This document shows, in pieces, positions 1 through 64,000 of a stretch of DNA of 64,000 nucleotides (its first letter is position 1; each line of letters starts with the position of its first letter). The notes below the pieces were generated by a model. That model was not told the DNA's origin, made no database searches, and saw nothing but the letters and a program-made list of their open reading frames with translations. The DNA comes from Parelaphostrongylus tenuis (taxonomy: Eukaryota > Nematoda > Chromadorea > Rhabditida > Metastrongylidae): the NCBI GenBank assembly GCA_019055375.1, contig JAHQIW010006155.1:18836-82835 (forward strand), read 5' to 3'. Both the position numbers and the translations under genes were made by a program.

Positions 1-200
1 TGAGCTTTCCATCCTTTTGAGGTCGACAAGTTTGTGCCATACTTGTCTGGGAGCATAAGCAGCACTTGCTCAATATCTCGTCAATATCGTGAGTCATTGT
101 AAAGGCCAGATATTCATTTACTCACCTCAGACGGTAGTACAATTCGAAGACGATCGCATGCCGCATCTTTCAAAGATTCTTCGACGCCAAGAGCTTTGTT
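1..200 (+). mobile_element. SINE family 1 copy, cut by window start
   Basis: This is the 3' body of a tRNA-derived SINE whose tRNA-like head lies outside the window. It matches the copy at 16601-16904 in order: the ACTTGTCTGGGAG block, the GTCATTGTAAAGGCCAGATA block, and the terminal CGCCAAGAGCTTT block. It has no coding capacity. RTE-type machinery is the usual partner of such SINEs, but that is inference here. Confidence 0.75.
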
Positions 201-720
201 CTTCTAAATTTTTGCTTTGGGACTGTGTTATTTTAGCTGCACTACAAATTCAGCTCAATCTTATGGAATGGATTTTGAATTTTAAGCATACTTACTCAGC
301 GCGAAAAGATTGATGTTACTGGTGAGAGTTCTATAAGAGAATTTTCATTGAAAAAAATATATATGATGCAGTATTACTGTGCGCGGTGACTTCAACTAGC
401 GCCTCAAAAAAGAGCATCATTTGAGAGCCGCGCGATTTTCTTTGCTTATTTAGAAAATTTCTTTCCTTTCCGAAAAAATTTCTAGGTTTCAAATAAGAAT
501 TATAGAAGAGAACTTTGCTCCATCTTTTTATGGGTGCAAAATTTTTATCGTATCACATTGCCAAATAATACCCTATGATGATCAAGAGACGAGAGACTAC
601 TTCGAGTGCAAAACATGTTCTCATCCTGCTCTAGTAGCCCTTTATATAGGCCGTTTCAAAGACCAGTTATAGCATCAAAGCTGCTGTGGCTCGGGCTATC
701 GAATGGCTGCTAATAATCTA
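201..720. other. unassigned AT-rich spacer
   Basis: I see no gene, structural RNA or recognisable repeat. The short open frames here show no family signature. Confidence 0.5.
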
Positions 721-756
721 TCTTTCTATCTACCTATCTATCTATCTATCTATCTA

Positions 757-799
<43 letters not shown>
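721..799. repeat. compound microsatellite (TATC)n(TA)n
   Basis: About ten TATC units run directly into about twenty TA units. An open frame crosses it, but its Ser/Tyr/Ile-only translation is a by-product of the repeat. Confidence 0.95.
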
Positions 800-800
<1 letters not shown>

Positions 801-892
801 CAAAGTTGCTGTTCATTGCTGTGGTGCCAAAACTTATGAGAAGCCCAAGTATTTGCGCACTTTGTCATTACTTTTTGAATTACTTACTTACT

Positions 893-1228
893 TGGATAAT
901 TGGATGGTCCGTCATCATCAGTTGAGCGGACTCCATCACATATTCCATTCACTCCTTTGTTTCGCCATAGTCGCCCATGGATGGCTTAATTAGAGCATGG
1001 CGACTGGTGCGTTTCATACCTGTACATACCTCATACTTGACCTGTAAAATATTGGCAGCTGCGAGTGCAACTTCTTAATCTTTTTTCACGAGCACGTCCT
1101 CCCAACGTGAAGGTGGCCGTCGTCGAGGCCGCGTACACTGTTGTGGAATCTACCCTGCAGTCTTTTCGTTAATCTGTCGTCTGTTCTTCTCAGTATATGA
1201 CCGATCCATAAGTGTTTAGCTATAGAAG
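893..1228 (-). mobile_element. RTE-type retrotransposon, 3'-terminal fragment
   Basis: Read on the minus strand, this encodes the end of an RTE reverse-transcriptase ORF. The recognisable pieces are a WIGHILRRTDDR-like stretch and a GRPPSRWEDVLVKK-like stretch, equivalent to the RPLTRWSDFF region of the better copy at 2409-5766. Several stops and frameshifts are present. The element ends in short AAGT repeats near 893, as RTE elements often end in short tandem repeats. It is strongly 5'-truncated. Confidence 0.7.
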
Positions 1229-1231
1229 TAT

Positions 1232-2335
1232 ACAGGGTGGGCCAAAAATTCTCATGATTTTTGCAGATATTCTAACAGTAAAATAATATAGCATAACGAA
1301 TGAAAGCATTCAGTCAAAAAAGTAATTAGTCTATTTGATCGACGATCGTAACAAGAAACATGAAAGTTCGTAACAAAATCTCAAAACCGTCTCCTTTGGC
1401 CACTACAGATTTACGAAGTCGCTTGCGAAAAGTTTCAACAATGCTCACACACGTTCCCACATAATTTCGTCTCAAACGCGTGTCAGAGCCGTTTCAAGCG
1501 CGTCTGCGTTAGCGTAGCAAGAAGCCGAGGCTTTTTCCTCCAATACAGACCACACAGAGCAGTCCATTGAGTTGAGTACCGGCGAGTTTGACTATCAGTT
1601 GTCCATGCCATTAAAAGCCTAGAAACTGCTCTTGACAGATAGTAATCGTTTAACGGATCTAATGCGCAAGAGCTCAGTTCTGTTGCAGCGTAAATCCGTA
1701 GGCACCAAAGTGTTGAGTATTCTAAGGCCCCAGTACGTCCCGCAAAACTATCTGTTCGCAGCTTGCAGCTTTGATTTAACATATCTATTGATGAAGACCT
1801 AAGGTGTCTTTCCGGTGGGACAGATGTCGGCCCAGACCATCACAAAGGCCGGAAAATGGTTGCGGCCTATGATTTTTACTACTGCGAACTTCAACTGATT
1901 CTTCTTGAGAGTTTACGTCGATCTGGCAATTGTGGAGAGCTTCAATTGCGAATATCTTCTCATCCGTAAAAGCCTTTCTACAAACGCGCAACAACTATCA
2001 AACATATCATTAGACGACTTTTTGAAAGCCGTTTTTCTTTCATCTTTTTGTCCACAAAGTAAACACGACGATCAAATAGCTGCGCAACTTCAGCTTATTT
2101 TTGACTATGTTTCGGAGTCTCCACAAGCTGATCCCGAGCTTTCCGACCCATTTTGCACATCAAATACTGCTGATTTCATAAAAATTGGCAGCGAATCTTC
2201 TGCATGTTTGTGAAGTTAACAGGTGGTTGAGCGACCTTTTCGAAGAAGGTTTTGATAAAGCTCTCCAGTCTTTCCGGAACGTTTTGTGGTTTTGCAAACT
2301 CATACTGTCTAGAAATTAGTCGAGTTCACTAATAT
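1232..2335 (-). mobile_element. mariner-like DNA transposon, decayed, minus strand
   Basis: The left end carries a mariner-style terminal sequence (ACAGGGTGGGCCAAAAATTC). The minus strand encodes transposase pieces in the correct order across several frames: a helix-turn-helix region (about 2100-2270; CAKWVGKLGIS and LKLRSYL), the FTDEKIF motif with the first catalytic Asp (near 1963), a SGLCDGLG segment matching the usual MVWGGI region, a QQN.ALAH relic of QQDSAPAH in which the second Asp is now Asn, and MDCSVWSVLEEKA near the C-terminus. Stops and frame changes rule out activity. I could not find the opposite terminal repeat; the RTE at 2409 begins where it should be. Confidence 0.8.
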
Positions 2336-2408
2336 TGGCCGTTTCATTCACGTCTTGTGCAATTCGACTACGGCAAAACGTTGATATTTACAATACATGA
2401 CTCGAAAC

Positions 2409-2520
2409 CCACGGACCTCCCTCTTTGAGGGACCCCGCCCGGTTAGTCGCGAGGGCACGTGGCGCGTCCCCAGGTGGTGGATAGGAGAATAAAACGCGAA
2501 CAAAAGCGACCGTGTGCTTC
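2409..2520 (+). promoter_or_regulatory. conserved, foldable RTE 5' end
   Basis: The first five bases (CCACG) can pair with CGTGG about 50 bases downstream. They enclose a CCCTC/GAGGG hairpin and a GCCC/GGGC hairpin. The outer pair is retained in the two other copies with this 5' end (42030 and 50332). Some RTE elements are known to carry HDV-like ribozymes at their 5' ends; I could not match the nested double-pseudoknot fold, so that identity is not claimed. Confidence 0.35.
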
Positions 2521-2909
2521 CCAGAGACGCAGGTGGATTCAGGGGACGAGCTCCCTGCTTCTGCAGTGCCGACTTGACAAAACTCTATTTCTACGAGTCA
2601 ACTCGGCCAAAAGCCTGCAATCAAGCGGCTGGGAAGTACATGGGAGGCGGTTAGGAGTCGCCTCCAACAAATAAGCTCCTCCCGCTCCTCCGAGAGACTG
2701 GCAAGCTACTCGTGAGTACCCAGCCCCCACGTTTAGAGCCTGGCAAGCTACACGTCGGGTATCAAAAATGTCAAAAACAGTAACAAATATGGGCCTCATT
2801 CCCTGACCCCGAAAGAGCCCCTGGTACGGCAGCGCCAGGTAGGACGAGCACGGAGAGGCTGCTAAAATCTCAGGGCCGAACTAGGCTGCCAAGATCGAAA
2901 CGGACTAAA

Positions 2910-3386
2910 ATGACGATCTGTACCTACAATGCAAGAACCCTTGCTCAACAATCCGCTGTAGAAGATCTGCTGATTCAAGCAAGAAGAATAAGGTACGACG
3001 TCATTGGCCTGGCTGAGACGAGAAGGCGCCATCCTTTTCACGCTGTCTATGACACCGGAGAAGAACTGTTCCTTGGAACATGCGATCGCAGAGGTGTCGG
3101 TGGCGTTGGCGTCCTCGTCAAATCGAATTTGACCGTGAACATTGATTTGTTCGAACAACTAACAACCCGCATCGGACGATTACGGTTGAAACGATGTGGT
3201 TCTATGCCGGCTTTGACCATCTTCGTTGCTTACGCACCAACATCAAGCTATGACGAAGACGAAGTTGAAGCGTTCTATATGGACCTCGAAAAATTCTTCA
3301 GAGAAGATCATACATTCTTCAAGGCCATTGTCGGAGATTTTAACGCAAAAATTGGACCTAGAGAACGTCTGAAGAACGTCACATAG
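2910..3386 (+). pseudogene. RTE copy 1: endonuclease domain, first open segment
   Basis: This segment encodes the N-terminal half of an exonuclease-endonuclease-phosphatase fold that nicks target DNA. The start MTICTYNARTL contains the conserved Asn, LAETRRR the catalytic Glu, and VGDFNAKIG (near 3343) the Asp/Asn pair. It stops at GPRERLKNVT because bases are missing relative to copy 2, which reads GSRRTSEERYIG at the same place. The fold continues in another frame at 3440, where SDHRLL supplies the catalytic Asp/His. Confidence 0.9.
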
Positions 3387-3439
3387 GGACCCACGGACTA
3401 GAATGGAATGAACAGGGTGAGAGGCTATCCGAGTTTAAC

Positions 3440-4423
3440 ATGACGACCCAAACCATCCATGGTAACTCGCAACTCCAAAAGCCTCTCTCTCAGCGATGGA
3501 CGTGGGAGTCTCTCAATGGAGAGTATCATAACGAAATAGATCACATCATAGTAAATCGAAGGTTTTGCCTGACCGACGTCGCTGTTGTCTCCAAGATCTA
3601 CACGGGATCAGACCATCGCCTCCTTCGCGCAACGTTTCGATTTTCAAGGAGAGGAGAGAAAGCCGCTAAATTCAAACAACGAAGTCCCAGAACTACCATA
3701 AACTGGGATGTATTCAAATCATTAGTCGGCTCTTGGGAAGATACCGTTGTCGACAACATCGACGGAGAATACGATCGACTCGCTGAATATCTTCGCCTTA
3801 GCGCCATGAAAGCAGAGAGTTCTAAGGTCACGAAGAGACGCTTGTCTCCGCAGACACTCGAGCTGATACGTCAACGTGGAATCGCACGAGCCGCAGGCAA
3901 CCGAAACCTTACGTCCGAACTTGCGAAACGATGCAGAGAAGCGATAAAAGAAGACCTTAAAGAGAGAAGAGCAGCAGTTATGGCAGAAGCTGCAGAAGCT
4001 GGGAAGAGCATTCGCAAAGCCCAGCGAGGCTTCGCCAACTATAAGACCAAGATGATTGCACTCCGATACCCTGACGGGACACTTACAGCTTCCAGAAGGG
4101 CTATGGAGAAAATCATCCACCAGTACTACTCGGATCTCTTCGCTAGCCATGTTCTCTTACCGTCATATAAATTGAAAGAGGTCGAATATGTCGTTCCACC
4201 GGTCCTTCCTTCCGAAATCCGACATGCTATATCGTCGGTGAAAAACAGAACAACACCCGGTCCAGACAGGATTAGACCAGAACACTTGAAGAACTGCCGC
4301 CAGTTCTCATCAACACCCTGGCTCGGCTCTTCACTCGCTACCTGTCAGAATGCAAGGTCCCTATTCAATGGAAAACCAGCAAGACCGTATTGTTGTTCAA
4401 AAAGGGAGACCTTCACGACATAG
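3440..4423 (+). pseudogene. RTE copy 1: endonuclease end and linker to RT
   Basis: This begins within the endonuclease: WTWESLNGEYHNEIDHIIVN, then TGSDHRLLRATF with the terminal SDH motif at about 3605-3615. A charged, Ala/Glu/Arg-rich linker follows (about 3850-4050), then the RT entry region with NRTTPGPDRIRPEHLKN. After PEHLKN the frame is lost by a small deletion: copy 2 retains NLPPVLINILARL there. The apparent Met start at 3440 is internal to the polyprotein and not a real start. Confidence 0.9.
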
Positions 4424-5811
4424 GCAATTATCGCCCAATCTGCTTGCTGTCCGTTGTCTATAAACTCTTTACTCGAGTCATCCTGAACAGGACTGACAGA
4501 ACACTGGACGAAGGACAGCCATGCGAACAAGCAGGGTTCAGAAAAGGATTTAGTACCATGGACCACATCCACACGATCACAAGACTCATTGAAGTTTCGC
4601 GAGAGTACAAACAACCACTCTGTCTCACTTTCATCGATCTGAAAAAAGCCTTTGATTCAGTGGAAACAGAAGCGGTTATAGAGGCTCTGGATAACCAGGG
4701 CGTCCCTACTCGGTACATAATGATCCTTCGTGAGCTTTATAAAGATTTCACGACCAGAATATCTCCATTCTACAACAATATCACCATTGACGTAAGAAGA
4801 GGGGTTCGACAAGGCGATACAATATCGCCAAAACTATTCACTGCCACCCTACAAAACGTCATGCGAACATTAGAATGGGACGAAATGGGAGTGAAAATTG
4901 ACGGTCGACAATTAAACCATCTTCGCTTTGCTGACGATATCGTTCTCATAACACCAAACATCAGCCAAGCGGAACGAATGTTGACTGATTTCGACAACGC
5001 CTGTGGAAAGATCGGTCTTCAACTGAATCTAACGAAAACAATGTTCATGAGGAACGGATGGGTTTCTAATGCCCCATTCACGCTCAACGGAACGACAATT
5101 TCCGAATGCTCCAGTTACATCTATCTAGGTCGTGAAATCAACATGATGAACGACCTAGCCCCAGAGTTGAGCAGGAGGAAACGAGCGGCTTGGGGAACGT
5201 TTAAGAGCATCGAAGATGTAGTGCAGAGGACAAAGAACATCCGACTCCGTGCCCACCTTTTCGACTCGACAATTATCCCTGCCCTAACGTATGCAGCAGA
5301 AACCTGGTCGCTACGTAAGCAGGATGAAAGATCACTTGCCGTTATCGAACGCGCAGTCGAAAGGTCGATGCTAGGAGTATCTCGTATTTCGCAAATGAGA
5401 CAAAGGATCCGAACTTCCGACCTACGTCAACGATCGAAAATCAGAGACGCCGTTCTACACGCCAGGATATCGAAAATAAGGTGGGCCGGACACGTGATGC
5501 GCTTCAACGACAACCGATGGACGAGAGCCGTTACCGACTGGATTCCTCGGGACGTCAAGCGCTCTAAAGGAAGACCACTGACCCGTTGGTCCGATTTCTT
5601 CACGAAAGCGATGGAAGAAAGATATGATGCTCAGCGAATTCCTAGAGCAAGGAGGACCCCTGTGCTACTCTTGCACGCGATAGGGAAAAATGGAAGAGTT
5701 GCTGGTACCCGCTCGAGTCACTCGACGATCAACGGGACGACAGGTGATACAGGTGATACAGGTGACTCGAACACACCTAAAAACAGATCAAATAACTATA
5801 ACAATTTCTAG
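4390..5811 (+). pseudogene. RTE copy 1: reverse transcriptase and C-terminal region
   Basis: This encodes the RNA-directed DNA polymerase. Visible motifs are NYRPICLLSVVYKLF, QAGFRKGFSTMDHIHTI, motif A FIDLKKAFDSVE (near 4636-4665), motif B GVRQGDTISPKLFT, and motif C LRFADDIVLI with FADD at 4927-4938. These are followed by the thumb-like region, a WAGHVMRFNDNRWTRAV segment and a GRPLTRWSDFF segment. The catalytic residues are intact. The last part, after about 5660, is in the wrong frame (LLLHAIGKNG instead of the expected W-rich end). It overlaps the preceding open segment only because of the frameshift near 4290. Confidence 0.92.
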
Positions 5812-6003
5812 ACCAGAATTGAACAAAGAATACAATAAAAAAATCAGCGTTAATAGGAGATATGGCATGAGTGCTTGAATTAACGCAGTACAAAATTATC
5901 AAAACTTTTTGCGCGCCGTGTAGTCATCTATATTGCAAAGACGGGATGCACTTTGAAGATCTGAGCTATGCAAGCCGGCTAAATGTTGTGTGCCCGACTT
6001 AAT
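5767..6003. other. spacer between two RTE copies
   Basis: AT-rich sequence after the RTE 3' repeats with a poly-A-like run near 5840. No gene is seen. Confidence 0.5.
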
Positions 6004-8370
6004 TTCAGAGGACATCGCTTCGAGCGCTCTGTAAGTTATTTGCAGTCTTGACGTGGTCTAAAGTATCAGTACACGTCTCCGCTGCATGGCGATACGCTTC
6101 GAGGACCGTTGAATCGAAAAGAACTTTGAAATTCGCTGATTGGTCAATAGCTTCTTTGAGAGGTTCGAATGCAATCCGTGCTTTTTCCTCCGCCTCTCCA
6201 GTTTTTTCTTCGTTCTTCATGGCATCTTCCATGTTCATTGAATGCCCAAGGTAGACGTACGAGGTAGTTTTAGCAATCACAGAACCACCCAATTCGACTT
6301 GTTCACTGAATTGAGCCTCCATCCCATTTATACGTAGCCCAATATTTCTTCTCGCTTCCTGAATTCCTTTGGCATTGTCTCAGCTTAACAGAGCTTTTTG
6401 AGAATATGGCGATATTACTCTTTCTCATCCCATCTAGAGACTTCGTTATCCACTGCAGAACGGCGATGTAGCAGCTTTGGCGATAGAGTATCGCCTTGCC
6501 GAACCTTTTTGTCAATTGGTATGGTAAAAGGTCGATGAAAGAGCTGTATTTTCGTGGCGCACTTCAATAACAGTCTGACAAGGTTCTTATGTAGGAGGAA
6601 TCCACTCCTTGATCGACGCACTGATAGGACTGCGTTCGTGTCGACGCGATAAAATGCTTTTCCATAGTCCATAAAGGTTAGTATTGAGGGCAGATGGTTT
6701 TCCCGCCAGATTTCTATGACCCTCGACACGGTTTGGATATGGTCCATGCAGCAGAGTATTTCAATGAATCTTGCTTGTTCAACTGGCTGTGCCTTATTCA
6801 AAATCGTCAATAGGCACAAAAGGATGAATTTGTAAACAGCTTGCAAAGTATGCTTAACAAACAGATTGGGACCATAGTTGCGAAGATCCCTTCGGTCACT
6901 CTTTTTAGTTGACGACTGTGTGCTGCTTCCTCCAGTGGTTTGGAATTTTTTCCTTTTGAAGTTGAAGTTTCATGTGCCGCGAGAAGTACATGTAAATTGT
7001 GGCCATCGGCTTGCAGCAAATAGGAAGAGATGTTATCGTGACCTGGAGCCGCACCTTTTTTTCAAGCTCTCTATCGCGACCCGAACTTTAGAGGGCACAA
7101 TCCCAGCAGTTTTTTTCCAGTGAGGATTACAAGGTCTGAGACGGGTATGGTGGAAAGGAAAAATTGGTGTAGTATTTTCCCGTTATTAATTCCATATCGT
7201 GGCGGGAAGTTTTCGCGATCACATCTTCGTTCATCAACACTAGCAGCGGTTTCTTCCTCTGCTTCTAACAGTTTCTTCTGTGGGTACCGATGTACATCCT
7301 CTGCGAAGCTCTTCTGCAGCTGGTATTTGATATTAATCGAGCTAAATGTGTTGCATTAGGATCAAGCTTCATGCTTTCTTCGCCTTTCGAGTAACTCTTT
7401 CGTGGTGGAGATGATGTGATCGGCTCTTTTCGAATTGAGCAAGTGAAGCTAAGTCGGCACCTTTTTAAGTCCATCGACAAGCAGCTCGTAGTCTTCTGTC
7501 GATCATCCTTAATCTGCCAGTCATGGTTGATGCGATTTCGTTTGAATGTCTAGTCGTAAACGGTTTGACTCTTCTTCTTGATCGATGACATGAATTCTTT
7601 TCCAGCTCACAACTGAACCGAATTTTTATGCGAGGAAGGAGGTGATCGGACTCAGTTTAGACTGATGGGACTACGGATGTGTTAGATAGCACTGCCTTCT
7701 ATTTATGAGGATATGGTCGAATTCCACATATGCCGTGCCAATAGGTGACTTCCATGTCCAACAGCGGCTTCTTCTTCTGGAAATGTGAATTTTTGTTAAA
7801 AGAGATGTGCTGCAGATAGAAATCCTCCAAGACAGGCTCTCGTTTCTCTCTCCTAATCTAAATTTCCCAATCCTGTATGCGCCGTCATTAGCACTTCCTA
7901 TTCTGACAGCTGAATTTTCCGACAATGAATTTGGAATACGGCTTTTTCTTGTGGATAACTTCCTCCAATTGATAATATACGCATCCAACTCGTGCTCATC
8001 AGCTGCACCAGACGGTAAGTAGCAAATGATGATATTGATCTCCTTACGACGCGTTATTTGGAGGTGAACGGCGGCTATGCGAGAGGAAACGGTCTATCTA
8101 GAAATATCGACAGGATGAGAAATGAACATTTGGACAACAAAACCTGCGTCACCGACATTTCATACGGAAGCTTTTCTTTGAGAACGGCAAGTGTTTCGTC
8201 GTTTAATCTACGTATTTCGGTATTCTAGCTTTTCGCTTCTTGTACAGCAATCACACAGAATTCTAAGCAGTTTGCCGCTTCAGAAAGTGCGTGAAGATTG
8301 GCGCCAAAGGAGAGTGTTTTTATACTAAACATGAAAAGCAGAGAGCGCTCTCCATGGCGTATTGTTCGCG
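6004..8370 (-). mobile_element. RTE-1-like retrotransposon, old copy, minus strand
   Basis: Reading leftwards from about 8370, the sequence encodes the endonuclease start (a RTLSFGANLHALSEAANCLEF-like segment, a VIAVQEAKS relic of the Glu motif), YRIGKFRLGERNE, WTWKSPIGTAYVEFDHILINRR, then RT pieces: ICLLSILCKLF, QARFIEILCCMDHIQTVSR, FMDYGKAFYRVDT (motif A), VRQGDTLSPKLL (motif B) and TSYVYLGHSMNMED near the end. The FADD motif C is not readable. It is a different and older RTE family from copy 1, closer in wording to C. elegans RTE-1, and is broken by many stops and frameshifts. Confidence 0.85.
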
Positions 8371-8954
8371 TATTTATCAGACTCGGTTGCAAAGGGTGGC
8401 ATCTAGCTGGCTATGCAGTATGATATTACGTGAACTTCTGACGTAATCCTGCAAGAGCTTTCTTAAATTCTTACGATGCTTTCCAAGAATTTTGTTTTCG
8501 GTGACGAATCCTTGGTCGGATTTCCTGCTAGTTCATTAGAAATGGTGATAAAGCCAAAATCAAAAGCGAAAGTAGGAATGACAAAATTGATTGATCGCTC
8601 AGAGATGAAATAAGCCGAATTTTTAGATTACTTCAGTTAAGTAATTATCAGAATTGCTTATGAGAACAGCTCATGAAAACAATAATAAATACTCATTAAA
8701 CTATTATTATATAGCAGTAATTACTCATATAAAAACTGCACTATAATATATTCCTTTGCTACTTGTCATTCGGTACCACTTGCAACATACTAGCTCATTA
8801 GCACTTCTTGAGACTCTTAATTCGATAATCCGAGAAACTGTCGATTATTAACGTCGAGATTATACGAAAGTCGACGCTTAGGATACAGCAGATTAAGAGC
8901 CATTGACCGATTCGGTGTTGCCGTGCTTTTTTTTGCTGCCAAGAAAACATTTTT
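8371..8954. other. AT-rich spacer
   Basis: Contains a markedly AT-rich stretch (8630-8760). No gene or repeat is recognised. Confidence 0.5.
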
Positions 8955-9006
8955 CCCTGCTGATCACTTTTTGAGCCACGCATGTAGTCTGTTATATAAA
9001 GGACAA

Positions 9007-9305
9007 TGGATAAAGCTGTCGGCGTTGATCAATCTCTGAGGGATGCGCCATGCATTCGCCTTCAAATTTTAGCTTCGTCTGAGGTGATTGAATGCAGATC
9101 TGCCCTTTACAATGACTCGCGCTGACCTCTCGCTGAACGGCGTCAGTGCAGCTAATCCTCCCGGACAAGTCTGAGACCAGTTTGGTACCAATCTACCGAC
9201 CGCGGAGGGATGGATGGCTTGGTGAGTCATGGGAGCGAGGTCGAACCACTGACCTCGTGTGCGACGTAGAGCACCTCTAACTACTGCGCCGCATGCGCCC
9301 TTATG
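9007..9305 (-). mobile_element. SINE family 1, full copy inserted in alpha element
   Basis: In reverse orientation it starts with the tRNA-like head (GCGCATGCGGCGCAGTAGTT, A box) and TGGTTCGACCTC (B box), then the body and an AACGCCGACAGCTTTATC end. Alpha sequence resumes on both sides, with similar flanks (left TTATATAAAGG, right ATTACATAAGG) that look like a target-site duplication. It is younger than the alpha element it interrupts. Confidence 0.8.
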
Positions 9306-9335
9306 CGGGCTATTACATAAGGCTGACAAATTAGA

Positions 9336-9379
9336 GCCCGATAGACATGTTTCGAACTTGACGGTCTCATCACTCGGGC
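9336..9379 (-). ncRNA. alpha hammerhead ribozyme, core mutated
   Basis: On the minus strand: stem I GCCCGA, core GTGATGA (C3 changed to G; consensus CTGATGA), stem II, GAA, palindromic stem III ACATGT, then C and TATCGGGC. The C3 change should abolish cleavage because C3 pairs with G8 in the active fold. Confidence 0.7.
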
Positions 9380-9652
9380 GATACCCCTTCGTCTTTAGAT
9401 ATCCTTTCGGGGCGGTCAGTCCCTATATTAAGAGTAGGCGATGACGAGAATTTTGCACAGTCTGTTTAGTGAAATTATCACTGGAAAGATAGTGTCATAC
9501 ACTCGATTGCTCTTGGCTGGCATCGTTAACATATCATAACTTTCGTTTCGAGTGTTAGCTTTAGACGACGCTCAGATATCAACGTGCCTGATAATCACAT
9601 TTTTAGCCACGCATGTGGTCTATCAAATAGGGCTGACTTATGGAGCCCAATA

Positions 9653-9995
9653 TTGAAAACATTTGAGCGTAAATTTAAGAAAAAACTCGAAACGAAAGGT
9701 ATGATATGCTAACGATGATAGCCAAGAGCAATCGAGTGTACAGCACTATCTTTTCAGTATTATTTTACTGAAGAGACAGTGTGAAATGTCGGTCGTCGCC
9801 TACTCTTAGTATAGGGGGCTGAGCACCCTGGGAAGATTGGCTAAAGACGAAAGGGTACAACTCGTTGAGACCGTCAAGGTTGAAGCACGTGTATCTGGCT
9901 CTATAAGCCAGCCACATGCGTGGCTCAAAAAGTGATTATCAGGCACACTGAAATTTCAGCGTGGTCTCAAGAAAACACTAGAAATAAAAGGTGTG
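9653..9995 (+). mobile_element. alpha hammerhead element, plus strand
   Basis: One unit on the plus strand: TTTGAGCG block, ACTCGAAACGAAAGG block, degenerate ribozyme (9857-9900), the CCACATGCGTGGCTC block, and then the beginning of a further unit (GAAATTTCAGCGTGGTC, 9950 on). It lies head to head with the minus-strand array ending at 9652. Confidence 0.75.
9857..9900 (+). ncRNA. alpha hammerhead ribozyme remnant
   Basis: The core reads CTCGTTGA in place of CTGATGA, and GAAGCACGTGTA in place of GAAACACGTGTA. The stem III palindrome CACGTG and the ATCTGGCT side of stem I remain. Probably inactive. Confidence 0.55.
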
Positions 9996-11516
9996 ATACA
10001 TTTTTTTTCTCTATTGACTGGATCTCGCTAACTACAGTACCCTCCTGAAAGTAGAAGAAATGTCCCGACGATAGTGTCCGCAGATCAGCAATTCAATTAA
10101 AACGACACATAGCTGCTAATTTAGCTACATCTAGCGTTCATGAAAATTTTAATTTGCCGTTGATGATTTTACACCGCTTTCGATTCGTGACTCACTGAAG
10201 AGACAAAACAAGTTAATACTATTCATTCGACTGCTTTTATTGAGCTCGTTCAACAAAAATAGTAATCTGGTAATATGATAACATGTTCTGAGCATTTCAT
10301 GAGGTCTGGTATGGCACTTATGCAACACTAAACGGGCCTGTTTAGCTCTTCCATACACATCAAATTATAAATTATTCACGAATAATCAAAAGTTATTGCA
10401 TTTCGGATCGCATAATATCACTAACATACTAATTGAAAAGGAACTTTCCTTTCTTCCACAATAAAGCGAGCAACTTATATGGAGATCTATTTTCTTTCCG
10501 CAATGAAATTCCCTGGTTTACCATTTGAACCCTAAGTAAAAGCTTGTTCGAAGAAAGCGAGTAAGCCATCGGATTCTAGATAACAATTCTGTACACTGGT
10601 GGACGACAGCTTCTATTATCCAATGACGGAAATTGGAGTGGTAATGAGAGATCACATGGTTGTGGAACAATGCCCACTGCATAAACCGGCCGAATTCACG
10701 ATATCGGTTCGCCGATGTTTGGCGCCGTGAAGTTAATAAATACCTTTCGATTTCCATCTCTACTGAGTATCTCTACGGGTCGTCAAAACTTTATTTTATT
10801 GATGAGTACACACGGTTGTCGTGAATCTTTATTGTGGCAACATTTCGACGGTTTCGCCTTCAGCAGAGCCATAGCGATTTGACTGGAGACCACAATAATT
10901 GTTGTTAATCTTTGGAGCTGTCACAGCACGATTGAAAGAGGTTCATAGCGCTGCCTTTACATACTGGACTCCAGCACATTCTGAGGTGACCTAGTGTCTA
11001 CTATACAGCAATCTCTATGAAATAACGCAAAACTATTTTTCTACAAGAGAAATACTCTCCATAAAAGAATTCATTGATATTAGCCGAATGGTGCGGTGCT
11101 CTGTTGAAGTGAAGAACAAGCTGGAGCGAAACCGTTTTTTGCACAGTAAATCAGCTTGAACAACAAGTAGTCGCTACAGCACCTAAGTCATACAATGCCG
11201 AACTGCTACAATACGTGATTGCTTATTCATCTCCTTTCGGCGTTCATAAGAAAATTATTATGGAACCGATGATTCTACAACGTCGAAGGTGCTCTTGACC
11301 TGCTATTCGTTTTACAGACATAACAGAATTGTTACTCATCGAATCGAATCGAGCAGTTTCGCTTACATATTGATTGAGATGAAGCCTTTGCTTTCTTCAC
11401 TACATGTGTAATGTCACTCACATGAGGTGAAAAAGTTATTCTTCATAACCCCTTGCTTGCAGATCCCTGAGTGAGAAATGGCAAAACCACCGTTTAAATT
11501 CCCCTACTTTCTAATC
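9996..11516. other. unassigned region with one beta ribozyme relic
   Basis: Apart from the hammerhead-like relic at 10836-10870, no gene, SINE or coding remnant is recognised. Confidence 0.45.
10836..10870 (-). ncRNA. beta hammerhead-like remnant
   Basis: On the minus strand: GGCT, CTGCTGA (core CTGANGA altered at A6), AGGCG...CGTC stem II region, GAAATGTT, GCC. Stem I GGC/GCC is retained. It marks a PLE 3' end whose coding part is not visible. Confidence 0.5.
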
Positions 11517-11625
11517 ACGGAGGATCCACTAGGTTACTCTTGCACACGATATGGAAAAATGGAAGTATTGCTGATGCTCGTTAGAGTCACTCGACGACCA
11601 ACGGGACCGCAGGTGATATATCTAG
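11517..11625 (+). mobile_element. RTE 3'-end fragment
   Basis: About 110 bp match the last part of RTE copy 1: CTAGGTTACTCTTGCACACG, GGAAAAATGGAAG, TTAGAGTCACTCGACGACCA and CAGGTGATA. It is 5'-truncated, as expected of incomplete target-primed reverse transcription. Confidence 0.75.
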
Positions 11626-11639
11626 TTATCAGCTGTTGG

Positions 11640-13150
11640 TGCATAAATCAATGGTCAGTGTTATTATTGAGCGTTTCTCAACCGTCCAAACAGCCGAAGT
11701 TACAAAATGGTGGTCCGAACATCTGCGCATTGTTTTTATTGAACGAACAAGAGTATTTGCTCTTAGGCACTAATTCAGAGAATCTCTACATAAGTAAAGA
11801 CTATGTTCATCGGTAAAATTCTTAAGTAGGGAAAGCACTTTTTCTTTCGCCAATCAAATCGACTCAAACAGTATTGCAAGAGTAGCCCGATTTGTAATCG
11901 GTGGGACACTACTTGACAAAAAAGGAAATCTATGAATGGCGACCTCTTCATTATTTCCTAATTAGCTCGAAAGCCTCAGATGTGAAATAAATCGAATTGG
12001 TTGCTCCTTATGTGGAAAATGACATTTCGGATTTAAAGGTGATCCTTATCGAATTATTCAGAGAAATGAGATAAATCAGTGATTTCTGAATGTTGCACGA
12101 ATGGAACGATACACTATTATACGAATCATGCAGTAACAAATTTTGTTTTGTCTGCACATAGACGAGAAATGCGAGAAATTGACAATGCTTCATAAGCATC
12201 CACCTCTATGAGAAACTTGAACGTTTAAGCAGATGTACAAGGAAACTTCTGCTTAACGTTACATCACTTGCGCTTCCTAAAAGTCTGCTTTACTTTCCCA
12301 TCTCGATACGCTGTCAAGTCTATAGTGTAAGATTCTTGTCCACACGACATAACTTAATTCATTGATGCATTTCATTGTCCTACCACCAATTCTGACACAG
12401 TTTTCCTTTTCCTTTCTCACACTTGTTGAGTTTTTGGTAGCATGCCATTTCTCGCCTGCCTCAGAATCCTTCACTAGAATTTTGTAGCTCTCTCTTTTGA
12501 TTCAATCAAATTGTACATCAAAGAAATAGATTTCATAAAGCTACTAAATGTGAGAGGCTAACGGGAACACTTGAAAATATCCGCGAATTCCACCTCCTGT
12601 GAGAAATAATGCCAAAAACGTTTGCAGCAAAAGTTGTGCTTCGTACTTCTTATTCGACATCATCCTGTTCCGATTTTCTCTTAGGAGTGCAATTGTGATT
12701 TCGAAGTTTTATCACATGCAAATATTTTATTTCTGGGAAAATCGGAACTTTACGTCGAAGCATCAGAAACAGGAAGAGGGACCATATTTGCCCGTGCCAC
12801 TCGAAGAAGTGGCGCATTCATTGACATTTCTGTTACAATGGTCTCTTTCACCCAGCTCATTGTCATTCAACAATTGACGTGCAACTTTTTCAACCTGATT
12901 TTTCGCGTTTAGAAATAGCAGAATCAGCCACAAAACCTGTGTATAAAAATTTTACACTGGACTTAAACCAACTGAGAACTTTTAGAACTCTTTTTAACTC
13001 AACGAGCTTTGTGCAGACGCCGCTCACGTATAGGGTGGTGAGCGTGACGATCTAATATTGATTTGTGAATAATTTGACTTATAAAATGGTAACTTCGCTG
13101 CCAATCAAATCTATAATTTGTTTCGATTTCAGGACCTAAAAAGAATATAC
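11640..13150. other. unassigned AT-rich region upstream of gene copy A
   Basis: No repeat family or coding region recognised. The last few hundred bases would contain the promoter of copy A; no clear core-promoter element stands out. Confidence 0.45.
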
Positions 13151-13158
13151 TTGCAAAC

Positions 13159-14677
13159 ATGGCTACACTTTTGAAAGCTTCCCTTATGATTTTGCTGCTA
13201 ACTACAATCTCCATAGCGTTGGGATGCGGAGTGACACCGGCAGGTCAAAGTAATATACAGAAAATGTTGTGGTGTGATAATGCTCTCGATCATAATTATT
13301 AATGAGAATTTAGCCAAATTAACTGAATCTAGCACCTCATCAGTATTTCGAAAGCTGTCACAATCCCACTGTATTGAAGTGAACATTGAATTTCTAATTG
13401 AGAGTGAAATATGGTTTTGAAAGATTGCTTAAATTTGTGACTCGATTTTGAGATAGGCACTGCAGAAACTAAGAGATATTATTGCAGCAAGCACTAGGAG
13501 TTTCACTGTCAGCGGCTTCACCTTGAATGTTGCCATGGCTTACGCGGGAAAGCCCGAATTTCGACCCAGATTCCTGGAATTGCAGCTAGCAGGTATAGAG
13601 CCCAGGCATTCGTACAACGTCTTGTAATGCAGACAGTAAGTGTGCAACTCGATCTCAATTTTCTTCTTTACCTATTTCAGAAAGGCTTAGGAACGTGAGA
13701 TTCGATTTCCTGACATTTTGTCAGCCTCTCAGTGCAAACATGGCTTGCATGACTTCACATGATTTGACTGGTAAAGGAATGATGTACAAACTCTTTGAAT
13801 TAGTTCAAAAAGTTTCTTCTGCAGGTATTTGATGTTCTCGAAGCCAGGGTCGTAGCGCACTACTGCCTGATGCTGCTAATTTCGGCTATCTTGAGTCAAC
13901 TCACGGTAAACGTTACTTACGAGCCTTTGAGATGTGAGACAGTCGTTAATAGCCCAATGGACAACACAGTAGAGCGTGCGTATTTAGCATTGGCATCCAT
14001 TCAAATGATTCGAAGAGTAAGTATAACAGCTTATAAAGTGGAAGGCGGTGTGCCTATTGTGATAGAAAGAACGACTTGACAATTTTTCGAAAACTGGCAG
14101 AAATATTCTTAATTATCTGAGAACTATTGTAGTAGTAAAATCTTCATAATCCACTATCATGTTACCGAATTTTCCATATTTTTCTGAGGAGTGCTGCAGT
14201 ATTAAATGTATTCAGCTTTGATGACGAAAATCTTCGAAGAATGAAGGCAAATTGACTGTGTAACTTTCTTTGATACTTTTCGGCTTCGTTATTTCATGAA
14301 GGATATCATTCTAGAAGCTCATATTTCCTTATAGTCCAAGTTATGCATCCGAACTGCATCATCATCGGCAACACGGTGACAGGACTATGCATTCCAGCAA
14401 TGGATAAGAAAAAGTGTATGGAGCAAGACAGCATGAAGACAGCTGTTTCCGCCAATCACACGTCAATATCAGGAACATTCTCGGTCTGACTTGCACTTTT
14501 CATGAGAAGTTCTGCCTTGAAAAGAGAAAAGACATTGCTGTACAGACCACAAACATCGTCATGGCTAATTGGTCAAGAGCGATGTGGCAAAATGTCGCGA
14601 ACAGAGCGATTCGAGTGTTGCCATCGGGTCCATTTGGATCGAACTTCTTCGGCTCTGCTACTGTCGGTGGAAGCTGA
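13159..14677 (+). pseudogene. secreted nematode protein family, copy A, five exons
   Basis: Exon 1 (13159-13243) starts with ATG and encodes a signal peptide (MATLLKASLMILLLTTISIA). Exon 2 is 13488-13635 (STRSFTVSGF..., ending VMQT before GTAAGT), exon 3 13825-14016 (VFDVLE..., ISAILSQLTVNVTYEP), exon 4 about 14335-14483 (NCIIIGNTVTGLC), exon 5 14546-14677 (TTNIVMANWSRAMWQNV... to TGA). Introns follow GT-AG. The product would be a small exported protein with several Cys; I do not recognise the family, so no function is given. Single-base changes break the frame in exon 2 (near CCCAGATTCCTGG) and twice in exon 3 compared with copy C. It is therefore a pseudogene, or the assembly has indel errors. 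Confidence 0.75.
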
Positions 14678-14750
14678 AACTGTAGTGCCATATGCTTGAA
14701 CAATTTCTCCTTTAGTTAATCGATATCTTTTGTGTTCGTAATGCAACGAT

Positions 14751-14756
14751 AATAAA
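14751..14756 (+). terminator. polyadenylation signal of copy A
   Basis: AATAAA lies 74 bases after the stop codon of copy A, a normal nematode spacing. Confidence 0.65.
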
Positions 14757-14967
14757 GTGACAAGTCGCAGGAGCGTCAATCGCACATTGCAATGCAATAA
14801 ATTTCACTGAGGTGTGCGACGTGGTGGATTTGAATGGATTCAGTGAAAAATTAAGGAGGAATTGAAATAAGTATTTATTTGCAAGTGACAGGAAACTATC
14901 AAGTAGTTTCTGAAAGTAATTTCTAATTTATTAGTATTTACGAAAAAGTAATATAAATAGTAATAGT

Positions 14968-15306
14968 ATAGATCCTTTCATTATTATTTGAGCCAACATG
15001 CATGTGGTCTGGTAAAGGCTCTTGTACAGCCCGAGACACGTGTTTCGTCCTTACAGACTCATCAGCCGGGCAGAACCCGTCGTCTGTCGATCTTTTCATA
15101 GTCAGTTCTCTCGGTAGCGTCACACTCCTTATATATAGTTATCGACGACCTGCGCTTTACACTCTCTGTCAGGTGAAACATTCACCTAACACAGAGTGTT
15201 TTCGCACTCGATTGCTAGCTGGCTGGTATTTTATCATATTATACCTTTCCTTCGAGTGCTTTATTAAGACCACGCTCAAATTTCAGTAGATCCTTTCATT
15301 ATTATA
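14968..15306 (-). mobile_element. alpha hammerhead element, minus strand, well preserved
   Basis: Reading leftwards from 15306: unit end (AATGAAAGGATCTACTG), TTTGAGCGTGGTCTTAATAA, CACTCGAAGGAAAGG, a central body, the intact ribozyme at 15029-15071, and then the unit end again, ending in GGATCTAT at 14968. It pairs with the plus-strand copy 15315-15520; arms 14968-15125 and 15315-15473 differ at only a few positions. It is non-coding. Confidence 0.82.
15029..15071 (-). ncRNA. alpha hammerhead ribozyme, intact core
   Basis: On the minus strand: stem I 5' GCCCGG; core CTGATGA; stem II GTCT-GTAA-GGAC (3 Watson-Crick pairs, one G-U, GUAA tetraloop); GAA; stem III ACACGTGT (self-complementary, no loop); H17 = C; stem I 3' TCGGGC. 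All invariant hammerhead positions are present, and the predicted cleavage lies between 15035 and 15034. The loopless stem III is typical of PLE-associated hammerheads, which are known to cleave as dimers. It is the best ribozyme in the window. Confidence 0.88.
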
Positions 15307-15314
15307 TATAAGTA

Positions 15315-15520
15315 GTGTGACGCTCCCGAGAGAACTGACTATGAAAAGATCGACAGACGACGGGTTTCTGCCCGGCTGATGATCTGTAAGGACGAAACAC
15401 GTGTCTCGGGCTGTACAAGAGCCTTTACCAGACCACATGACATGTTGGCTCAAATAATAATGAAAGGATCTATTGAAATTTGAGCGTGGTCTTAATAAAG
15501 CACTCGAAGGAAAGGAGTAA
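15315..15520 (+). mobile_element. alpha hammerhead element, plus strand, well preserved
   Basis: It starts inside the unit (GTGTGACGCTCCC), passes through the ribozyme 15370-15411, the unit end AATGAAAGGATCTATT and the beginning of a following unit (GAAATTTGAGCGTGGTC to CACTCGAAGGAAAGG), where similarity stops. It is the mirror image of the left copy. Confidence 0.82.
15370..15411 (+). ncRNA. alpha hammerhead ribozyme, one-base deletion in stem II
   Basis: GCCCGG, CTGATGA, TCTGTAAGGAC, GAA, ACACGTGT, C, TCGGGC. It is identical to the intact copy except that G10.1 at the start of stem II is missing. Catalytic residues are present, but the stem II base pair next to the core is lost. Confidence 0.82.
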
Positions 15521-15639
15521 TTTCAATATTTTTCTTGGTGATTTCTATGAGCAAACATGCCATTTATGTTTGTGGTAATTGAACTAAGTGATTGATGAAA
15601 TATGGAGATTAAGAGTGCAATCACGTATAAGACAGAGGT

Positions 15640-15893
15640 ACAACGATGCGTCACGCATTCTTCTTCAAGTTTTAACTCCGTTTGAGATGAGTGAATGCAT
15701 ATTCGGCCTTTACAATGACTCGCGGTGTCCTCCCGCTGTATATAGTCAGTGCTACGGACAAATCTGCCATTAGCTCGCTACTACTTATCGACCCCGGAGC
15801 GATGGATGGCTTGGTAAGCAGTAAGCGCGAGATCGCACCATCGACCTTGTGTGCGACGTAAAGCACCTCTAACCAAGCGCTAAATGCGCTCTA
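15640..15893 (-). mobile_element. SINE family 1, minus strand
   Basis: Body blocks GAATGCATATTCGGCCTTTA and ACAATGACTCGCGG and the reversed tRNA-like head near 15830-15890 (GACCTTGTGTGCGACGTAAA, GCACCTCTAACC) match the other copies. It is diverged: the B box region reads ATGGTGCGATCTC in the sense orientation. Confidence 0.75.
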
Positions 15894-15899
15894 AATGAA

Positions 15900-16580
15900 C
15901 GATGTCGATAAATGACCACTTTTTATACTCCACTTACTCATGTCTTGAGGACTTCAGTACTATTGACTCACTGGGAACAATTCCGTCACTCTACAAATAC
16001 GTTTTTGTTCATAATCATGTAGACTAGTCGGCAAATGAAAACAAATATTCGTTAATCATGTGAGCTTGCTATTTTCTTGAGATTTGTGGAGGCGCCCACT
16101 TTTGATGAGAGAATTTTGAATTGTTAAATAAGAAAATGTTTGTAGCCCGAGGAATACTAAACTCCTCCGTTTTTACGTTGACAGTTTTGAGAATATTAGG
16201 TGCGCTTCTTATTGATGGTAATTCGTTTTGAATTGAGTAAATTTCTCATGATGTAATGCCAAATGTTCCTAAAGGCTTAGGCTAGTTCAACCTATAACGA
16301 TGCTTGACGAAGTCGAAAACATAGTATCAAAGCCGAGCGCTTTGTTTCCCTTTTGGAAGGGATGCAGTACTATTTCGCTGACAAATTTGATCACAATGAT
16401 TTGCATTTGAAAGCACAGAAGACCTGATGCTGCTGGGTTTCGGTGTCACACCGCCAGTTTTCACTAGCATTTCTTATAATTTTGTCTGTGTCACAGTAGC
16501 GAAGCACAGGTTTTGCCATCACTCTTACTCGTTATATACATATATGGTTTTGCTCTTTTTTGTTATCTATTTGTTTTTTG
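15900..16580. other. unassigned AT-rich spacer
   Basis: No gene or repeat recognised before the SINE target duplication. Confidence 0.45.
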
Positions 16581-16600
16581 ACTTTGTATAATCTGTGGGA

Positions 16601-16904
16601 GAGCGCATGTGGCGCAGTGGTTAGAGGTGCCCTGCGTAGCACACGAGGTCAATGGTTCGATCTCGCGCTCATGGCCCACTAAGCCATCCATCCCTCCGGG
16701 GTCGGTAAATTGGTACCAGGCAGGTCTCAGACTTGTCTGGGAGGATGAGCAGCACTGACTCGGTTCAGCGGGAGGCCACCGCCAGTCATTGTAAAGGCCA
16801 GATATGCATCCAATCACCTCAAACGAAGTTAGAAATTGAAGTCGAATGCATGGCGCATCCCTAAGGGATTGATCAACGCCGAGAGCTTTATCTTTTTATC
16901 CTTT
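16601..16904 (+). mobile_element. SINE family 1, full length with target-site duplication
   Basis: The tRNA-like head has an A box (TGGCGCAGTGGTTAGAGGTG, 16610-16629) and a B box (GGTTCGATCTC, 16654-16664), forming an internal RNA polymerase III promoter. A unique body of about 220 bp follows, ending ACGCCGAGAGCTTTATC. The flanks repeat TATAATCTGTGGGA (16587-16600 and about 16905-16918), a clear target-site duplication. No true tRNA cloverleaf is kept. Confidence 0.9.
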
Positions 16905-17129
16905 ATAATCTGTGGGACATTAATCCTATTGGATGAGAAATTTGAGGAGTCGTATGCATTTGTAGTTTCTTCAATAAAATTTTTCTGATGCAACCTACGT
17001 GCCTGTAGAATACTCGAATTTCTTCATTATTCATTTCTGTGTTATTTGTTCTGGTGTGGAATGATCATAGGTTCGGTGATTATCATGTTTTTGAAGAAAA
17101 AGAGTTTGACATTGTAATGCTCCCCAAGA

Positions 17130-17260
17130 CCGATTATCTACTAATTTCGGCATGCTTCAGTGATTCCTTATGCTCTTCTTAAGCCACACTCGAGGTTTCA
17201 TAATATTATTTATTTGAACCACTGACGTTCTGGCAGTTTCACAAAGATTCTAGAGGCCTG
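17130..17260 (-). mobile_element. PLE 3'-terminal fragment, minus strand
   Basis: CGGCATGCTTCAGTGATTCC and the CTTAAGCCACACTCGAGGTT block match the end of other PLE copies (52640-52730 in the same orientation; reversed after 19640). A poor beta hammerhead relic lies at 17215-17255 (AACGTCAG retained on the minus strand). Confidence 0.55.
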
Positions 17261-17274
17261 ATAATGATATTATG

Positions 17275-17600
17275 AGAAAGCATGTGGTTTGTATAGGGCA
17301 ACTTACAGAGCCCGATACACGTGTTTCAATCTTGACAGTCTCATCAGTCTGGCGGTCCTTCGTCTTTAGCCCGTCCTCTCGTGGAACCCATCCCGATACT
17401 AAAAGTAGGCTACGACGAGCATTTTACACGATCCATCATGTGAAAGTATCACTGAATGGAAAGTGCTGTACACTCGATTGCTCTCGGCTTGATATCCTTC
17501 GTTTCGAGTGCTTTCTTAAGACCACGCTCAAATTTCAATATGGGTGATAATGATTTTCTGAGCGACGCATGAGGTTTGTTGTTGGGCAACTTATATTTTA
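17275..17600 (-). mobile_element. alpha hammerhead element, minus strand
   Basis: The unit body blocks (CTTTCGTTTCGAGTGCTTTCT-like, GACCACGCTCAAATTTCAAT, ACTCGATTGCTCTCGGCTTG) occur in the expected order with a ribozyme at 17310-17353. A partial preceding unit (17545-17600) stops within about ten bases of its own ribozyme cleavage point. Confidence 0.75.
17310..17353 (-). ncRNA. alpha hammerhead ribozyme, core intact
   Basis: On the minus strand: GCCAGA, CTGATGA, GACTGTCAAGATT, GAA, ACACGTGT, A, TCGGGC. All core bases are present and H17 is A. Weak points are a G-U at the base of stem II and one mismatch in stem I. Confidence 0.75.
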
Positions 17601-17639
17601 TGAGAGTGGAAAGATTTTAGAAGCATTTTGGATTACTAC

Positions 17640-17960
17640 TACTAATCCAACCATGAACCGCGGGAAGGAATGCCTCGTAATTACACGTGCTATGAGTCAG
17701 TATGCAAAACAGTTTCTTAATGAGTGAGGTACATTACGAGTCCATGTGATCTCTGCCCGGTGGTCTCCACTTGAATAACTAGTGGAAGAGTTATAGAAAG
17801 CGGTGAGTATGTTGATAGTTGATGCTGAGCTTGATGTGATCGAAACCTGGATCTGGTGATTTTTCTAAAAGAGTAATGAATGCGCTCGAGTGACTGGATT
17901 GTAGACGACCTGATCTTTCCACTCCATGAAGAAAGCGAAACTACCTATACGTCAGCTGTC
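17640..17960 (+). mobile_element. PLE C-terminal and 3' region fragment
   Basis: TNPTMNRGKECLVITRAMSQY matches the conserved end of PLE ORFs after the GIY-YIG domain. The 3' region GAAAGCGGTGAGTATGTTGA and TGATCTTTCCA follows, then a decayed beta ribozyme (TGAAGAAAGCGAAACTACC, ACGTCAGCTG, near 17921-17965). Confidence 0.65.
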
Positions 17961-18860
17961 TCATAAAATGGTGTTTTAGGGCGTTGTGTCTGATTTAAGA
18001 AGAAAGTAAGGGAGTAGCCTAATGCTTCAGTTTTATCATGGATGTAAACTGTGACAAAACATTTTAGCCGCTAGGTAAGGGACTTACGTCACAAAATTTC
18101 AGAACAGTGTCATACAGATCGAAATTTTCTACTGTCAATAAAACATAGATCAAATCATGAATCCAATAAAAAAGCAGTTGATCATACTACGTTATCGACG
18201 ATGCGCCCTGTACGGCTCATACTTAATGAGTAATAATTTAGCCTTTTGACTTTCGACATAAACATATCTGTACCTGAAAGTGCGCTTTAGAGTGCACTTC
18301 GATAATAGGTCCAAAAGTTTTCCTTGTTTAGGAAGTGCTCTAGGGACCGAAAGAGCTAATAGCTAGACGCAAAAGTCAGGACTGTACGGCGGATGATGCA
18401 GCGGCTCCCAGCCCACCTCTGTCAGCTTCATCTTTGTCAATTTCGCGACATGAATCCCTGTGTTTTTATTTGCACATTGCTACACGTCGGCATGATAGGG
18501 TCCGACCGCAGCAGGTTAGATACTCACAGTAGCGCTTGGCCTTGATCGTTTCTCAGGCTGGCAGCTAGTTAGTTCCCAGTGAATCAGCCAAGTCCGGTCT
18601 CAAAGATAATGAGCATGACGGCCCCTCGACAAACTTCGCATGGCCATCCGGAACGCAGCTGGCTTTTCGTGTTGGTAGTACCAGCGCGAAACTCAGCGAA
18701 GAACCGAAGCACTGTTCTTCTGGACCCAAATCCTTGAGCCTCTGCACGGTTGATACCTGCACAATGCGGTATTGATTTGTTGCCTAAGAGATTGCAGTAA
18801 TCTGTTCGCGCTGATGGCGCATTTTTTAGATAGTGTTGTTAAGCAACTTTTTTTATAACT
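17961..18860. other. unassigned region
   Basis: Open frames are short and without family signature. The GC-richer part at 18380-18760 was not matched to any family I know. Confidence 0.4.
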
Positions 18861-18900
18861 TGGCTTTCGTTGTTCGAAAAGAGTAGGCTTAGAGCATCTG

Positions 18901-19203
18901 GTGTCAGTAACAGAAATACCACCAAATACTCTTCGGTGCCAATTAGTTCCTAGTCGTTTACATGACCACCTTTGCATCAAGAAAAACTGCCGAATAAGAC
19001 CTTACGGCAGAGACGGTGATTGCATGAGCGTAGGCACAGTGTACCTAATCTCTTGCAAAGCGTGCAATGATAAATATATTGGCGAAATGGGTAGGCCGCT
19101 CCATGCTCGCATAGAAGAACATCTAGCTGATATGCGCCATACTAGAAAAGCGCCCCGTTATATATGCATAGAGCCCAAAAGCATGCCGGATGATTTGATG
19201 TAG
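18901..19203 (+). pseudogene. PLE GIY-YIG endonuclease domain
   Basis: PLEs couple a telomerase-like reverse transcriptase to a GIY-YIG nuclease that cuts target DNA. Here GTVYLISC (residues 45-52) is the GIY motif, a CKAC pair follows (52-55), KYIGE (58-62) is the YIG motif, and GRPLHARIEEH (64-74) carries the catalytic Arg and the conserved Glu-His. An upstream Cys cluster (25, 30) is typical of PLEs. It stops early at TGA/TAG codons before the conserved tail, which continues in the same region in another frame. The Met start is internal. Confidence 0.85.
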
Positions 19204-19596
19204 AGGTCACCATTTTTGAGCAGGAGCAAAATCATCAGCGCGAAAGATACTTGAGGTGTTCTGAATATACACGACTAATCCAGCTATGAATCGCAGGGAA
19301 AAAAGCCTCGTAATCACCCGTGATATGAGTCAGTACATTAGACTGTTGTTTTGATGGGTATAGTGCATTACTGGCCTATGTGATTACCGTTCCGTTGTTC
19401 TTCACCTGTTCATTCAGTGGAAGACATATAATAAAAGCGGTGAGTATGTTTGAGGTTGACTTTGTGCTTGATGCGATCGAAATCTAGGTCTGACAATTCT
19501 CTCTAAAGAAGTGAAGGAAAAGTTTGACTGATTGGGTTGTTAAAAGTGATGGAAAAGTGTGACTGATTAGACTGTAAAACAACATTGACCTTTCCA

Positions 19597-19634
19597 GGTT
19601 CTGACGAAGGCGACCTGCCGAAACGTTAGCTGTT
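19597..19634 (+). ncRNA. beta hammerhead ribozyme in PLE 3' region, core kept
   Basis: GGTT, CTGACGA, A, GGC-GACCT-GCC, GAA, ACGT, T, AGCT. The CTGANGA and GAA core, the A-U pair of stem III and an allowed H17 (T) are present. Stem III is only the palindrome ACGT, so it could work only as a dimer. One extra A stands between the core and stem II, as in all beta copies here. Stem I is 4 pairs with two G-U. Confidence 0.72.
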
Positions 19635-19771
19635 TGGTCGTGTGAATAAAGTTTGGATTTAATACCTCGTGTTTCGTTCAAGAAGAAAGAAAGAAATAAG
19701 AATTACTGCAGCATGCCGAGGTTGATAGACAATTGGTCTTGGGATTTGTTACAAGATAATATTTGTTCCAG

Positions 19772-20616
19772 ATCTTTTATATTCTTGAACGTCAAGGTAT
19801 TAGCGCGCTCCTTCCTTATGAAGTAATCTCAGGAATTTTAGGCCAAGTTCGTACTCAAATCACCTACAAACCAACGAGTTGCGAAATGGTTGTAAGCCTA
19901 GAGATGATGAGTGGGTCTTCATTATGGAGCAACTACTTGAATGATTGCAGGCAAAATAACAGCCACTTGAATAGCGCAAATGTGTTCATGAAATCCCAAA
20001 TGAAAAATAAACAAGCAATAATTAGGGAACTACTAGAAGATGTCTTAAATTATAATGAAAGCTATCCAAGCGGCACGGAAAGTGGAATTTTCAACTTGAT
20101 GCTATTCTCGAACAATTCTCTCATCTCTTCCTGAGAATGATATTGCATTTTGTGGGCCACGTTGAAAGGTCATAAAACTAGAATAAAATTGACGCTCTAA
20201 ACTGCTTTCAACTTACTCTATTTCATACTTTAATGGAAGAATATGTTTTCTAAGCCTCAAAGTTTCTCGCAGCCGCAGAAGATGATGTATCAAACTGTAT
20301 AATTGTCGGCAACACAGTGACGGAAATTTGTGCTGGAAAGAAGGCCAATAAATGTGATTTGGCAGCAAATCATGTAAATATAACGCTTGTACCAATAATC
20401 ACACTTCATTATCAGGAGCACTCTCGGTTTGAACTGCCTTCGTCCTTGTAAAAGTTCGCATTCAAAGGAAAAAATTGCTAGACCACAGACATCATCATGG
20501 CGAATTGGTCGAAAGCGATGTGGCAAAATGTAATGAACAGAGCTATGCGAGTATTGACGTCGGATCCATTTGGATCGCACTTCTTAGCGGCAAATGGCAT
20601 AATTGGCGGAAGTTGA
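19772..20616 (+). pseudogene. secreted nematode protein family, copy B, 5'-truncated
   Basis: Exon 3 begins at 19772 after CAG (IFYILERQGISALLPYEVIS). Exon 4 is about 20279-20426 (NCIIVGNTVTEIC), and exon 5 is 20482-20616 (TTDIIMANWSKAMWQNVMNR... to TGA). No signal-peptide exon or exon 2 exists upstream; a PLE end at 19680 takes their place. Exon 4 has a frame break against copy A: the segment that should read TNNHTSLSGALS is in another frame. It is not functional as a secreted protein. Confidence 0.75.
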
Positions 20617-20809
20617 AGTATCTATGATGTATTTGTAACAAATGTTTTTGTTTTAACCGATATTTGCAGCACCGACAAAGTTATGTCAAATCACATAAGC
20701 ATCGATTAGTCGATGTATTACCATAATGGAAAGAGCACAATGTGATGGTATCACACTGGGTGTTTTTCTGCACGAAGCAACTGAGAAAGGTAAAAATATA
20801 AAACCACAT

Positions 20810-21030
20810 GAACTCTCTGCATAAAGTTGGAGAAGAGGTTCGGCACTTTTTTGTTATCAGAGAAGGCTCACTGAGGGGGTTTTTTGCTGGACAAAAAATC
20901 GTCGGTATACAAAGATATGCGATACAAGAACTTCAAGGGCGACCACCTAAACGTTGGACGGACCTGCTCGTTAAAAGAATCAAGGAGCTGTACTCCGCGC
21001 TGCCGATACTTTTCAGATCACGATAAGACA
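20810..21030 (+). mobile_element. RTE C-terminal fragment
   Basis: The frame contains GRPPKRWTDLLVKRIKELY, the conserved end of RTE reverse transcriptases, equivalent to GRPLTRWSDFF in copy 1. Upstream and downstream similarity is lost. Confidence 0.65.
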
Positions 21031-21179
21031 CTTGCAGAACTGCTGCGTTTAAATTAGAAAACCGTCACAGATGGCTATCGCTTAGCAAAAGGACAAACAA
21101 ACATGTTCTGGAGTCCGCACAATTAGTGAAGACGAAATACGCCGTTCAAATGCACTTGACTTTGGCTATCAAACAATTG

Positions 21180-21268
21180 CCAACAATTTTTATTATACCT
21201 TTATTTCGAGTGCTTTATTAAGACCACGCTCAAATTTCAATATATCCTTTCATTATTATTTGAGCCAA
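21180..21268 (-). mobile_element. alpha element fragment
   Basis: TTTCGAGTGCTTTATTAAGA, CCACGCTCAAATTTCAATAT and CCTTTCATTATTATTTGAGC match the 15-kb alpha copies. No ribozyme is included. Confidence 0.75.
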
Positions 21269-21639
21269 AAAAAATCTTACCATAGGAAAAATACGATCTT
21301 ACCAAAGGGGTCGAGCAGGGCGAAAGTAGCTAAAAAAAACCGTGGTCCATCCAATTCTCCTTCGCATACCATAGCTATGAACAAAGGATTCAAATGATTG
21401 AAAAGAATGGCATGGTAAATGGAATTTTGTCTTGGCTGGAAATACCGTTTCAGGTTGTGTCATTTTCTCCAAGCCTGTCTCCGGAAGCTATATTTTTGTA
21501 CCCATTGGAAGTGTATATCTGCTGAGCCAGTTTTAGAAATTATACCTTCTCCTCTCTTCCTGTACACACATTAGATTCTGCGTGGAAAATGTCTTTTGCA
21601 ACAGCTTTCAAAAAATGGCTATTATTACAAGCACAAATA

Positions 21640-22200
21640 GGGCGTCTATATTTAACATGTTTCGAACAACATCCACTGTGTACATACAAGAGAAGAAAGT
21701 AGAATTACCAAATTTGACTCGCCAGATAGACTTAACCGACAAGCACAGAGCTACACTAAGCACCCCGCTACGCCTGCACATGACAAGAACACATAGAGAT
21801 CGATTTCAAAGTAGAAATCACCGTTATGGCACTAGATATAACCTCAGCACATGTGATTTTGGAAGCATTTTGGACATACAAGCATAAACCACAGGTAGGA
21901 ATGTCTCTTTATCACAAGTGATTATGGCAGACTATATGAGACTAGTACTTTGATGTCAAAGATACATTCGCATTCCATGCGACCGCTGCACGCTTGGAAC
22001 TGGGCAACTTAGTAGATCGGTGAGTAGGTTCAGAAAGCAGTTATAGACTGATGCCGCGGTGCATCCAGATTCGGTGATCTTTTCCAGTTTGAGCATTGGA
22101 GATAACTGGCCAACTGGACTGTGGATAATTTGGTATTTTCAGGCCCGGTGGGAAGGAGAAAGTGCGGAAAGGTCATCTTATCGAATAAATCGTGCACTGC
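21640..22200 (+). mobile_element. PLE C-terminal and 3' fragment
   Basis: TPLRLHMTRTHRDRF and, in another frame, ILEAFWTYKHKPQVGMS match the PLE segment after GIY-YIG (consensus LEAFWI...NPKMNR). The 3' block GGTGAGTAGGTTCAGAAAGC follows and a very decayed ribozyme region lies near 22145-22185. Confidence 0.5.
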
Positions 22201-22789
22201 GACAACCACGCTTTTGGCTTACTTAGTGAAGACGAAGAGTTATTGAAGAACGCCGAGGATAGTATATAGTCGATATTGGTGAATATTACTCACAGTTTAT
22301 TGCGTATAAGAGTACCTATTTACTTGTGTGAGATGACGTTTTAACCTGCTTGAAGATTAGACGGCTAAATGGATTGCAGATGGGAGCTGATGCTGCTGGT
22401 GCTTAAACCAAATATTCAAATATAATGCGAAATATGGATTTCTTTGTACAGACACTCTCCCACTTTCCATGTCGCTCGAACTTGATATCAAGAAGCCTCA
22501 AGGTTTTTCACGACGATGTTTTTACTCACAACGCAAGCCTCTGCCGGCTACATCAAAACCGCCACCGTTAGTCTCTTTGCATGTAATCTCACACGAGTGC
22601 TTGTTCGACTTTTTTGACTTCTCGTCTAAGTTTTCTTTTATACGAGCATGAATTAGTTTATGCCAGTGTGAAGAAAAAATCTCCAGTTGAATAACAATAT
22701 ACCCAATAATGTGAAGTGCTGTGCAAAAGCATTTGCGCCGGCAGGAATTCGAACCTGATATCACTCTTTCCGGGAACGTGTGCTGAACC
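22201..22789. other. unassigned spacer
   Basis: No element recognised. PLE sequence shared with the 57.8-kb block begins at about 22790. Confidence 0.4.
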
Positions 22790-23300
22790 GAGAGTTACGC
22801 CAAATAATAGTAGCAACGAGAACGACGTTGTTTCAAACTTAGACGAGAAGATCCTTTGAAACTACCTTCTATAAAGAATGATTTAAGCAAAGTTATAAAA
22901 AGCCGATCAAGAAACAGTGGTCTGCAATATTTGGTAAGAATCATAGAAATTCCTCTTGTTAACTTACAGCGCCAGTTGGTTCGAAACCGCTTGTAGACCG
23001 TTTTGTGTAAGAATGAAAACTGTGTAAGAATGTATGCCCTAATGGTAGAGAAGGAGATTGCATAAGTCGAGTGCAGTTATACCTGATCTCGTTAACAGCA
23101 TGCGATGACGAATACATTGGCGAGGTAGGAAGACCACATTGGATCCGCGTCAAAGAACACTTAGATGGGAAAGACAACAGCAAAGCAAGTAAGCTTTTGA
23201 GGGCACACAGAGTGGAAAAAACATAACGATACGGCTTTTGATGTGGTGGTGAAATTTTTGGGGCAGGAGTCAAGAACATCAAGAGAGAGAGAATACCTAC
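22790..23300 (+). mobile_element. PLE GIY-YIG fragment
   Basis: ACDDEYIGEVGRPHWIRVKEH (23098-23160) contains the YIG motif, catalytic-Arg region and Glu-His of a PLE GIY-YIG domain; the GIY half upstream is frame-shifted. A deletion near 23285 joins it to the start of the next PLE unit. Confidence 0.75.
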
Positions 23301-26300
23301 TCAGTGTAAGTTTTGAATAAAGAAAAGGACAGTTTGTGAGAAATTTTACATTTTTTTCAATCATGCCAATGCTTAGAGATAGTCAGACTTTTGAGTCTTT
23401 TGCGCAATGTTTCAGAAAATCCTAAGAGATCTTGTAATACTGCTACCTCAAAATGAATGGATAAACCGTCTCCTTTATTAATTTTTGAAGTGATTAGAAA
23501 TTAAATTTAATGATGGACGTCCTTCGATCTCCTATACGTCAGCAATTGATTATCACTCCGATTGCACAGCGGGCCACCGTGGTGATATCATTTGGGTCGA
23601 TTTATCATCCGACGGAAAAAGCGCTACTCTTTTTGGGAATGCTACAGGTAAACTTAGGTTCTGATAATTTTGAAAGTTTTTCGAAAAGACCCTTCAATGC
23701 AAATATCGTTGCCTGTTGCATAAATACATTAGCGAAGCGCATTGGTAGGCACCAAATTGTGCTATCAGCTGCTCAAACGATTGAAGTGATGCTCAATAGA
23801 ATCACTGATTGTTCGTTAGTAATCTAACAATCCCGCAATTAGTCAACAGAAGAAGTCATTCGCCAATTCGCATAATTATCAGTCAGAGAACAACGGCTTG
23901 GACTTGTTTTTTGCGGAGAATCTTTCACTCAGGGTTCTACAGAGGAGTTGTAATATAAGGCTTTTGGGCTCCTATTTGAGTTACATGACAGATGTGGTAG
24001 AAAAAGACAAATTTTTATGCTGATTAGCTGAATAAGCAGGCCGTGTCGCAGCAATCTAGTAATGTATTAGTTCCGTGTTTAGCTCAGCTATATTATTGTC
24101 CCGAAAAACAGCTTTGCTGCAGAATTCTTTGAATTTCGTAGACAGTACTACTGCGCTACGTCGTCGAATTTCAATAGATCTCGAGAATTTTAAAGAATAA
24201 CTTTACTAGTTTTGTCGAATTCACACAGCTTAGGTGATATAAAAATGCATGCTGAGTGTAGAATTGATTTTATCTTCACTGTTGCAACGCTCTAAGAAGC
24301 AATTTTTAAAAGCTAAGGACAGTATTGAAAATTCTTAGTTCAAGTTATTGGATGACTATTGGAAGTTTCTGGGAATTTCGAAGATGCGCATGTAATGTGA
24401 AGCGCGATCTTATTTTAGCTGCCGTAATGCCCTGAGAAGGCCAATCAAAACGCTATAGTACTAAAGTTGAGCTAAGGAATATACTAATTGTCTCAGAAAA
24501 GCGAAAGCGTCTTGTCTTCAAAAAGTTTAAAAATGTATCCTAACTACCGAGTACTTTTTTGTCAAAATTCATGTAAACAAAATTGTTATTCAAAGTCACT
24601 TTATGTACGATGATGTACTGTGATTACTACTTCGATCTCGGAGCATTTCATCGCACTCAATTTATCTCATTGCGACGATCGCAAGGGCCATGATTGCAAG
24701 CAAAACATCTACCTCGGAAGCTCAACGTAAATCATTGTGGTTTTGTTGTAGGCGAGGCAGCCGTGAAAACAGGAGACGTCATGGCTATTAATATTCATGA
24801 CATCCTTATGCAAGCCATCACCAAAATACTTAAAAACCCAAAGCAAACTTTAATAAGGATAGTAGCTATTTGAAAAAGCGAAACTTCAACCTACAGCTTT
24901 ACGTATCCTGTTTTTCGAAAAAGCCTTTTTTTTGACGCTTGCTACAGGAGGAGATTTTACTGCGTTGCAGAAGTGCGCATTTTCTCAGCGGATTAGAGCT
25001 CCTTCTTCGGACTACCAGTAAACATTTGAGAGCATAGTCGTTTCTGGCAAAAGGAGAACAAGATTGATTCAGACGTACGTTAAAAGAGTGTTTTTGACCA
25101 CTTCACGGGGTGGTAGGAGGCGGTGCAAGGGGGATGTGGCCGCTTTCACACGGTCGTCGATCAATTCACGCATTTGCTGGTGGCATATTTCCCTGCTGCA
25201 CTGCATAGAAACAGTTTTTCCAAAAATAAGCACACCGTGGAATCAACAACAATACGCTATGGAATGATTACTAACTGTCCCAAAGATAGAACTCTGTCCA
25301 GCCATTGTAAAGTGCAAAACTTTTATTTTTCCTAGAGCGCTGACAAAGAGAGTTTCCAAAAAACAAACATATCTTTGAGCTCTTCGAAACTTGTGCTATC
25401 TAAAAAATACTAGCATTCTAACTAAGAAGTTTTGTTCTAGAATATAATCGAGATGAGAAAAAAACACGTGGCTTTGTAGAACATAATTTTATTTATCAAT
25501 TTTGCTCCACTATAAGAGGATGTTTTGAAGAACCTGCCTTCGAAAGAACCTTCTTTGAGTTCTTCGAAACTTGTGCAATCGAAGAAATACTAGCACCTTG
25601 AGCAAGAAGTTTGCCCTGAAAAATATAAGCGAGATAAGAAAAGAATACGTGGCATTGTAAAGCATAATTTTAATTATGGATTTTTGCGCCATTATAAAAG
25701 GGTGTTTTGAAGAACCGGCTATGTGGGGCTCTAGCCTGAAATTTAAGCTTTCAAAAGATTACTAAGACTCTTATAAAAACTTTTTCTCCAGCGAATGAGA
25801 TCACCTTTTCCCTTGTTTTCTTGTGATCAGGAAGAGGTGAAATTTGTTGCAGAATTACATATTGCATCTCCATGTGGATTGGTATTAAAGTGCTGAGAAT
25901 GCGAAGATTTCTCTAAATCTACTCCTTTGGTGGGATTCTCCAACTCAGATTCCAAATATCACATGGAGGAAATGGATAACCTTATTGAATCATCAGCTTT
26001 TCTTCAACAAATTTATGAGCGCTAAATATCGCCGAATAAGCAGCACTATGTCGGTTTGACTGAATTGCTAAGCGACGAGGAGTTTCACCGTGACGTTCTT
26101 TATCCGCATTCAATTAGACACACTGCTTAATCAAAGATTATGACTAAATAGGAAAATAACATCATCATTGTTTTCTATGAATGTTAAATGTTAAAGAAGT
26201 TGAGTTGAAGAACAGAATGTTGTTATTCAGCAGCTGAAACATTACGGCAGCCACTGAACTATATCAAGTTCAGCAATTGCTCTTACTTTGTTGAACTTTG

Positions 26301-27200
26301 AAAGTCGTTTTCCATTTAACCGCGGTATGCTTAATCTACATTATCTCTGGTTATCTATGTAGCACAGCTTCAGTAAAAAGGGCAATTGAGCTCTGTAACA
26401 TGTTTGAAGAAATTTGCTTAATTGCAGCCATGTCATCCACATTACTCCTTCGGGAAATTTCGATAATTTAGAGGTATCATGCCCTCCGAAATCATCATAC
26501 CACTTCTTTAATTATGAGCACTAATTTCGTATGAAAGTGAGTGAAGTTGTGAGGCTCTATAAATTTTTTGTGGCATTCCTAGAAAATCGACCTAGCACAG
26601 TACGTCCTCAAGTAGTTTAGAATAGCTTATATGATCGTCTGTGCAAAACAGAGAGATAAATTTTCTCAGCGGGAATTCGAAACTACTTGGGCTTTTATAT
26701 AATACGCCTAAATTATCGTGAAAGACGGGTGGTGAAGAAATTTACGATATGTGCATATCATGTTATGCCCTTTCAAAAGAGCATCCAAATAGACGGAATC
26801 CTGAAGAAATGCTCCTGTAGTTGAGCAGAGTGCAGGACTGAGCAAAGGGGAGAGTGTCAGGCTATTATTCTTGTACAGCCTTACCTCAGATTCATTTTCT
26901 TCACTCTGATTATTGTTTAATGCTTATAGTGTTTAAAGAACACAGGGGTGACCTTTTCCCATTTGAGGAATTAGGCAGTGGACTTCCGATAATAGGTAGA
27001 GTTTTGAAACCATCTTCTATATTTCTTGATTAGAATGTAGGATATTCACTGAGTAATTAGTGCTGTCGCCTCTGTTGCAATTCACTAGAGCCACGTAGGC
27101 AACTTGGTGCCAGAATTACCTTTAGCCAACTGTTTCTTAAACATCGTTTCTAAGCTCTGATATAATCTTAAATACTTTTACTTTTCTCGATATTTTATGC
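23301..27200 (+). mobile_element. second PLE unit, interior unrecognised
   Basis: It opens with the PLE start region (TTTTTTTCAATCATGCCAAT... TAGTCAGACTTTTGAG, about 23348-23395), equivalent to the ORF start at 55735. After about 70 bases, recognisable PLE coding is lost and 3.5 kb of non-coding repeat follows, which is shared with 58780-62250. A 105-codon open frame at 23510-23827 is broken in the partner copy, so it is probably not a gene. The part 24900-25740 belongs to a dispersed repeat also seen near 29.4, 39.1 and 54.1 kb. Confidence 0.5.
25373..25735 (+). repeat. tandem duplication, two units of about 180 bp
   Basis: Both units run from CTTTGAG(C/T)TCTTCGAAAC through GAAATACTAGCA or AAAATACTAGCA, AGAAGTTT and ACATAATTTTA or GCATAATTTTA to GTGTTTTGAAGAACC or ATGTTTTGAAGAACC. 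The partner copy at 60710-60880 has one unit only, so the duplication postdates the split of the two blocks. Confidence 0.8.
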
Positions 27201-27860
27201 TCCCCTCTTTAGAGCTACACACGCCATAGCCACCCTATACACTAGGAAAGAAGAGACGCAGAATGACAAGTCCTGATAAAACGAAATGTTGCTCCTCTCT
27301 TGTACAGTTGATAGCTCATGGCTGTCAAGCGTGCGACGACGAATACAACACCAAGATAGGCCACCTCGTATCCGTGTAATGAAGCACTTAGACAATAAGG
27401 ATAAATTTTTTTCAACAAATGTTCTATTAGCACTACCAGATGATCTGTGACCAGAGGCGCTGAAGTACTTTTAACCATTCTCTCACAGGAACGTAAAACT
27501 TCAAAGTGAGAATTTTTTAAACCGCGTTGGATCTGTACGACTAATCCAAATTAGAATAAAAAAAATGAGTGGATAATTACTACTTGTAATTTCGCGTCGT
27601 ATCTCACGGCGATTTTTATGCATATGAGTTGAGCACGCATCTCGCCCATGTAGTACTCAGTGCAGTCGATCTACAAAGTCAGCTGGTGGGTGATATGCAC
27701 TGAAACGGTGAGTATTCTGTTGAAGATGATTACTATTCATTCAAAATTTGCGCATTCCGTTACATCCGCTTTGGTCATGAAAGTGTTTAGCAGAGCAGAT
27801 TGCACTTCACTTTGACTCTCGCAAGCTCTGAAGAAGACGAGTCGCCAAAAGGTGTGCCAC
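27200..27860 (+). mobile_element. PLE 3' part, strongly decayed
   Basis: GIY-YIG remnants (a CGACGACGAATACAACACC region near 27340), a conserved-tail relic (TAATCCAAATTAGAATAAAA), the GAAACGGTGAGTATTCTG block and a beta relic at 27823-27858 occur in the order seen in the 18.9-kb PLE. The equivalent in the other block is 62280-62932. Confidence 0.6.
27823..27858 (+). ncRNA. beta hammerhead relic
   Basis: AGCT, CTGAAGA, AGACGAGTCGCC, AAAAGG. The CTGANGA half is kept, but GAAAC has become AAAAG. Confidence 0.5.
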
Positions 27861-28184
27861 TGCAACTATATATTGCACTGTCAGTATTGCAATCAGTGAG
27901 CCCGTCTGCTATGTTCTCTATACATGCAAATGCATTTCGTGCTTCCAGCCAATTATACGAGTGATAAAAGTGAAGGTGCGCGGAGAAGTGAAACATAATT
28001 TTGTTTCGGATTTTACAGCGTCATAAAGGGTCTATCTAAAAAATCTGACCACGTGCGGCGCTAGTTGGAGATCTTAGCTCTCAAATAATCACTAATACTC
28101 TTTATGAAATGTTCTTGTCTTGCTAAAGTAATATTTTAAAAGAAATCTGTGCTACTGAACGTAAATCCACAATCTGACATTTCC

Positions 28185-28224
28185 GGACTCTGAAGAAGGC
28201 GAGTCTTGCCGAAACATTAACCAT
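28185..28224 (+). ncRNA. beta hammerhead, core kept
   Basis: GGACT, CTGAAGA, A, GGCGAGTCTTGCC, GAA, ACAT, T, AACC. Core CTGANGA and GAA are intact and stem II GGC/GCC forms. Stem I is weak because of ACT in the 5' strand, where AACC would call for GGTT. The partner at 63259 is similar. Confidence 0.6.
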
Positions 28225-28924
28225 TGGATAATATTAATTTGCTGTATTGTTACACTGCGCTACTATATTGCGCTGCATTGGCCGCTGGTCAATAAACGCT
28301 AGTGTTACCAACTCGGAACAGCTCAACAGGAAAATACGACTGAGTTATGATGTTCACCATAGATACCTACCGCTGATTTTGGACGTCTTCGTCTTCTTCT
28401 AACTTAAACGTTAGCCGAGTCAGATTTTTTGACCTAGCGCTATCAACTAGACAAAGAAATCGCAATAGACTGATAATGCGATGTTTAATAGATAGTCGGC
28501 TTTCAACACGTAGCATAATACTAGCATCGACATCCTATGAAATAATATCGTAGAGTCACACTAAAGAATGCTGATTGATATGCAGAGCACTTAGGCAGAA
28601 GTTTGAACTCACTTCTCACCAGTACCAAGAGCGCGTGGTGTCAGTATATAAGCAAGGCCACCGCTCTTCTATCAGACTTTCTCCGACATAACGCATCGTG
28701 GCCGACTGCAAGTTAGGTGAGTTTGGGTGTTCTAAATTATTCTCATTGGTATATCTGTGTGCAGAATGTTTGAGGTTACAAGTGTACTATGCAGTAAAAG
28801 ACTCAATTGAGGGCTACCTTAAAAGAAATGACGGCGTTTCGAAATTGAGTGCGAATTTGTCAAATGCTTGCTAATACTCATATCGACTGTGAGTCCATTT
28901 GGTCTTCTTTTATGTACAGCGCTT

Positions 28925-29010
28925 TTCGTCGCCTGTTTCACCTGCCGTCTCGTTGATCGTCGAGTGTTTCGGGCGGACATCAGCAACACTCCCATTTTCT
29001 CCTGCCGCGT
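28925..29010 (-). mobile_element. RTE 3'-end fragment, minus strand
   Basis: On the minus strand: CACTCGACGATCAACGAGAC, GGCAGGTGAAACAGGCGAC, preceded by AATGGGAGTGTTGCTGATG. It matches the end of RTE copy 1 and sits exactly where the 6-kb direct repeat stops. Confidence 0.75.
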
Positions 29011-29369
29011 TCAAGAGTAGACCAGTGGCATCTGCTCAGTCTAAGGAATCGTTGAGCATCACAACCTTTTTCTAAGCGAATGTGAAGAGATCGAACCATC
29101 GTGTGAATGGTCCCTAAGTAGAGCGCTTGATGTCCCGAGAAAACTACCCCGTAGGGCTCTCGTCCATCGACTGAAAAATTTTATCCCACATATCAAACAG
29201 CCAACGGGTCGATCAAATGGTTCTGCCCCCGGTCTCATGGACTAGACGATAAGCAAACCCGCTGAAAATGTAAAACTCGGTCTCGTTTTTCTTGCTAGAG
29301 ATATTACCATAAAATAGCACAGCTTTGGAATCACTGGTACTCACGCTATCGAATGATTACTTTTACTTT

Positions 29370-29720
29370 TACTTTAAAGTTTGATGAAATAGCTATGTCC
29401 GGCAAGGTGCAGAGCAGAAATCCTTTTTTCCTCCTAGAGCGTTATCACAATTGCATTTACCAAAATTGAATAAGTTTTTGAGAACTTGTGCTATCGAATG
29501 AGTATTAGCCCTTTGAAGAAGGAGTCATGTCTAGCGAAATATAAGAGAGATAAAAGAAAACACATGACCGTGTAAAACATAATTTTACTTTGCATTTTAC
29601 AGCGCTGTAAAAGGGTCTTTTGAAAAACTGGCCCATGCAGCTTAACCAAGGATTTGAGCTTTTAAGCGATTACTAACACTCTTATGAAAAATTTTTTTCG
29701 AGCATATGAGGTCGAGTGTT
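29370..29720 (+). repeat. dispersed non-coding repeat
   Basis: Shares AACTTGTGCTATCGA, GTAAAACATAATTTTA, AAAGGGTCTTTTGAAAAACT and ACTCTTATGAAAAA-type blocks with 24900-25740, 39050-39620, 54120-55060 and 60180-60950. The class is unknown. Confidence 0.6.
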
Positions 29721-29789
29721 TATATTGTAGTCTAATATATAAGGTGTTCCAACTTCTCAGGAGTTCGAAGAATCCAAAATTGTAGGGAG

Positions 29790-30752
29790 TTATCAATGGC
29801 ACTTTCTAACGATTTTGGAGACTTCACGACCAAGACATCGCCATTTTACAAACATTGTCACCGTCAAGTGAGAAGAAGGGTTAGGCAAGACGATACAATT
29901 TTGCCAAAAGTATTACTGCCACCCTCTAAAATTCATGCGTACATTAGAATGAAGCGATATGAAAGTGAAATTGGGCGGTCGACAATTAAATCATCTTCGC
30001 TTCGCTGATGATATGGTCCTCATAACACCAAGCATTGACCAAGTGGAACGGATTTTGACCGATTTTGACAACGCCTGTGGAAAGATTGGCCTCCAACTAA
30101 ATTTAACGAAAACGATATTCATGAGCAACGGATGAGTTTTGATTGCCCCATTCACGCTCAACGAATCGAACATCTCCGAATGCTCCAATTACGCCTACCT
30201 AGGTCGTTAAACCAACATGATGATCGATCTAGCTCCAGAGTTGAGCAGGAAGAAACGAGCGGCTTGGAGAACTTTTGAGAGCGTCAGGGATGTAGCGGGA
30301 GAGGATAAAAAAAAATCCGATTCCGTGGCCACCTTTGCAACTCGGCGGCCATTCCTGTACCAACGCATGGAGCGCAAGCCTGGTCGCTACGTATGCAGAA
30401 TGAAAGATCACTACGCCTTATCGAACGCAGAGTCGTAAGGTCGCTGCCAGAATTGTCCCGTATCTTGCAAATGAAAGAAAGCCGGACACGTAATGCACTT
30501 CAGGGCAACCGATGGACGAGAGCAGTTATCAACTTTATTACTCAGAATATTCAGCGCCCTACAAAAAGATTACCTACCTTAAGGCCCGATTCTTCACGAA
30601 GAGTATAAAAGAATGAAATGATGCTCAACGAATACCTCGAGCGAGGAGGGCCCACTGGGCTACTCTGGCCTACTATAGGGAAAATGGAAGTGTTGGTGGA
30701 GACCGCTGGAGTCGCTTGACGATCAATAGGGAGACAGTTGATACAGGTAAAC
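29790..30752 (+). mobile_element. RTE, 5'-truncated RT fragment
   Basis: Begins at the ELYKDFTT region of the RT (GDFTTKTSPFYKH), then GVRQGDTIS as RRVRQDDTILPK, LRFADDMVLITP in a second frame (FADD near 30003-30014), LAPELSRKKRAAWRTF, WTRAV and the 3' end with GTTGATACAGG near 30735. Several frames and a stop inside YLGR show it is dead. It is of the same family as copy 1. Confidence 0.85.
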
Positions 30753-30869
30753 TGATGAATTGGTATCGCATGCAATATGCATCAATTCTGACCAATTCAT
30801 TGTCTTTTTTCGATTGCTGGGGAGTGTCGTATGTAGAGAAAAATATCGAAATTCAAAGACATATTTTGA

Positions 30870-31150
30870 AATCTTACTTTAATAATACCAGCCGCAATCT
30901 ATCAACTGAAAAGTGGTGGCAACATAATGTCATTGTACATTGTGCTATCATCACATACGGCGTCCCTCCTTGCCACAGTGCAGGGCTTAATGTGGAGCGC
31001 GGATCACTGACGAGAAGGGCGAGACTTCCGAAACACGTGGGTATGGCTCTGGTGTGCCAAAACTCGGGTGAGGTTTTGAATATCGTCAAAAAATTATATC
31101 GATATTATTGTGAGGTCTTTAAAAACAGTCGATTCCATGGATCAGTTTTA
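30870..31150 (+). mobile_element. delta hammerhead element, plus strand
   Basis: Shared blocks with 41150-41345, 49165-49400 and 54665-54780: CCAGCCGCAATC, ATGTCATTGTACATTGTGCT, ATCATCACATACGGC and a hammerhead-like core. It lies directly behind an RTE tail. No coding is recognised. Confidence 0.6.
31001..31050 (+). ncRNA. delta hammerhead-like motif
   Basis: CTGACGA, GAAG-GGCGAGA-CTTCC, GAA, ACACGTGG, G, TATGGCTC. The core and stem II are good, but position 17 is G (not allowed) and the stem I 5' strand does not pair. Probably inactive. Confidence 0.55.
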
Positions 31151-31159
31151 TAAAATCGT

Positions 31160-33055
31160 TTGCATAATTTGTCGCATTTGACTGATCTCCTAATACACTG
31201 TGACTGCGAAGTAAACAATCGCTTTTTTCCTACTTTTCTTACATAAAAGTTATACATGCTTCAAATGTATGTGGGTGCTTAGAGTAAATCGTGGTTTCCG
31301 AAAAGAAGACGGGTCTCCAATATTTCTTACAGGACGAAGCCCCAATTTTACTACAAAAATCGCTCGCCGCATCATGATTCGCACTGTGCGCAGCGATTTT
31401 TTTGTCATCCTGAACGGGTTAACAGCTTCTTGAATGTGAGTGGTAGCTTAATTTTGGTGAGGGTTTTTGAAAAGATCTTTGAAGAGCACTTGAATAGAGA
31501 AAACAAAGTTGCGTTCTGCATTCCCAGGCTCAGGGTTAAGCTGCATAACGGGTTCATTTGGCGACATAAATTAAGAATAGAGCCCGAGTGCATGCAGCGA
31601 TGGAATGAGGTTTCTTCTCATTTCCAACAATGTGAAATTCTAGCAATTTAGGAGAACTGAAAAGGAATTTTTCGAATAAACGACGAAAATTGGTCTTTTT
31701 GAGCCGGTTTCGAAATCCTTTCGCGCCTCGCGATTCGAGAGATGCGAGCCGAGTATTAAACTAAATTTTTTTAACCGCTACAGCGCACTGAAAAAGTTTT
31801 TGAGGATCGAGACTAGTATAAGAGTCACCGGGATTCATGTTGTCTAACGACTATTGTAAATCCGAAGAAAGCGTAAAAGGCCGTGTCCTTGAAGGTGAAC
31901 TGTTTGAGATAAGGTGCACTGAATGTTCGCACCAATACAACATTATCTTTTGAAAACTGACTTTCCTTTGACCCTGGCATTACCAATTAATATTACATTC
32001 TTTGTTGATTATACCAAGAGAACGAGGTTGTTAAAGAAAAAACTTTATCTGGCTACTGTTTTTAACGTTAGAAGAAGGCAGAGTGTGGGAGCAAGAAGGC
32101 AGAACGCCATCCGAAAAAAGTCTTTCTCTATCCATCTCGCGCTATTGGCTAGTCAGCAAAGAAAGTACAACGTTATCTATCTAGACCGTACATAAAAACA
32201 TTATAAAACATAAAAGTACCGCATTGAAGAAAACAAACGTAATCCGACAAGTAAACATCCGCAAACATAATGAAAAATCAGAGACATAGAATATACGAGG
32301 AAGTGTTGCTTCGTTGAACAAAACTTGTGGGCGCACTGTTCATAGGAAATTTACCGCTTCAACAAACAAAGCACCTTAGCCGTAATTTCAACCATCACAA
32401 GACACTAGATTGAATAAAACACATTGTAGGGCCAAAGCTAATAACTGGAATAGTTCATCTGAGTGACACCCACTCCACTGACCACAGTGGGGTAGCAAAT
32501 ACAGGGATATCGTTAATCAACTGGAACTCCGGCTACTATAATAAGTTTGTTACTGTAATGATGATTTAGTGAAAAATGTGGTGCCGACTTCGTTGCAGAA
32601 GTCGAAGCATCAGATGTAGTAGTTGCGGAAAATATGGTGTCAGGATTTAGTTTGGGTAAGCTTTCACGTGAAAGTTTTGATAGTTGCCTCTGTGTCGAGC
32701 TATATGCATTTTGTTTAGTCAGTTCAAAAGTTCGAGTTTCACTAAGCCTTGGCTTGAATGTAAAAAGTATCTTATAGACAGGTTCTCTTATGAATAAAAT
32801 CTTTGCGCGCTTGGTAGTTGATTTTCCAACTTGGGTGGGTTACGTCTTAGCGACTTCACCTTTGTCAGAGCATAGACGACGTACTAGATCAAACCATACT
32901 CAATCATTAGGCTAATGCTTTGTTCATTTGGCAAGAAATGTTATCGAAATCCAAACAATAATGTCCTTCGGAGCACTACTTCTGAGTTCATTTCATGCGC
33001 ACCAATTGAGCACTGATACGAATTATGGCACCGAACATCAATAAAAGCTTACAAG
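31160..33055. other. unassigned AT-rich region
   Basis: Open frames such as 31430-31651 and 31923-32195 show no family signature or conserved context, and I do not support them as genes. Confidence 0.4.
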
Positions 33056-33059
33056 GGAG

Positions 33060-33650
33060 TAGAGAAGAGTGAGATGTCATTACGTTGGCTTGATAAATAG
33101 CCATATCAAATGGCTGAGAGAACAGCCATTAACATTGGGGCAGAAAGAGTTCGACTCATAATGAGAACAATAGTACTCAGACCCAAATGAGAAGATAGCT
33201 TAAAAACTACTTTTTCTATTAAGCGAAGTAAGCGTCTCTCAAATAGCTTGTACTGGAAACTCTGTTGAAATTGAAGAAGCTCTACCCAAAACATATCACC
33301 GGCATTTGGATCGGAACCATTCGTGCGAGCGTACGAGTGAAACAAGAGGCTGTGCGATATGTCCTAACGGTAGAGTAAAAAAAAAACTGAGTGAATTCAG
33401 GAAACTGAATGTGACATGTAGGGAATGGTATACTGAACCCTAACCTTTTGTGAGATATGAGGTGACGAATACATTGGTGAAACGAGAAAGGTAAGAGCAC
33501 CTAAATGGACAGTCAACATTTGTCAAAGTACTGCTTCAAACGCACATAGGACAAAATGCTATAAGGTGACAACTCTGGGGTCTAGTGAGAATCTTGAAAC
33601 TAAGAACAGCGGCGTGAAAAGCGAAGCCTCTTGAATAAATTTGAAAGTTT
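33060..33650 (+). mobile_element. PLE linker and GIY-YIG fragment
   Basis: AATAGCCATATCAAATGGCT matches the IAISNGY linker segment of the 57.6-kb PLE. Near 33440-33500, YC.P..., VTNTLVKRE in one frame and DEYIGETRK in another are the GIY-YIG motif. It is broken by frameshifts. Confidence 0.6.
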
Positions 33651-33659
33651 AGAAATATA

Positions 33660-36150
33660 GGTTTACTCTCCTACGTAGGTAGTTAAACGGTAGGTTTGAT
33701 ACAATTACGGACATAGACTAATCCATAATTTTTACGGACATAGATTTTTTAATGGATCGTCACCAAATGTAGGAAAAGACCTAGGGTAGTTTGTATCCTT
33801 TTTCGCTACTTTCCCGCTATCCGTACTCTGTCTCGGCACCCTAAAGACAATATTTTTTCGGTCTTTTTTTTTTGAACAATAAGCACTAGATAGCTTAAAT
33901 CGAAAAATTTTGATGACCCATTTCACTTCCGAAAAAGCTTAATTACTGCGCCGAAAAGGAAAAAGTGAAATCTTGTTCTTATTTGAACATTTCTCGTTGA
34001 ACAAAGCTTCTAGTTTATAATTTCGACAACCAATCGAAGGGCAAGCCCTAGGAACTCAAGAAATATATTTGTAATATATTTTAATATTCGAAAAGATTCC
34101 ATAGTGTGCGGTTTCAGCCGAAAGAAAAGTGGGTTCCCAGTAATGAATTATTTCCAATATTCACACCCTGTTTCGACCCTTCAGAGAAGTTGTATTTTTT
34201 GGTAGCTTCAGCGTCTAGGTAGTTATTGCATAATGTAAACCAAAAGAATTTGAGTGACTATTTTATTATTCAAATGGTTTCACTATCGCGCTGATGTAAA
34301 AAAAAATGTTGTTGCTCATTCGACTATTTCTCGCTCTACAAAGCAATTTTTTTCGGATTTTCAAAGATGGTCGGCAGATCAAATTTTAGCCATTCTGGCA
34401 ATGACTTTAGTTTTCAAAACAAACCCCCAGTACATTGTAACACCTAGAAAAGGACTGGGTTTTGCACTCGTCGCGCAGGGCCTTGCACTTGGCGTGTCTT
34501 AAGTGGAGAGGTTTTGATAAAACATGCGTGTAACAACGCCAAATGTCTGTGGACCAAACGAAAGCTTTATGAAACGACCTTTCCTACGCACACATTCGGT
34601 TCGTAACACGTCATGTTTTTGTAGCAACATGACCGCGTCTTCTTCACTACTTGGTAAAACGAAAAAGCTCATAATTGAGGATGAAAAACAGCTGAAAATA
34701 ACTATAAGACAATTAGTCAGCACTGAATTGGTGCTTGTTGCGAGACCTTGTTCACAGTAAAAGAATGTTGACTAGGCGCCAATATAGCGAAATCTTATCC
34801 ACTTGCATCCAAAGCTTGGCAACTTAGAGCCGACAGCGTAGCGCGGCACTTAACATTCTTTTGGTAGCTCGCAATAAAGAATTTTTTCATAAATCAAAGT
34901 CGCTATCAGAATCAACAAGATTTTAGCTATTGAATTATAACTGAAACTCTAAACGCAAAGCTCTGCACAGCGAAAAATGTTCGAATGAGAAACAAAATTT
35001 CATTTCTGTTCTTGTGACGCAATGGTACAGCTATATTGAGAACAAAGTTTGGCATTAAAAATTTTGAGATTTGCTCTATTAGGTGATTGTCAAAGTTAGA
35101 AAAGGGCAAAAGTTGCGTTTTTCTTGAGGGATTAAACAAAGGTGCGAATGTAAAAGTGATTCGATCCTGCAAAATTCAATTCCTTTTAACTGTTATAGAG
35201 CACCTGGAAGTCCGTTTCAAAATCCAAGCACATTGCTGGAATTCCGAAGATTTGATCCATCGATCTGCAGTAAAAGCTCTGATGGAGAAGCTTCGGCTAG
35301 CATGAAGTGTATGAATAAAAAACAAAATTCTGCTTTCTGCAGTGCAAAGTAAAGCCTTTTTTAAACAAAGTACACCATTCAAAGTCTTTTGATTTGTGCT
35401 ATCGACTAGTTTCCTCGTCACTTTGAATGACTAGAAAGACCTGTTTCTTAGGTGCCGAAACAGGGTACGGATAACGAAAGGTAGCCTTTTTTCGTTATGA
35501 TAGCAGTTTAATGATGGTAATGCAGTATCTGGATAGAATAAGCAAGGTAGTAGTGGGAGCAGTAGGCAAAATTCAGACCAAGCGAAAGCCAAGCTGAAAG
35601 GTTAATCTGCTTGTATTCAATCAGGGATGAGCGGGATTTTGAAGGCTGATTAGTCTGAGATCTACACTATTAGTTATGACGAGTCATTCATGTCCGAAAG
35701 TAGATTTACATAAACGTGTAAGGTGTAAATGTCTTTCAACGCTCCTTGAGCGCCATAATATAAATAAAAAATGATAGAAGAAACTCTTTGTTGTGTTACT
35801 CAGTTGATTTCATGCCAACAGACAGTGGAACACGAGGGATTTTTGTGATCCGAAATTTTCCATGACAATGCATCGCTTATTTTTTGACCCCTGCGTTACT
35901 CATTCAACACGTTTCCTAAAGCAGTGGCAAGGGGTATTTTCTCCAGCTTCTAACATGGAGAATTCTTTACGCTTATTAAATGTACAAAAATCTTGATTAC
36001 TCAGCTATAAAAGCACAAAAGAATTTCCATCGAATTTTTTCGTTTTCGTTCACTCTATTACTGAGCACCTTTCTTGATGACAAGTGTTTATTGCTTTTAT
36101 AAGGTCAGTTTTCAAGAAAAAAAACACATGTTTTGCTTCTTTCGAGCATT
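33660..36150. other. unassigned AT-rich region
   Basis: No gene or clear element. Small blocks near 34930-35400 resemble the dispersed non-coding repeat (GCAAAACATT-type and CTTTTTTAAACAAAGT-type words), but too weakly to annotate. Confidence 0.4.
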
Positions 36151-36167
36151 TTTCTGCCGACTTCTCG

Positions 36168-37231
36168 TTATGAGGCGGTGGCTGTTGCTGAGAAGAAATG
36201 CGAACTAAGCGGACCCGTTGCCAGTGTTCGAATCGCTCTGTTCACTACATTTTGCCACATCGCTGACGACCAATTCGCCATGACAATATTTGTGGTCTAT
36301 ACAGATATCCTCTTCACAAAGAAGGTATATGAAAAAAAAAACTCTAACCGAAAGGGTTCCTGAAATCGTCAAGTGTTTGGTGGGAACATCTGTTATTGTT
36401 ACCGTCTGCTCTCCTGCTTTACACATCTTTCTCATATTAGTTGTAGTGCAAATTCCCGTCACCGTTTGTTGTCGACTATGATGCAACTCTCTTTCATCTC
36501 GTCCACTGTAACGACATATGACTCTACAAAAACACATTTTTTCACAACAACAAAGAGCTGAGAAAAGTCAAAGAGATGTGCAATTACTTATTCCTTCTCA
36601 TTTTTCAAAACCCTCTAAGTATTTACTTGACACATTTGATACTACTATATCATTTTTGCGGAAACATGAAAAAACTCATTTACAAAATGTCTTTAATTAC
36701 CTTGGTTCTGATTTTTGCGTCACTATGCTATATTTCCCTTATTCTACTATATTTCTGCTCGAATTTTTAAGTGGATTCTAAAATTGGATACCCACACATT
36801 TCCCCTGGACTGACAACTATCTTGCACTGCAGTGGCTTCGTAAGCGATTCTGACTTCAAGCTGACTCAAGATAGCCGAGATTACAGCATCAGGTAGGAGT
36901 GCACTACGAGCTTGACGTTCGAGAACGTCAAAGATCTGGAGAGCGAACTTTTTTCGTAGGCTCAAATAGCTTATTTGGAACTAGTGTTATGCTAAAGATT
37001 TATTGAAAAATTGCAGCTTGCCTCTTACTTTTTATTGGAGTTTGGAAAGAAGAAAAAAGGATTCATTGATTCACAAACTTACTGTTTGCATTACAAAGCG
37101 TGAAACAAATGCCTGAGCTTCACTCATGTCAGCTGCAATTCCAGGGAAACGGGCACGGACACCGACTTCGCTGGAGTAAGCCATGGAAACAGGTAAGGTG
37201 AAGCGGGAAACGTTGAAGGTTCTAGTGCTTG
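36168..37231 (-). pseudogene. secreted nematode protein family, copy C
   Basis: On the minus strand: exon 2 37083-37231 is fully open (STRTFNVSRFTLPVSMAYSS..., SEAQAFVSRFVMQT, then GTAAGT); exon 3 about 36792-36935 (IFDVLERQARSALLPDAVIS, AILSQLEVRIAYE); exon 4 about 36349-36505 (ESCIIV, then a 2-base insertion before VTGICTTTNMRKMC, ending SISGTLS-like TISGTLS); exon 5 36168-36296 (TTNIVMANWSSAMWQNVVNR to TAA). The C-terminal VGGS of copies A and B is replaced by TAS. No signal-peptide exon is present; PLE sequence lies immediately upstream. Exon 2 is the best template for judging the frame breaks in copy A. Confidence 0.75.
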
Positions 37232-37332
37232 CTGCAACGAAGTTTCGCAGTCAATGAATAAAAATTGAATCACTACTCTTTGCTTTTCTTTTTGAGCCTA
37301 TCGCGAGGCTCAAATAATATTTTCAATTTAAG

Positions 37333-38040
37333 CAGGTGACGTTTCGGCGATTTCGCCTTATATAGAGCCTGGGAAAGTTAGGTTGACCATAATCCAGTCA
37401 GCCAACATGCCCATCAAATCACCGACCCCAGAATTTGATCCCACAAAGCACAATAATTAATTTTCGACATACTCGAATGACAGTCTTATATACTGTCTCA
37501 TATAACGTCAAACTACAACGCATTCTTCCCAGCAGTTTATGCTCCCATGGGTAGTGTTTACCTAAAACGCTTCTAAAAATTTTTACTCGTTTTATGGTAG
37601 GGTGATGAGTTGTGCTTCGTAATTTATCCCATTATGAGTCTGTGTCTTATGCATGCCCAGTGTGATGCTTGCTCTTGAGCTATTCCTGCCTTCACCGTAA
37701 TCCTTCACGCAGACATGAAATGGCCTACTCGTTTCACCAATATATCTTTCGGAACACCCTTTACAAAACATTATGTATACTGTACCTATGAGCTTAATCA
37801 CTGTCTCTACCGCTGAGGCATATTTTGCATTTTTGCATTGCACAGAGACAGTGGTATAAAAGCTGCAGCAAAGTAGATAGCGTCTCAGAGTATTTGGTGA
37901 TATTTCAATGATCGTGACCAATTTCCAAGCCTGCCTTCTCAAAGAACTCATGAGCTTTGATAAGTGAGTGTAATATTGAACACCTTGGTAATCGAAATCC
38001 AGTTGGGAAGTGTTGAATCACTTTGAACCTGCTACTTTTG
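37333..38040 (-). mobile_element. PLE 3' part, minus strand
   Basis: An open segment (37951-37592) reads IEISPNTLRRYLLCCSFYTT, then GTVYIMFCKGCSERYIGETS, the GIY-YIG domain with both motifs intact. The catalytic Arg region is altered (RPFHVCVKDY). Downstream, at the 3' end, lies the beta relic 37336-37371. Confidence 0.75.
37336..37371 (-). ncRNA. beta hammerhead relic, stem II perfect
   Basis: On the minus strand: GGCT, CTATATA (core lost), A, GGCG-AAAT-CGCC, GAA, ACGT, C, ACC. Stem II, GAAA and stem III are kept while the CTGANGA half has decayed. Confidence 0.6.
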
Positions 38041-38249
38041 CGACTTCGACGGATTCATTGCTTGATTTGCGGTATCTTTTGAGAAAAAGTTCGAAAGTTA
38101 TAATCGCAAATTGAGCAGTGAATGGATTTAAGTTGCAAACGCGGCAGATTTTAAACCATTCAATATTTGGAAATTGGAAATCCAATCATCTACATGCCAC
38201 TTTTCCCACCCTCCCCTTTTATACATATGAAAACACGCAGTATCCACTG

Positions 38250-38910
38250 ATGATCTTTATCTAACAGTCCATCAATATTTGAGGCTAAGCCTATTATCGG
38301 CTCTGTAGGCAGACTGTCGTATGGAATAGCATGGTTTCTAACGTTGATAACGTCCCAATTACTTAGACACGATACAGCTCATCTCATAAACACTTAGATG
38401 TTGTTGAATTGCACGCAACGCACAGCCCAATAGCGTGTGCGGTGATGAAGTCATTGGACGTGACGCTGTCCATGCCATCGTGTCGAAAGACTCTGCATTA
38501 CAATCCATCTACGAGTTTCTTTAACAGCATCAAAGAGCGACAGACATGCATGGCTTGTCGATTCGACAACTTACAGCTATTTCAAAGGAATCTGACTAAA
38601 CTTCTTAATTTATAGATGGTCGCAGAAGTAATTCGCGCAACTGAGGGCTGACATTGGGATAGCGACCGGCACCCTGTTTGGCTGCTGCATTTATATCTAA
38701 GGTGGAAATCGTAGTGATTGATCTTCTACCATTAATTATCTGTAGATGTATAGATAATTGTTTGGTTATCTTCACCAAGCGAGACATATGCACCAAATGT
38801 TATAGATTGCTGACTGACCAGTCAGACTACATAAAATTTATCCAATACCACCGTAAGATATGTTGTATAAAAAATCCATTCCGTTTTGGTTTATTCATAT
38901 GACTTCTAAG
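38250..38910 (+). mobile_element. PLE reverse-transcriptase fragment
   Basis: Pieces in different frames, in order: PIIGSVGRLSYGIAWFLTL (the PLE segment before motif A), VMKSLDVTLSM (motif A, Asp kept), and ICRCIDNCLVIFTKRD (motif C, where YxDD has become CIDN) followed by SDYIKFI. The loss of the second Asp and the frame breaks make it inactive. Confidence 0.75.
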
Positions 38911-39049
38911 TCCTTTTCTGTTAGAGGACGACAAATGAAGAAAATGTCCCTTTTAGCTGACAAAGATTTTTCATTGCATTTAACTAATCATCCGAATACT
39001 TAAATCTCCAATTACTACGCTACGTGGCCATTTTTTCAAAGTTCATTTT

Positions 39050-39620
39050 TCAGAGTACTACTTAAGGAAAACATTTGTGTTTCACATATGCGCTTTCTCG
39101 CAGCAAAAAGCCCTTCCTTTAGACTATCAGTAACCATTCAGCAGCGTAGGTTCGTAAGAATCCAACTCTGTGTTTATTTCATGAAAAGATAGTTTGCTGC
39201 AGTGTAACAGAAAGATGAGATCAAGTTTCACATCTTCGGCGAGCTTGTTTGCCGGCTAATCTAAGCTTAGCGTGTGTATTGCCGTTGATTAGATGCGGAG
39301 GCCCGGCATCGACCAATCAAAGTTCGTTTTCGCGTCAAATGTAAAGGCGAATTTTTCCACTCAATCAAGATTTTTTTCTCCGCTTCAAAAGAAACACCGA
39401 AGTAAACATATGACTCTGATACTATAAGATTTCCTCTACACGTTGATATGCCTTTCGTGAATCCAGAGAAGCAGTTGTAGAATTGCGCAACTTTTGTAGA
39501 ACATAATTTTGATTTGTATTTTATAGCGTTATAGAAGGGTGTTTTTAAAAGCGTCTACGTAGCGCCACAAAGCTTTCTCATGATTACCAGCACTCTTATG
39601 AAAAGCTCTTATCCAATGAA
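39050..39620 (+). repeat. dispersed non-coding repeat
   Basis: TTTGTGTTTCACATATGCGC, GACTATCAGTAACCATTCA, AGAACATAATTTTGATTTGT, TAGAAGGGTGTTTTTAAAAG and ACTCTTATGAAAAGCTCTTA are shared with the other copies of this family. Confidence 0.6.
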
Positions 39621-39984
39621 AGGGGTCGTTTCTTCATTCATCGCTCTTTAACAGAGAAAAAAACTATTCTTGCAAACAAACTTGCATGGTTTTGGTATCG
39701 GTTAATGGCGCATTTCCTTGTAAGCAATTTGGTATACAACTTGCTCACACTTTCTTTGGAATGAACCTGTCTTGAGAAGAAATTTACTAGGAAATCATTT
39801 TATTTGACCGCCTATTGCGGTTTATGATATTCCAATAAACCCAATGATGTGGGGAGGTGTGCAAAGAAAAAATTCATTTGCTAATCATGCACGAATGACG
39901 CGTAGGAGAAAACTGCTAGTGAAGCAGTCAGTCAACCATCTCAAGGATAGCTTGGCGGTCAACTTTCTACGAATCGCTATGTGT

Positions 39985-40118
39985 TTGATGCACTAAAGTC
40001 TGGGTTCGGTGATTTTTTTCTAATGAAGTAATGAAGATGTTTGACTAACTGGGTTGTGGCCAACCTGATCTTTCCAGGCTCTGAAGCAGGCGATGCCGCC
40101 AAAACATTTATTGTTGAA
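39985..40118 (+). mobile_element. PLE 3'-terminal fragment
   Basis: GATGCACTAAAGTCTGGGTT, GGTGATTTTTTTCTAATGAA, GACTAACTGGGTTGTGGCC and CTGATCTTTCCAGGCT match PLE 3' regions at 17.9, 19.5 and 52.8 kb. It ends in the beta motif 40077-40112. Confidence 0.65.
40077..40112 (+). ncRNA. beta hammerhead, two core changes
   Basis: GGCT, CTGAAGC, A, GGCGATGCCGCC, AAA, ACAT. A9 is changed to C and G12 to A. Probably inactive. Confidence 0.55.
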
Positions 40119-40384
40119 ATTCATAGTATTATTAGAATCTTGTGATAAGCTCAATAAGGTACAAGAGAATGTTGAAGAATACTGAGGCTGAGAGATAGCC
40201 AGTCTTGGGGCTTTGAATAGTCCTTTGGGATTATTTTCCAATTTTGTTGGAGATTCACAGCTGTTATACGTAAGTATTAGGAATATGATATCACTTGAGT
40301 GCTGATGTTATTCTATATATCGAATGTACAAATATGTCTTGGCCGTTCTTTCTTCTGCTGTAATAATAGTGGAAATAAAGCTAA

Positions 40385-40679
40385 AAAAGGATAAAGCTTC
40401 TGGCTTTGATAGAACTCTGGGGGATGCTCCATGCATTCGTCATCAATTTTCAACATCGTTTGAGGTGACTGAATATATATCTGGTCTTTACAATGAATGT
40501 GGTGGCCTCTCGCTGTACCGAATCAGTGTTGATTATCCTCGCAAACAAGTCTGAGACCTGACATCGATTTACCTACATTGGAGGGATTGATGACTTGGTG
40601 AGACATAAGCGCGAGATCCAATGATTGACCTCGTGTGTTACGCAAAATACATCAAGCCACTGCGCCACATGCGCTCTTA
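40385..40679 (-). mobile_element. SINE family 1, minus strand
   Basis: Body blocks GGGATGCTCCATGCATTCGT, GTTTGAGGTGACTGAATATA and CTTTACAATGAATG, and the reversed tRNA-like head CCACTGCGCCACATGCGCTC at its right end. The B box is diverged (sense CATTGGATCTC). Confidence 0.8.
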
Positions 40680-40782
40680 GTAGAAATAAAGATTTTGAAA
40701 TTTGTTTTTCATGAAAGTACCTCAAAAACGCTATCTATTCGCATGTTATTTACGCACAAATATTTTGAATGATATTTTTATA

Positions 40783-40822
40783 GAACTCTGAAGACGACGA
40801 CTTCTATGCCCAAGAACGCCAT
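40783..40822 (+). ncRNA. beta hammerhead relic
   Basis: AACT, CTGAAGA, CGACGACTTCTATGCC, CAAGAACGCC. Only the CTGANGA half and the general layout remain. Confidence 0.35.
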
Positions 40823-40900
40823 CTGCGGAAACTTTACAGATTCAAAATAAAAAGTTCGGCTTTCTACAAACCTCGGCATAAATAATTGATATATGGAAAT

Positions 40901-41140
40901 CGAGAAAACTTATCTTGATTAACTGACACGAGGTTGGTAAGTTAGTCGTAGTAATTCGGGTGACGTTTCGGCGACCCGCCTTCTTCACTGCCTGGGCATA
41001 TGTAGTTTTAGGGTAATATATTGTGATAAGACTAAGACTACATAAGCCCAGGTTCTGAAAAAGGCGGGTCGCCGAAACGTCACCCGAATTACTACGACTA
41101 TTTTACCAGCCTCATCAACTAATCAAGATAAATTTTCTCG
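40901..41140. repeat. palindrome of two beta ribozyme units, head to head
   Basis: Left arm 40901-41006 and right arm 41037-41140 are inverted copies around a 30-base centre. Each arm carries a beta motif: minus at 40959-40995 (GTGAAGA, so C3 to G) and plus at 41050-41085 (CTGAAAA, so G8 to A). Stem II GGCGGGTCGCC, GAA and ACGT are unchanged in both. As RNA or single-stranded DNA the arms would fold into a long hairpin. Confidence 0.85.
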
Positions 41141-41149
41141 ACATTCCTT

Positions 41150-41345
41150 ATAGTCTGCAAGAACGTTTAGAGCCTTATCGAAGTTGTCGCATCAGGGCTA
41201 TGCACGTGTTTTGGAGGTGTCTCCTCTTCATCAGTAGCCCTCGTCTCACAATGAGCTTTAGCAGGGAAGGAAGACCTATGTGATGATAGCACAGCGTACA
41301 ATGTCATAGTGTTATCACTATATTTTAGTCGAATGATTGCGGCTG
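41150..41345 (-). mobile_element. delta hammerhead element, minus strand
   Basis: On the minus strand: CAGCCGCAATCATTCGACTA, ATGACATTGTACGCTGTGCT, ATCATCACATAGG, the ribozyme 41195-41240, then ACAACTTCGATAAGGCTCTA, a tail also found at 54750-54770. Confidence 0.65.
41195..41240 (-). ncRNA. delta hammerhead ribozyme, stems intact
   Basis: On the minus strand: stem I GGGCTA; CTGATGA; stem II AGAGG-AGACA-CCTCC; AAA (G12 changed to A); ACACGTGC (U16.1 changed to C); A; stem I TAGCCC. Stem I is a perfect 6-bp match and stem II has four pairs, so the fold is clear, but two core substitutions should stop cleavage. Confidence 0.7.
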
Positions 41346-41581
41346 GTAGACTAAATTGATCCGCCTCCTTGAGTTTCTTTCAACCTCACTATAAACATTC
41401 TTACAGATTATACTGATTGTTTATAGCAAAGCCAAGAACAGTCTATAAGGCGGATCAATATACAGGTTTATTAGGCAAAACTACCTTCCGTTTCGAGTGT
41501 TTCTTGAGATCACGCTCAAACTTCAATATGCGTGATAGTTATTTCAAGTCATACATGAATTCCATCATGAGCACTGACACA

Positions 41582-41625
41582 GTACAATATGCGTGTTCCG
41601 GCCTTGACAGCCTCATCAGTCGGAC
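41582..41625 (-). ncRNA. alpha hammerhead relic
   Basis: On the minus strand CTGATGA and stem II GGC-TGTCAA-GGCC-like pairing are kept; the GAAAC half reads GGAACACGC and stem I no longer pairs. Confidence 0.5.
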
Positions 41626-41845
41626 AGCACTCTTCGTCTTATCCAATCTTCTCGGGGGCCCCTACATGCTTTTATGTAGAATAGGCAATAACAAACGATT
41701 TACACGTGCCACCATGCGAAAGAAATGGTCACATGGGCACTGTTGTACAGTCGATTGCTCTTGGCTGGTAATCGCGAAATATAATAACTTTCGTTTCGAG
41801 TCTTTCTCAATAACACTTTCAGATCTCGATATGTCGGAAGACCCC

Positions 41846-41892
41846 GTGCAACTGACGAAGCTGAAAAGCCGAGGCATGTGCATTGCATTGCA
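41846..41892 (+). ncRNA. alpha hammerhead relic with GAAA tetraloop
   Basis: GTGCAA, CTGACGA, AGCT-GAAA-AGCC, GAGGCATGTGC, ATTGCATTGCAC. The first core half is intact; GAAAC is GAGGC. A 5-base duplication (CATTG) sits in the 3' stem I strand. Confidence 0.55.
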
Positions 41893-42526
41893 CGAGTGCC
41901 CATAACATACCACATGCATGGTCCAGCAATAAATACCAGGCACAACCAAAATTAGTTGAAATAGACTGCTTTGAGCTCTTCAAAGCACCTTCTTACAAAT
42001 TTTTTGGTATCGACTTTTTATTTTGGCATCCACGGATCTTCTTCTTTGAGGGATCCCGCTCAGTCAGTCGCGATCGCACGTGGCGCGTCTCCAGGTGGTG
42101 CATAGGGAAACTCAACGTAAACCAAAAGCGACCACATGCTTCAGAGACGGGTGGATTCTGGAGAGCTCCCTGCTTCTGCTACGCCAATTTGACAAAACTC
42201 TATTTCAGCGAATCAAGTAGGCCAAAAGCCTGCAATCAAGCGGCTGGGAAGTACATGGAAGGCGGTTAGGAGTCACTTCTAGCAAATAAGCTTTTCCCAT
42301 TTCTCCTTGAGAGACTGGCAAGCTACTCGCGAGTACCCAGCCCCCACGTTTAGAGCCTAGCAAGCTAAACGTTGGATATCAAAATGCTAAAAGCAGTAAC
42401 AAATATGGGCCTCATTCACCTAAACCGAAGGAATTCCTGGTACAGCAGCGCCAGGTAGGACGAGTACGGAGAGGCTGCTAGAATCTCAGGGAGAAAACTA
42501 GGCTGCTGAAATCAAAATGGGCTAAA

Positions 42527-43021
42527 ATGGCCATCTGTACCTACAATGTAAGAACACTTGATCACGAATCCACTATAGAAGATCTATTGAGTCAGGTTAA
42601 AAGGATAAGGTACGACGTCATTGGCCTGGTTGAGAAGAGAAGACGCCATCCTTTTTACGCAGTTTATAACACCGTAGAAACAACTGGTTCTTCAAAATGC
42701 ATAACAGAGGTGTCCGGCGTTGGTGTCCCCGTCAAATCGAATTTGACCGTAAACATCGATTTACTTGAACAACTAAAAACCCGTATCGAACGATTAGGGT
42801 TGGAACGAAGTGATTCAATGCCGGCTTTGACCATCTTCGTTGCTTACTCCCAACATCAAGCTGTGACGATGAAGTCGAGGCGTTCTACATGGACCTCAAA
42901 AAAATTGTTTAGAGATAACCATGCCTTCTTCAAGATTGTTGTCGGAAATTTCAACACGAAAATTGGATCAAGGAGAACGTCTGAAGAACGTTACATTGGG
43001 ACCTACGGACTAGAGGAATGA
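42527..43021 (+). pseudogene. RTE copy 2 endonuclease fragment
   Basis: Equivalent to the endonuclease of copy 1 (ICTYNVRTL, LVEKRRRHPF with the Glu displaced to VEK, VGNFNTKIG for VGDFNAKIG, so the catalytic Asp is Asn). This copy retains the correct frame through SRRTSEERYIGTYGLEE, where copy 1 has a frameshift, but is frame-shifted elsewhere (for example YSQHQAVTMKSRRS). Confidence 0.85.
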
Positions 43022-43640
43022 ACAGGGTAAGAGACTATTTGAGTTTATCACGACGATTCAAACTATCCACGCTAACTCACAATTCCAAAACCCCACTCTC
43101 AAGTGTGGACGTGGTAGTTTCCCAATGGAGAGTACCATGACGAAATAGACCACAACTCAGTGAATCGAAGGTTTTGCTTGAAAAATGTCGCCGTCGTTTT
43201 CAAGCTCTACACGGGATCAGACCATAGCTTCCTTCCTCCAACGCTCCATTTTTCTCGGAAATGACAGAAAGCCGCTGAATTCAAACAACGAAGTCTCAAG
43301 ACTACCCTAAATTGGGACGTATTCAAATCATTGGTCTGCTCCTGGAAAAATACCGTTGCCAACAACATCACCGAAAAATGCTGCCGGCTTTTGAACATCT
43401 TCACGCCAGCGCTATGAAAGGCGAGAATCCTAACGTCACGAAGAGATGTTGGTCTCCGCAGACTGTGGAACCGATATCAGCGCGGAAACGCATGAGTTAC
43501 AGACGTCCAAAACCTTGCGTCCGAACTTGCGCAATGCTGCAAAAAAGCAATAAAAAGGCCTCAAAGAGAGATGAGCAGCCGCCATGGCAGAAGCTGCAAA
43601 AGTTGGGAAGAGTATTCGCAAAGTTTAACGTGGCTTCGAT

Positions 43641-43893
43641 GCGCCGTGGCCGAGTGGCTGCGACGATGATTTCTGCGCGCGTGGAGCCTGAGCTCCGCCT
43701 CGTCACTCTGCGGCAGTCAACAAAAACATTCCACAGAACTCCACAGCCAAGGTATCCTTGACATTGCAAAGAAACCTGCTCCACCAGCACTCTACGTCAT
43801 TCAAGAAGAAGGCGAGCAACGAATCGAGTGCTAGAAGTACCGGGATTCGCGCAGCAAAAATTGTGATAACGGGTCGCGAAATAATTAAATAAA
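43641..43893 (+). mobile_element. SINE family 2 (tRNA-like head) nested in RTE
   Basis: It interrupts the RTE linker. The head GCCGTGGCCGAGTGGCTGCG resembles a tRNA-Ser/Leu A-box region; no convincing B box is seen. The 3' end is A-rich (AATAAACAATAAAC). RTE sequence resumes after GAGGCCTCT, which mirrors GTGGCTTCG before the insert, so about 9 bp were duplicated. A second copy lies at 55205-55375, sharing GGCAGTCAACAAAAAC-like and TTGCAAAGAAACCT-like blocks. Confidence 0.7.
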
Positions 43894-44508
43894 CAATAAA
43901 CGAGGCCTCTCTAATTGTAAGATGAAAATGATCGCACTCCGATGCCCTGACGGGACACTTACAGCTTCCAAAGGGGCAATAGAGAAAATCACCCATCAGC
44001 ACTACTAAAATCTCTTCGGTAGTCATGCGCTCTTACCGTTACTTAAATTGAAATAGGATGATTCTGTCAATCCATCGCTTTTCCCTTCCATCCGACATGC
44101 TATATCGTCGATGAAGAACAGAACAACAACCGGTCCAGACATGATTAGACCAAAACACCTAAAGAACCTACCGCCAGTTCTCATCAACATCCTGGCTCGG
44201 CTCTCCCACTCGCTTCCTGTCAAAATGCAAGGTTCCCATTCAATGAAAAACCAGCAAGGCCGTGTTGTTGTTCAAAAAATAAGACCTTTACGACATACAG
44301 TCATCGCCCAATCTGCTTGCCGTCCGCTGTCTATAAACTCTTCACCCAATTCATCTTAAACAGGATTAACAGAACAATGGACGAAGCGCAGCCATTGCGA
44401 ACAAGCAGGGTTCCGAAAAAGATCTAGTGCCATAGATCACATTTCGTACGATTATCACAGGACTTACTGAAGTTTCACGAAAGTAGGAACTATAGCTCTG
44501 TCTCACTT

Positions 44509-45580
44509 TGAGCATCTTGGACTTTTTACATGCCCTTTGTGAAGAAATCGCACAAAAAGGTCGCTGGTCTTCCTGTAGGGAGCTTAATAAACCGATGAAT
44601 CCGGGACGGTGATGGCTCTCGTCCATCGGTTTGTCGTTAGAGCTCTTCACATGTCCGGTTCACTTTATTTTCGACATCCTGGCAGTACAACAGCGTCTTT
44701 GATCTCCGATCGTTGACGTAGGACGGGACATCGTATCCTTCCTGTGATTTGAAAGATGCGGACTATTCCTAGTATCGACCTCTCGACTCCGCGTTCACTA
44801 AAGTCAAGTGATCTTTCATCCTGCTTACGTAGCGACCAGGTTTCTGCTGCCATACGTTGAGGCAGGGTAATCGTCGAGTCGAAAAGGAGGGCACGGAGTC
44901 GGATGTTCTTTGTCCTCTTCATTACATCTTCGATGCTCTTAAACGTTCCTCAAGCCGCTTGCTTCCTTTTGATCAATTTCGGAGTTCAGTCATTTATCAT
45001 GCTGATTTCACGAAGGTTGTACGTAACTGGAGCATTGGAAGATTCTCGTCCCGTTTAGCGTGAATGAGGCATTCGAAACCCATTCGTTCCTCATGAACGT
45101 CGTTTTCGTTAAGTCTAGTTTAAAAGTAATCTTTCCAGAGGCTTTGTCGAAATCGGTCAATATTCGTTCCGCTTGGCTGATATTTGGTCAAGACGATATC
45201 ATCAGCAAAGCGAGATTGGTTTAGTTGTCCACCGTCAATTTTCACTCCCATATCGTCCCATTCTAATGTTCGCATGACATTTTGAATGGTGCCAGTGAAT
45301 AATTTGTTAAAATTGTATCGCCTTTCGGACCCCTCTTTTTGCGTCGATGTTGATATTGTTGCTGAATAAAGATATTTTGGTTGTGAAATCTTTATACAAC
45401 TCACAAAGCATCATTGTGTACCGAGTAGGAGGGAACTGGTTATCCAGAGCCTCTATAACCGCTTCTGTTTCCACTGTACGAAAGGCTTTCTTCAGATCGA
45501 TAGAAGTGAATCCGTAGAGCCAGAAGGGCTTCTGGGTCACTCTTTCACGCAATAAGGTAAAGTGGAAAATATTGCTTCCA
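44509..45580 (-). mobile_element. inverted internal segment of RTE copy 2
   Basis: Corresponds to about 4610-5630 of copy 1 in reverse. One boundary falls at AGCATC (reverse of GATGCT), and the other falls within the ATTGAAGTTTCG region. Its RT catalytic FADD is readable (FADDIVL on minus, near 45190-45210). Confidence 0.85.
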
Positions 45581-45663
45581 TCAGCTCGAGTCACTCGACG
45601 ACCAACGGAACGACAGGTGAAACAGGTGATTTTGGTATATAATTTGCCTATACTTGCTATAAG

Positions 45664-46060
45664 ATGGAGGTTCCACGGGAACAGATTCTCTTGCTACTCT
45701 TGAACGAATTGTGTATAGGGGAGCGATGCTAGTGATGCGGCACAGAGATGATAGGCGCGGAGCGAGTTTCATCTTAGAGCAGGTACGGGCAAAGTTGACA
45801 CCAAATCTCACAAGAAAATGCGCAATTGAATGACAGCAAGTTCATGCAATTTCAATGCAAAAATCTCATAAAAGGCCCAAACGGTGCGAACTTTGCAATT
45901 TGTTGCATGATAGCGCTCAACTCCATGTTGTAAAACCGATCGAAAACGTCATAAAAGAGCTGAGGTTAAGAGTTTTAACTTACCCACCTTACTCTCCCGA
46001 CACTGCCAGATTACCACTCAAATTTACCAAATTTAAATTACAGATCAGTAAATCTAAATA
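45664..46060 (+). mobile_element. mariner-like element, internally deleted
   Basis: The start MEVPREQILLLLLNELCIGE resembles the N-terminus of mariner transposases. It is followed after a gap of only about 200 bp by LLHDSAQLHV (second catalytic Asp) and LTYPPYSPDTARL (third Asp), C-terminal motifs normally about 200 codons later. The DNA-binding domain and first Asp are missing. It could only be a non-autonomous derivative. Confidence 0.75.
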
Positions 46061-46069
46061 AAAAAACGA

Positions 46070-46980
46070 CATTCAAGAGCATAGAGTAGCCATGTTCAGA
46101 TCTTGTTAGAAAAAATTTTTTCATATAAAAAAACATATAAATAAATGTTTTCAGAGCTTTTTCAGATGACAAAGAGTTAGTATATCTTATTTTCTACTAT
46201 TATTACATCGAGAAACGGCTGAGTCATATTTGTATGCTAATATGTATTTCTTCTGACTAGTGTTCATAAGCTTCTTTCTATGATTGATTGCTGTACAATA
46301 ACAATCTTCTATTGATTACTTTGACCTGCAGGTATCACTCCACATCCAAGCACTGCTGAAACTGTGACTAGCAGTGAAATAGGGGAAGATTCTGTCGAAG
46401 GTATTGCCATCGTTGGAATTGTTTCCGTTGTTGTTCTTAAAAAATTGAGTATCATCGGCGCTACTCCTCCTTGAGTTTTGCACGGGCATTAATGGCTTTC
46501 AACTGATTATTATAAAATTTATGCATAATATTCAAAGTTAAGTCTTATGACTGACTCTGCTATTTCGAAGCACAAAGGCTTCGGATAATGAAATGAAATG
46601 CACGTAAAATTTTAAATGACAATGAGCAGCATGGAAGAGATCACTCAAACGGAAATATCAGTTAATGCACTATTGTCTCAAGGGGAGTAGTAGTTCAGAG
46701 TCAGTTCCGCCCACTCATCTTTGATGACAAAACGGCGAAATCACTACTGCACTTTTCAGAAAAACTCTCTTTTGGAAAATGTCAAATGGCTAACGCAATG
46801 TAGAACGAACTGTGAAAAGTTTCGACAACAAATCTGCAAAAAATCATGATCGCGTTGGTGGGGTCTGGTGTTCTTACTAGCCTAACAAGTTTAGTATACT
46901 AAGAAATCTTTTTTGATGAAGGCGCATGATATGCCACAAGAAGTCATCTGGTTGACAATTCTGGTTCGGTAAAAGTTTTG
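46070..46980. other. unassigned AT-rich region
   Basis: No gene or repeat recognised. Confidence 0.4.
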
Positions 46981-46984
46981 GTTC

Positions 46985-47395
46985 AAAAATGAAGAGCATC
47001 GACGACGACGAAAACGAGCATGCGCAATTTGATTTATTTTGGTCTCTGAGCTTGTGTTAGATAGTGCGGAGTCCAACTGCCCTTGTGCCATTTCTTGCCT
47101 ACATCTCTTGAAATCTTTCGGGTCTGCTCGTCCGAACATTGAAAATCATTGGCCAAATCACCAGTTGGCAAAGTCGGATCTTCTTCTATCGCTTCAATGA
47201 TTGCTTCTCAGTCAATCTCACGCGATCTTCCGGTCTTGGATGATCGCATGATTAGCCAAATCAGTGTCTCCATTGCTAAACTTCGTAAACCATTCATACG
47301 CCGTAGTTCTATCCACAACTTGCGGCCTTTTGCACGACTGATGTTGTCAAATGCAGTTTCATTACTGTGCCCCAAATAAAACTAGTGAAGCGGTA
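46985..47395 (-). mobile_element. mariner transposase N-terminal fragment, minus strand
   Basis: In several frames of the minus strand: YLGHSNETAFDNI, TAYEWFTKFSNGDTDLA (mariner motif between the two helix-turn-helix regions), EAIIEAIEEDPTLPTGDLAN, KISRDVGKKWHKGSWTPHYL (linker). The catalytic domain is missing. Confidence 0.75.
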
Positions 47396-47559
47396 AGTTG
47401 CAAATGACTTTCCGTGACGGCTCCATTGCTGGAGAAGTATGTGCGAAAGTATACCAAACGATGCTCAAGAAATTCTGCACAGAGTAGGTAAAGAAAAAGT
47501 TATTTTTGCGGGGTAATTTTTGTTTTCTGGATCAAGATCGGAATTTTAGTTGGAGACCA

Positions 47560-48300
47560 CATAAAATTACACATCGTAGGAGTAAGGAACGGCAGACTAC
47601 ATCATCATCGTTTTCTTGATGACATGATTCTTCTGATATCAACCATAACTGCGTAAAACGATCGATTATCATTGCGCTTATGAAAGATTGTTCTCCGACT
47701 AAATTTTACGAGATCGATGGCAATGAAAAAATAATTATTTTGGATGCCCCATTCACGCTCCACGGAATGAATATCGCCAAATGCTCCAGTTCACTTATCT
47801 AGGTCGGACAGTTGATATCAAGAAGCATCGATGATGTAGTGAATAAAACAAAGAACATCTAATACCGTACCCACCGTTTTGATTAGCGATTTCTTTAATC
47901 TTAGCGTGCGCATCAAAGACATGCCTGCTACTTGAGCAGGACAAAATATCAGTTGGCGTCATTGAATGCGCAGTCAAAGAACTGATGCTAAGATTATCTC
48001 ACATCACTCAAATCAAGAAAAGGATTTGCAGTTCTAAACCTACGTCAAGACTGGAAACAAGGACTCTGTTCTACATAGAAGACCTACTAAAATCATTTGA
48101 GCTGATCACAAAATGCGTTTTAGAGACAAATGCTTGGCGAGAGCCATTCCTACTGGATTGCTTAAAAAGTCGAGTGCACCACAAGCTAACCTGATTATTG
48201 CCCTGATTCATTTCATGAGAGGTCGTAGAAGAGATATGATGTCCACGCTATCCCTACAGCTAGAAGGCTTACTGTGTGGTAGGAATATATGAAAATATTA
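47560..48300 (+). mobile_element. RTE RT C-terminal fragment, decayed
   Basis: GCCCCATTCACGCTCCACGG, CCAAATGCTCCAGTTCACTT, TATCTAGGTCGGACAG and the equivalent of LRQRSKIRDAVLH near 48040-48080 match copy 1 at 5070-5480. Small internal rearrangements and deletions are present. Confidence 0.65.
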
Positions 48301-48309
48301 GCGATGGCC

Positions 48310-49160
48310 CCACGCGAGTTACTCAATGATAATGTGTGTGATGGCAACCCATGAAACTAACGGGATGAAATAGTCACGCTCATATGATGTTGACGGAATA
48401 GTTCTATAAATTCTGTAAGAGTGGTGGCCAAAGTTCTCTGTTTTAGCACTATATCGTTTTGAAAGTGCAGGATGCATTCTGTTGTAAAACTAATCTTCGT
48501 TCAAAAATTTTAATGAAACGGTAAGGAAATGTTGAACAAGGAAGCGCTACAAACAGGAATTGCTACGAGCAGGAAGTTAAAAAAGAAATGCTCCAACGCG
48601 GAAACTCATACAATAAGGGACTGCTTATACAGTTCCAATAATAGCTCGTCGTGAAACTTATAACAAGGGCGATAATTATGCAACGCTCACAATACCTTCA
48701 ATTCGTCGTTCGTTAAACTGTAAAGCAGAATTTATCGAAACTGCCGCATCCAACCATTAACGAGTTTGGTCTGTAATTGGATATCAAACCCACTTGAGCT
48801 GACACCTTTTCCTTTATGACACCTTATTTTCCCATAATTTGACTGCTTTATGATAGTTTTGTGAGCCGAAACATTCAATCAAGAAAACTGAATGGTGCAC
48901 AAAAATCCGATCTCAGGCGGAAGTTGAACCCACATTTCACCTTCACCGCATAACATGGCATTGTTAGAGCCAGTGACACTCGTTCTCCAATAGAACATAC
49001 TGCATCATCCGGATTGTACCTCGGATTGTGTGGCGCTCTTTACAAACGGCGCCACCTCTGCAAATATTGCAAATATTCCGGAAAACGGTTCTCTCCCCCC
49101 AAGTGTCTCATCCTAATGATGATCGAAGTATTTGCGTGACTAAAAATTCTACTCGTTCCA
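48310..49160. other. unassigned region
   Basis: No gene recognised. A GTGAGCCGAAACATTCAATC stretch near 48862 recalls the beta 3' half but lacks the other half. Confidence 0.4.
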
Positions 49161-49164
49161 ATTA

Positions 49165-49400
49165 TGTTAGCTACAACTCTTCGAGTAGAAACGCACCAAA
49201 TTTCATAGTTCATATCAAAGCAAGACTGGTTGCAAATCGGTGGCGTTTGTGGTATCGCCCTCTTCATCAGTGGCCCACGCGCCACACTGTGTCCTACTTT
49301 GTCGCAGGGAGGGAAGCCGTATGCCACCACGATAGCACAACGTACAATGATATTATGTTATCACAACTTTTTTCAATCGTTGGATTGCAGCTGGTAGATA
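49165..49400 (-). mobile_element. delta hammerhead element, minus strand
   Basis: On the minus strand: CCAGCTGCAATCCAACGATT, TATCATTGTACGTTGTGCTA, CATACGGCTTCCCTCCCTGC, then GGGCCA, CTGATGA, AGAGGGCGATACCAC at 49233-49276. The GAAAC half is decayed. Confidence 0.6.
49233..49276 (-). ncRNA. delta hammerhead relic
   Basis: CTGATGA is intact on the minus strand. The GAAACACGTG half reads AAACGCCACC. Inactive. Confidence 0.45.
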
Positions 49401-49514
49401 TAAACTGATAATGATATAGATAATTTATGCTATCCCTAATGTACTTTTTTATTTTTAGATAAGACTGTTCGTACCACTATTGTTAACAATTTACCGCTAG
49501 TATAACCTATAGGC

Positions 49515-49560
49515 ATAAATATATATATATATATTTATTTATTTATTTATATATGTATGT
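49515..49560. repeat. (TA)n/(TTTA)n microsatellite
   Basis: A run of TA followed by TTTA units. Confidence 0.9.
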
Positions 49561-49677
49561 CAAATATACTGGGTCTTTTGAAACTGTTTTGAGACCTCGC
49601 TCAAAAGAATCCAAAATCTAATATGCCTGGTACTTATTTTTGAGCCATGCATGTGGTCTGATATAGGCTCTTATAGA

Positions 49678-49720
49678 GTGCAATGCATATGTTTCGGTCT
49701 TGCAGTCTCATCAGTAGCAA
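49678..49720 (-). ncRNA. alpha hammerhead, core kept, stem I lost
   Basis: On the minus strand: TTGCTA, CTGATGA, GACTGCAAGACC, GAA, ACATATGC, A, TTGCAC. All single-stranded core bases are present, but the 5' strand of stem I has been replaced at the inversion junction and U16.1 is C. Confidence 0.6.
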
Positions 49721-49971
49721 TGAACAAGCGCACATGACAGACCACATTCATGGCTTGAAATCGATTACCAGGGTTTTTGAAATATGAGCGTTGTCCCAAA
49801 AAGCAGTTTAAACGAAAGGTATGATATTCCACGATTACCAGCCAAGAGCAATCGAGTGTGCAGAGCTGCCAGTTCGGTTATTTTATCACTTACCGTCCGT
49901 GTAAGACCTTCGTCGTCGACTCCTCTATGTAAGGGTAGATCCCCAAAAAAATGAGTAGACGAAAAGGCACC

Positions 49972-50014
49972 GTGCAACTGACAAGGCTGCAGAACCGAAA
50001 CAAGTGTATTGCTC
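49972..50014 (+). ncRNA. alpha hammerhead, one core change
   Basis: GTGCAA, CTGACAA (G8 changed to A), GGCTGCAGAACC, GAA, ACAAGTGT, A, TTGCTC. Stem I GCAA/TTGC remains. Confidence 0.6.
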
Positions 50015-50331
50015 TCTATGAGTGCCCATAGCGGATCACATGAATGGCTCAAAAGTAGCTAATAGGCGTAACGAAATTTGAGCGTGGTCTCATTAAACAC
50101 TCCAAACGAAAGGTAATCTATAATTTGTTAACATATTTTGAACTTTTATGCGATCCGTTTTAGCACTTCTATGACCAAAACACGTTCGTCTACCATATAG
50201 ACTTATAGTTCACGGTGCTCTTCCGTCCAGTCAGTTCGTTGCAAAAAGATACACCTCCTACTTACAAAGGAATTGTAGACAACATTCTCCATAATATAAC
50301 AAATGTAGCCCTTCTGTATGCTGCAGGACAA

Positions 50332-50870
50332 TCCACGGACCTCCTTCTTTGAGGTGTCCCGCCCGGTTAGACGTGAGTGCACGTGGCGCGTCCCCAGGAT
50401 AGGAAATCAAACGAGAACCAAAAGCGACCGTGTGTTTCCCAAAGACGCAGGTGGATTCAGAGGATGAGTTGCCTGCTTCTTCAGCGCCGACTTGACAAAA
50501 ACTCTATTTCTACGTGTCAAGTCGGCCCAAAGCCTGCAATCAAGCGGCTGGGAAGTACATGGGAGGCGGTTAGGAGTCGCCTTCAACAAATAAGCTCCTC
50601 CCGCTCTTCCGAGAGAGACTGGCAAGCTACTCGTGAGTACCCAGCCACCAAGTTTAGAGCCTGGCCAGCTATACGTTGAGTATCAAAATGACAAAAACGG
50701 TAACAGATATGGGCCTCTTTCCCTGATGCTCAGCGAATTCTAGGTGGAGCTACTGGGCTACTCTTGCACGCGATAGGGAAAAATGGAGATGCCACTGGGA
50801 CCCGCTCGAGTCACCCGACGATCAACGGCACGATAAGTGATACAGGTGATTTCCGACTATTATTCAATTT
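50332..50870 (+). mobile_element. RTE copy 3, both ends joined, coding region deleted
   Basis: The 5' UTR (CCACGGACC to GGGCCTCTTTCCCTGA, about 380 bp) is joined directly to the 3' end (TGCTCAGCGAATTCTAGG to CGATAAGTGATACAGGTGAT). Compared with copy 1, about 2.8 kb (2803 to 5628) is missing; both sides share TGA at the junction. It has the architecture of a non-autonomous element using RTE ends. Confidence 0.88.
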
Positions 50871-50879
50871 GTTCTTTTT

Positions 50880-51700
50880 CAGTCTATGTTTTTGTACTCA
50901 TTTGTTTACATTGAGAAATTCTGATTTTGACGATAAATTTGAGTGGTTGTACGACCTTCGTACTATGTCTTACTTATGAAAAAAAGATAATGTTTTGCAT
51001 TTGAAATCCGTAGTTTTAACTTCACAGCAGATTCTCTTAATATCATATAAAGAGTTTGATTCTAAGCAAACTTTGTCGCTATCATAACATAAATAACTAC
51101 TGGAGGAATATATAAGAACGTTTTTTTAGTGAAAAGAGCCCCGACTTGCCCTAAAAATTCTAAGTTTTCATTAAGTATTGTATGAATGCGCACAAATTAT
51201 GAGGTGCCGTCGCATGCAGTGAGCATCACCGTTCTTCATAAACCATTCCTTATTTTCCAATTCAAGAGCATTATGACAACTTTGACCACTATACTGAATT
51301 AGAAGATACTAAAACTGGAAAATTTATGTCGCAACGTCAGATTAAGAAGTGTTGAATTATACTATACTAGATTATTCGAATATTATGATTTTGTGGCAAT
51401 GTATAAAGGTGCATTGTATCAAGTAGCAAATGCCCCATCGATCCAGATGTGTTCGTTGATTGTTTTGAGTACGAATGCCACGCAGATCGAATTTTTAGTG
51501 AATACAGCAAAAATAAATCACGTGAAGAAAGCAACCTATAAAAAACAAAATTGCAAAACAGTATATCAGTACCCGTTATAATTATACAACAGCGTTTCAA
51601 CGACATATTAAGAACTGAATCAATTAATGAATAGTAGGCTAAAATCCAATCAATCACCAATCGATCGACCGCAAGTAATGAGTGAACTCGTAGGAGGCAC
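50880..51700. other. unassigned AT-rich region
   Basis: A 125-codon minus-strand frame (51744-51367) is hydrophobic by composition but has no family signature; I do not support it as a gene. Confidence 0.4.
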
Positions 51701-52560
51701 ATGTGGTTGAGAGACAGGAGCCAACAATATATACTGAAGTACATCGATTGATTGATGGACTGTCGCGGTCCGATCGATCGTTACATGGGTGATGAGTCAT
51801 CGTGTCTTAATACGTGAGGATGTGTCAAAACGTCAGAAATACACGGGGCTACAGAGCGAGAACCAATGGACAATTCACGAGAAGCAATCATTGCTTAATG
51901 AGCTTGCTAGCCGCAACCAGGAGACGGGATTTTGGTGAGATACCATGGCCCTCGGAAGGACGAGACCCCGGGGTAGTATGTTGGGTAGATGGCATATGAG
52001 ACTGTTGCCGCATGAGTCATATGTGTTGTTCACATGGTCTGTTTCAAGATCGTCTTACAAACCCGCTAGTTATCGGCGGTGAGTCGCCCATGACTCCCAC
52101 AGCTGGGCTCGTCTCCGTGGGCTTGCACTTACATTCGCCATCGAATTATGAGTAATCAATAATCAAACCAAAGATGGTAAACAACCCTACACGTCCTATG
52201 TGAGGTGGTCATCAGCTATCGATACGTATCTAGTGAGGCTATGTCAAGTCATGAACATCAAAAGCGACTAATAGCCAGTAAGGAGAGGGAACACGTCTAG
52301 GAAGGGAAAGATAGATAGGCGTCCACATGGGCCAGCTCCAGGCGCTCGACTGCCGCCGTCGTCGGCCCACTGTCCGCGCACAATCCGCTGCGTATCCGTC
52401 CTTCCATCCTTCAAGGCTACCTAAACGATCGTCCACGTTATCTTGTCGCTTACTCGAGTAGTATAATAAGGGAAATAGCAACGAATGTTGCATGATTTGC
52501 TACAGTGGGGTCGCGGAAAACTGAGGTTCCCCATCCTTTATTGTCGCTTCGGCCTTAACG
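51700..52560. other. GC-richer patch of unknown origin
   Basis: The composition is clearly richer in GC than the neighbours, with CpG-containing words (CCGGGGTAGTATGT, CTCGACTGCCGCCGTCGTCG). No transposase, RT, integrase or tRNA-like sequence is readable. An 84-codon frame on the minus strand (52493-52239) is the longest. Could be a solo LTR or a DNA-transposon remnant. Confidence 0.35.
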
Positions 52561-52710
52561 CCCATCTAAACAATTTGTTGCGATACGACGTCTAATATAA
52601 GCAAAGTAATAATTCCCGAGACCTACTATTATTACCCTCGGCATGCTTCAGTAGTTCCATATTTTCTTCTTTAAGCGAAACACGAGGTACTACTTCAATC
52701 GTTATTAAAC

Positions 52711-52745
52711 AGCTGACGTTTTAGCAGTTCGCATTCTTCAGAGCC
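52711..52745 (-). ncRNA. beta hammerhead, single G12 change
   Basis: On the minus strand: GGCT, CTGAAGA, A, TGCGAACTGCT, AAA, ACGT, C, AGCT. The first core half is intact; G12 has become A. Confidence 0.6.
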
Positions 52746-52908
52746 TGGATCTCCACTTGATTCACCCATTAGAACACGTGCAAAAAGCGGTGAGTATGTT
52801 TAACGTTGATTTATGTTTGATGCGATTGAAATCTAGGTCTGGTGAGTTTTTCAAAGAGAGTAATGGAGGTGTTTGACTGATTGGATTGCAGAAAACTTAA
52901 CTTTTCCA

Positions 52909-52943
52909 GGCTTTGAAGAAGACGAACTGTCGGAACGTCAGCT
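52909..52943 (+). ncRNA. beta hammerhead, C3 change
   Basis: GGCT, TTGAAGA (C3 to T), A, GACGAACTGTC, GGAACGTC, AGCT. Stem II GAC/GTC and stem I remain. Confidence 0.55.
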
Positions 52944-52999
52944 GTTGAATAAAGATCAATGTAACACCTCGTGTTTCGCTAAGTAATGAAATAAAAAAG

Positions 53000-53700
53000 C
53001 GACGAATGATGTATGAGTTGCTATAAAGGTTAATTGTTGCAGATATCAGCAACGAAAGATAGTTTGATTGAAAATGACTAAATATAGTATAGGAATGTAC
53101 ACTAAAAGTGCGAAATATGATTTTCTCGTAAGGATGTCGTTTTTCCTTCCAAAAACGCTAGGTTTAGAGAACGCTGCTTTCAATTTCCAGCGATAAATAA
53201 TGCTTCTTATTGAGTATAACTTTATATACAGAGTTATTACTTATACAACTGAACAACGTCTCTTCTAGGACTCTGTGGGAGTCTCCTAAAGTATGATCTC
53301 TTTAAGTACACTAATAATATATAGTTTCTCCGTGTTATCCACGAAAAGGTATCGCACTGCAATGTGGAGTTTCAGATTTGATAAACAAGTCTATGATTTG
53401 TGATTGTATTGGCATTTCAACCGAGGATAGCCGAACTAAAGTTTCTTTATCGATTTTTCCCCTTTGCTAATGACAGAAACACGTTTATCAAAGATCTGAA
53501 TTTAGCTCGAAACCACAACTATGACACATTATGTGCTCCACGCTTTTCTCATAAACGTCAGCATGAAAGTGATAATGTGATAGCATGTTTTGAGTCATCA
53601 AGAGATCTGTTATTTCACTTATGTAATGAAAGGCACTTGTGTCTGCCTTTCAGCCTCATCTTCTCGGTTTAGCCAATCCAGCGACGTTTCAGAAACACTT
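53000..53700. other. unassigned AT-rich region
   Basis: No gene or repeat recognised; a 90-codon frame at 53400-53672 has no signature. Confidence 0.4.
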
Positions 53701-53960
53701 GAATTGCATGATTAATATGCTAGCCACGAGCAATTGACAGTATAACACTGCACGTCGGGTGGTCTTCTTACCTAGCGACAGTGTAAATTGTTCATCGCCA
53801 ATTCGTTTATATGTAGGTGCTGCACTCCCTCACTATGGATTGGCCGAAATGAAGGGCACCCTGCAACTGATAGGCCGAAAGGCCAAAACATGTGTCTTGT
53901 ACTATATAAGTGCCATTAACAGACCTCTTGAAGGGCTCAAATATTTTTTCACATATAGTC
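53700..53960 (+). mobile_element. alpha hammerhead element, plus strand
   Basis: GAGCAATTGACAGTATAACA, then a body, the ribozyme 53861-53902 and the AGGGCTCAAATA end block. Diverged from the other alpha copies. Confidence 0.6.
53861..53902 (+). ncRNA. alpha hammerhead variant with GGCC-GAAA-GGCC stem II
   Basis: CTGCAA, CTGATA (one base short of CTGATGA), GGCC-GAAA-GGCC, AAAACATGTGT, C, TTGTAC. Stem II is a perfect 4-bp hairpin with a GNRA loop and stem I has five pairs, but both core strands are damaged (a missing base, G12 to A). Confidence 0.6.
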
Positions 53961-54119
53961 AGGTTTTCCATGACGTTGACATTACAGCAATCCACAACAA
54001 ATTGCCAACATACGCGGTTAGTGATAGTCATACACTGGCCCAAATCTCGACAATTTTGAATGTTTCGCATTATTTCTTGTGTGTTTCTGAGTTCGTATAA
54101 TGTGTTTCCTTTCAGAAAT

Positions 54120-55060
54120 GCTTTTTAGAACTGTGTAACAAGAAGAAAATTTGTGTTTCACAAGCGCGCATTTTTCGCAGACAGAGCTCCTTCTCAAATT
54201 CGGAGTACCCACTCAAAGCGTGAATTTCGCCGATTTCAACGTTGCTCTTATTTATTCTGAAAGACCATTTTACTGCACTGTAGCAGGGAACATAATACTG
54301 GACTTCTAAAACTTCGCGTACTGCTATGGATTAGGGTGTGTGAGCAGCTGTGGATCGATGGCGCGAATGATAGACGGCGCAAAAGCGGCTTATATGAAAA
54401 GCGAGTATTGTTATTAAATTCAGGATTTTTCGCTGGTCTGAAGAACCTTCAGATAAGGCACACGATTCTGATATTGCAAGATTTCTCTACGCTCCCATAT
54501 GGTTTTTCTTCATAGATGTTGATGCTTCGGCTTAAGTTTATTAGCATGATTTAGATGGGGAAGTAAGATCAAACTCAAACTTCTCGAAAGAAATAAAAGA
54601 ATGACGATAACACATTGTCATATGATATCATCATAAACAACGTTTCATCATTCTTGCTATCAAGTAGGGTTCAGTGCGGACATGGGTCACTGGTGATACG
54701 GACGACACCGCTGAAAACGCACGTACCTGGTGTAACAACCTCGATAAAGCTTTAAACATTTCTACACGCTGTATCGGAAAGTTTCGACTGTCTGATATTT
54801 ACACTGTTGAGTGATTAATGATAGTTTAGGACAAATGCTCTGTCTAGCAAAATTCAAGATCGATTTTAACGAAAGTGCACGGCGCGTGGGTAACATAGTC
54901 TTGTTCTGAATGCTAAAACGCTGTGAAAACGGCCTTTTTCAGAAAAAGCTCATGCAGTTTCATAAGATTTAGCCTTCGAATGATTGCTGAAAGTGCTATG
55001 AAAAGTCTTCGTGCAATGGAACACTCTTCGTCATAATTTTTTGTCGGGAACTAGAAAGAG
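54120..55060 (+). repeat. dispersed non-coding repeat interrupted by delta unit
   Basis: TTTGTGTTTCACAAGCGCGC, GCAGACAGAGCTCCTTCT, ACGGCCTTTTTCAGAAAAAG and AGTGCTATGAAAAGTCTTCG match the family at 24.9, 39.1 and 60.2 kb. A delta element lies within (54665-54780). Confidence 0.55.
54665..54780 (+). mobile_element. delta hammerhead element fragment
   Basis: GGTTCAGTGCGGACATGGGT, then a hammerhead relic 54684-54731 (CTGGTGA, ACGGACGACACCGC, TGAAAACGCACGTACC) and the tail ACAACCTCGATAAAGCTTTA, equivalent to ACAACTTCGATAAGGCTCTA of the 41.2-kb copy. Confidence 0.5.
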
Positions 55061-55204
55061 CTGTAAATTTCCTAAATCAGGCTGAGTACTAAGATCTCCA
55101 TTTTGCAAGCTATCGGAATTGATTTTATTTCATTTTTATTAGATCCGTCATTACAGTGTTTGTTTTTCTCACTGTGCGGATCTCATCTAGCATTCAACTA
55201 ATTT

Positions 55205-55375
55205 TTCTTTTTCTTCTGGAACAGTGCAGAATAATTGTGGAACGAGTCTCCTTGCAATCTCGAGGATAGCCTTGCTGTGGCGTTCCATAGGAGGTTGTTG
55301 TTGACTGCCGGAGAGAAGCAGTGCTTGGAACTCGGCTTCACGTGCGCTGTGACCAACCTCACATCACTCGGCCAT
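55205..55375 (-). mobile_element. SINE family 2 copy, minus strand
   Basis: On the minus strand: GCCATGGCCGAGTGATGTGA (tRNA-like A-box region), TCTCCGGCAGTCAACAACAA, TATCCTCGAGATTGCAAGGA. It matches the insert at 43641-43893. A TA-rich microsatellite (55383-55428) lies at its head. Confidence 0.65.
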
Positions 55376-55382
55376 GGCGTTT

Positions 55383-55428
55383 CTATATACTTATATATAA
55401 ATATATATATATTTATTTATTTGTATGA
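55383..55428. repeat. TA/TTTA microsatellite
   Basis: TA and TTTA units in tandem. Confidence 0.85.
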
Positions 55429-55734
55429 ATTATAAGACCGACTATCTATTGACCTCGGCATAGTTTGAGTAAATGAGTATTTTCTTTTGTACAGCCGTTC
55501 CGAGGTGTTATTGATATTATTTACTGATATTAGCGAAACATACAACAATACACTTTGTAATGCAGCATGAATACTCAAAGTGAGGAAATGCAAAATTTCT
55601 CGCGAACTTTTTCTTCTTTTTCTTTTTTAAATCCTTTTCTCTTTTCTTTTGAATTCTTTTCTTTATTTAAAACTTGCGCGAGGTTGGTATAATCTTCCTT
55701 TTCCTCGAAGCTCACTTCTGCATTTCTTCAATCA

Positions 55735-56181
55735 TGTCGAGGTTTGGAGATAGTCAGACTTTTGAGTTATTCCAAAACGTACTAACGAGATTCGTGCGAC
55801 CTGTAAAAGACGTATTATCTTTGAGACCAAAGATCGTCTTCAATTCGACAAAAAAGTCACTTTTATCGTCGCTGCACAGTGCATAAAGTTATCCCTAATT
55901 TCATTAGGAACAAGAGTTTACATGCAGCGTTCGGCATACCAGAGAATTCGCGTCAAATACCTAACATCCACATGCGATTGTTGCGTACTTGTTGCCGAAG
56001 TTTACAAAGCGAATTATTTTCATTAATCAAGAAAGGCGTACGTAGAGAATTCCATTCTGCTCGGTATTTGGAGAATTTTCTTTGGAAAAGAATTGTAGCT
56101 GAATCCATATCTATTCGTAACAATATTCGCTATAATATTAAGAATAATTTGCGAAGAAATTTTGAGAATCTGCTAAGTTAA
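55735..56181 (+). pseudogene. PLE N-terminal region
   Basis: Starts MSRFGDSQTFELFQ; after a frame change continues VIPNFIRNKSLHAAFGIPEN and LLRTCCRSLQSELFSLIKKG (to 56181). It corresponds to the helical, basic region preceding the RT in PLE proteins. The start is supported because the same DNA context recurs where the next tandem unit begins (58700) and at 23350. Confidence 0.6.
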
Positions 56182-56626
56182 CATACTTCAGCGTTAACAT
56201 TTCGGAGAAACTTGAATCTCAACGAGACTAGAAATGAACCTGAGGTAGATCACGTGCCAAAGACCTCGAAGGCCACTGTATTAAGAGGTACGATGCATTC
56301 GGAAATGTGCATTCACTGTTAGGATTGGGTCTCAGCTTTTCACCTGCTAGCCCATTTCCAAAACAATAATGCACAGTACTGCATGTAATTTACACGAAGT
56401 CCAGGACCAACTGCGTTATAAAGCGAAAGTAGAAAGACCGGGGTTTGGAACAACAGAGAGGCGCATTACCACCACCTCCTTTTCTAAGAACGTTTTTCAG
56501 GCATCAACAATATGACATTGAAGTTAACTTGAATTTCCGTATATTTTCTGACGATGTTCACCGTATACTAAATAGGTACTGATCGACAAAAATCATTTCG
56601 AACTTAACTCACCAAAAAAACATGGT

Positions 56627-57480
56627 ATGAGCCAGATTCGGCAGCTAATAAACACTAAGAGAATTCAGTTATCTATTAGTGATGAAGGCAAGAAAATTGT
56701 AGTTATTCGCTGTCAGTTGAATGTTGAAATGATGGAAAAACATCTCCAGAATGTTACCCTTTATCGTCCACCCACTGAGGAGGAATATAAAGCACAATAC
56801 CGAAAATTAAACAGAGAAAGGGGTCAGTGCAGAAAGGGCAGCTGGTTTACAACAATCAATAATCCGTCAAGTTAAGAATGATTCACCAACTTGCCCAGTC
56901 CTATACACACTCATCAAAACACATAAACTCATCGCTAACGATGAACTAGCGTCTAGCGATCCTTCAACATTCAAAGTTAGACCGATCATTTGCTGTGTAG
57001 GCGGAGCGGCGGATAGAACAACATGGTTTTTGAGCCTCATTTTGTCGTAGTTATTGAAATTCATATCAGCCCATCTACCTAACACCAAAAGTTTCCTAGA
57101 AATTCTAAATACCAAATCACACGTATGTAATGGAATCGTTCGATGTTACTGCTCTTTACACAAACTTATCGAATGATTACACACCACAAGCAACTCACGA
57201 TTTGCTGGTAAAAAATAGATTGAGAATAGATAGGTGCGTTATGCCAATTCAATAACTCATGACTCTTTTGCGGGAGTGCTTGTATTGTTCATCTTTAGGT
57301 GGTCGGGAAAATATGTTGCACAAATTAGATGGCTATCAATGTAGGAACGACTGATAGCAATCTTGCCTTTGCATTGTTGTCCAAAGCGGAGGTTCCATTT
57401 CTCAGCCGTTTTCCACTACTTACTGTCAATACATAGATGATTGCCTTACCATCTGCTTGACACAGGATGAGGTGGACATA
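56627..57480 (+). pseudogene. PLE reverse transcriptase
   Basis: Telomerase-related reverse transcriptase, read in order through three frames: DEGKKIVVIRCQLN and VTLYRPPTEEEYKAQYRKLN (N-terminal RT region), CPVLYTLIKTHKL, STFKVRPIICCVGGAADRTT, MESFDVTALYTNLSND (motif A, Asp kept), LLRECLYCSSFRWSGKYVAQ, and YCQYIDDCLTICL (motif C, YIDD at 57430-57441, intact). Stops within the RWLSM region and frame changes break it. Confidence 0.85.
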
Positions 57481-57586
57481 TGTTTTGATCTTTCAAAAGA
57501 ACAGTCAGGGCACATTACGTTCACAAGAGGGAAGCCTACGAAGAACTGGCTCCGATTTTTGAACGTTTAAATTCATCTTTCTGAAG

Positions 57587-57874
57587 ATGGCTACACAACA
57601 AAACAGTATCGTTAGTCAAGTTATAAAAAAATATGAGTGCGACACCTTTCTTCCACCCTCACACACGAAAAGAGCGCTCCATGTAGCGAACGGCTACAAG
57701 TTTTGTGCAGTGAGTAGAAAGAGAGAAGAGTCACTACGTTTGGCACGAAAAATAGCCATTTCAAATGGCTACGAAAGAGCAGTCACTGAAGTTAGGTCAA
57801 TAAGGAGAGTTACGCCAAATAATAGTGATAATAAGACCATGTTGTTTCAAACCTACACGGGAAGACACTTTTGA
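57587..57874 (+). pseudogene. PLE linker between RT and GIY-YIG
   Basis: SHTKRALHVANGYKFCAVSR and LARKIAISNGYERAVTEV match the conserved region that follows the RT in PLEs. It remains open for 95 codons; the Met start is internal. The end of this segment is where similarity with 22790 begins. Confidence 0.7.
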
Positions 57875-58575
57875 TACTACCTTTTATAGCTAATGAAATA
57901 AGCACAGTTATAAAAAGGTGCTCAGGAAACAGTGGTATGGAATATTCCGTAATAATCATAGAAAATTCCTCCTATTAACTTACGTCGCCAATTGGTTCGG
58001 AACCGCTTGTACGACCGTTTGTGTAGAATCACAGCTGTAAAGTATGCCTTAATGGTAGAGAAGGAGGTTGCAAGACTTTGGGTACAACTATACTGATCTC
58101 TTGCACATCATGCGGTGACGAATACATTAACGAGACAGGAAGACCACTTTGGATCCACGTCAAAGAACACTTGATGGGGAAGACAACAGCAGACAAGTAA
58201 GCCTTTGAGAGCACACAGAGTGGGAAAACATAACGATCCGGGCTTCGATGTGGTAGTAAAAATCCTGGGGTAGGAGTCAAAACATCGACGCGAAAAGCCC
58301 TTGAAGCTTTTTGGATAAACCACAAAAGACCAGAAATGAATAGGAGGGGAATGTCTAAACATAAGAAGTGACATGGTACCTTATCTCAGATTCATTTTCT
58401 AGTCTGAGTGTGGTTTATTTTGCAGTTGTGTAACACTAGACCTGTGACTGCTCTCAAAAACCAAATAAGTTGGGGTTTTTCTGAATGACTAGACTGCTGA
58501 TTTGCTCTCCAATACATTTTTGATATTTGCAAAATATTAGCCGAATAATCAGATATGATATAATTTGTACGTCTA

Positions 58576-58611
58576 GGTTCTAACGAAGACGTTGCAGCGG
58601 AAACGTTAACC
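58576..58611 (+). ncRNA. beta hammerhead, G5 change, stem I perfect
   Basis: GGTT, CTAACGA (G5 to A), A, GACGTTGCAGCG, GAA, ACGT, T, AACC. Stem I GGTT/AACC is fully paired, supporting the three-stem reading of the beta family; the G5 change should inactivate it. Confidence 0.65.
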
Positions 58612-60179
58612 ATTGAGTTTTGAGAAAAGAAAAGAAAACACCTACCTCGTGTAAGTTTCAATTAAAGAAAAGGACAGTTCATGGGAAATTTATGCATTTC
58701 TTCAATCATGCTGAGGTTTAGAGATCAGACTTTCGAGATTTTTTCGCAATGTTTCAGAAAATCCTAAGGGACCTGGAATATTACTACCTCAAAATGGATA
58801 AGCAAACCGGCTCATTTCGTAATTTAGGTTTTTGAAGTGATTAGAAAATTAACATAATTCGATCTCCTATAGGTCAGCAAGTAATTATCACTCTGATTGC
58901 AGATGCGAGAGCCACCATGGTGATATCATTTGAATCGAGTTATCATCTGACGGAAAAGCGCTACTCTTTTTGAGAATGCTACAGGTAAATTTATGTTCTA
59001 ATGAATTTGGAAATTTTTCGTAACGACGCTTCAATACAAATACCATTGCCTGTTGCATAAATACATAGCGAAGAACAGTGGTACTTCCTGCACGATCTTG
59101 TGCTATCAGCTGCTTGAGCGATTGGAGTGATGCTCAATAGAAACACTGACTGTTCGTTAGTAATCTAACAATCCGGCAGTTAGATAACAGAAAAAGTCAT
59201 CCGCCAATTCGCATAATTATCAGTCAGAGAACGGCGGCTTGGGTTTGTTTCTATGGAGGATCCTTCACTCAGGGTTCTACAGAAGGAGTGTACGATACAT
59301 AGCTTTTGAGCCTCCATCTGAGTTGCATGATAAAGCAGTAGAAAAAGGGAGATTTTTATGATAAATAGCTGAATAAGCAGACCGTGTCGCAGCAATCTAA
59401 TAATGTATTAGTTCCGTGTTGATTCAGCTGTATTATTGCACCGAAACAACAGCTTTGCTGCAGAATTTTGAAACTGCGAAGACAATACTTACTAGTTTTA
59501 TCGAATCCACACACCTTGGGCTACATAAAAATGCACGCGCGAGTTTAAAGTTAATTTTCGTCTTCGCAGCTGCAATGCTCTGAGAAAGCATTTTCAAAAG
59601 CTAAGGGCAGTATTGAAATCTCCTAGTTCAGGTTATTGGATGACTATTGGATGTTTCAGGCAAATGCGACGATGTGCATGGATTGTGAAGCGTGATCTTA
59701 TTTTCGTTGCCATAATGCCCTACAAGTCCATTTCAAAAAACTACAGCACTAAAATTGAACTAAGGAATTTACTAAATGTCTCAGAAAAAGCGAAAACGCC
59801 TTGTCGTCAAAGAGTTAAAGAAATGAATCCCGACTACCGACAAGTACTTTTTTCGTCAAAAATCATATAAACAAAATTGCATTTAACCGCCATTTCATGT
59901 GCAATGCTGTACTGTGGGTACTACTTCAATTGCGAGTGCTCTCATCGCACCAGTTTATCTCGTTACGACGATCGCAAGGGCCATGATTGCAAGCAAAACA
60001 ATTACTGTCGGAAGGTCGACGAAATCATTGCGGTTTTGTTCAGTCGAAAGGTCGAGGCAATCGAAATGGTGGCCATGAATATTCATGACATTCTTGTGTA
60101 AGCCATCACCAAAATACTTAAAAGCCGCGAACTATAACAAGGATAGTAACTATTCGAAAGCTGAAAATTCAGGCTACAG

Positions 60180-60950
60180 CCCTACGTCGTCGGTTTTCAA
60201 AAAAACCTTTTCTTGACGTTGCCTACAGGAGGAGATATCTTGCGTCGCAGACGTGCGTATTTCCCGCCAGACAGAGCTCTTTCTTTGAAACTATCAGTAA
60301 TCATTTAAAAGCGTACTCGCTTCTGATTTCAAAGCTGTGCTCATTTTCTGTAAATGCCGCTTCTCTGCAGTGCAACAAGAAAAATAAGATTGATTCGCAC
60401 ATGCGTCGAAAGGGTGCTTCTTGGCCATTTCACGGGGTAGTGGAGGTGATGCGAGGGCGGATGTGGCAGCTTTCACACGATCATCGATGGATTCACGCAT
60501 TAGTTGATGGCATATTTCCCTGCTGTGCTGTGACTAAACAGTCTTTCCAGAAAATAAGCACAGCGTTGGAATCAGCAAACAATACGCTATGGAATGATTA
60601 CTAATAGTCCAAAGAAAGAACTCTGTCCAGCGAGGTGTAAAGCGCAAATCTTTTATTTCTTCCTAGAAACGCTATCAGAAGAGCTTTTCCCAAAAAACAA
60701 ACATATCTTTGAGTTCTTCGAAACTTGTGCTATCTAAAAATACTAGCATTCTAAGTAAGAAGTTTTGTTCTAGAATATAATCGAGATAGAAAAAAAAACA
60801 CGTGCTTTGTAAAACATAATTTTATTTATCAATTTTGCTCCACTATAAGAGGATGTTTTGAAGAATCTGCCATGCGGGACTCTAGCCTGAAATCTAAGTT
60901 TTCAAATGATTACCAAGACCCTTATAAGACTTTTTCTCCAGAAAATAAGG
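60180..60950 (+). repeat. dispersed non-coding repeat
   Basis: Partner of 24900-25740: CTACAGGAGGAGATATCTTG, TTTCACGGGGTAGTGGAGG, GCATATTTCCCTGCTG, GATGTTTTGAAGAATCTGCC. Single unit where copy 1 has two. Confidence 0.65.
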
Positions 60951-62279
60951 TCGTTTTCTCATTCGTTTCCTAATATTCACAAAGAACCAGAATATGTTGC
61001 AGAATTACATATTGCATCTTCATGTGAATTGGTATTAAAGTGCTGAGGAATGCGAAGATTTCTCTCAAATCCACTTTTTTGGTGAGATTTCTCTAACTCA
61101 GATTGTGAATATCACATCGATGGAATTGCTAAGACTACTGAATCATCAGTTTTATCAAAGAAATTCAAAGTGTTAAATATTGCCGAATAAACAGCACTAT
61201 GTCGATTTGACTGAATTGCTAAGCGGCGAGCAGTTTCACCGCTGCATTTCTACCGATTTCAATTAGATACACTGCTTACTCAAAGATTATCACTAAATAG
61301 GAAGAACAATATCATCAATGTTTTCGTAAAAGCTTAAAAGTTTAATGCTAAGTTTCAAAGAAGTTTGGTTGAAGCACACAATGTTGTTATTCAGCAGCAG
61401 AAACATTACGGCAGCCACTGAACGATAACAGACTAACACAATTGCTCCTACTTTGTTGAATTTTCAAAGTCGTTTTCCATTTGAGCGCAGTGTGCTTAAT
61501 CTATGTTTTCTCAGGTTATCTATATAGCACAGCTTTCCTAAAAAAAGGCAGTTGAGCTCTGTAACATATCAAAGAGATTGGCTCAGTTCAACTGTGTCAT
61601 CCACATTGCTGCCTTCCTCGTTTGATATGGAGGGTAGATTTAGAGGCATACTTTCCTTTGAAATCTTCATGCCACTACTTTAATTAGAGGTTCTAATCTC
61701 ATTTGAACCTGAATGAAGTTGTGAGGCTCTAAAAAATTTTCGTGGCATTCATAGAAATTCGACCTAGCACAGTACGACCTCACGTAGTTGGGAATAGCCT
61801 ATATGATCGTCTATGCAAAACCAGAGAGATGCGCAAATTTGCTTAGCGGGAATTCGAAACTGCTTGGGTTTTATATATACGCCTAAACTATCGTGAAAAA
61901 TGGGTGGTGCAGAAATCGATTAAATGTGCATATCATATTATGCTCTTCCAAAGGAGCATTCAAATAGACGGAATCTTGAAAATATGCTCCTACAGTTGAG
62001 CAAAGTCTATGAGTGAGCAAAGGGGAGAGTGTCTGACTACCAACCTTGTAAACACTTCCAGGAGTGACCTTCTTCTATTTGAGGAACTAGGTAGTGGACT
62101 TCCGATAACGAGGTAGAGTTTTGAACCATCCTCTGTTTTTTTGATTATGAATGCAGGATAGTTACTGAATAATTAGTGCTGTCGTCTGTGTTGCAATCCA
62201 CTAGAACCACGTAGGCAACTTAGTGCCAGAAATACCTTTAATCGACAAGACCTTTGTAACTTTCTTGATGCTTTCTATG

Positions 62280-62932
62280 CTCGCCTCCTTAGAGCCACCA
62301 CACCCCACTAGCCACCCTACACACTGAAACAGAGGAGACGCGAAATGACAAGACCTGGTAAAGCGAAATGTTGCTCGTCTCTTGTCACTTGATAGCTCAA
62401 GGTTGTAAGCGTGCGTGAACGAATACAACAGCGGGATAGGCCACTTGTGTCAGTGTCAATAGAGTACTTAGATAACAAGGAAAATTTCAACAAATATTCC
62501 ATTAGACAAACAGAAGATAGTACTTATCTGTGGAAGGCGCTGAAGTATTTTAACCACTCTTACAGGAACGTAAAACTTTAGGGTGAGAAATTTTTTGAAC
62601 GTGTTGGATCTATATAAATAATCCAAATATGAATCGAAAAGATGAGCGGCTTATATTACTTGTGATTTTTTGTCGTATCTCAACATCGATTTTCATGCAT
62701 ATAGTTTGGGCACGCATCGCGCCCATGAAAACTATAGTGCGGCTGATCACATGTCAGCTAGTGGATGATAAGCATGAAACGGTGAGTAGTTGTGGTGGAG
62801 CTGATGACGTACCCATTCAAAGTTTGCGCATTCCGTAAATCCGCTTGGTCATGAAAGTGTTTGGCAGAGCAGATTGCACTTCACTTTGACTCTCCCAAGC
62901 TCTGAAGAAGACGAGCCGCCAAAAGGTAAGCC
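62280..62932 (+). mobile_element. PLE 3' part, strongly decayed
   Basis: Same remnant order as 27200-27860. The tail relic ATAATCCAAATATGAATCG corresponds to the NPxMNR motif. It ends with the beta relic 62898-62932 (CTGAAGA, AGACGAGCCGCC, AAAAGG). Confidence 0.6.
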
Positions 62933-63258
62933 ACTGCAACTATATAAGCACTGTCACTATTGCAATCAATGAATCGTCTGCTATGTTCTCTACCACATGC
63001 AAATGCCTTCATACTTCAGCGAATTATACGCGTGATAAAAGTGAAGGTGCGCGGAGAGTTGTGAAACATAATTCTGTTTCTGATATTACAGCGCCACAAA
63101 TTGTCTTTTTAAAAATCTGACCACTTACCGGCGCTAGTTGGAGATCTTAGCTCTGGAATAATCATTAGTATTCTTTAAGAAATGTTCTTGTTCTGCGAAA
63201 GGAAACAGGCATAGAAATCTCGTGCTACTGAACGCAAAGTACACATTTAACATTTTCG

Positions 63259-63297
63259 GGGTCTGAAGAAGGCGAGCCTCGCTGAAACGTTAGCCAT
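63259..63297 (+). ncRNA. beta hammerhead, core intact
   Basis: GGGT, CTGAAGA, A, GGCGA-GCC-TCGCT, GAA, ACGT, T, AGCC. All core bases are present, stem II has five pairs (one G-U), stem III is the ACGT palindrome, and stem I has one mismatch. One of the better beta candidates. Confidence 0.7.
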
Positions 63298-64000
63298 TGG
63301 ATCATACTAGTTTGTTGTATTGTTGCACTGCACTACTATTGCAGTGCATTCCTCATATAGTCAATAAACGCTAGTGTTCGCAACTTGACAAAACAGCTTT
63401 AACAGGAAAAAACGAACTGAATATGTTGTTCACCCATAGGTACATACTGTTAATTTTTGGAACGTCTTCGTTCTTCTTCTAACTTAGAACGTTAGCCGAG
63501 TCAGATTAGTTTATCAAGCGCTACTGGCTTGTCAAAGAAATCGCAATAGAATGATAATGCTATTTTTAATAGATAGCCGGCTTTCAATACCTAGCGTAGT
63601 AATAGTGGGGAACATCCTATGAAATAATATCGTAGAGTCCCACTAAAGAATGCTAATTGACATGCACAGCACTTAGGCAGAAGTTGAACTCTCTTCTCAC
63701 CAGTAGCAAGAGCGCGCTCCTTGTCTATCACTTTTCCACGGCATAATGCATCGTAGCCGCCTGCAAGTTAAGTGAGTTCGGGTGTTCTCATTCAAATCAT
63801 TGGTATATTCTGTGTAGAGAATGTTTGAGGTTGCATGTGCGCTATGAAATGAACGGCTCAATCAAGTTCCACCTAAAAAGAAAAGACGGCGTTTCGAAAT
63901 TGAGTGCGAGTTCATCAAGTGCTGCTGATTCTCATAGCGACTGTGAGTCAATGACTCCTTATGTACCCCCATGGCTTTCGGCCTGTTTCAAAATGTCGTA

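Follow-up and report, generated by a model that had tools for sequence, protein, structure and literature searches.

The strongyloid nematode Parelaphostrongylus tenuis, which lives in deer, carries what we interpret as a non-coding retrozyme-like unit, whose RNA is predicted to pair and to undergo self-cleavage; its DNA copies probably arose through the enzymes of Penelope-like elements (PLEs) acting in trans. We hold this account as a whole to be probable, if not strongly so. At the level of sequence, the 64-kb stretch of DNA that was analysed (the window) contains an intact hammerhead motif in a unit that has no open reading frame (ORF) and closes on itself, relatives of this unit at seven loci, stems that covary among the copies, and 3' ends that point outward and, in eight of ten arms, fall into two zones. 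PLEs are regarded as strong candidates for the mobilisers of animal retrozymes, on the grounds of co-occurrence and shared ribozymes (PMC7229834, cited, like every article here, from excerpts of its text), and a non-autonomous hammerhead unit with the end pattern of a PLE would make this proposal testable. If, as is less certain than our general account, a PLE reverse transcriptase copied the units from both strands of a single cut, the head-to-head arms and the two zones of 3' ends would document in DNA how PLE enzymes mobilise retrozymes. In the literature searched this link has so far only been proposed, and the family would be the first retrozyme-like one from nematodes.

An Rfam scan of the whole window revealed a match to RF00163 (Hammerhead_1) on the minus strand at 15029-15071, with 34.9 bits (E 5.5e-5) over the full model (1-45), which exceeds the gathering score of 34 bits by 0.9 bits. 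This was the only Rfam match in the window that reached its gathering threshold. The preliminary description had recognised a hammerhead here and had suggested a covariance-model search, and the sequence that it gave is indeed present on the minus strand from 15071 to 15029, with all of the invariant bases, the 6-bp stem I, the GUAA-capped stem II and the palindromic stem III that it had listed. In the residue check, CTGATGA and GAA were found in the core, H17 was C, stem I paired at 6 of 6 positions, stem II paired at 4 of 4 and closed the GUAA loop, and stem III consisted of the loopless palindrome ACACGTGT with 4 of 4 pairs. This copy (A-) therefore belongs to RF00163 by its score, invariant core, H17, three stems and opening at stem I, and from its position within the hammerhead the predicted scissile bond lies between C17 (15035) and U (15034) on the minus strand. 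When Rfam was used in E-value mode, the only other hammerhead match was a sub-threshold one of 23.0 bits at 15370-15411 on the plus strand, and the snoRNA, isrG and lncRNA families that were matched in the window all scored below their own cut-offs. ARAGORN called no tRNA in the window, and a 26-letter pattern taken from the ribozyme and its 3' flank had no match in one scan of viral contigs.

A chance match, or a dead relic that never had a function at the RNA level, would be in keeping with a score barely above the Rfam cut-off, with the broken state of most copies and with the fact that two of five covariation measures are indistinct from shuffles. We consider such an origin very improbable, given the E value, the compensatory changes among the copies and the rarity of the motif in simulated DNA: a strict hammerhead descriptor, composed after the motif had been seen, matched one site in the window, which is A-, and two sites in 200 order-1 Markov simulated windows when both strands were searched. 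In the alignment of nine copies, from which arm B+ is omitted because the 5' half of its ribozyme is lost, 86.4% of the cells in the ribozyme stems pair, and 17 cells carry double changes compared to 6.6 ± 2.1 after shuffling, a count that none of 500 shuffles reached, in a statistic that for this and the following stem set ignores the relatedness of the copies. Changes on both sides were found for 6 of 14 pairs (3.6 in shuffles; 15 of 500 as high), and the number of further pair types, 15, was no different from the 14.4 of the shuffles (240 of 500 as high). Sliding the partner by 1-3 columns made the paired cells fall to 15-50%. A long hairpin that appears upstream of the ribozyme in the fold of A- (15159-15199, minus strand) was evaluated in seven copies, as arms A+, C-, E+ and F- end short of it, and the alignment in which its changes were counted had also supplied its structure; 86.7% of its cells pair, with 8 double-change cells compared to 2.8 in shuffles (0 of 500 as high). 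Neither the pairs with double changes (4, reached in 65 of 500 shuffles) nor the further pair types (9, reached in 376 of 500) stand out for this hairpin, and 6 double-change cells were counted when its partner was slid by -3, compared to 8 unslid. The simplest reading of these substitution patterns would be that the RNA structure was under selection in the past of the family; the single intact copy A- may be silent today.

The intact ribozyme is part of arm A- (14968-15305, minus strand), which in self-BLAST and alignment consists of one unit with a period of 318 nt plus about 20 nt and has a short 3' end. It is joined to arm A+ (15303-15521, plus strand), an inverted unit that is truncated at its 5' side and has a long 3' end. 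The two arms are 97.7% identical over 173 columns (97% over 172 columns in the self-comparison, with the inverted copy at 15303-15473) and form a head-to-head inverted pair with the 3' ends outward. A+ contains the sister hammerhead at 15370-15411 (plus strand; 23.0 bits), in which the stem check showed G10.1, the first base of stem II, to be missing and which is likely inactive. Comparison of the 3' end positions of the arms further places on A+ an extension, similar to a tail (15474-15521, plus strand), that is absent from the 3' end of A-. The preliminary description had spoken of tandem units. Tandem Repeats Finder reported no array at locus A, where the units are inverted and head-to-head, and these inverted arms rule out a tandem satellite; what stands of that description is an intact type I hammerhead, its loopless stem III being of the dimer type, in a short repeat that is non-coding and has its relatives among PLEs and retrozymes. 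Both arms of locus A also carry TATATATAAG upstream of the ribozyme, at 15128-15137 (minus strand) and 15303-15312 (plus strand). By analogy with the TATA box proposed for an A. vaga pLTR (PMC3846280) it is a possible promoter, and it is not exactly kept in the other copies of the family.

A profile search (nhmmer) with a profile from nine arms placed relatives at seven loci in the window, lettered A to G. Besides A, head-to-head arms are present at B (9332-9998), C (49587-50118), E (41482-41953) and F (53585-53943), that is at five of seven loci, and D (17256-17599) and G (21191-21268) are single. According to alignment, profile and stem check, C3 of the core is changed in B- (9332-9652, minus strand), whose profile match ends at 9332, with a SINE-like repeat about 30 nt beyond, and the core is lost in B+ (9649-9998, plus strand), which has a long 3' end. 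The core is kept in C- (49587-49740, minus strand), with mismatches in all three stems, and G8 is changed in C+ (49741-50118, plus strand), both arms having long 3' ends. Profile and stem check showed that D- (17256-17599, minus strand) keeps the core, has a single mismatch in stem I and another in stem II and ends short on its 3' side, that A13 is changed in E- (41482-41837, minus strand; long 3' end) and A14 in E+ (41821-41953, plus strand; short 3' end), and that G8 is missing and G12 changed in F+ (53689-53943, plus strand). The decayed arm F- (53585-53675, minus strand; nhmmer E 4.9e-7), which lies head-to-head with F+ and is 75.7% identical to it over 70 columns, has a core that is unrecognisable by eye, and copy G (21191-21268, minus strand; self-BLAST and profile) comprises only the tail and some of the segment that follows the ribozyme, with a long 3' end. 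Ten arms were stem-checked, and the eleventh, F-, which spans the ribozyme position by profile coordinates, was excluded as decayed. CTGATGA, GAA and H17 are kept in four of the ten (A-, A+, C- and D-), and only A- has a ribozyme that is fully intact in core and stems, which counts against our preferred account. Five weak profile matches were set aside, at 8955-9008 (E 3.9e-6), 10224-10356 (E 1.6e-5), 9455-9505 (E 0.0015), 31028-31132 (E 0.058; unplaced) and 15159-15199 (E 0.11), two of which are antisense matches of the hairpin.

The arms within a locus are mutually closest in A (97.7%), in B (77.6%) and barely in C (71.1% compared to 70.9% for C-/A+). Those of locus E share 56.8% identity and are not each other's closest relatives, another point against the preferred account. 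Since arms of one locus are not always closest to each other, some arm pairs may go back to two distinct RNAs or to separate events.

The inverted repeat of locus A is nearly perfect (97% over 172 columns), as might be found if a MITE-like DNA transposon, bounded by terminal inverted repeats, contained a hammerhead by chance. We give this interpretation hardly any credence, because the outer ends in A are unequal by the 48-nt extension, the inner truncation points differ, D and G are single arms, and the ribozyme stems covary, for which a DNA transposon has no need. Also, flank words of 6-7 nt are shared at five of seven loci, with AGTAAT at locus A as the best candidate, and at two of seven there is none, so that comparison of flank words yielded no convincing target-site duplication at the seven loci. 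With unequal ends and no clear duplication, symmetrical terminal inverted repeats with a fixed target-site duplication were rejected; the lack of a convincing duplication also counts against the account that we prefer.

The same point of the unit is reached twice in four arms, giving unit periods of 318 (A-), 309 (B-), 294 (C+) and 288 nt (D-). Lengths of 321-378 nt were measured for A-, B-, B+, C+, D- and E-, six of the ten arms, and in these, sequence from behind the ribozyme or from the tail lies directly upstream of the middle part. As the unit closes on itself, there is no room for an ORF of PLE size between ribozymes, and as six of ten arms exceed one full unit, the template would have been an uncleaved multimer or a circle. 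The GC content of A is 0.443. In the closed A unit the longest open frame has 105 codons and is antisense, and an open frame of 162 codons (41417-41905, plus strand) overlies locus E; both frames are taken as chance. No ORF of at least 130 amino acids was found in loci A-D, F and G, where the ORF for reverse transcriptase and GIY-YIG endonuclease that characterises PLEs is missing. The ORF of the Anolis PLE starts within its ribozyme core; a similar start was considered here and rejected, with a stop at codon 4 in A- and at codon 14 in D-.

This organisation bears on the alternative that the loci are solo, decayed pLTRs of an autonomous PLE, that the ribozyme belongs to that PLE and that the ORF-bearing copies are situated outside the window. 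Head-to-head arms and an optional tail are features of pLTRs, solo pLTRs have been reported (PMC3846280), and minimal type I hammerheads occur in PLEs (PMC11167929; PMC7761336). However, the 3' end of an ORF should precede the pLTR of a PLE, whereas A-, B-, B+, C+, D- and E- run from ribozyme and tail straight into the middle of the next unit without an ORF, and an endonuclease fragment in the window, described below, has a different minimal motif downstream. We therefore regard solo pLTRs as an unlikely explanation, which nevertheless deserves to be taken seriously.

With respect to the 5' side of the arms, none of the ten crosses the scissile bond of the next ribozyme by more than about 3 nt; B- stops at this bond (9650-9652), and D- fails to reach it by about 4-8 nt. 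Such end points would fit a template with a 5' end generated by ribozyme cleavage, ten arms being too few for proof. The outer 3' ends, placed by eye from alignments, lie 97 (C-), 105 (B+), 106 (E-), 110 (C+) and 116 nt (A+) past the scissile bond in the long class and 60 (D-), 67 (A-) and 71 nt (E+) past it in the short class. Two zones thus hold eight of ten arms, with class means 40.8 nt apart, and the remaining ends are at 47 nt in the decayed F+ and at 10 nt in B-, where the match breaks off near the SINE-like repeat. At loci A and E, the extension is present on exactly one arm each.

These end positions are also relevant to the possibility that a metazoan retrozyme was mobilised by an abundant RTE-type LINE, with inversion arising from L1-like twin priming. 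Twin priming leaves one 3' end at the end of the element and the other one internal. At A, C and E, by contrast, both outer ends lie in the two element-specific zones, which speaks against L1-like twin priming, and there is no poly(A) directly at the inspected ends. A LINE with a reverse transcriptase, which we take to be of the RTE type, is present in several copies, and its ORF at 4276-5811 contains Pfam RVT_1 and shares 99% identity with KIN20_027010 of Parelaphostrongylus tenuis across 72% of its length; the other 119 matches listed include, among the named ones, Necator, Haemonchus, Ancylostoma and Angiostrongylus. The size and low GC content of the unit do match metazoan retrozymes (PMC7229834). 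On balance, mobilisation by this LINE appears improbable.

Under the account that we prefer, a PLE enzyme would cut both DNA strands, reverse transcription would be primed at one or the other of two fixed positions beyond the ribozyme, and the two cDNAs would extend towards each other and join at variable points. For Penelope, adjacent inverted pLTRs in head-to-head arrangement are the commonest form, and a 31-bp tail is optional on one inverted pLTR (PMC3846280). Cleavage and extension of both DNA strands have been shown for the purified protein of an Anolis PLE, which favours AT-rich DNA and begins at two neighbouring sites inside the RNA; these sites account for the tail (PMC11167929). Flanks in our window are AT-rich only at some loci, with AT contents of 0.53-0.88 at six of seven loci compared to 0.59 for the window (A left 0.88, B left 0.53, D left 0.55). 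Mutants of the Anolis ribozyme left insertion in vitro unchanged, this ribozyme cut only when the protein was present, and RNA-seq reads neither started nor terminated where it cleaves (PMC11167929). From these Anolis results ribozyme cleavage may be dispensable for insertion, and this counts against our preferred account. Head-to-head copies have been explained by self-priming on an antisense template and not by opposed priming (PMC3846280), to which opposed priming is one alternative. We offer it only tentatively, and with less confidence than the general account, that the reverse transcriptase of a PLE, working from the two strands of a single DNA cut, copied hammerhead RNA units, which may have been circles made by the ribozyme. 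No direct tandem of two sense ribozymes was found at any of the seven loci in the window, and this weighs against the preferred account because cleavage of a dimer in cis and formation of circles need such tandems.

Two 43-mers co-folded unconstrained into a double hammerhead of -33.5 kcal/mol, with stems I and III formed between the strands and a stem III of 8 bp. The best fold of a lone 43-mer was not a hammerhead (-12.0 kcal/mol compared to -9.2 kcal/mol for the hammerhead). In these models, a double hammerhead is predicted from base pairing when two RNAs of the unit join through the palindromic stem III. When the transcript of the whole locus A was folded, 42 of 43 ribozyme bases paired with the opposite arm, which makes the full-length transcript a poor candidate and its self-processing unlikely as far as the predicted structure goes.

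The remainder of the window agrees with PLEs being around, as it contains a GIY-YIG-like endonuclease fragment, eleven sites of a minimal hammerhead-like pattern and a second palindrome. The endonuclease fragment, an ORF at 37592-38017 on the minus strand with the motif RYIGETSRPFH, reached an E value of 0.021 for Pfam GIY-YIG, which is below the cut-off. We assume it to be PLE-like, and as judged from its motif it is a candidate relative of the mobilising enzyme. The fragment, taken as an ORF of 141 amino acids and within a longer frame, had no relative in the protein database at E 0.001, and a short motif scan of the window failed to pick out a PLE reverse transcriptase; these negative results count against the preferred account. 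A minimal hammerhead-like motif with three mismatches was found by the pattern scan 228 nt downstream of the fragment (37341-37364, minus strand). The pattern employed, TGANGAAGGCG...CGCCGAAAC, is typical of PLEs; with up to three mismatches allowed, it occurs at 11 sites in the window compared to 7 in the 20 simulated windows that served as chance control. Outside the palindrome at 40890-41152, the sites are at 10842, 19602, 27829, 28191, 37341, 40082, 52718, 62903 and 63264, AATAAA follows within 60 nt at 10842 and 19602, and these nine further sites are possibly terminal parts of PLEs. The palindrome itself (82% over 267) is head-to-head, belongs to another family and has one minimal hammerhead-like motif per arm, at 40965-40987 (minus strand) and 41056-41078 (plus strand).

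Other repeats were noted in the window. A SINE-like family occurs at 16600-16906, 8995-9301, 15645-15892 and 40375-40677 and looks tRNA-derived by eye, with no tRNA called by ARAGORN. A block of about 6 kb is present twice in direct order, at 22790-28898 and 57805-63952, with four main pieces of 78-81% identity 35 kb apart, and is either an old duplication or a large repeat. A three-copy sequence was found at 14319-14650, 20397-20593 and 36185-36521, two copies of which could encode a peptide MANWS(R/S)AMWQNV.... The idea that 13482-14650 represents the 3' end of a PLE leading into locus A was dropped, as its translation displayed no PLE motif by eye.

Like the metazoan non-LTR retrozymes (PMC7229834), the unit of P. 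tenuis is small, non-coding and low in GC (below 50%), carries a type I hammerhead and is multi-copy, with copies longer than one unit. Its periods of 288-318 nt compare to about 170-400 nt for the circular and linear RNAs of retrozymes (PMC7229834). Retrozymes consist of direct tandem copies with canonical hammerheads (PMC7229834), whereas the P. tenuis loci, none of which has direct tandem copies of the ribozyme unit, display inverted head-to-head arms, a loopless stem III and two zones of 3' ends; the word 'inverted' is absent from the main text of PMC7229834. With PLEs and their pLTRs (PMC3846280; PMC11167929) the unit shares a minimal hammerhead, head-to-head inverted repeats, at five of seven loci, and an optional 3' tail of about 30-40 bp, seen here as two end classes, and it would also resemble them in being primed on both strands and from two neighbouring sites. 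The tail measures about 41 nt here, compared to 31 in A. vaga (PMC3846280) or 30-40 (PMC11167929). In contrast to PLEs, the unit lacks an ORF and closes on itself. Apparently, it is built like a retrozyme and inserted like a PLE.

Sm-alpha of Schistosoma mansoni is likewise a non-autonomous hammerhead retroelement of a parasitic worm, which belongs to another phylum than our nematode. It is named among hammerhead elements (PMC6155905), and in the excerpts consulted on Sm-alpha head-to-head insertion of the PLE type is not described. The hammerhead of the newt satellite resembles the one of P. tenuis in its dimeric mechanism and elongated helix III and differs from it in belonging to a direct tandem satellite of a vertebrate (PMC6155905). 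A literature search for hammerhead or retrozyme together with nematode retrieved no hammerhead retroelement of nematodes in the titles and abstract openings found, and 'nematod' does not appear in the main texts of PMC7229834, PMC7761336, PMC3088659 and PMC6155905. In summary, type I hammerheads in the terminal repeats of PLEs and in small tandem retrozymes of animals are already known (PMC7229834; PMC7761336; PMC6155905), and what is new is the finding in a nematode of a hammerhead unit that is non-autonomous, closes on itself and displays the end pattern of a PLE.
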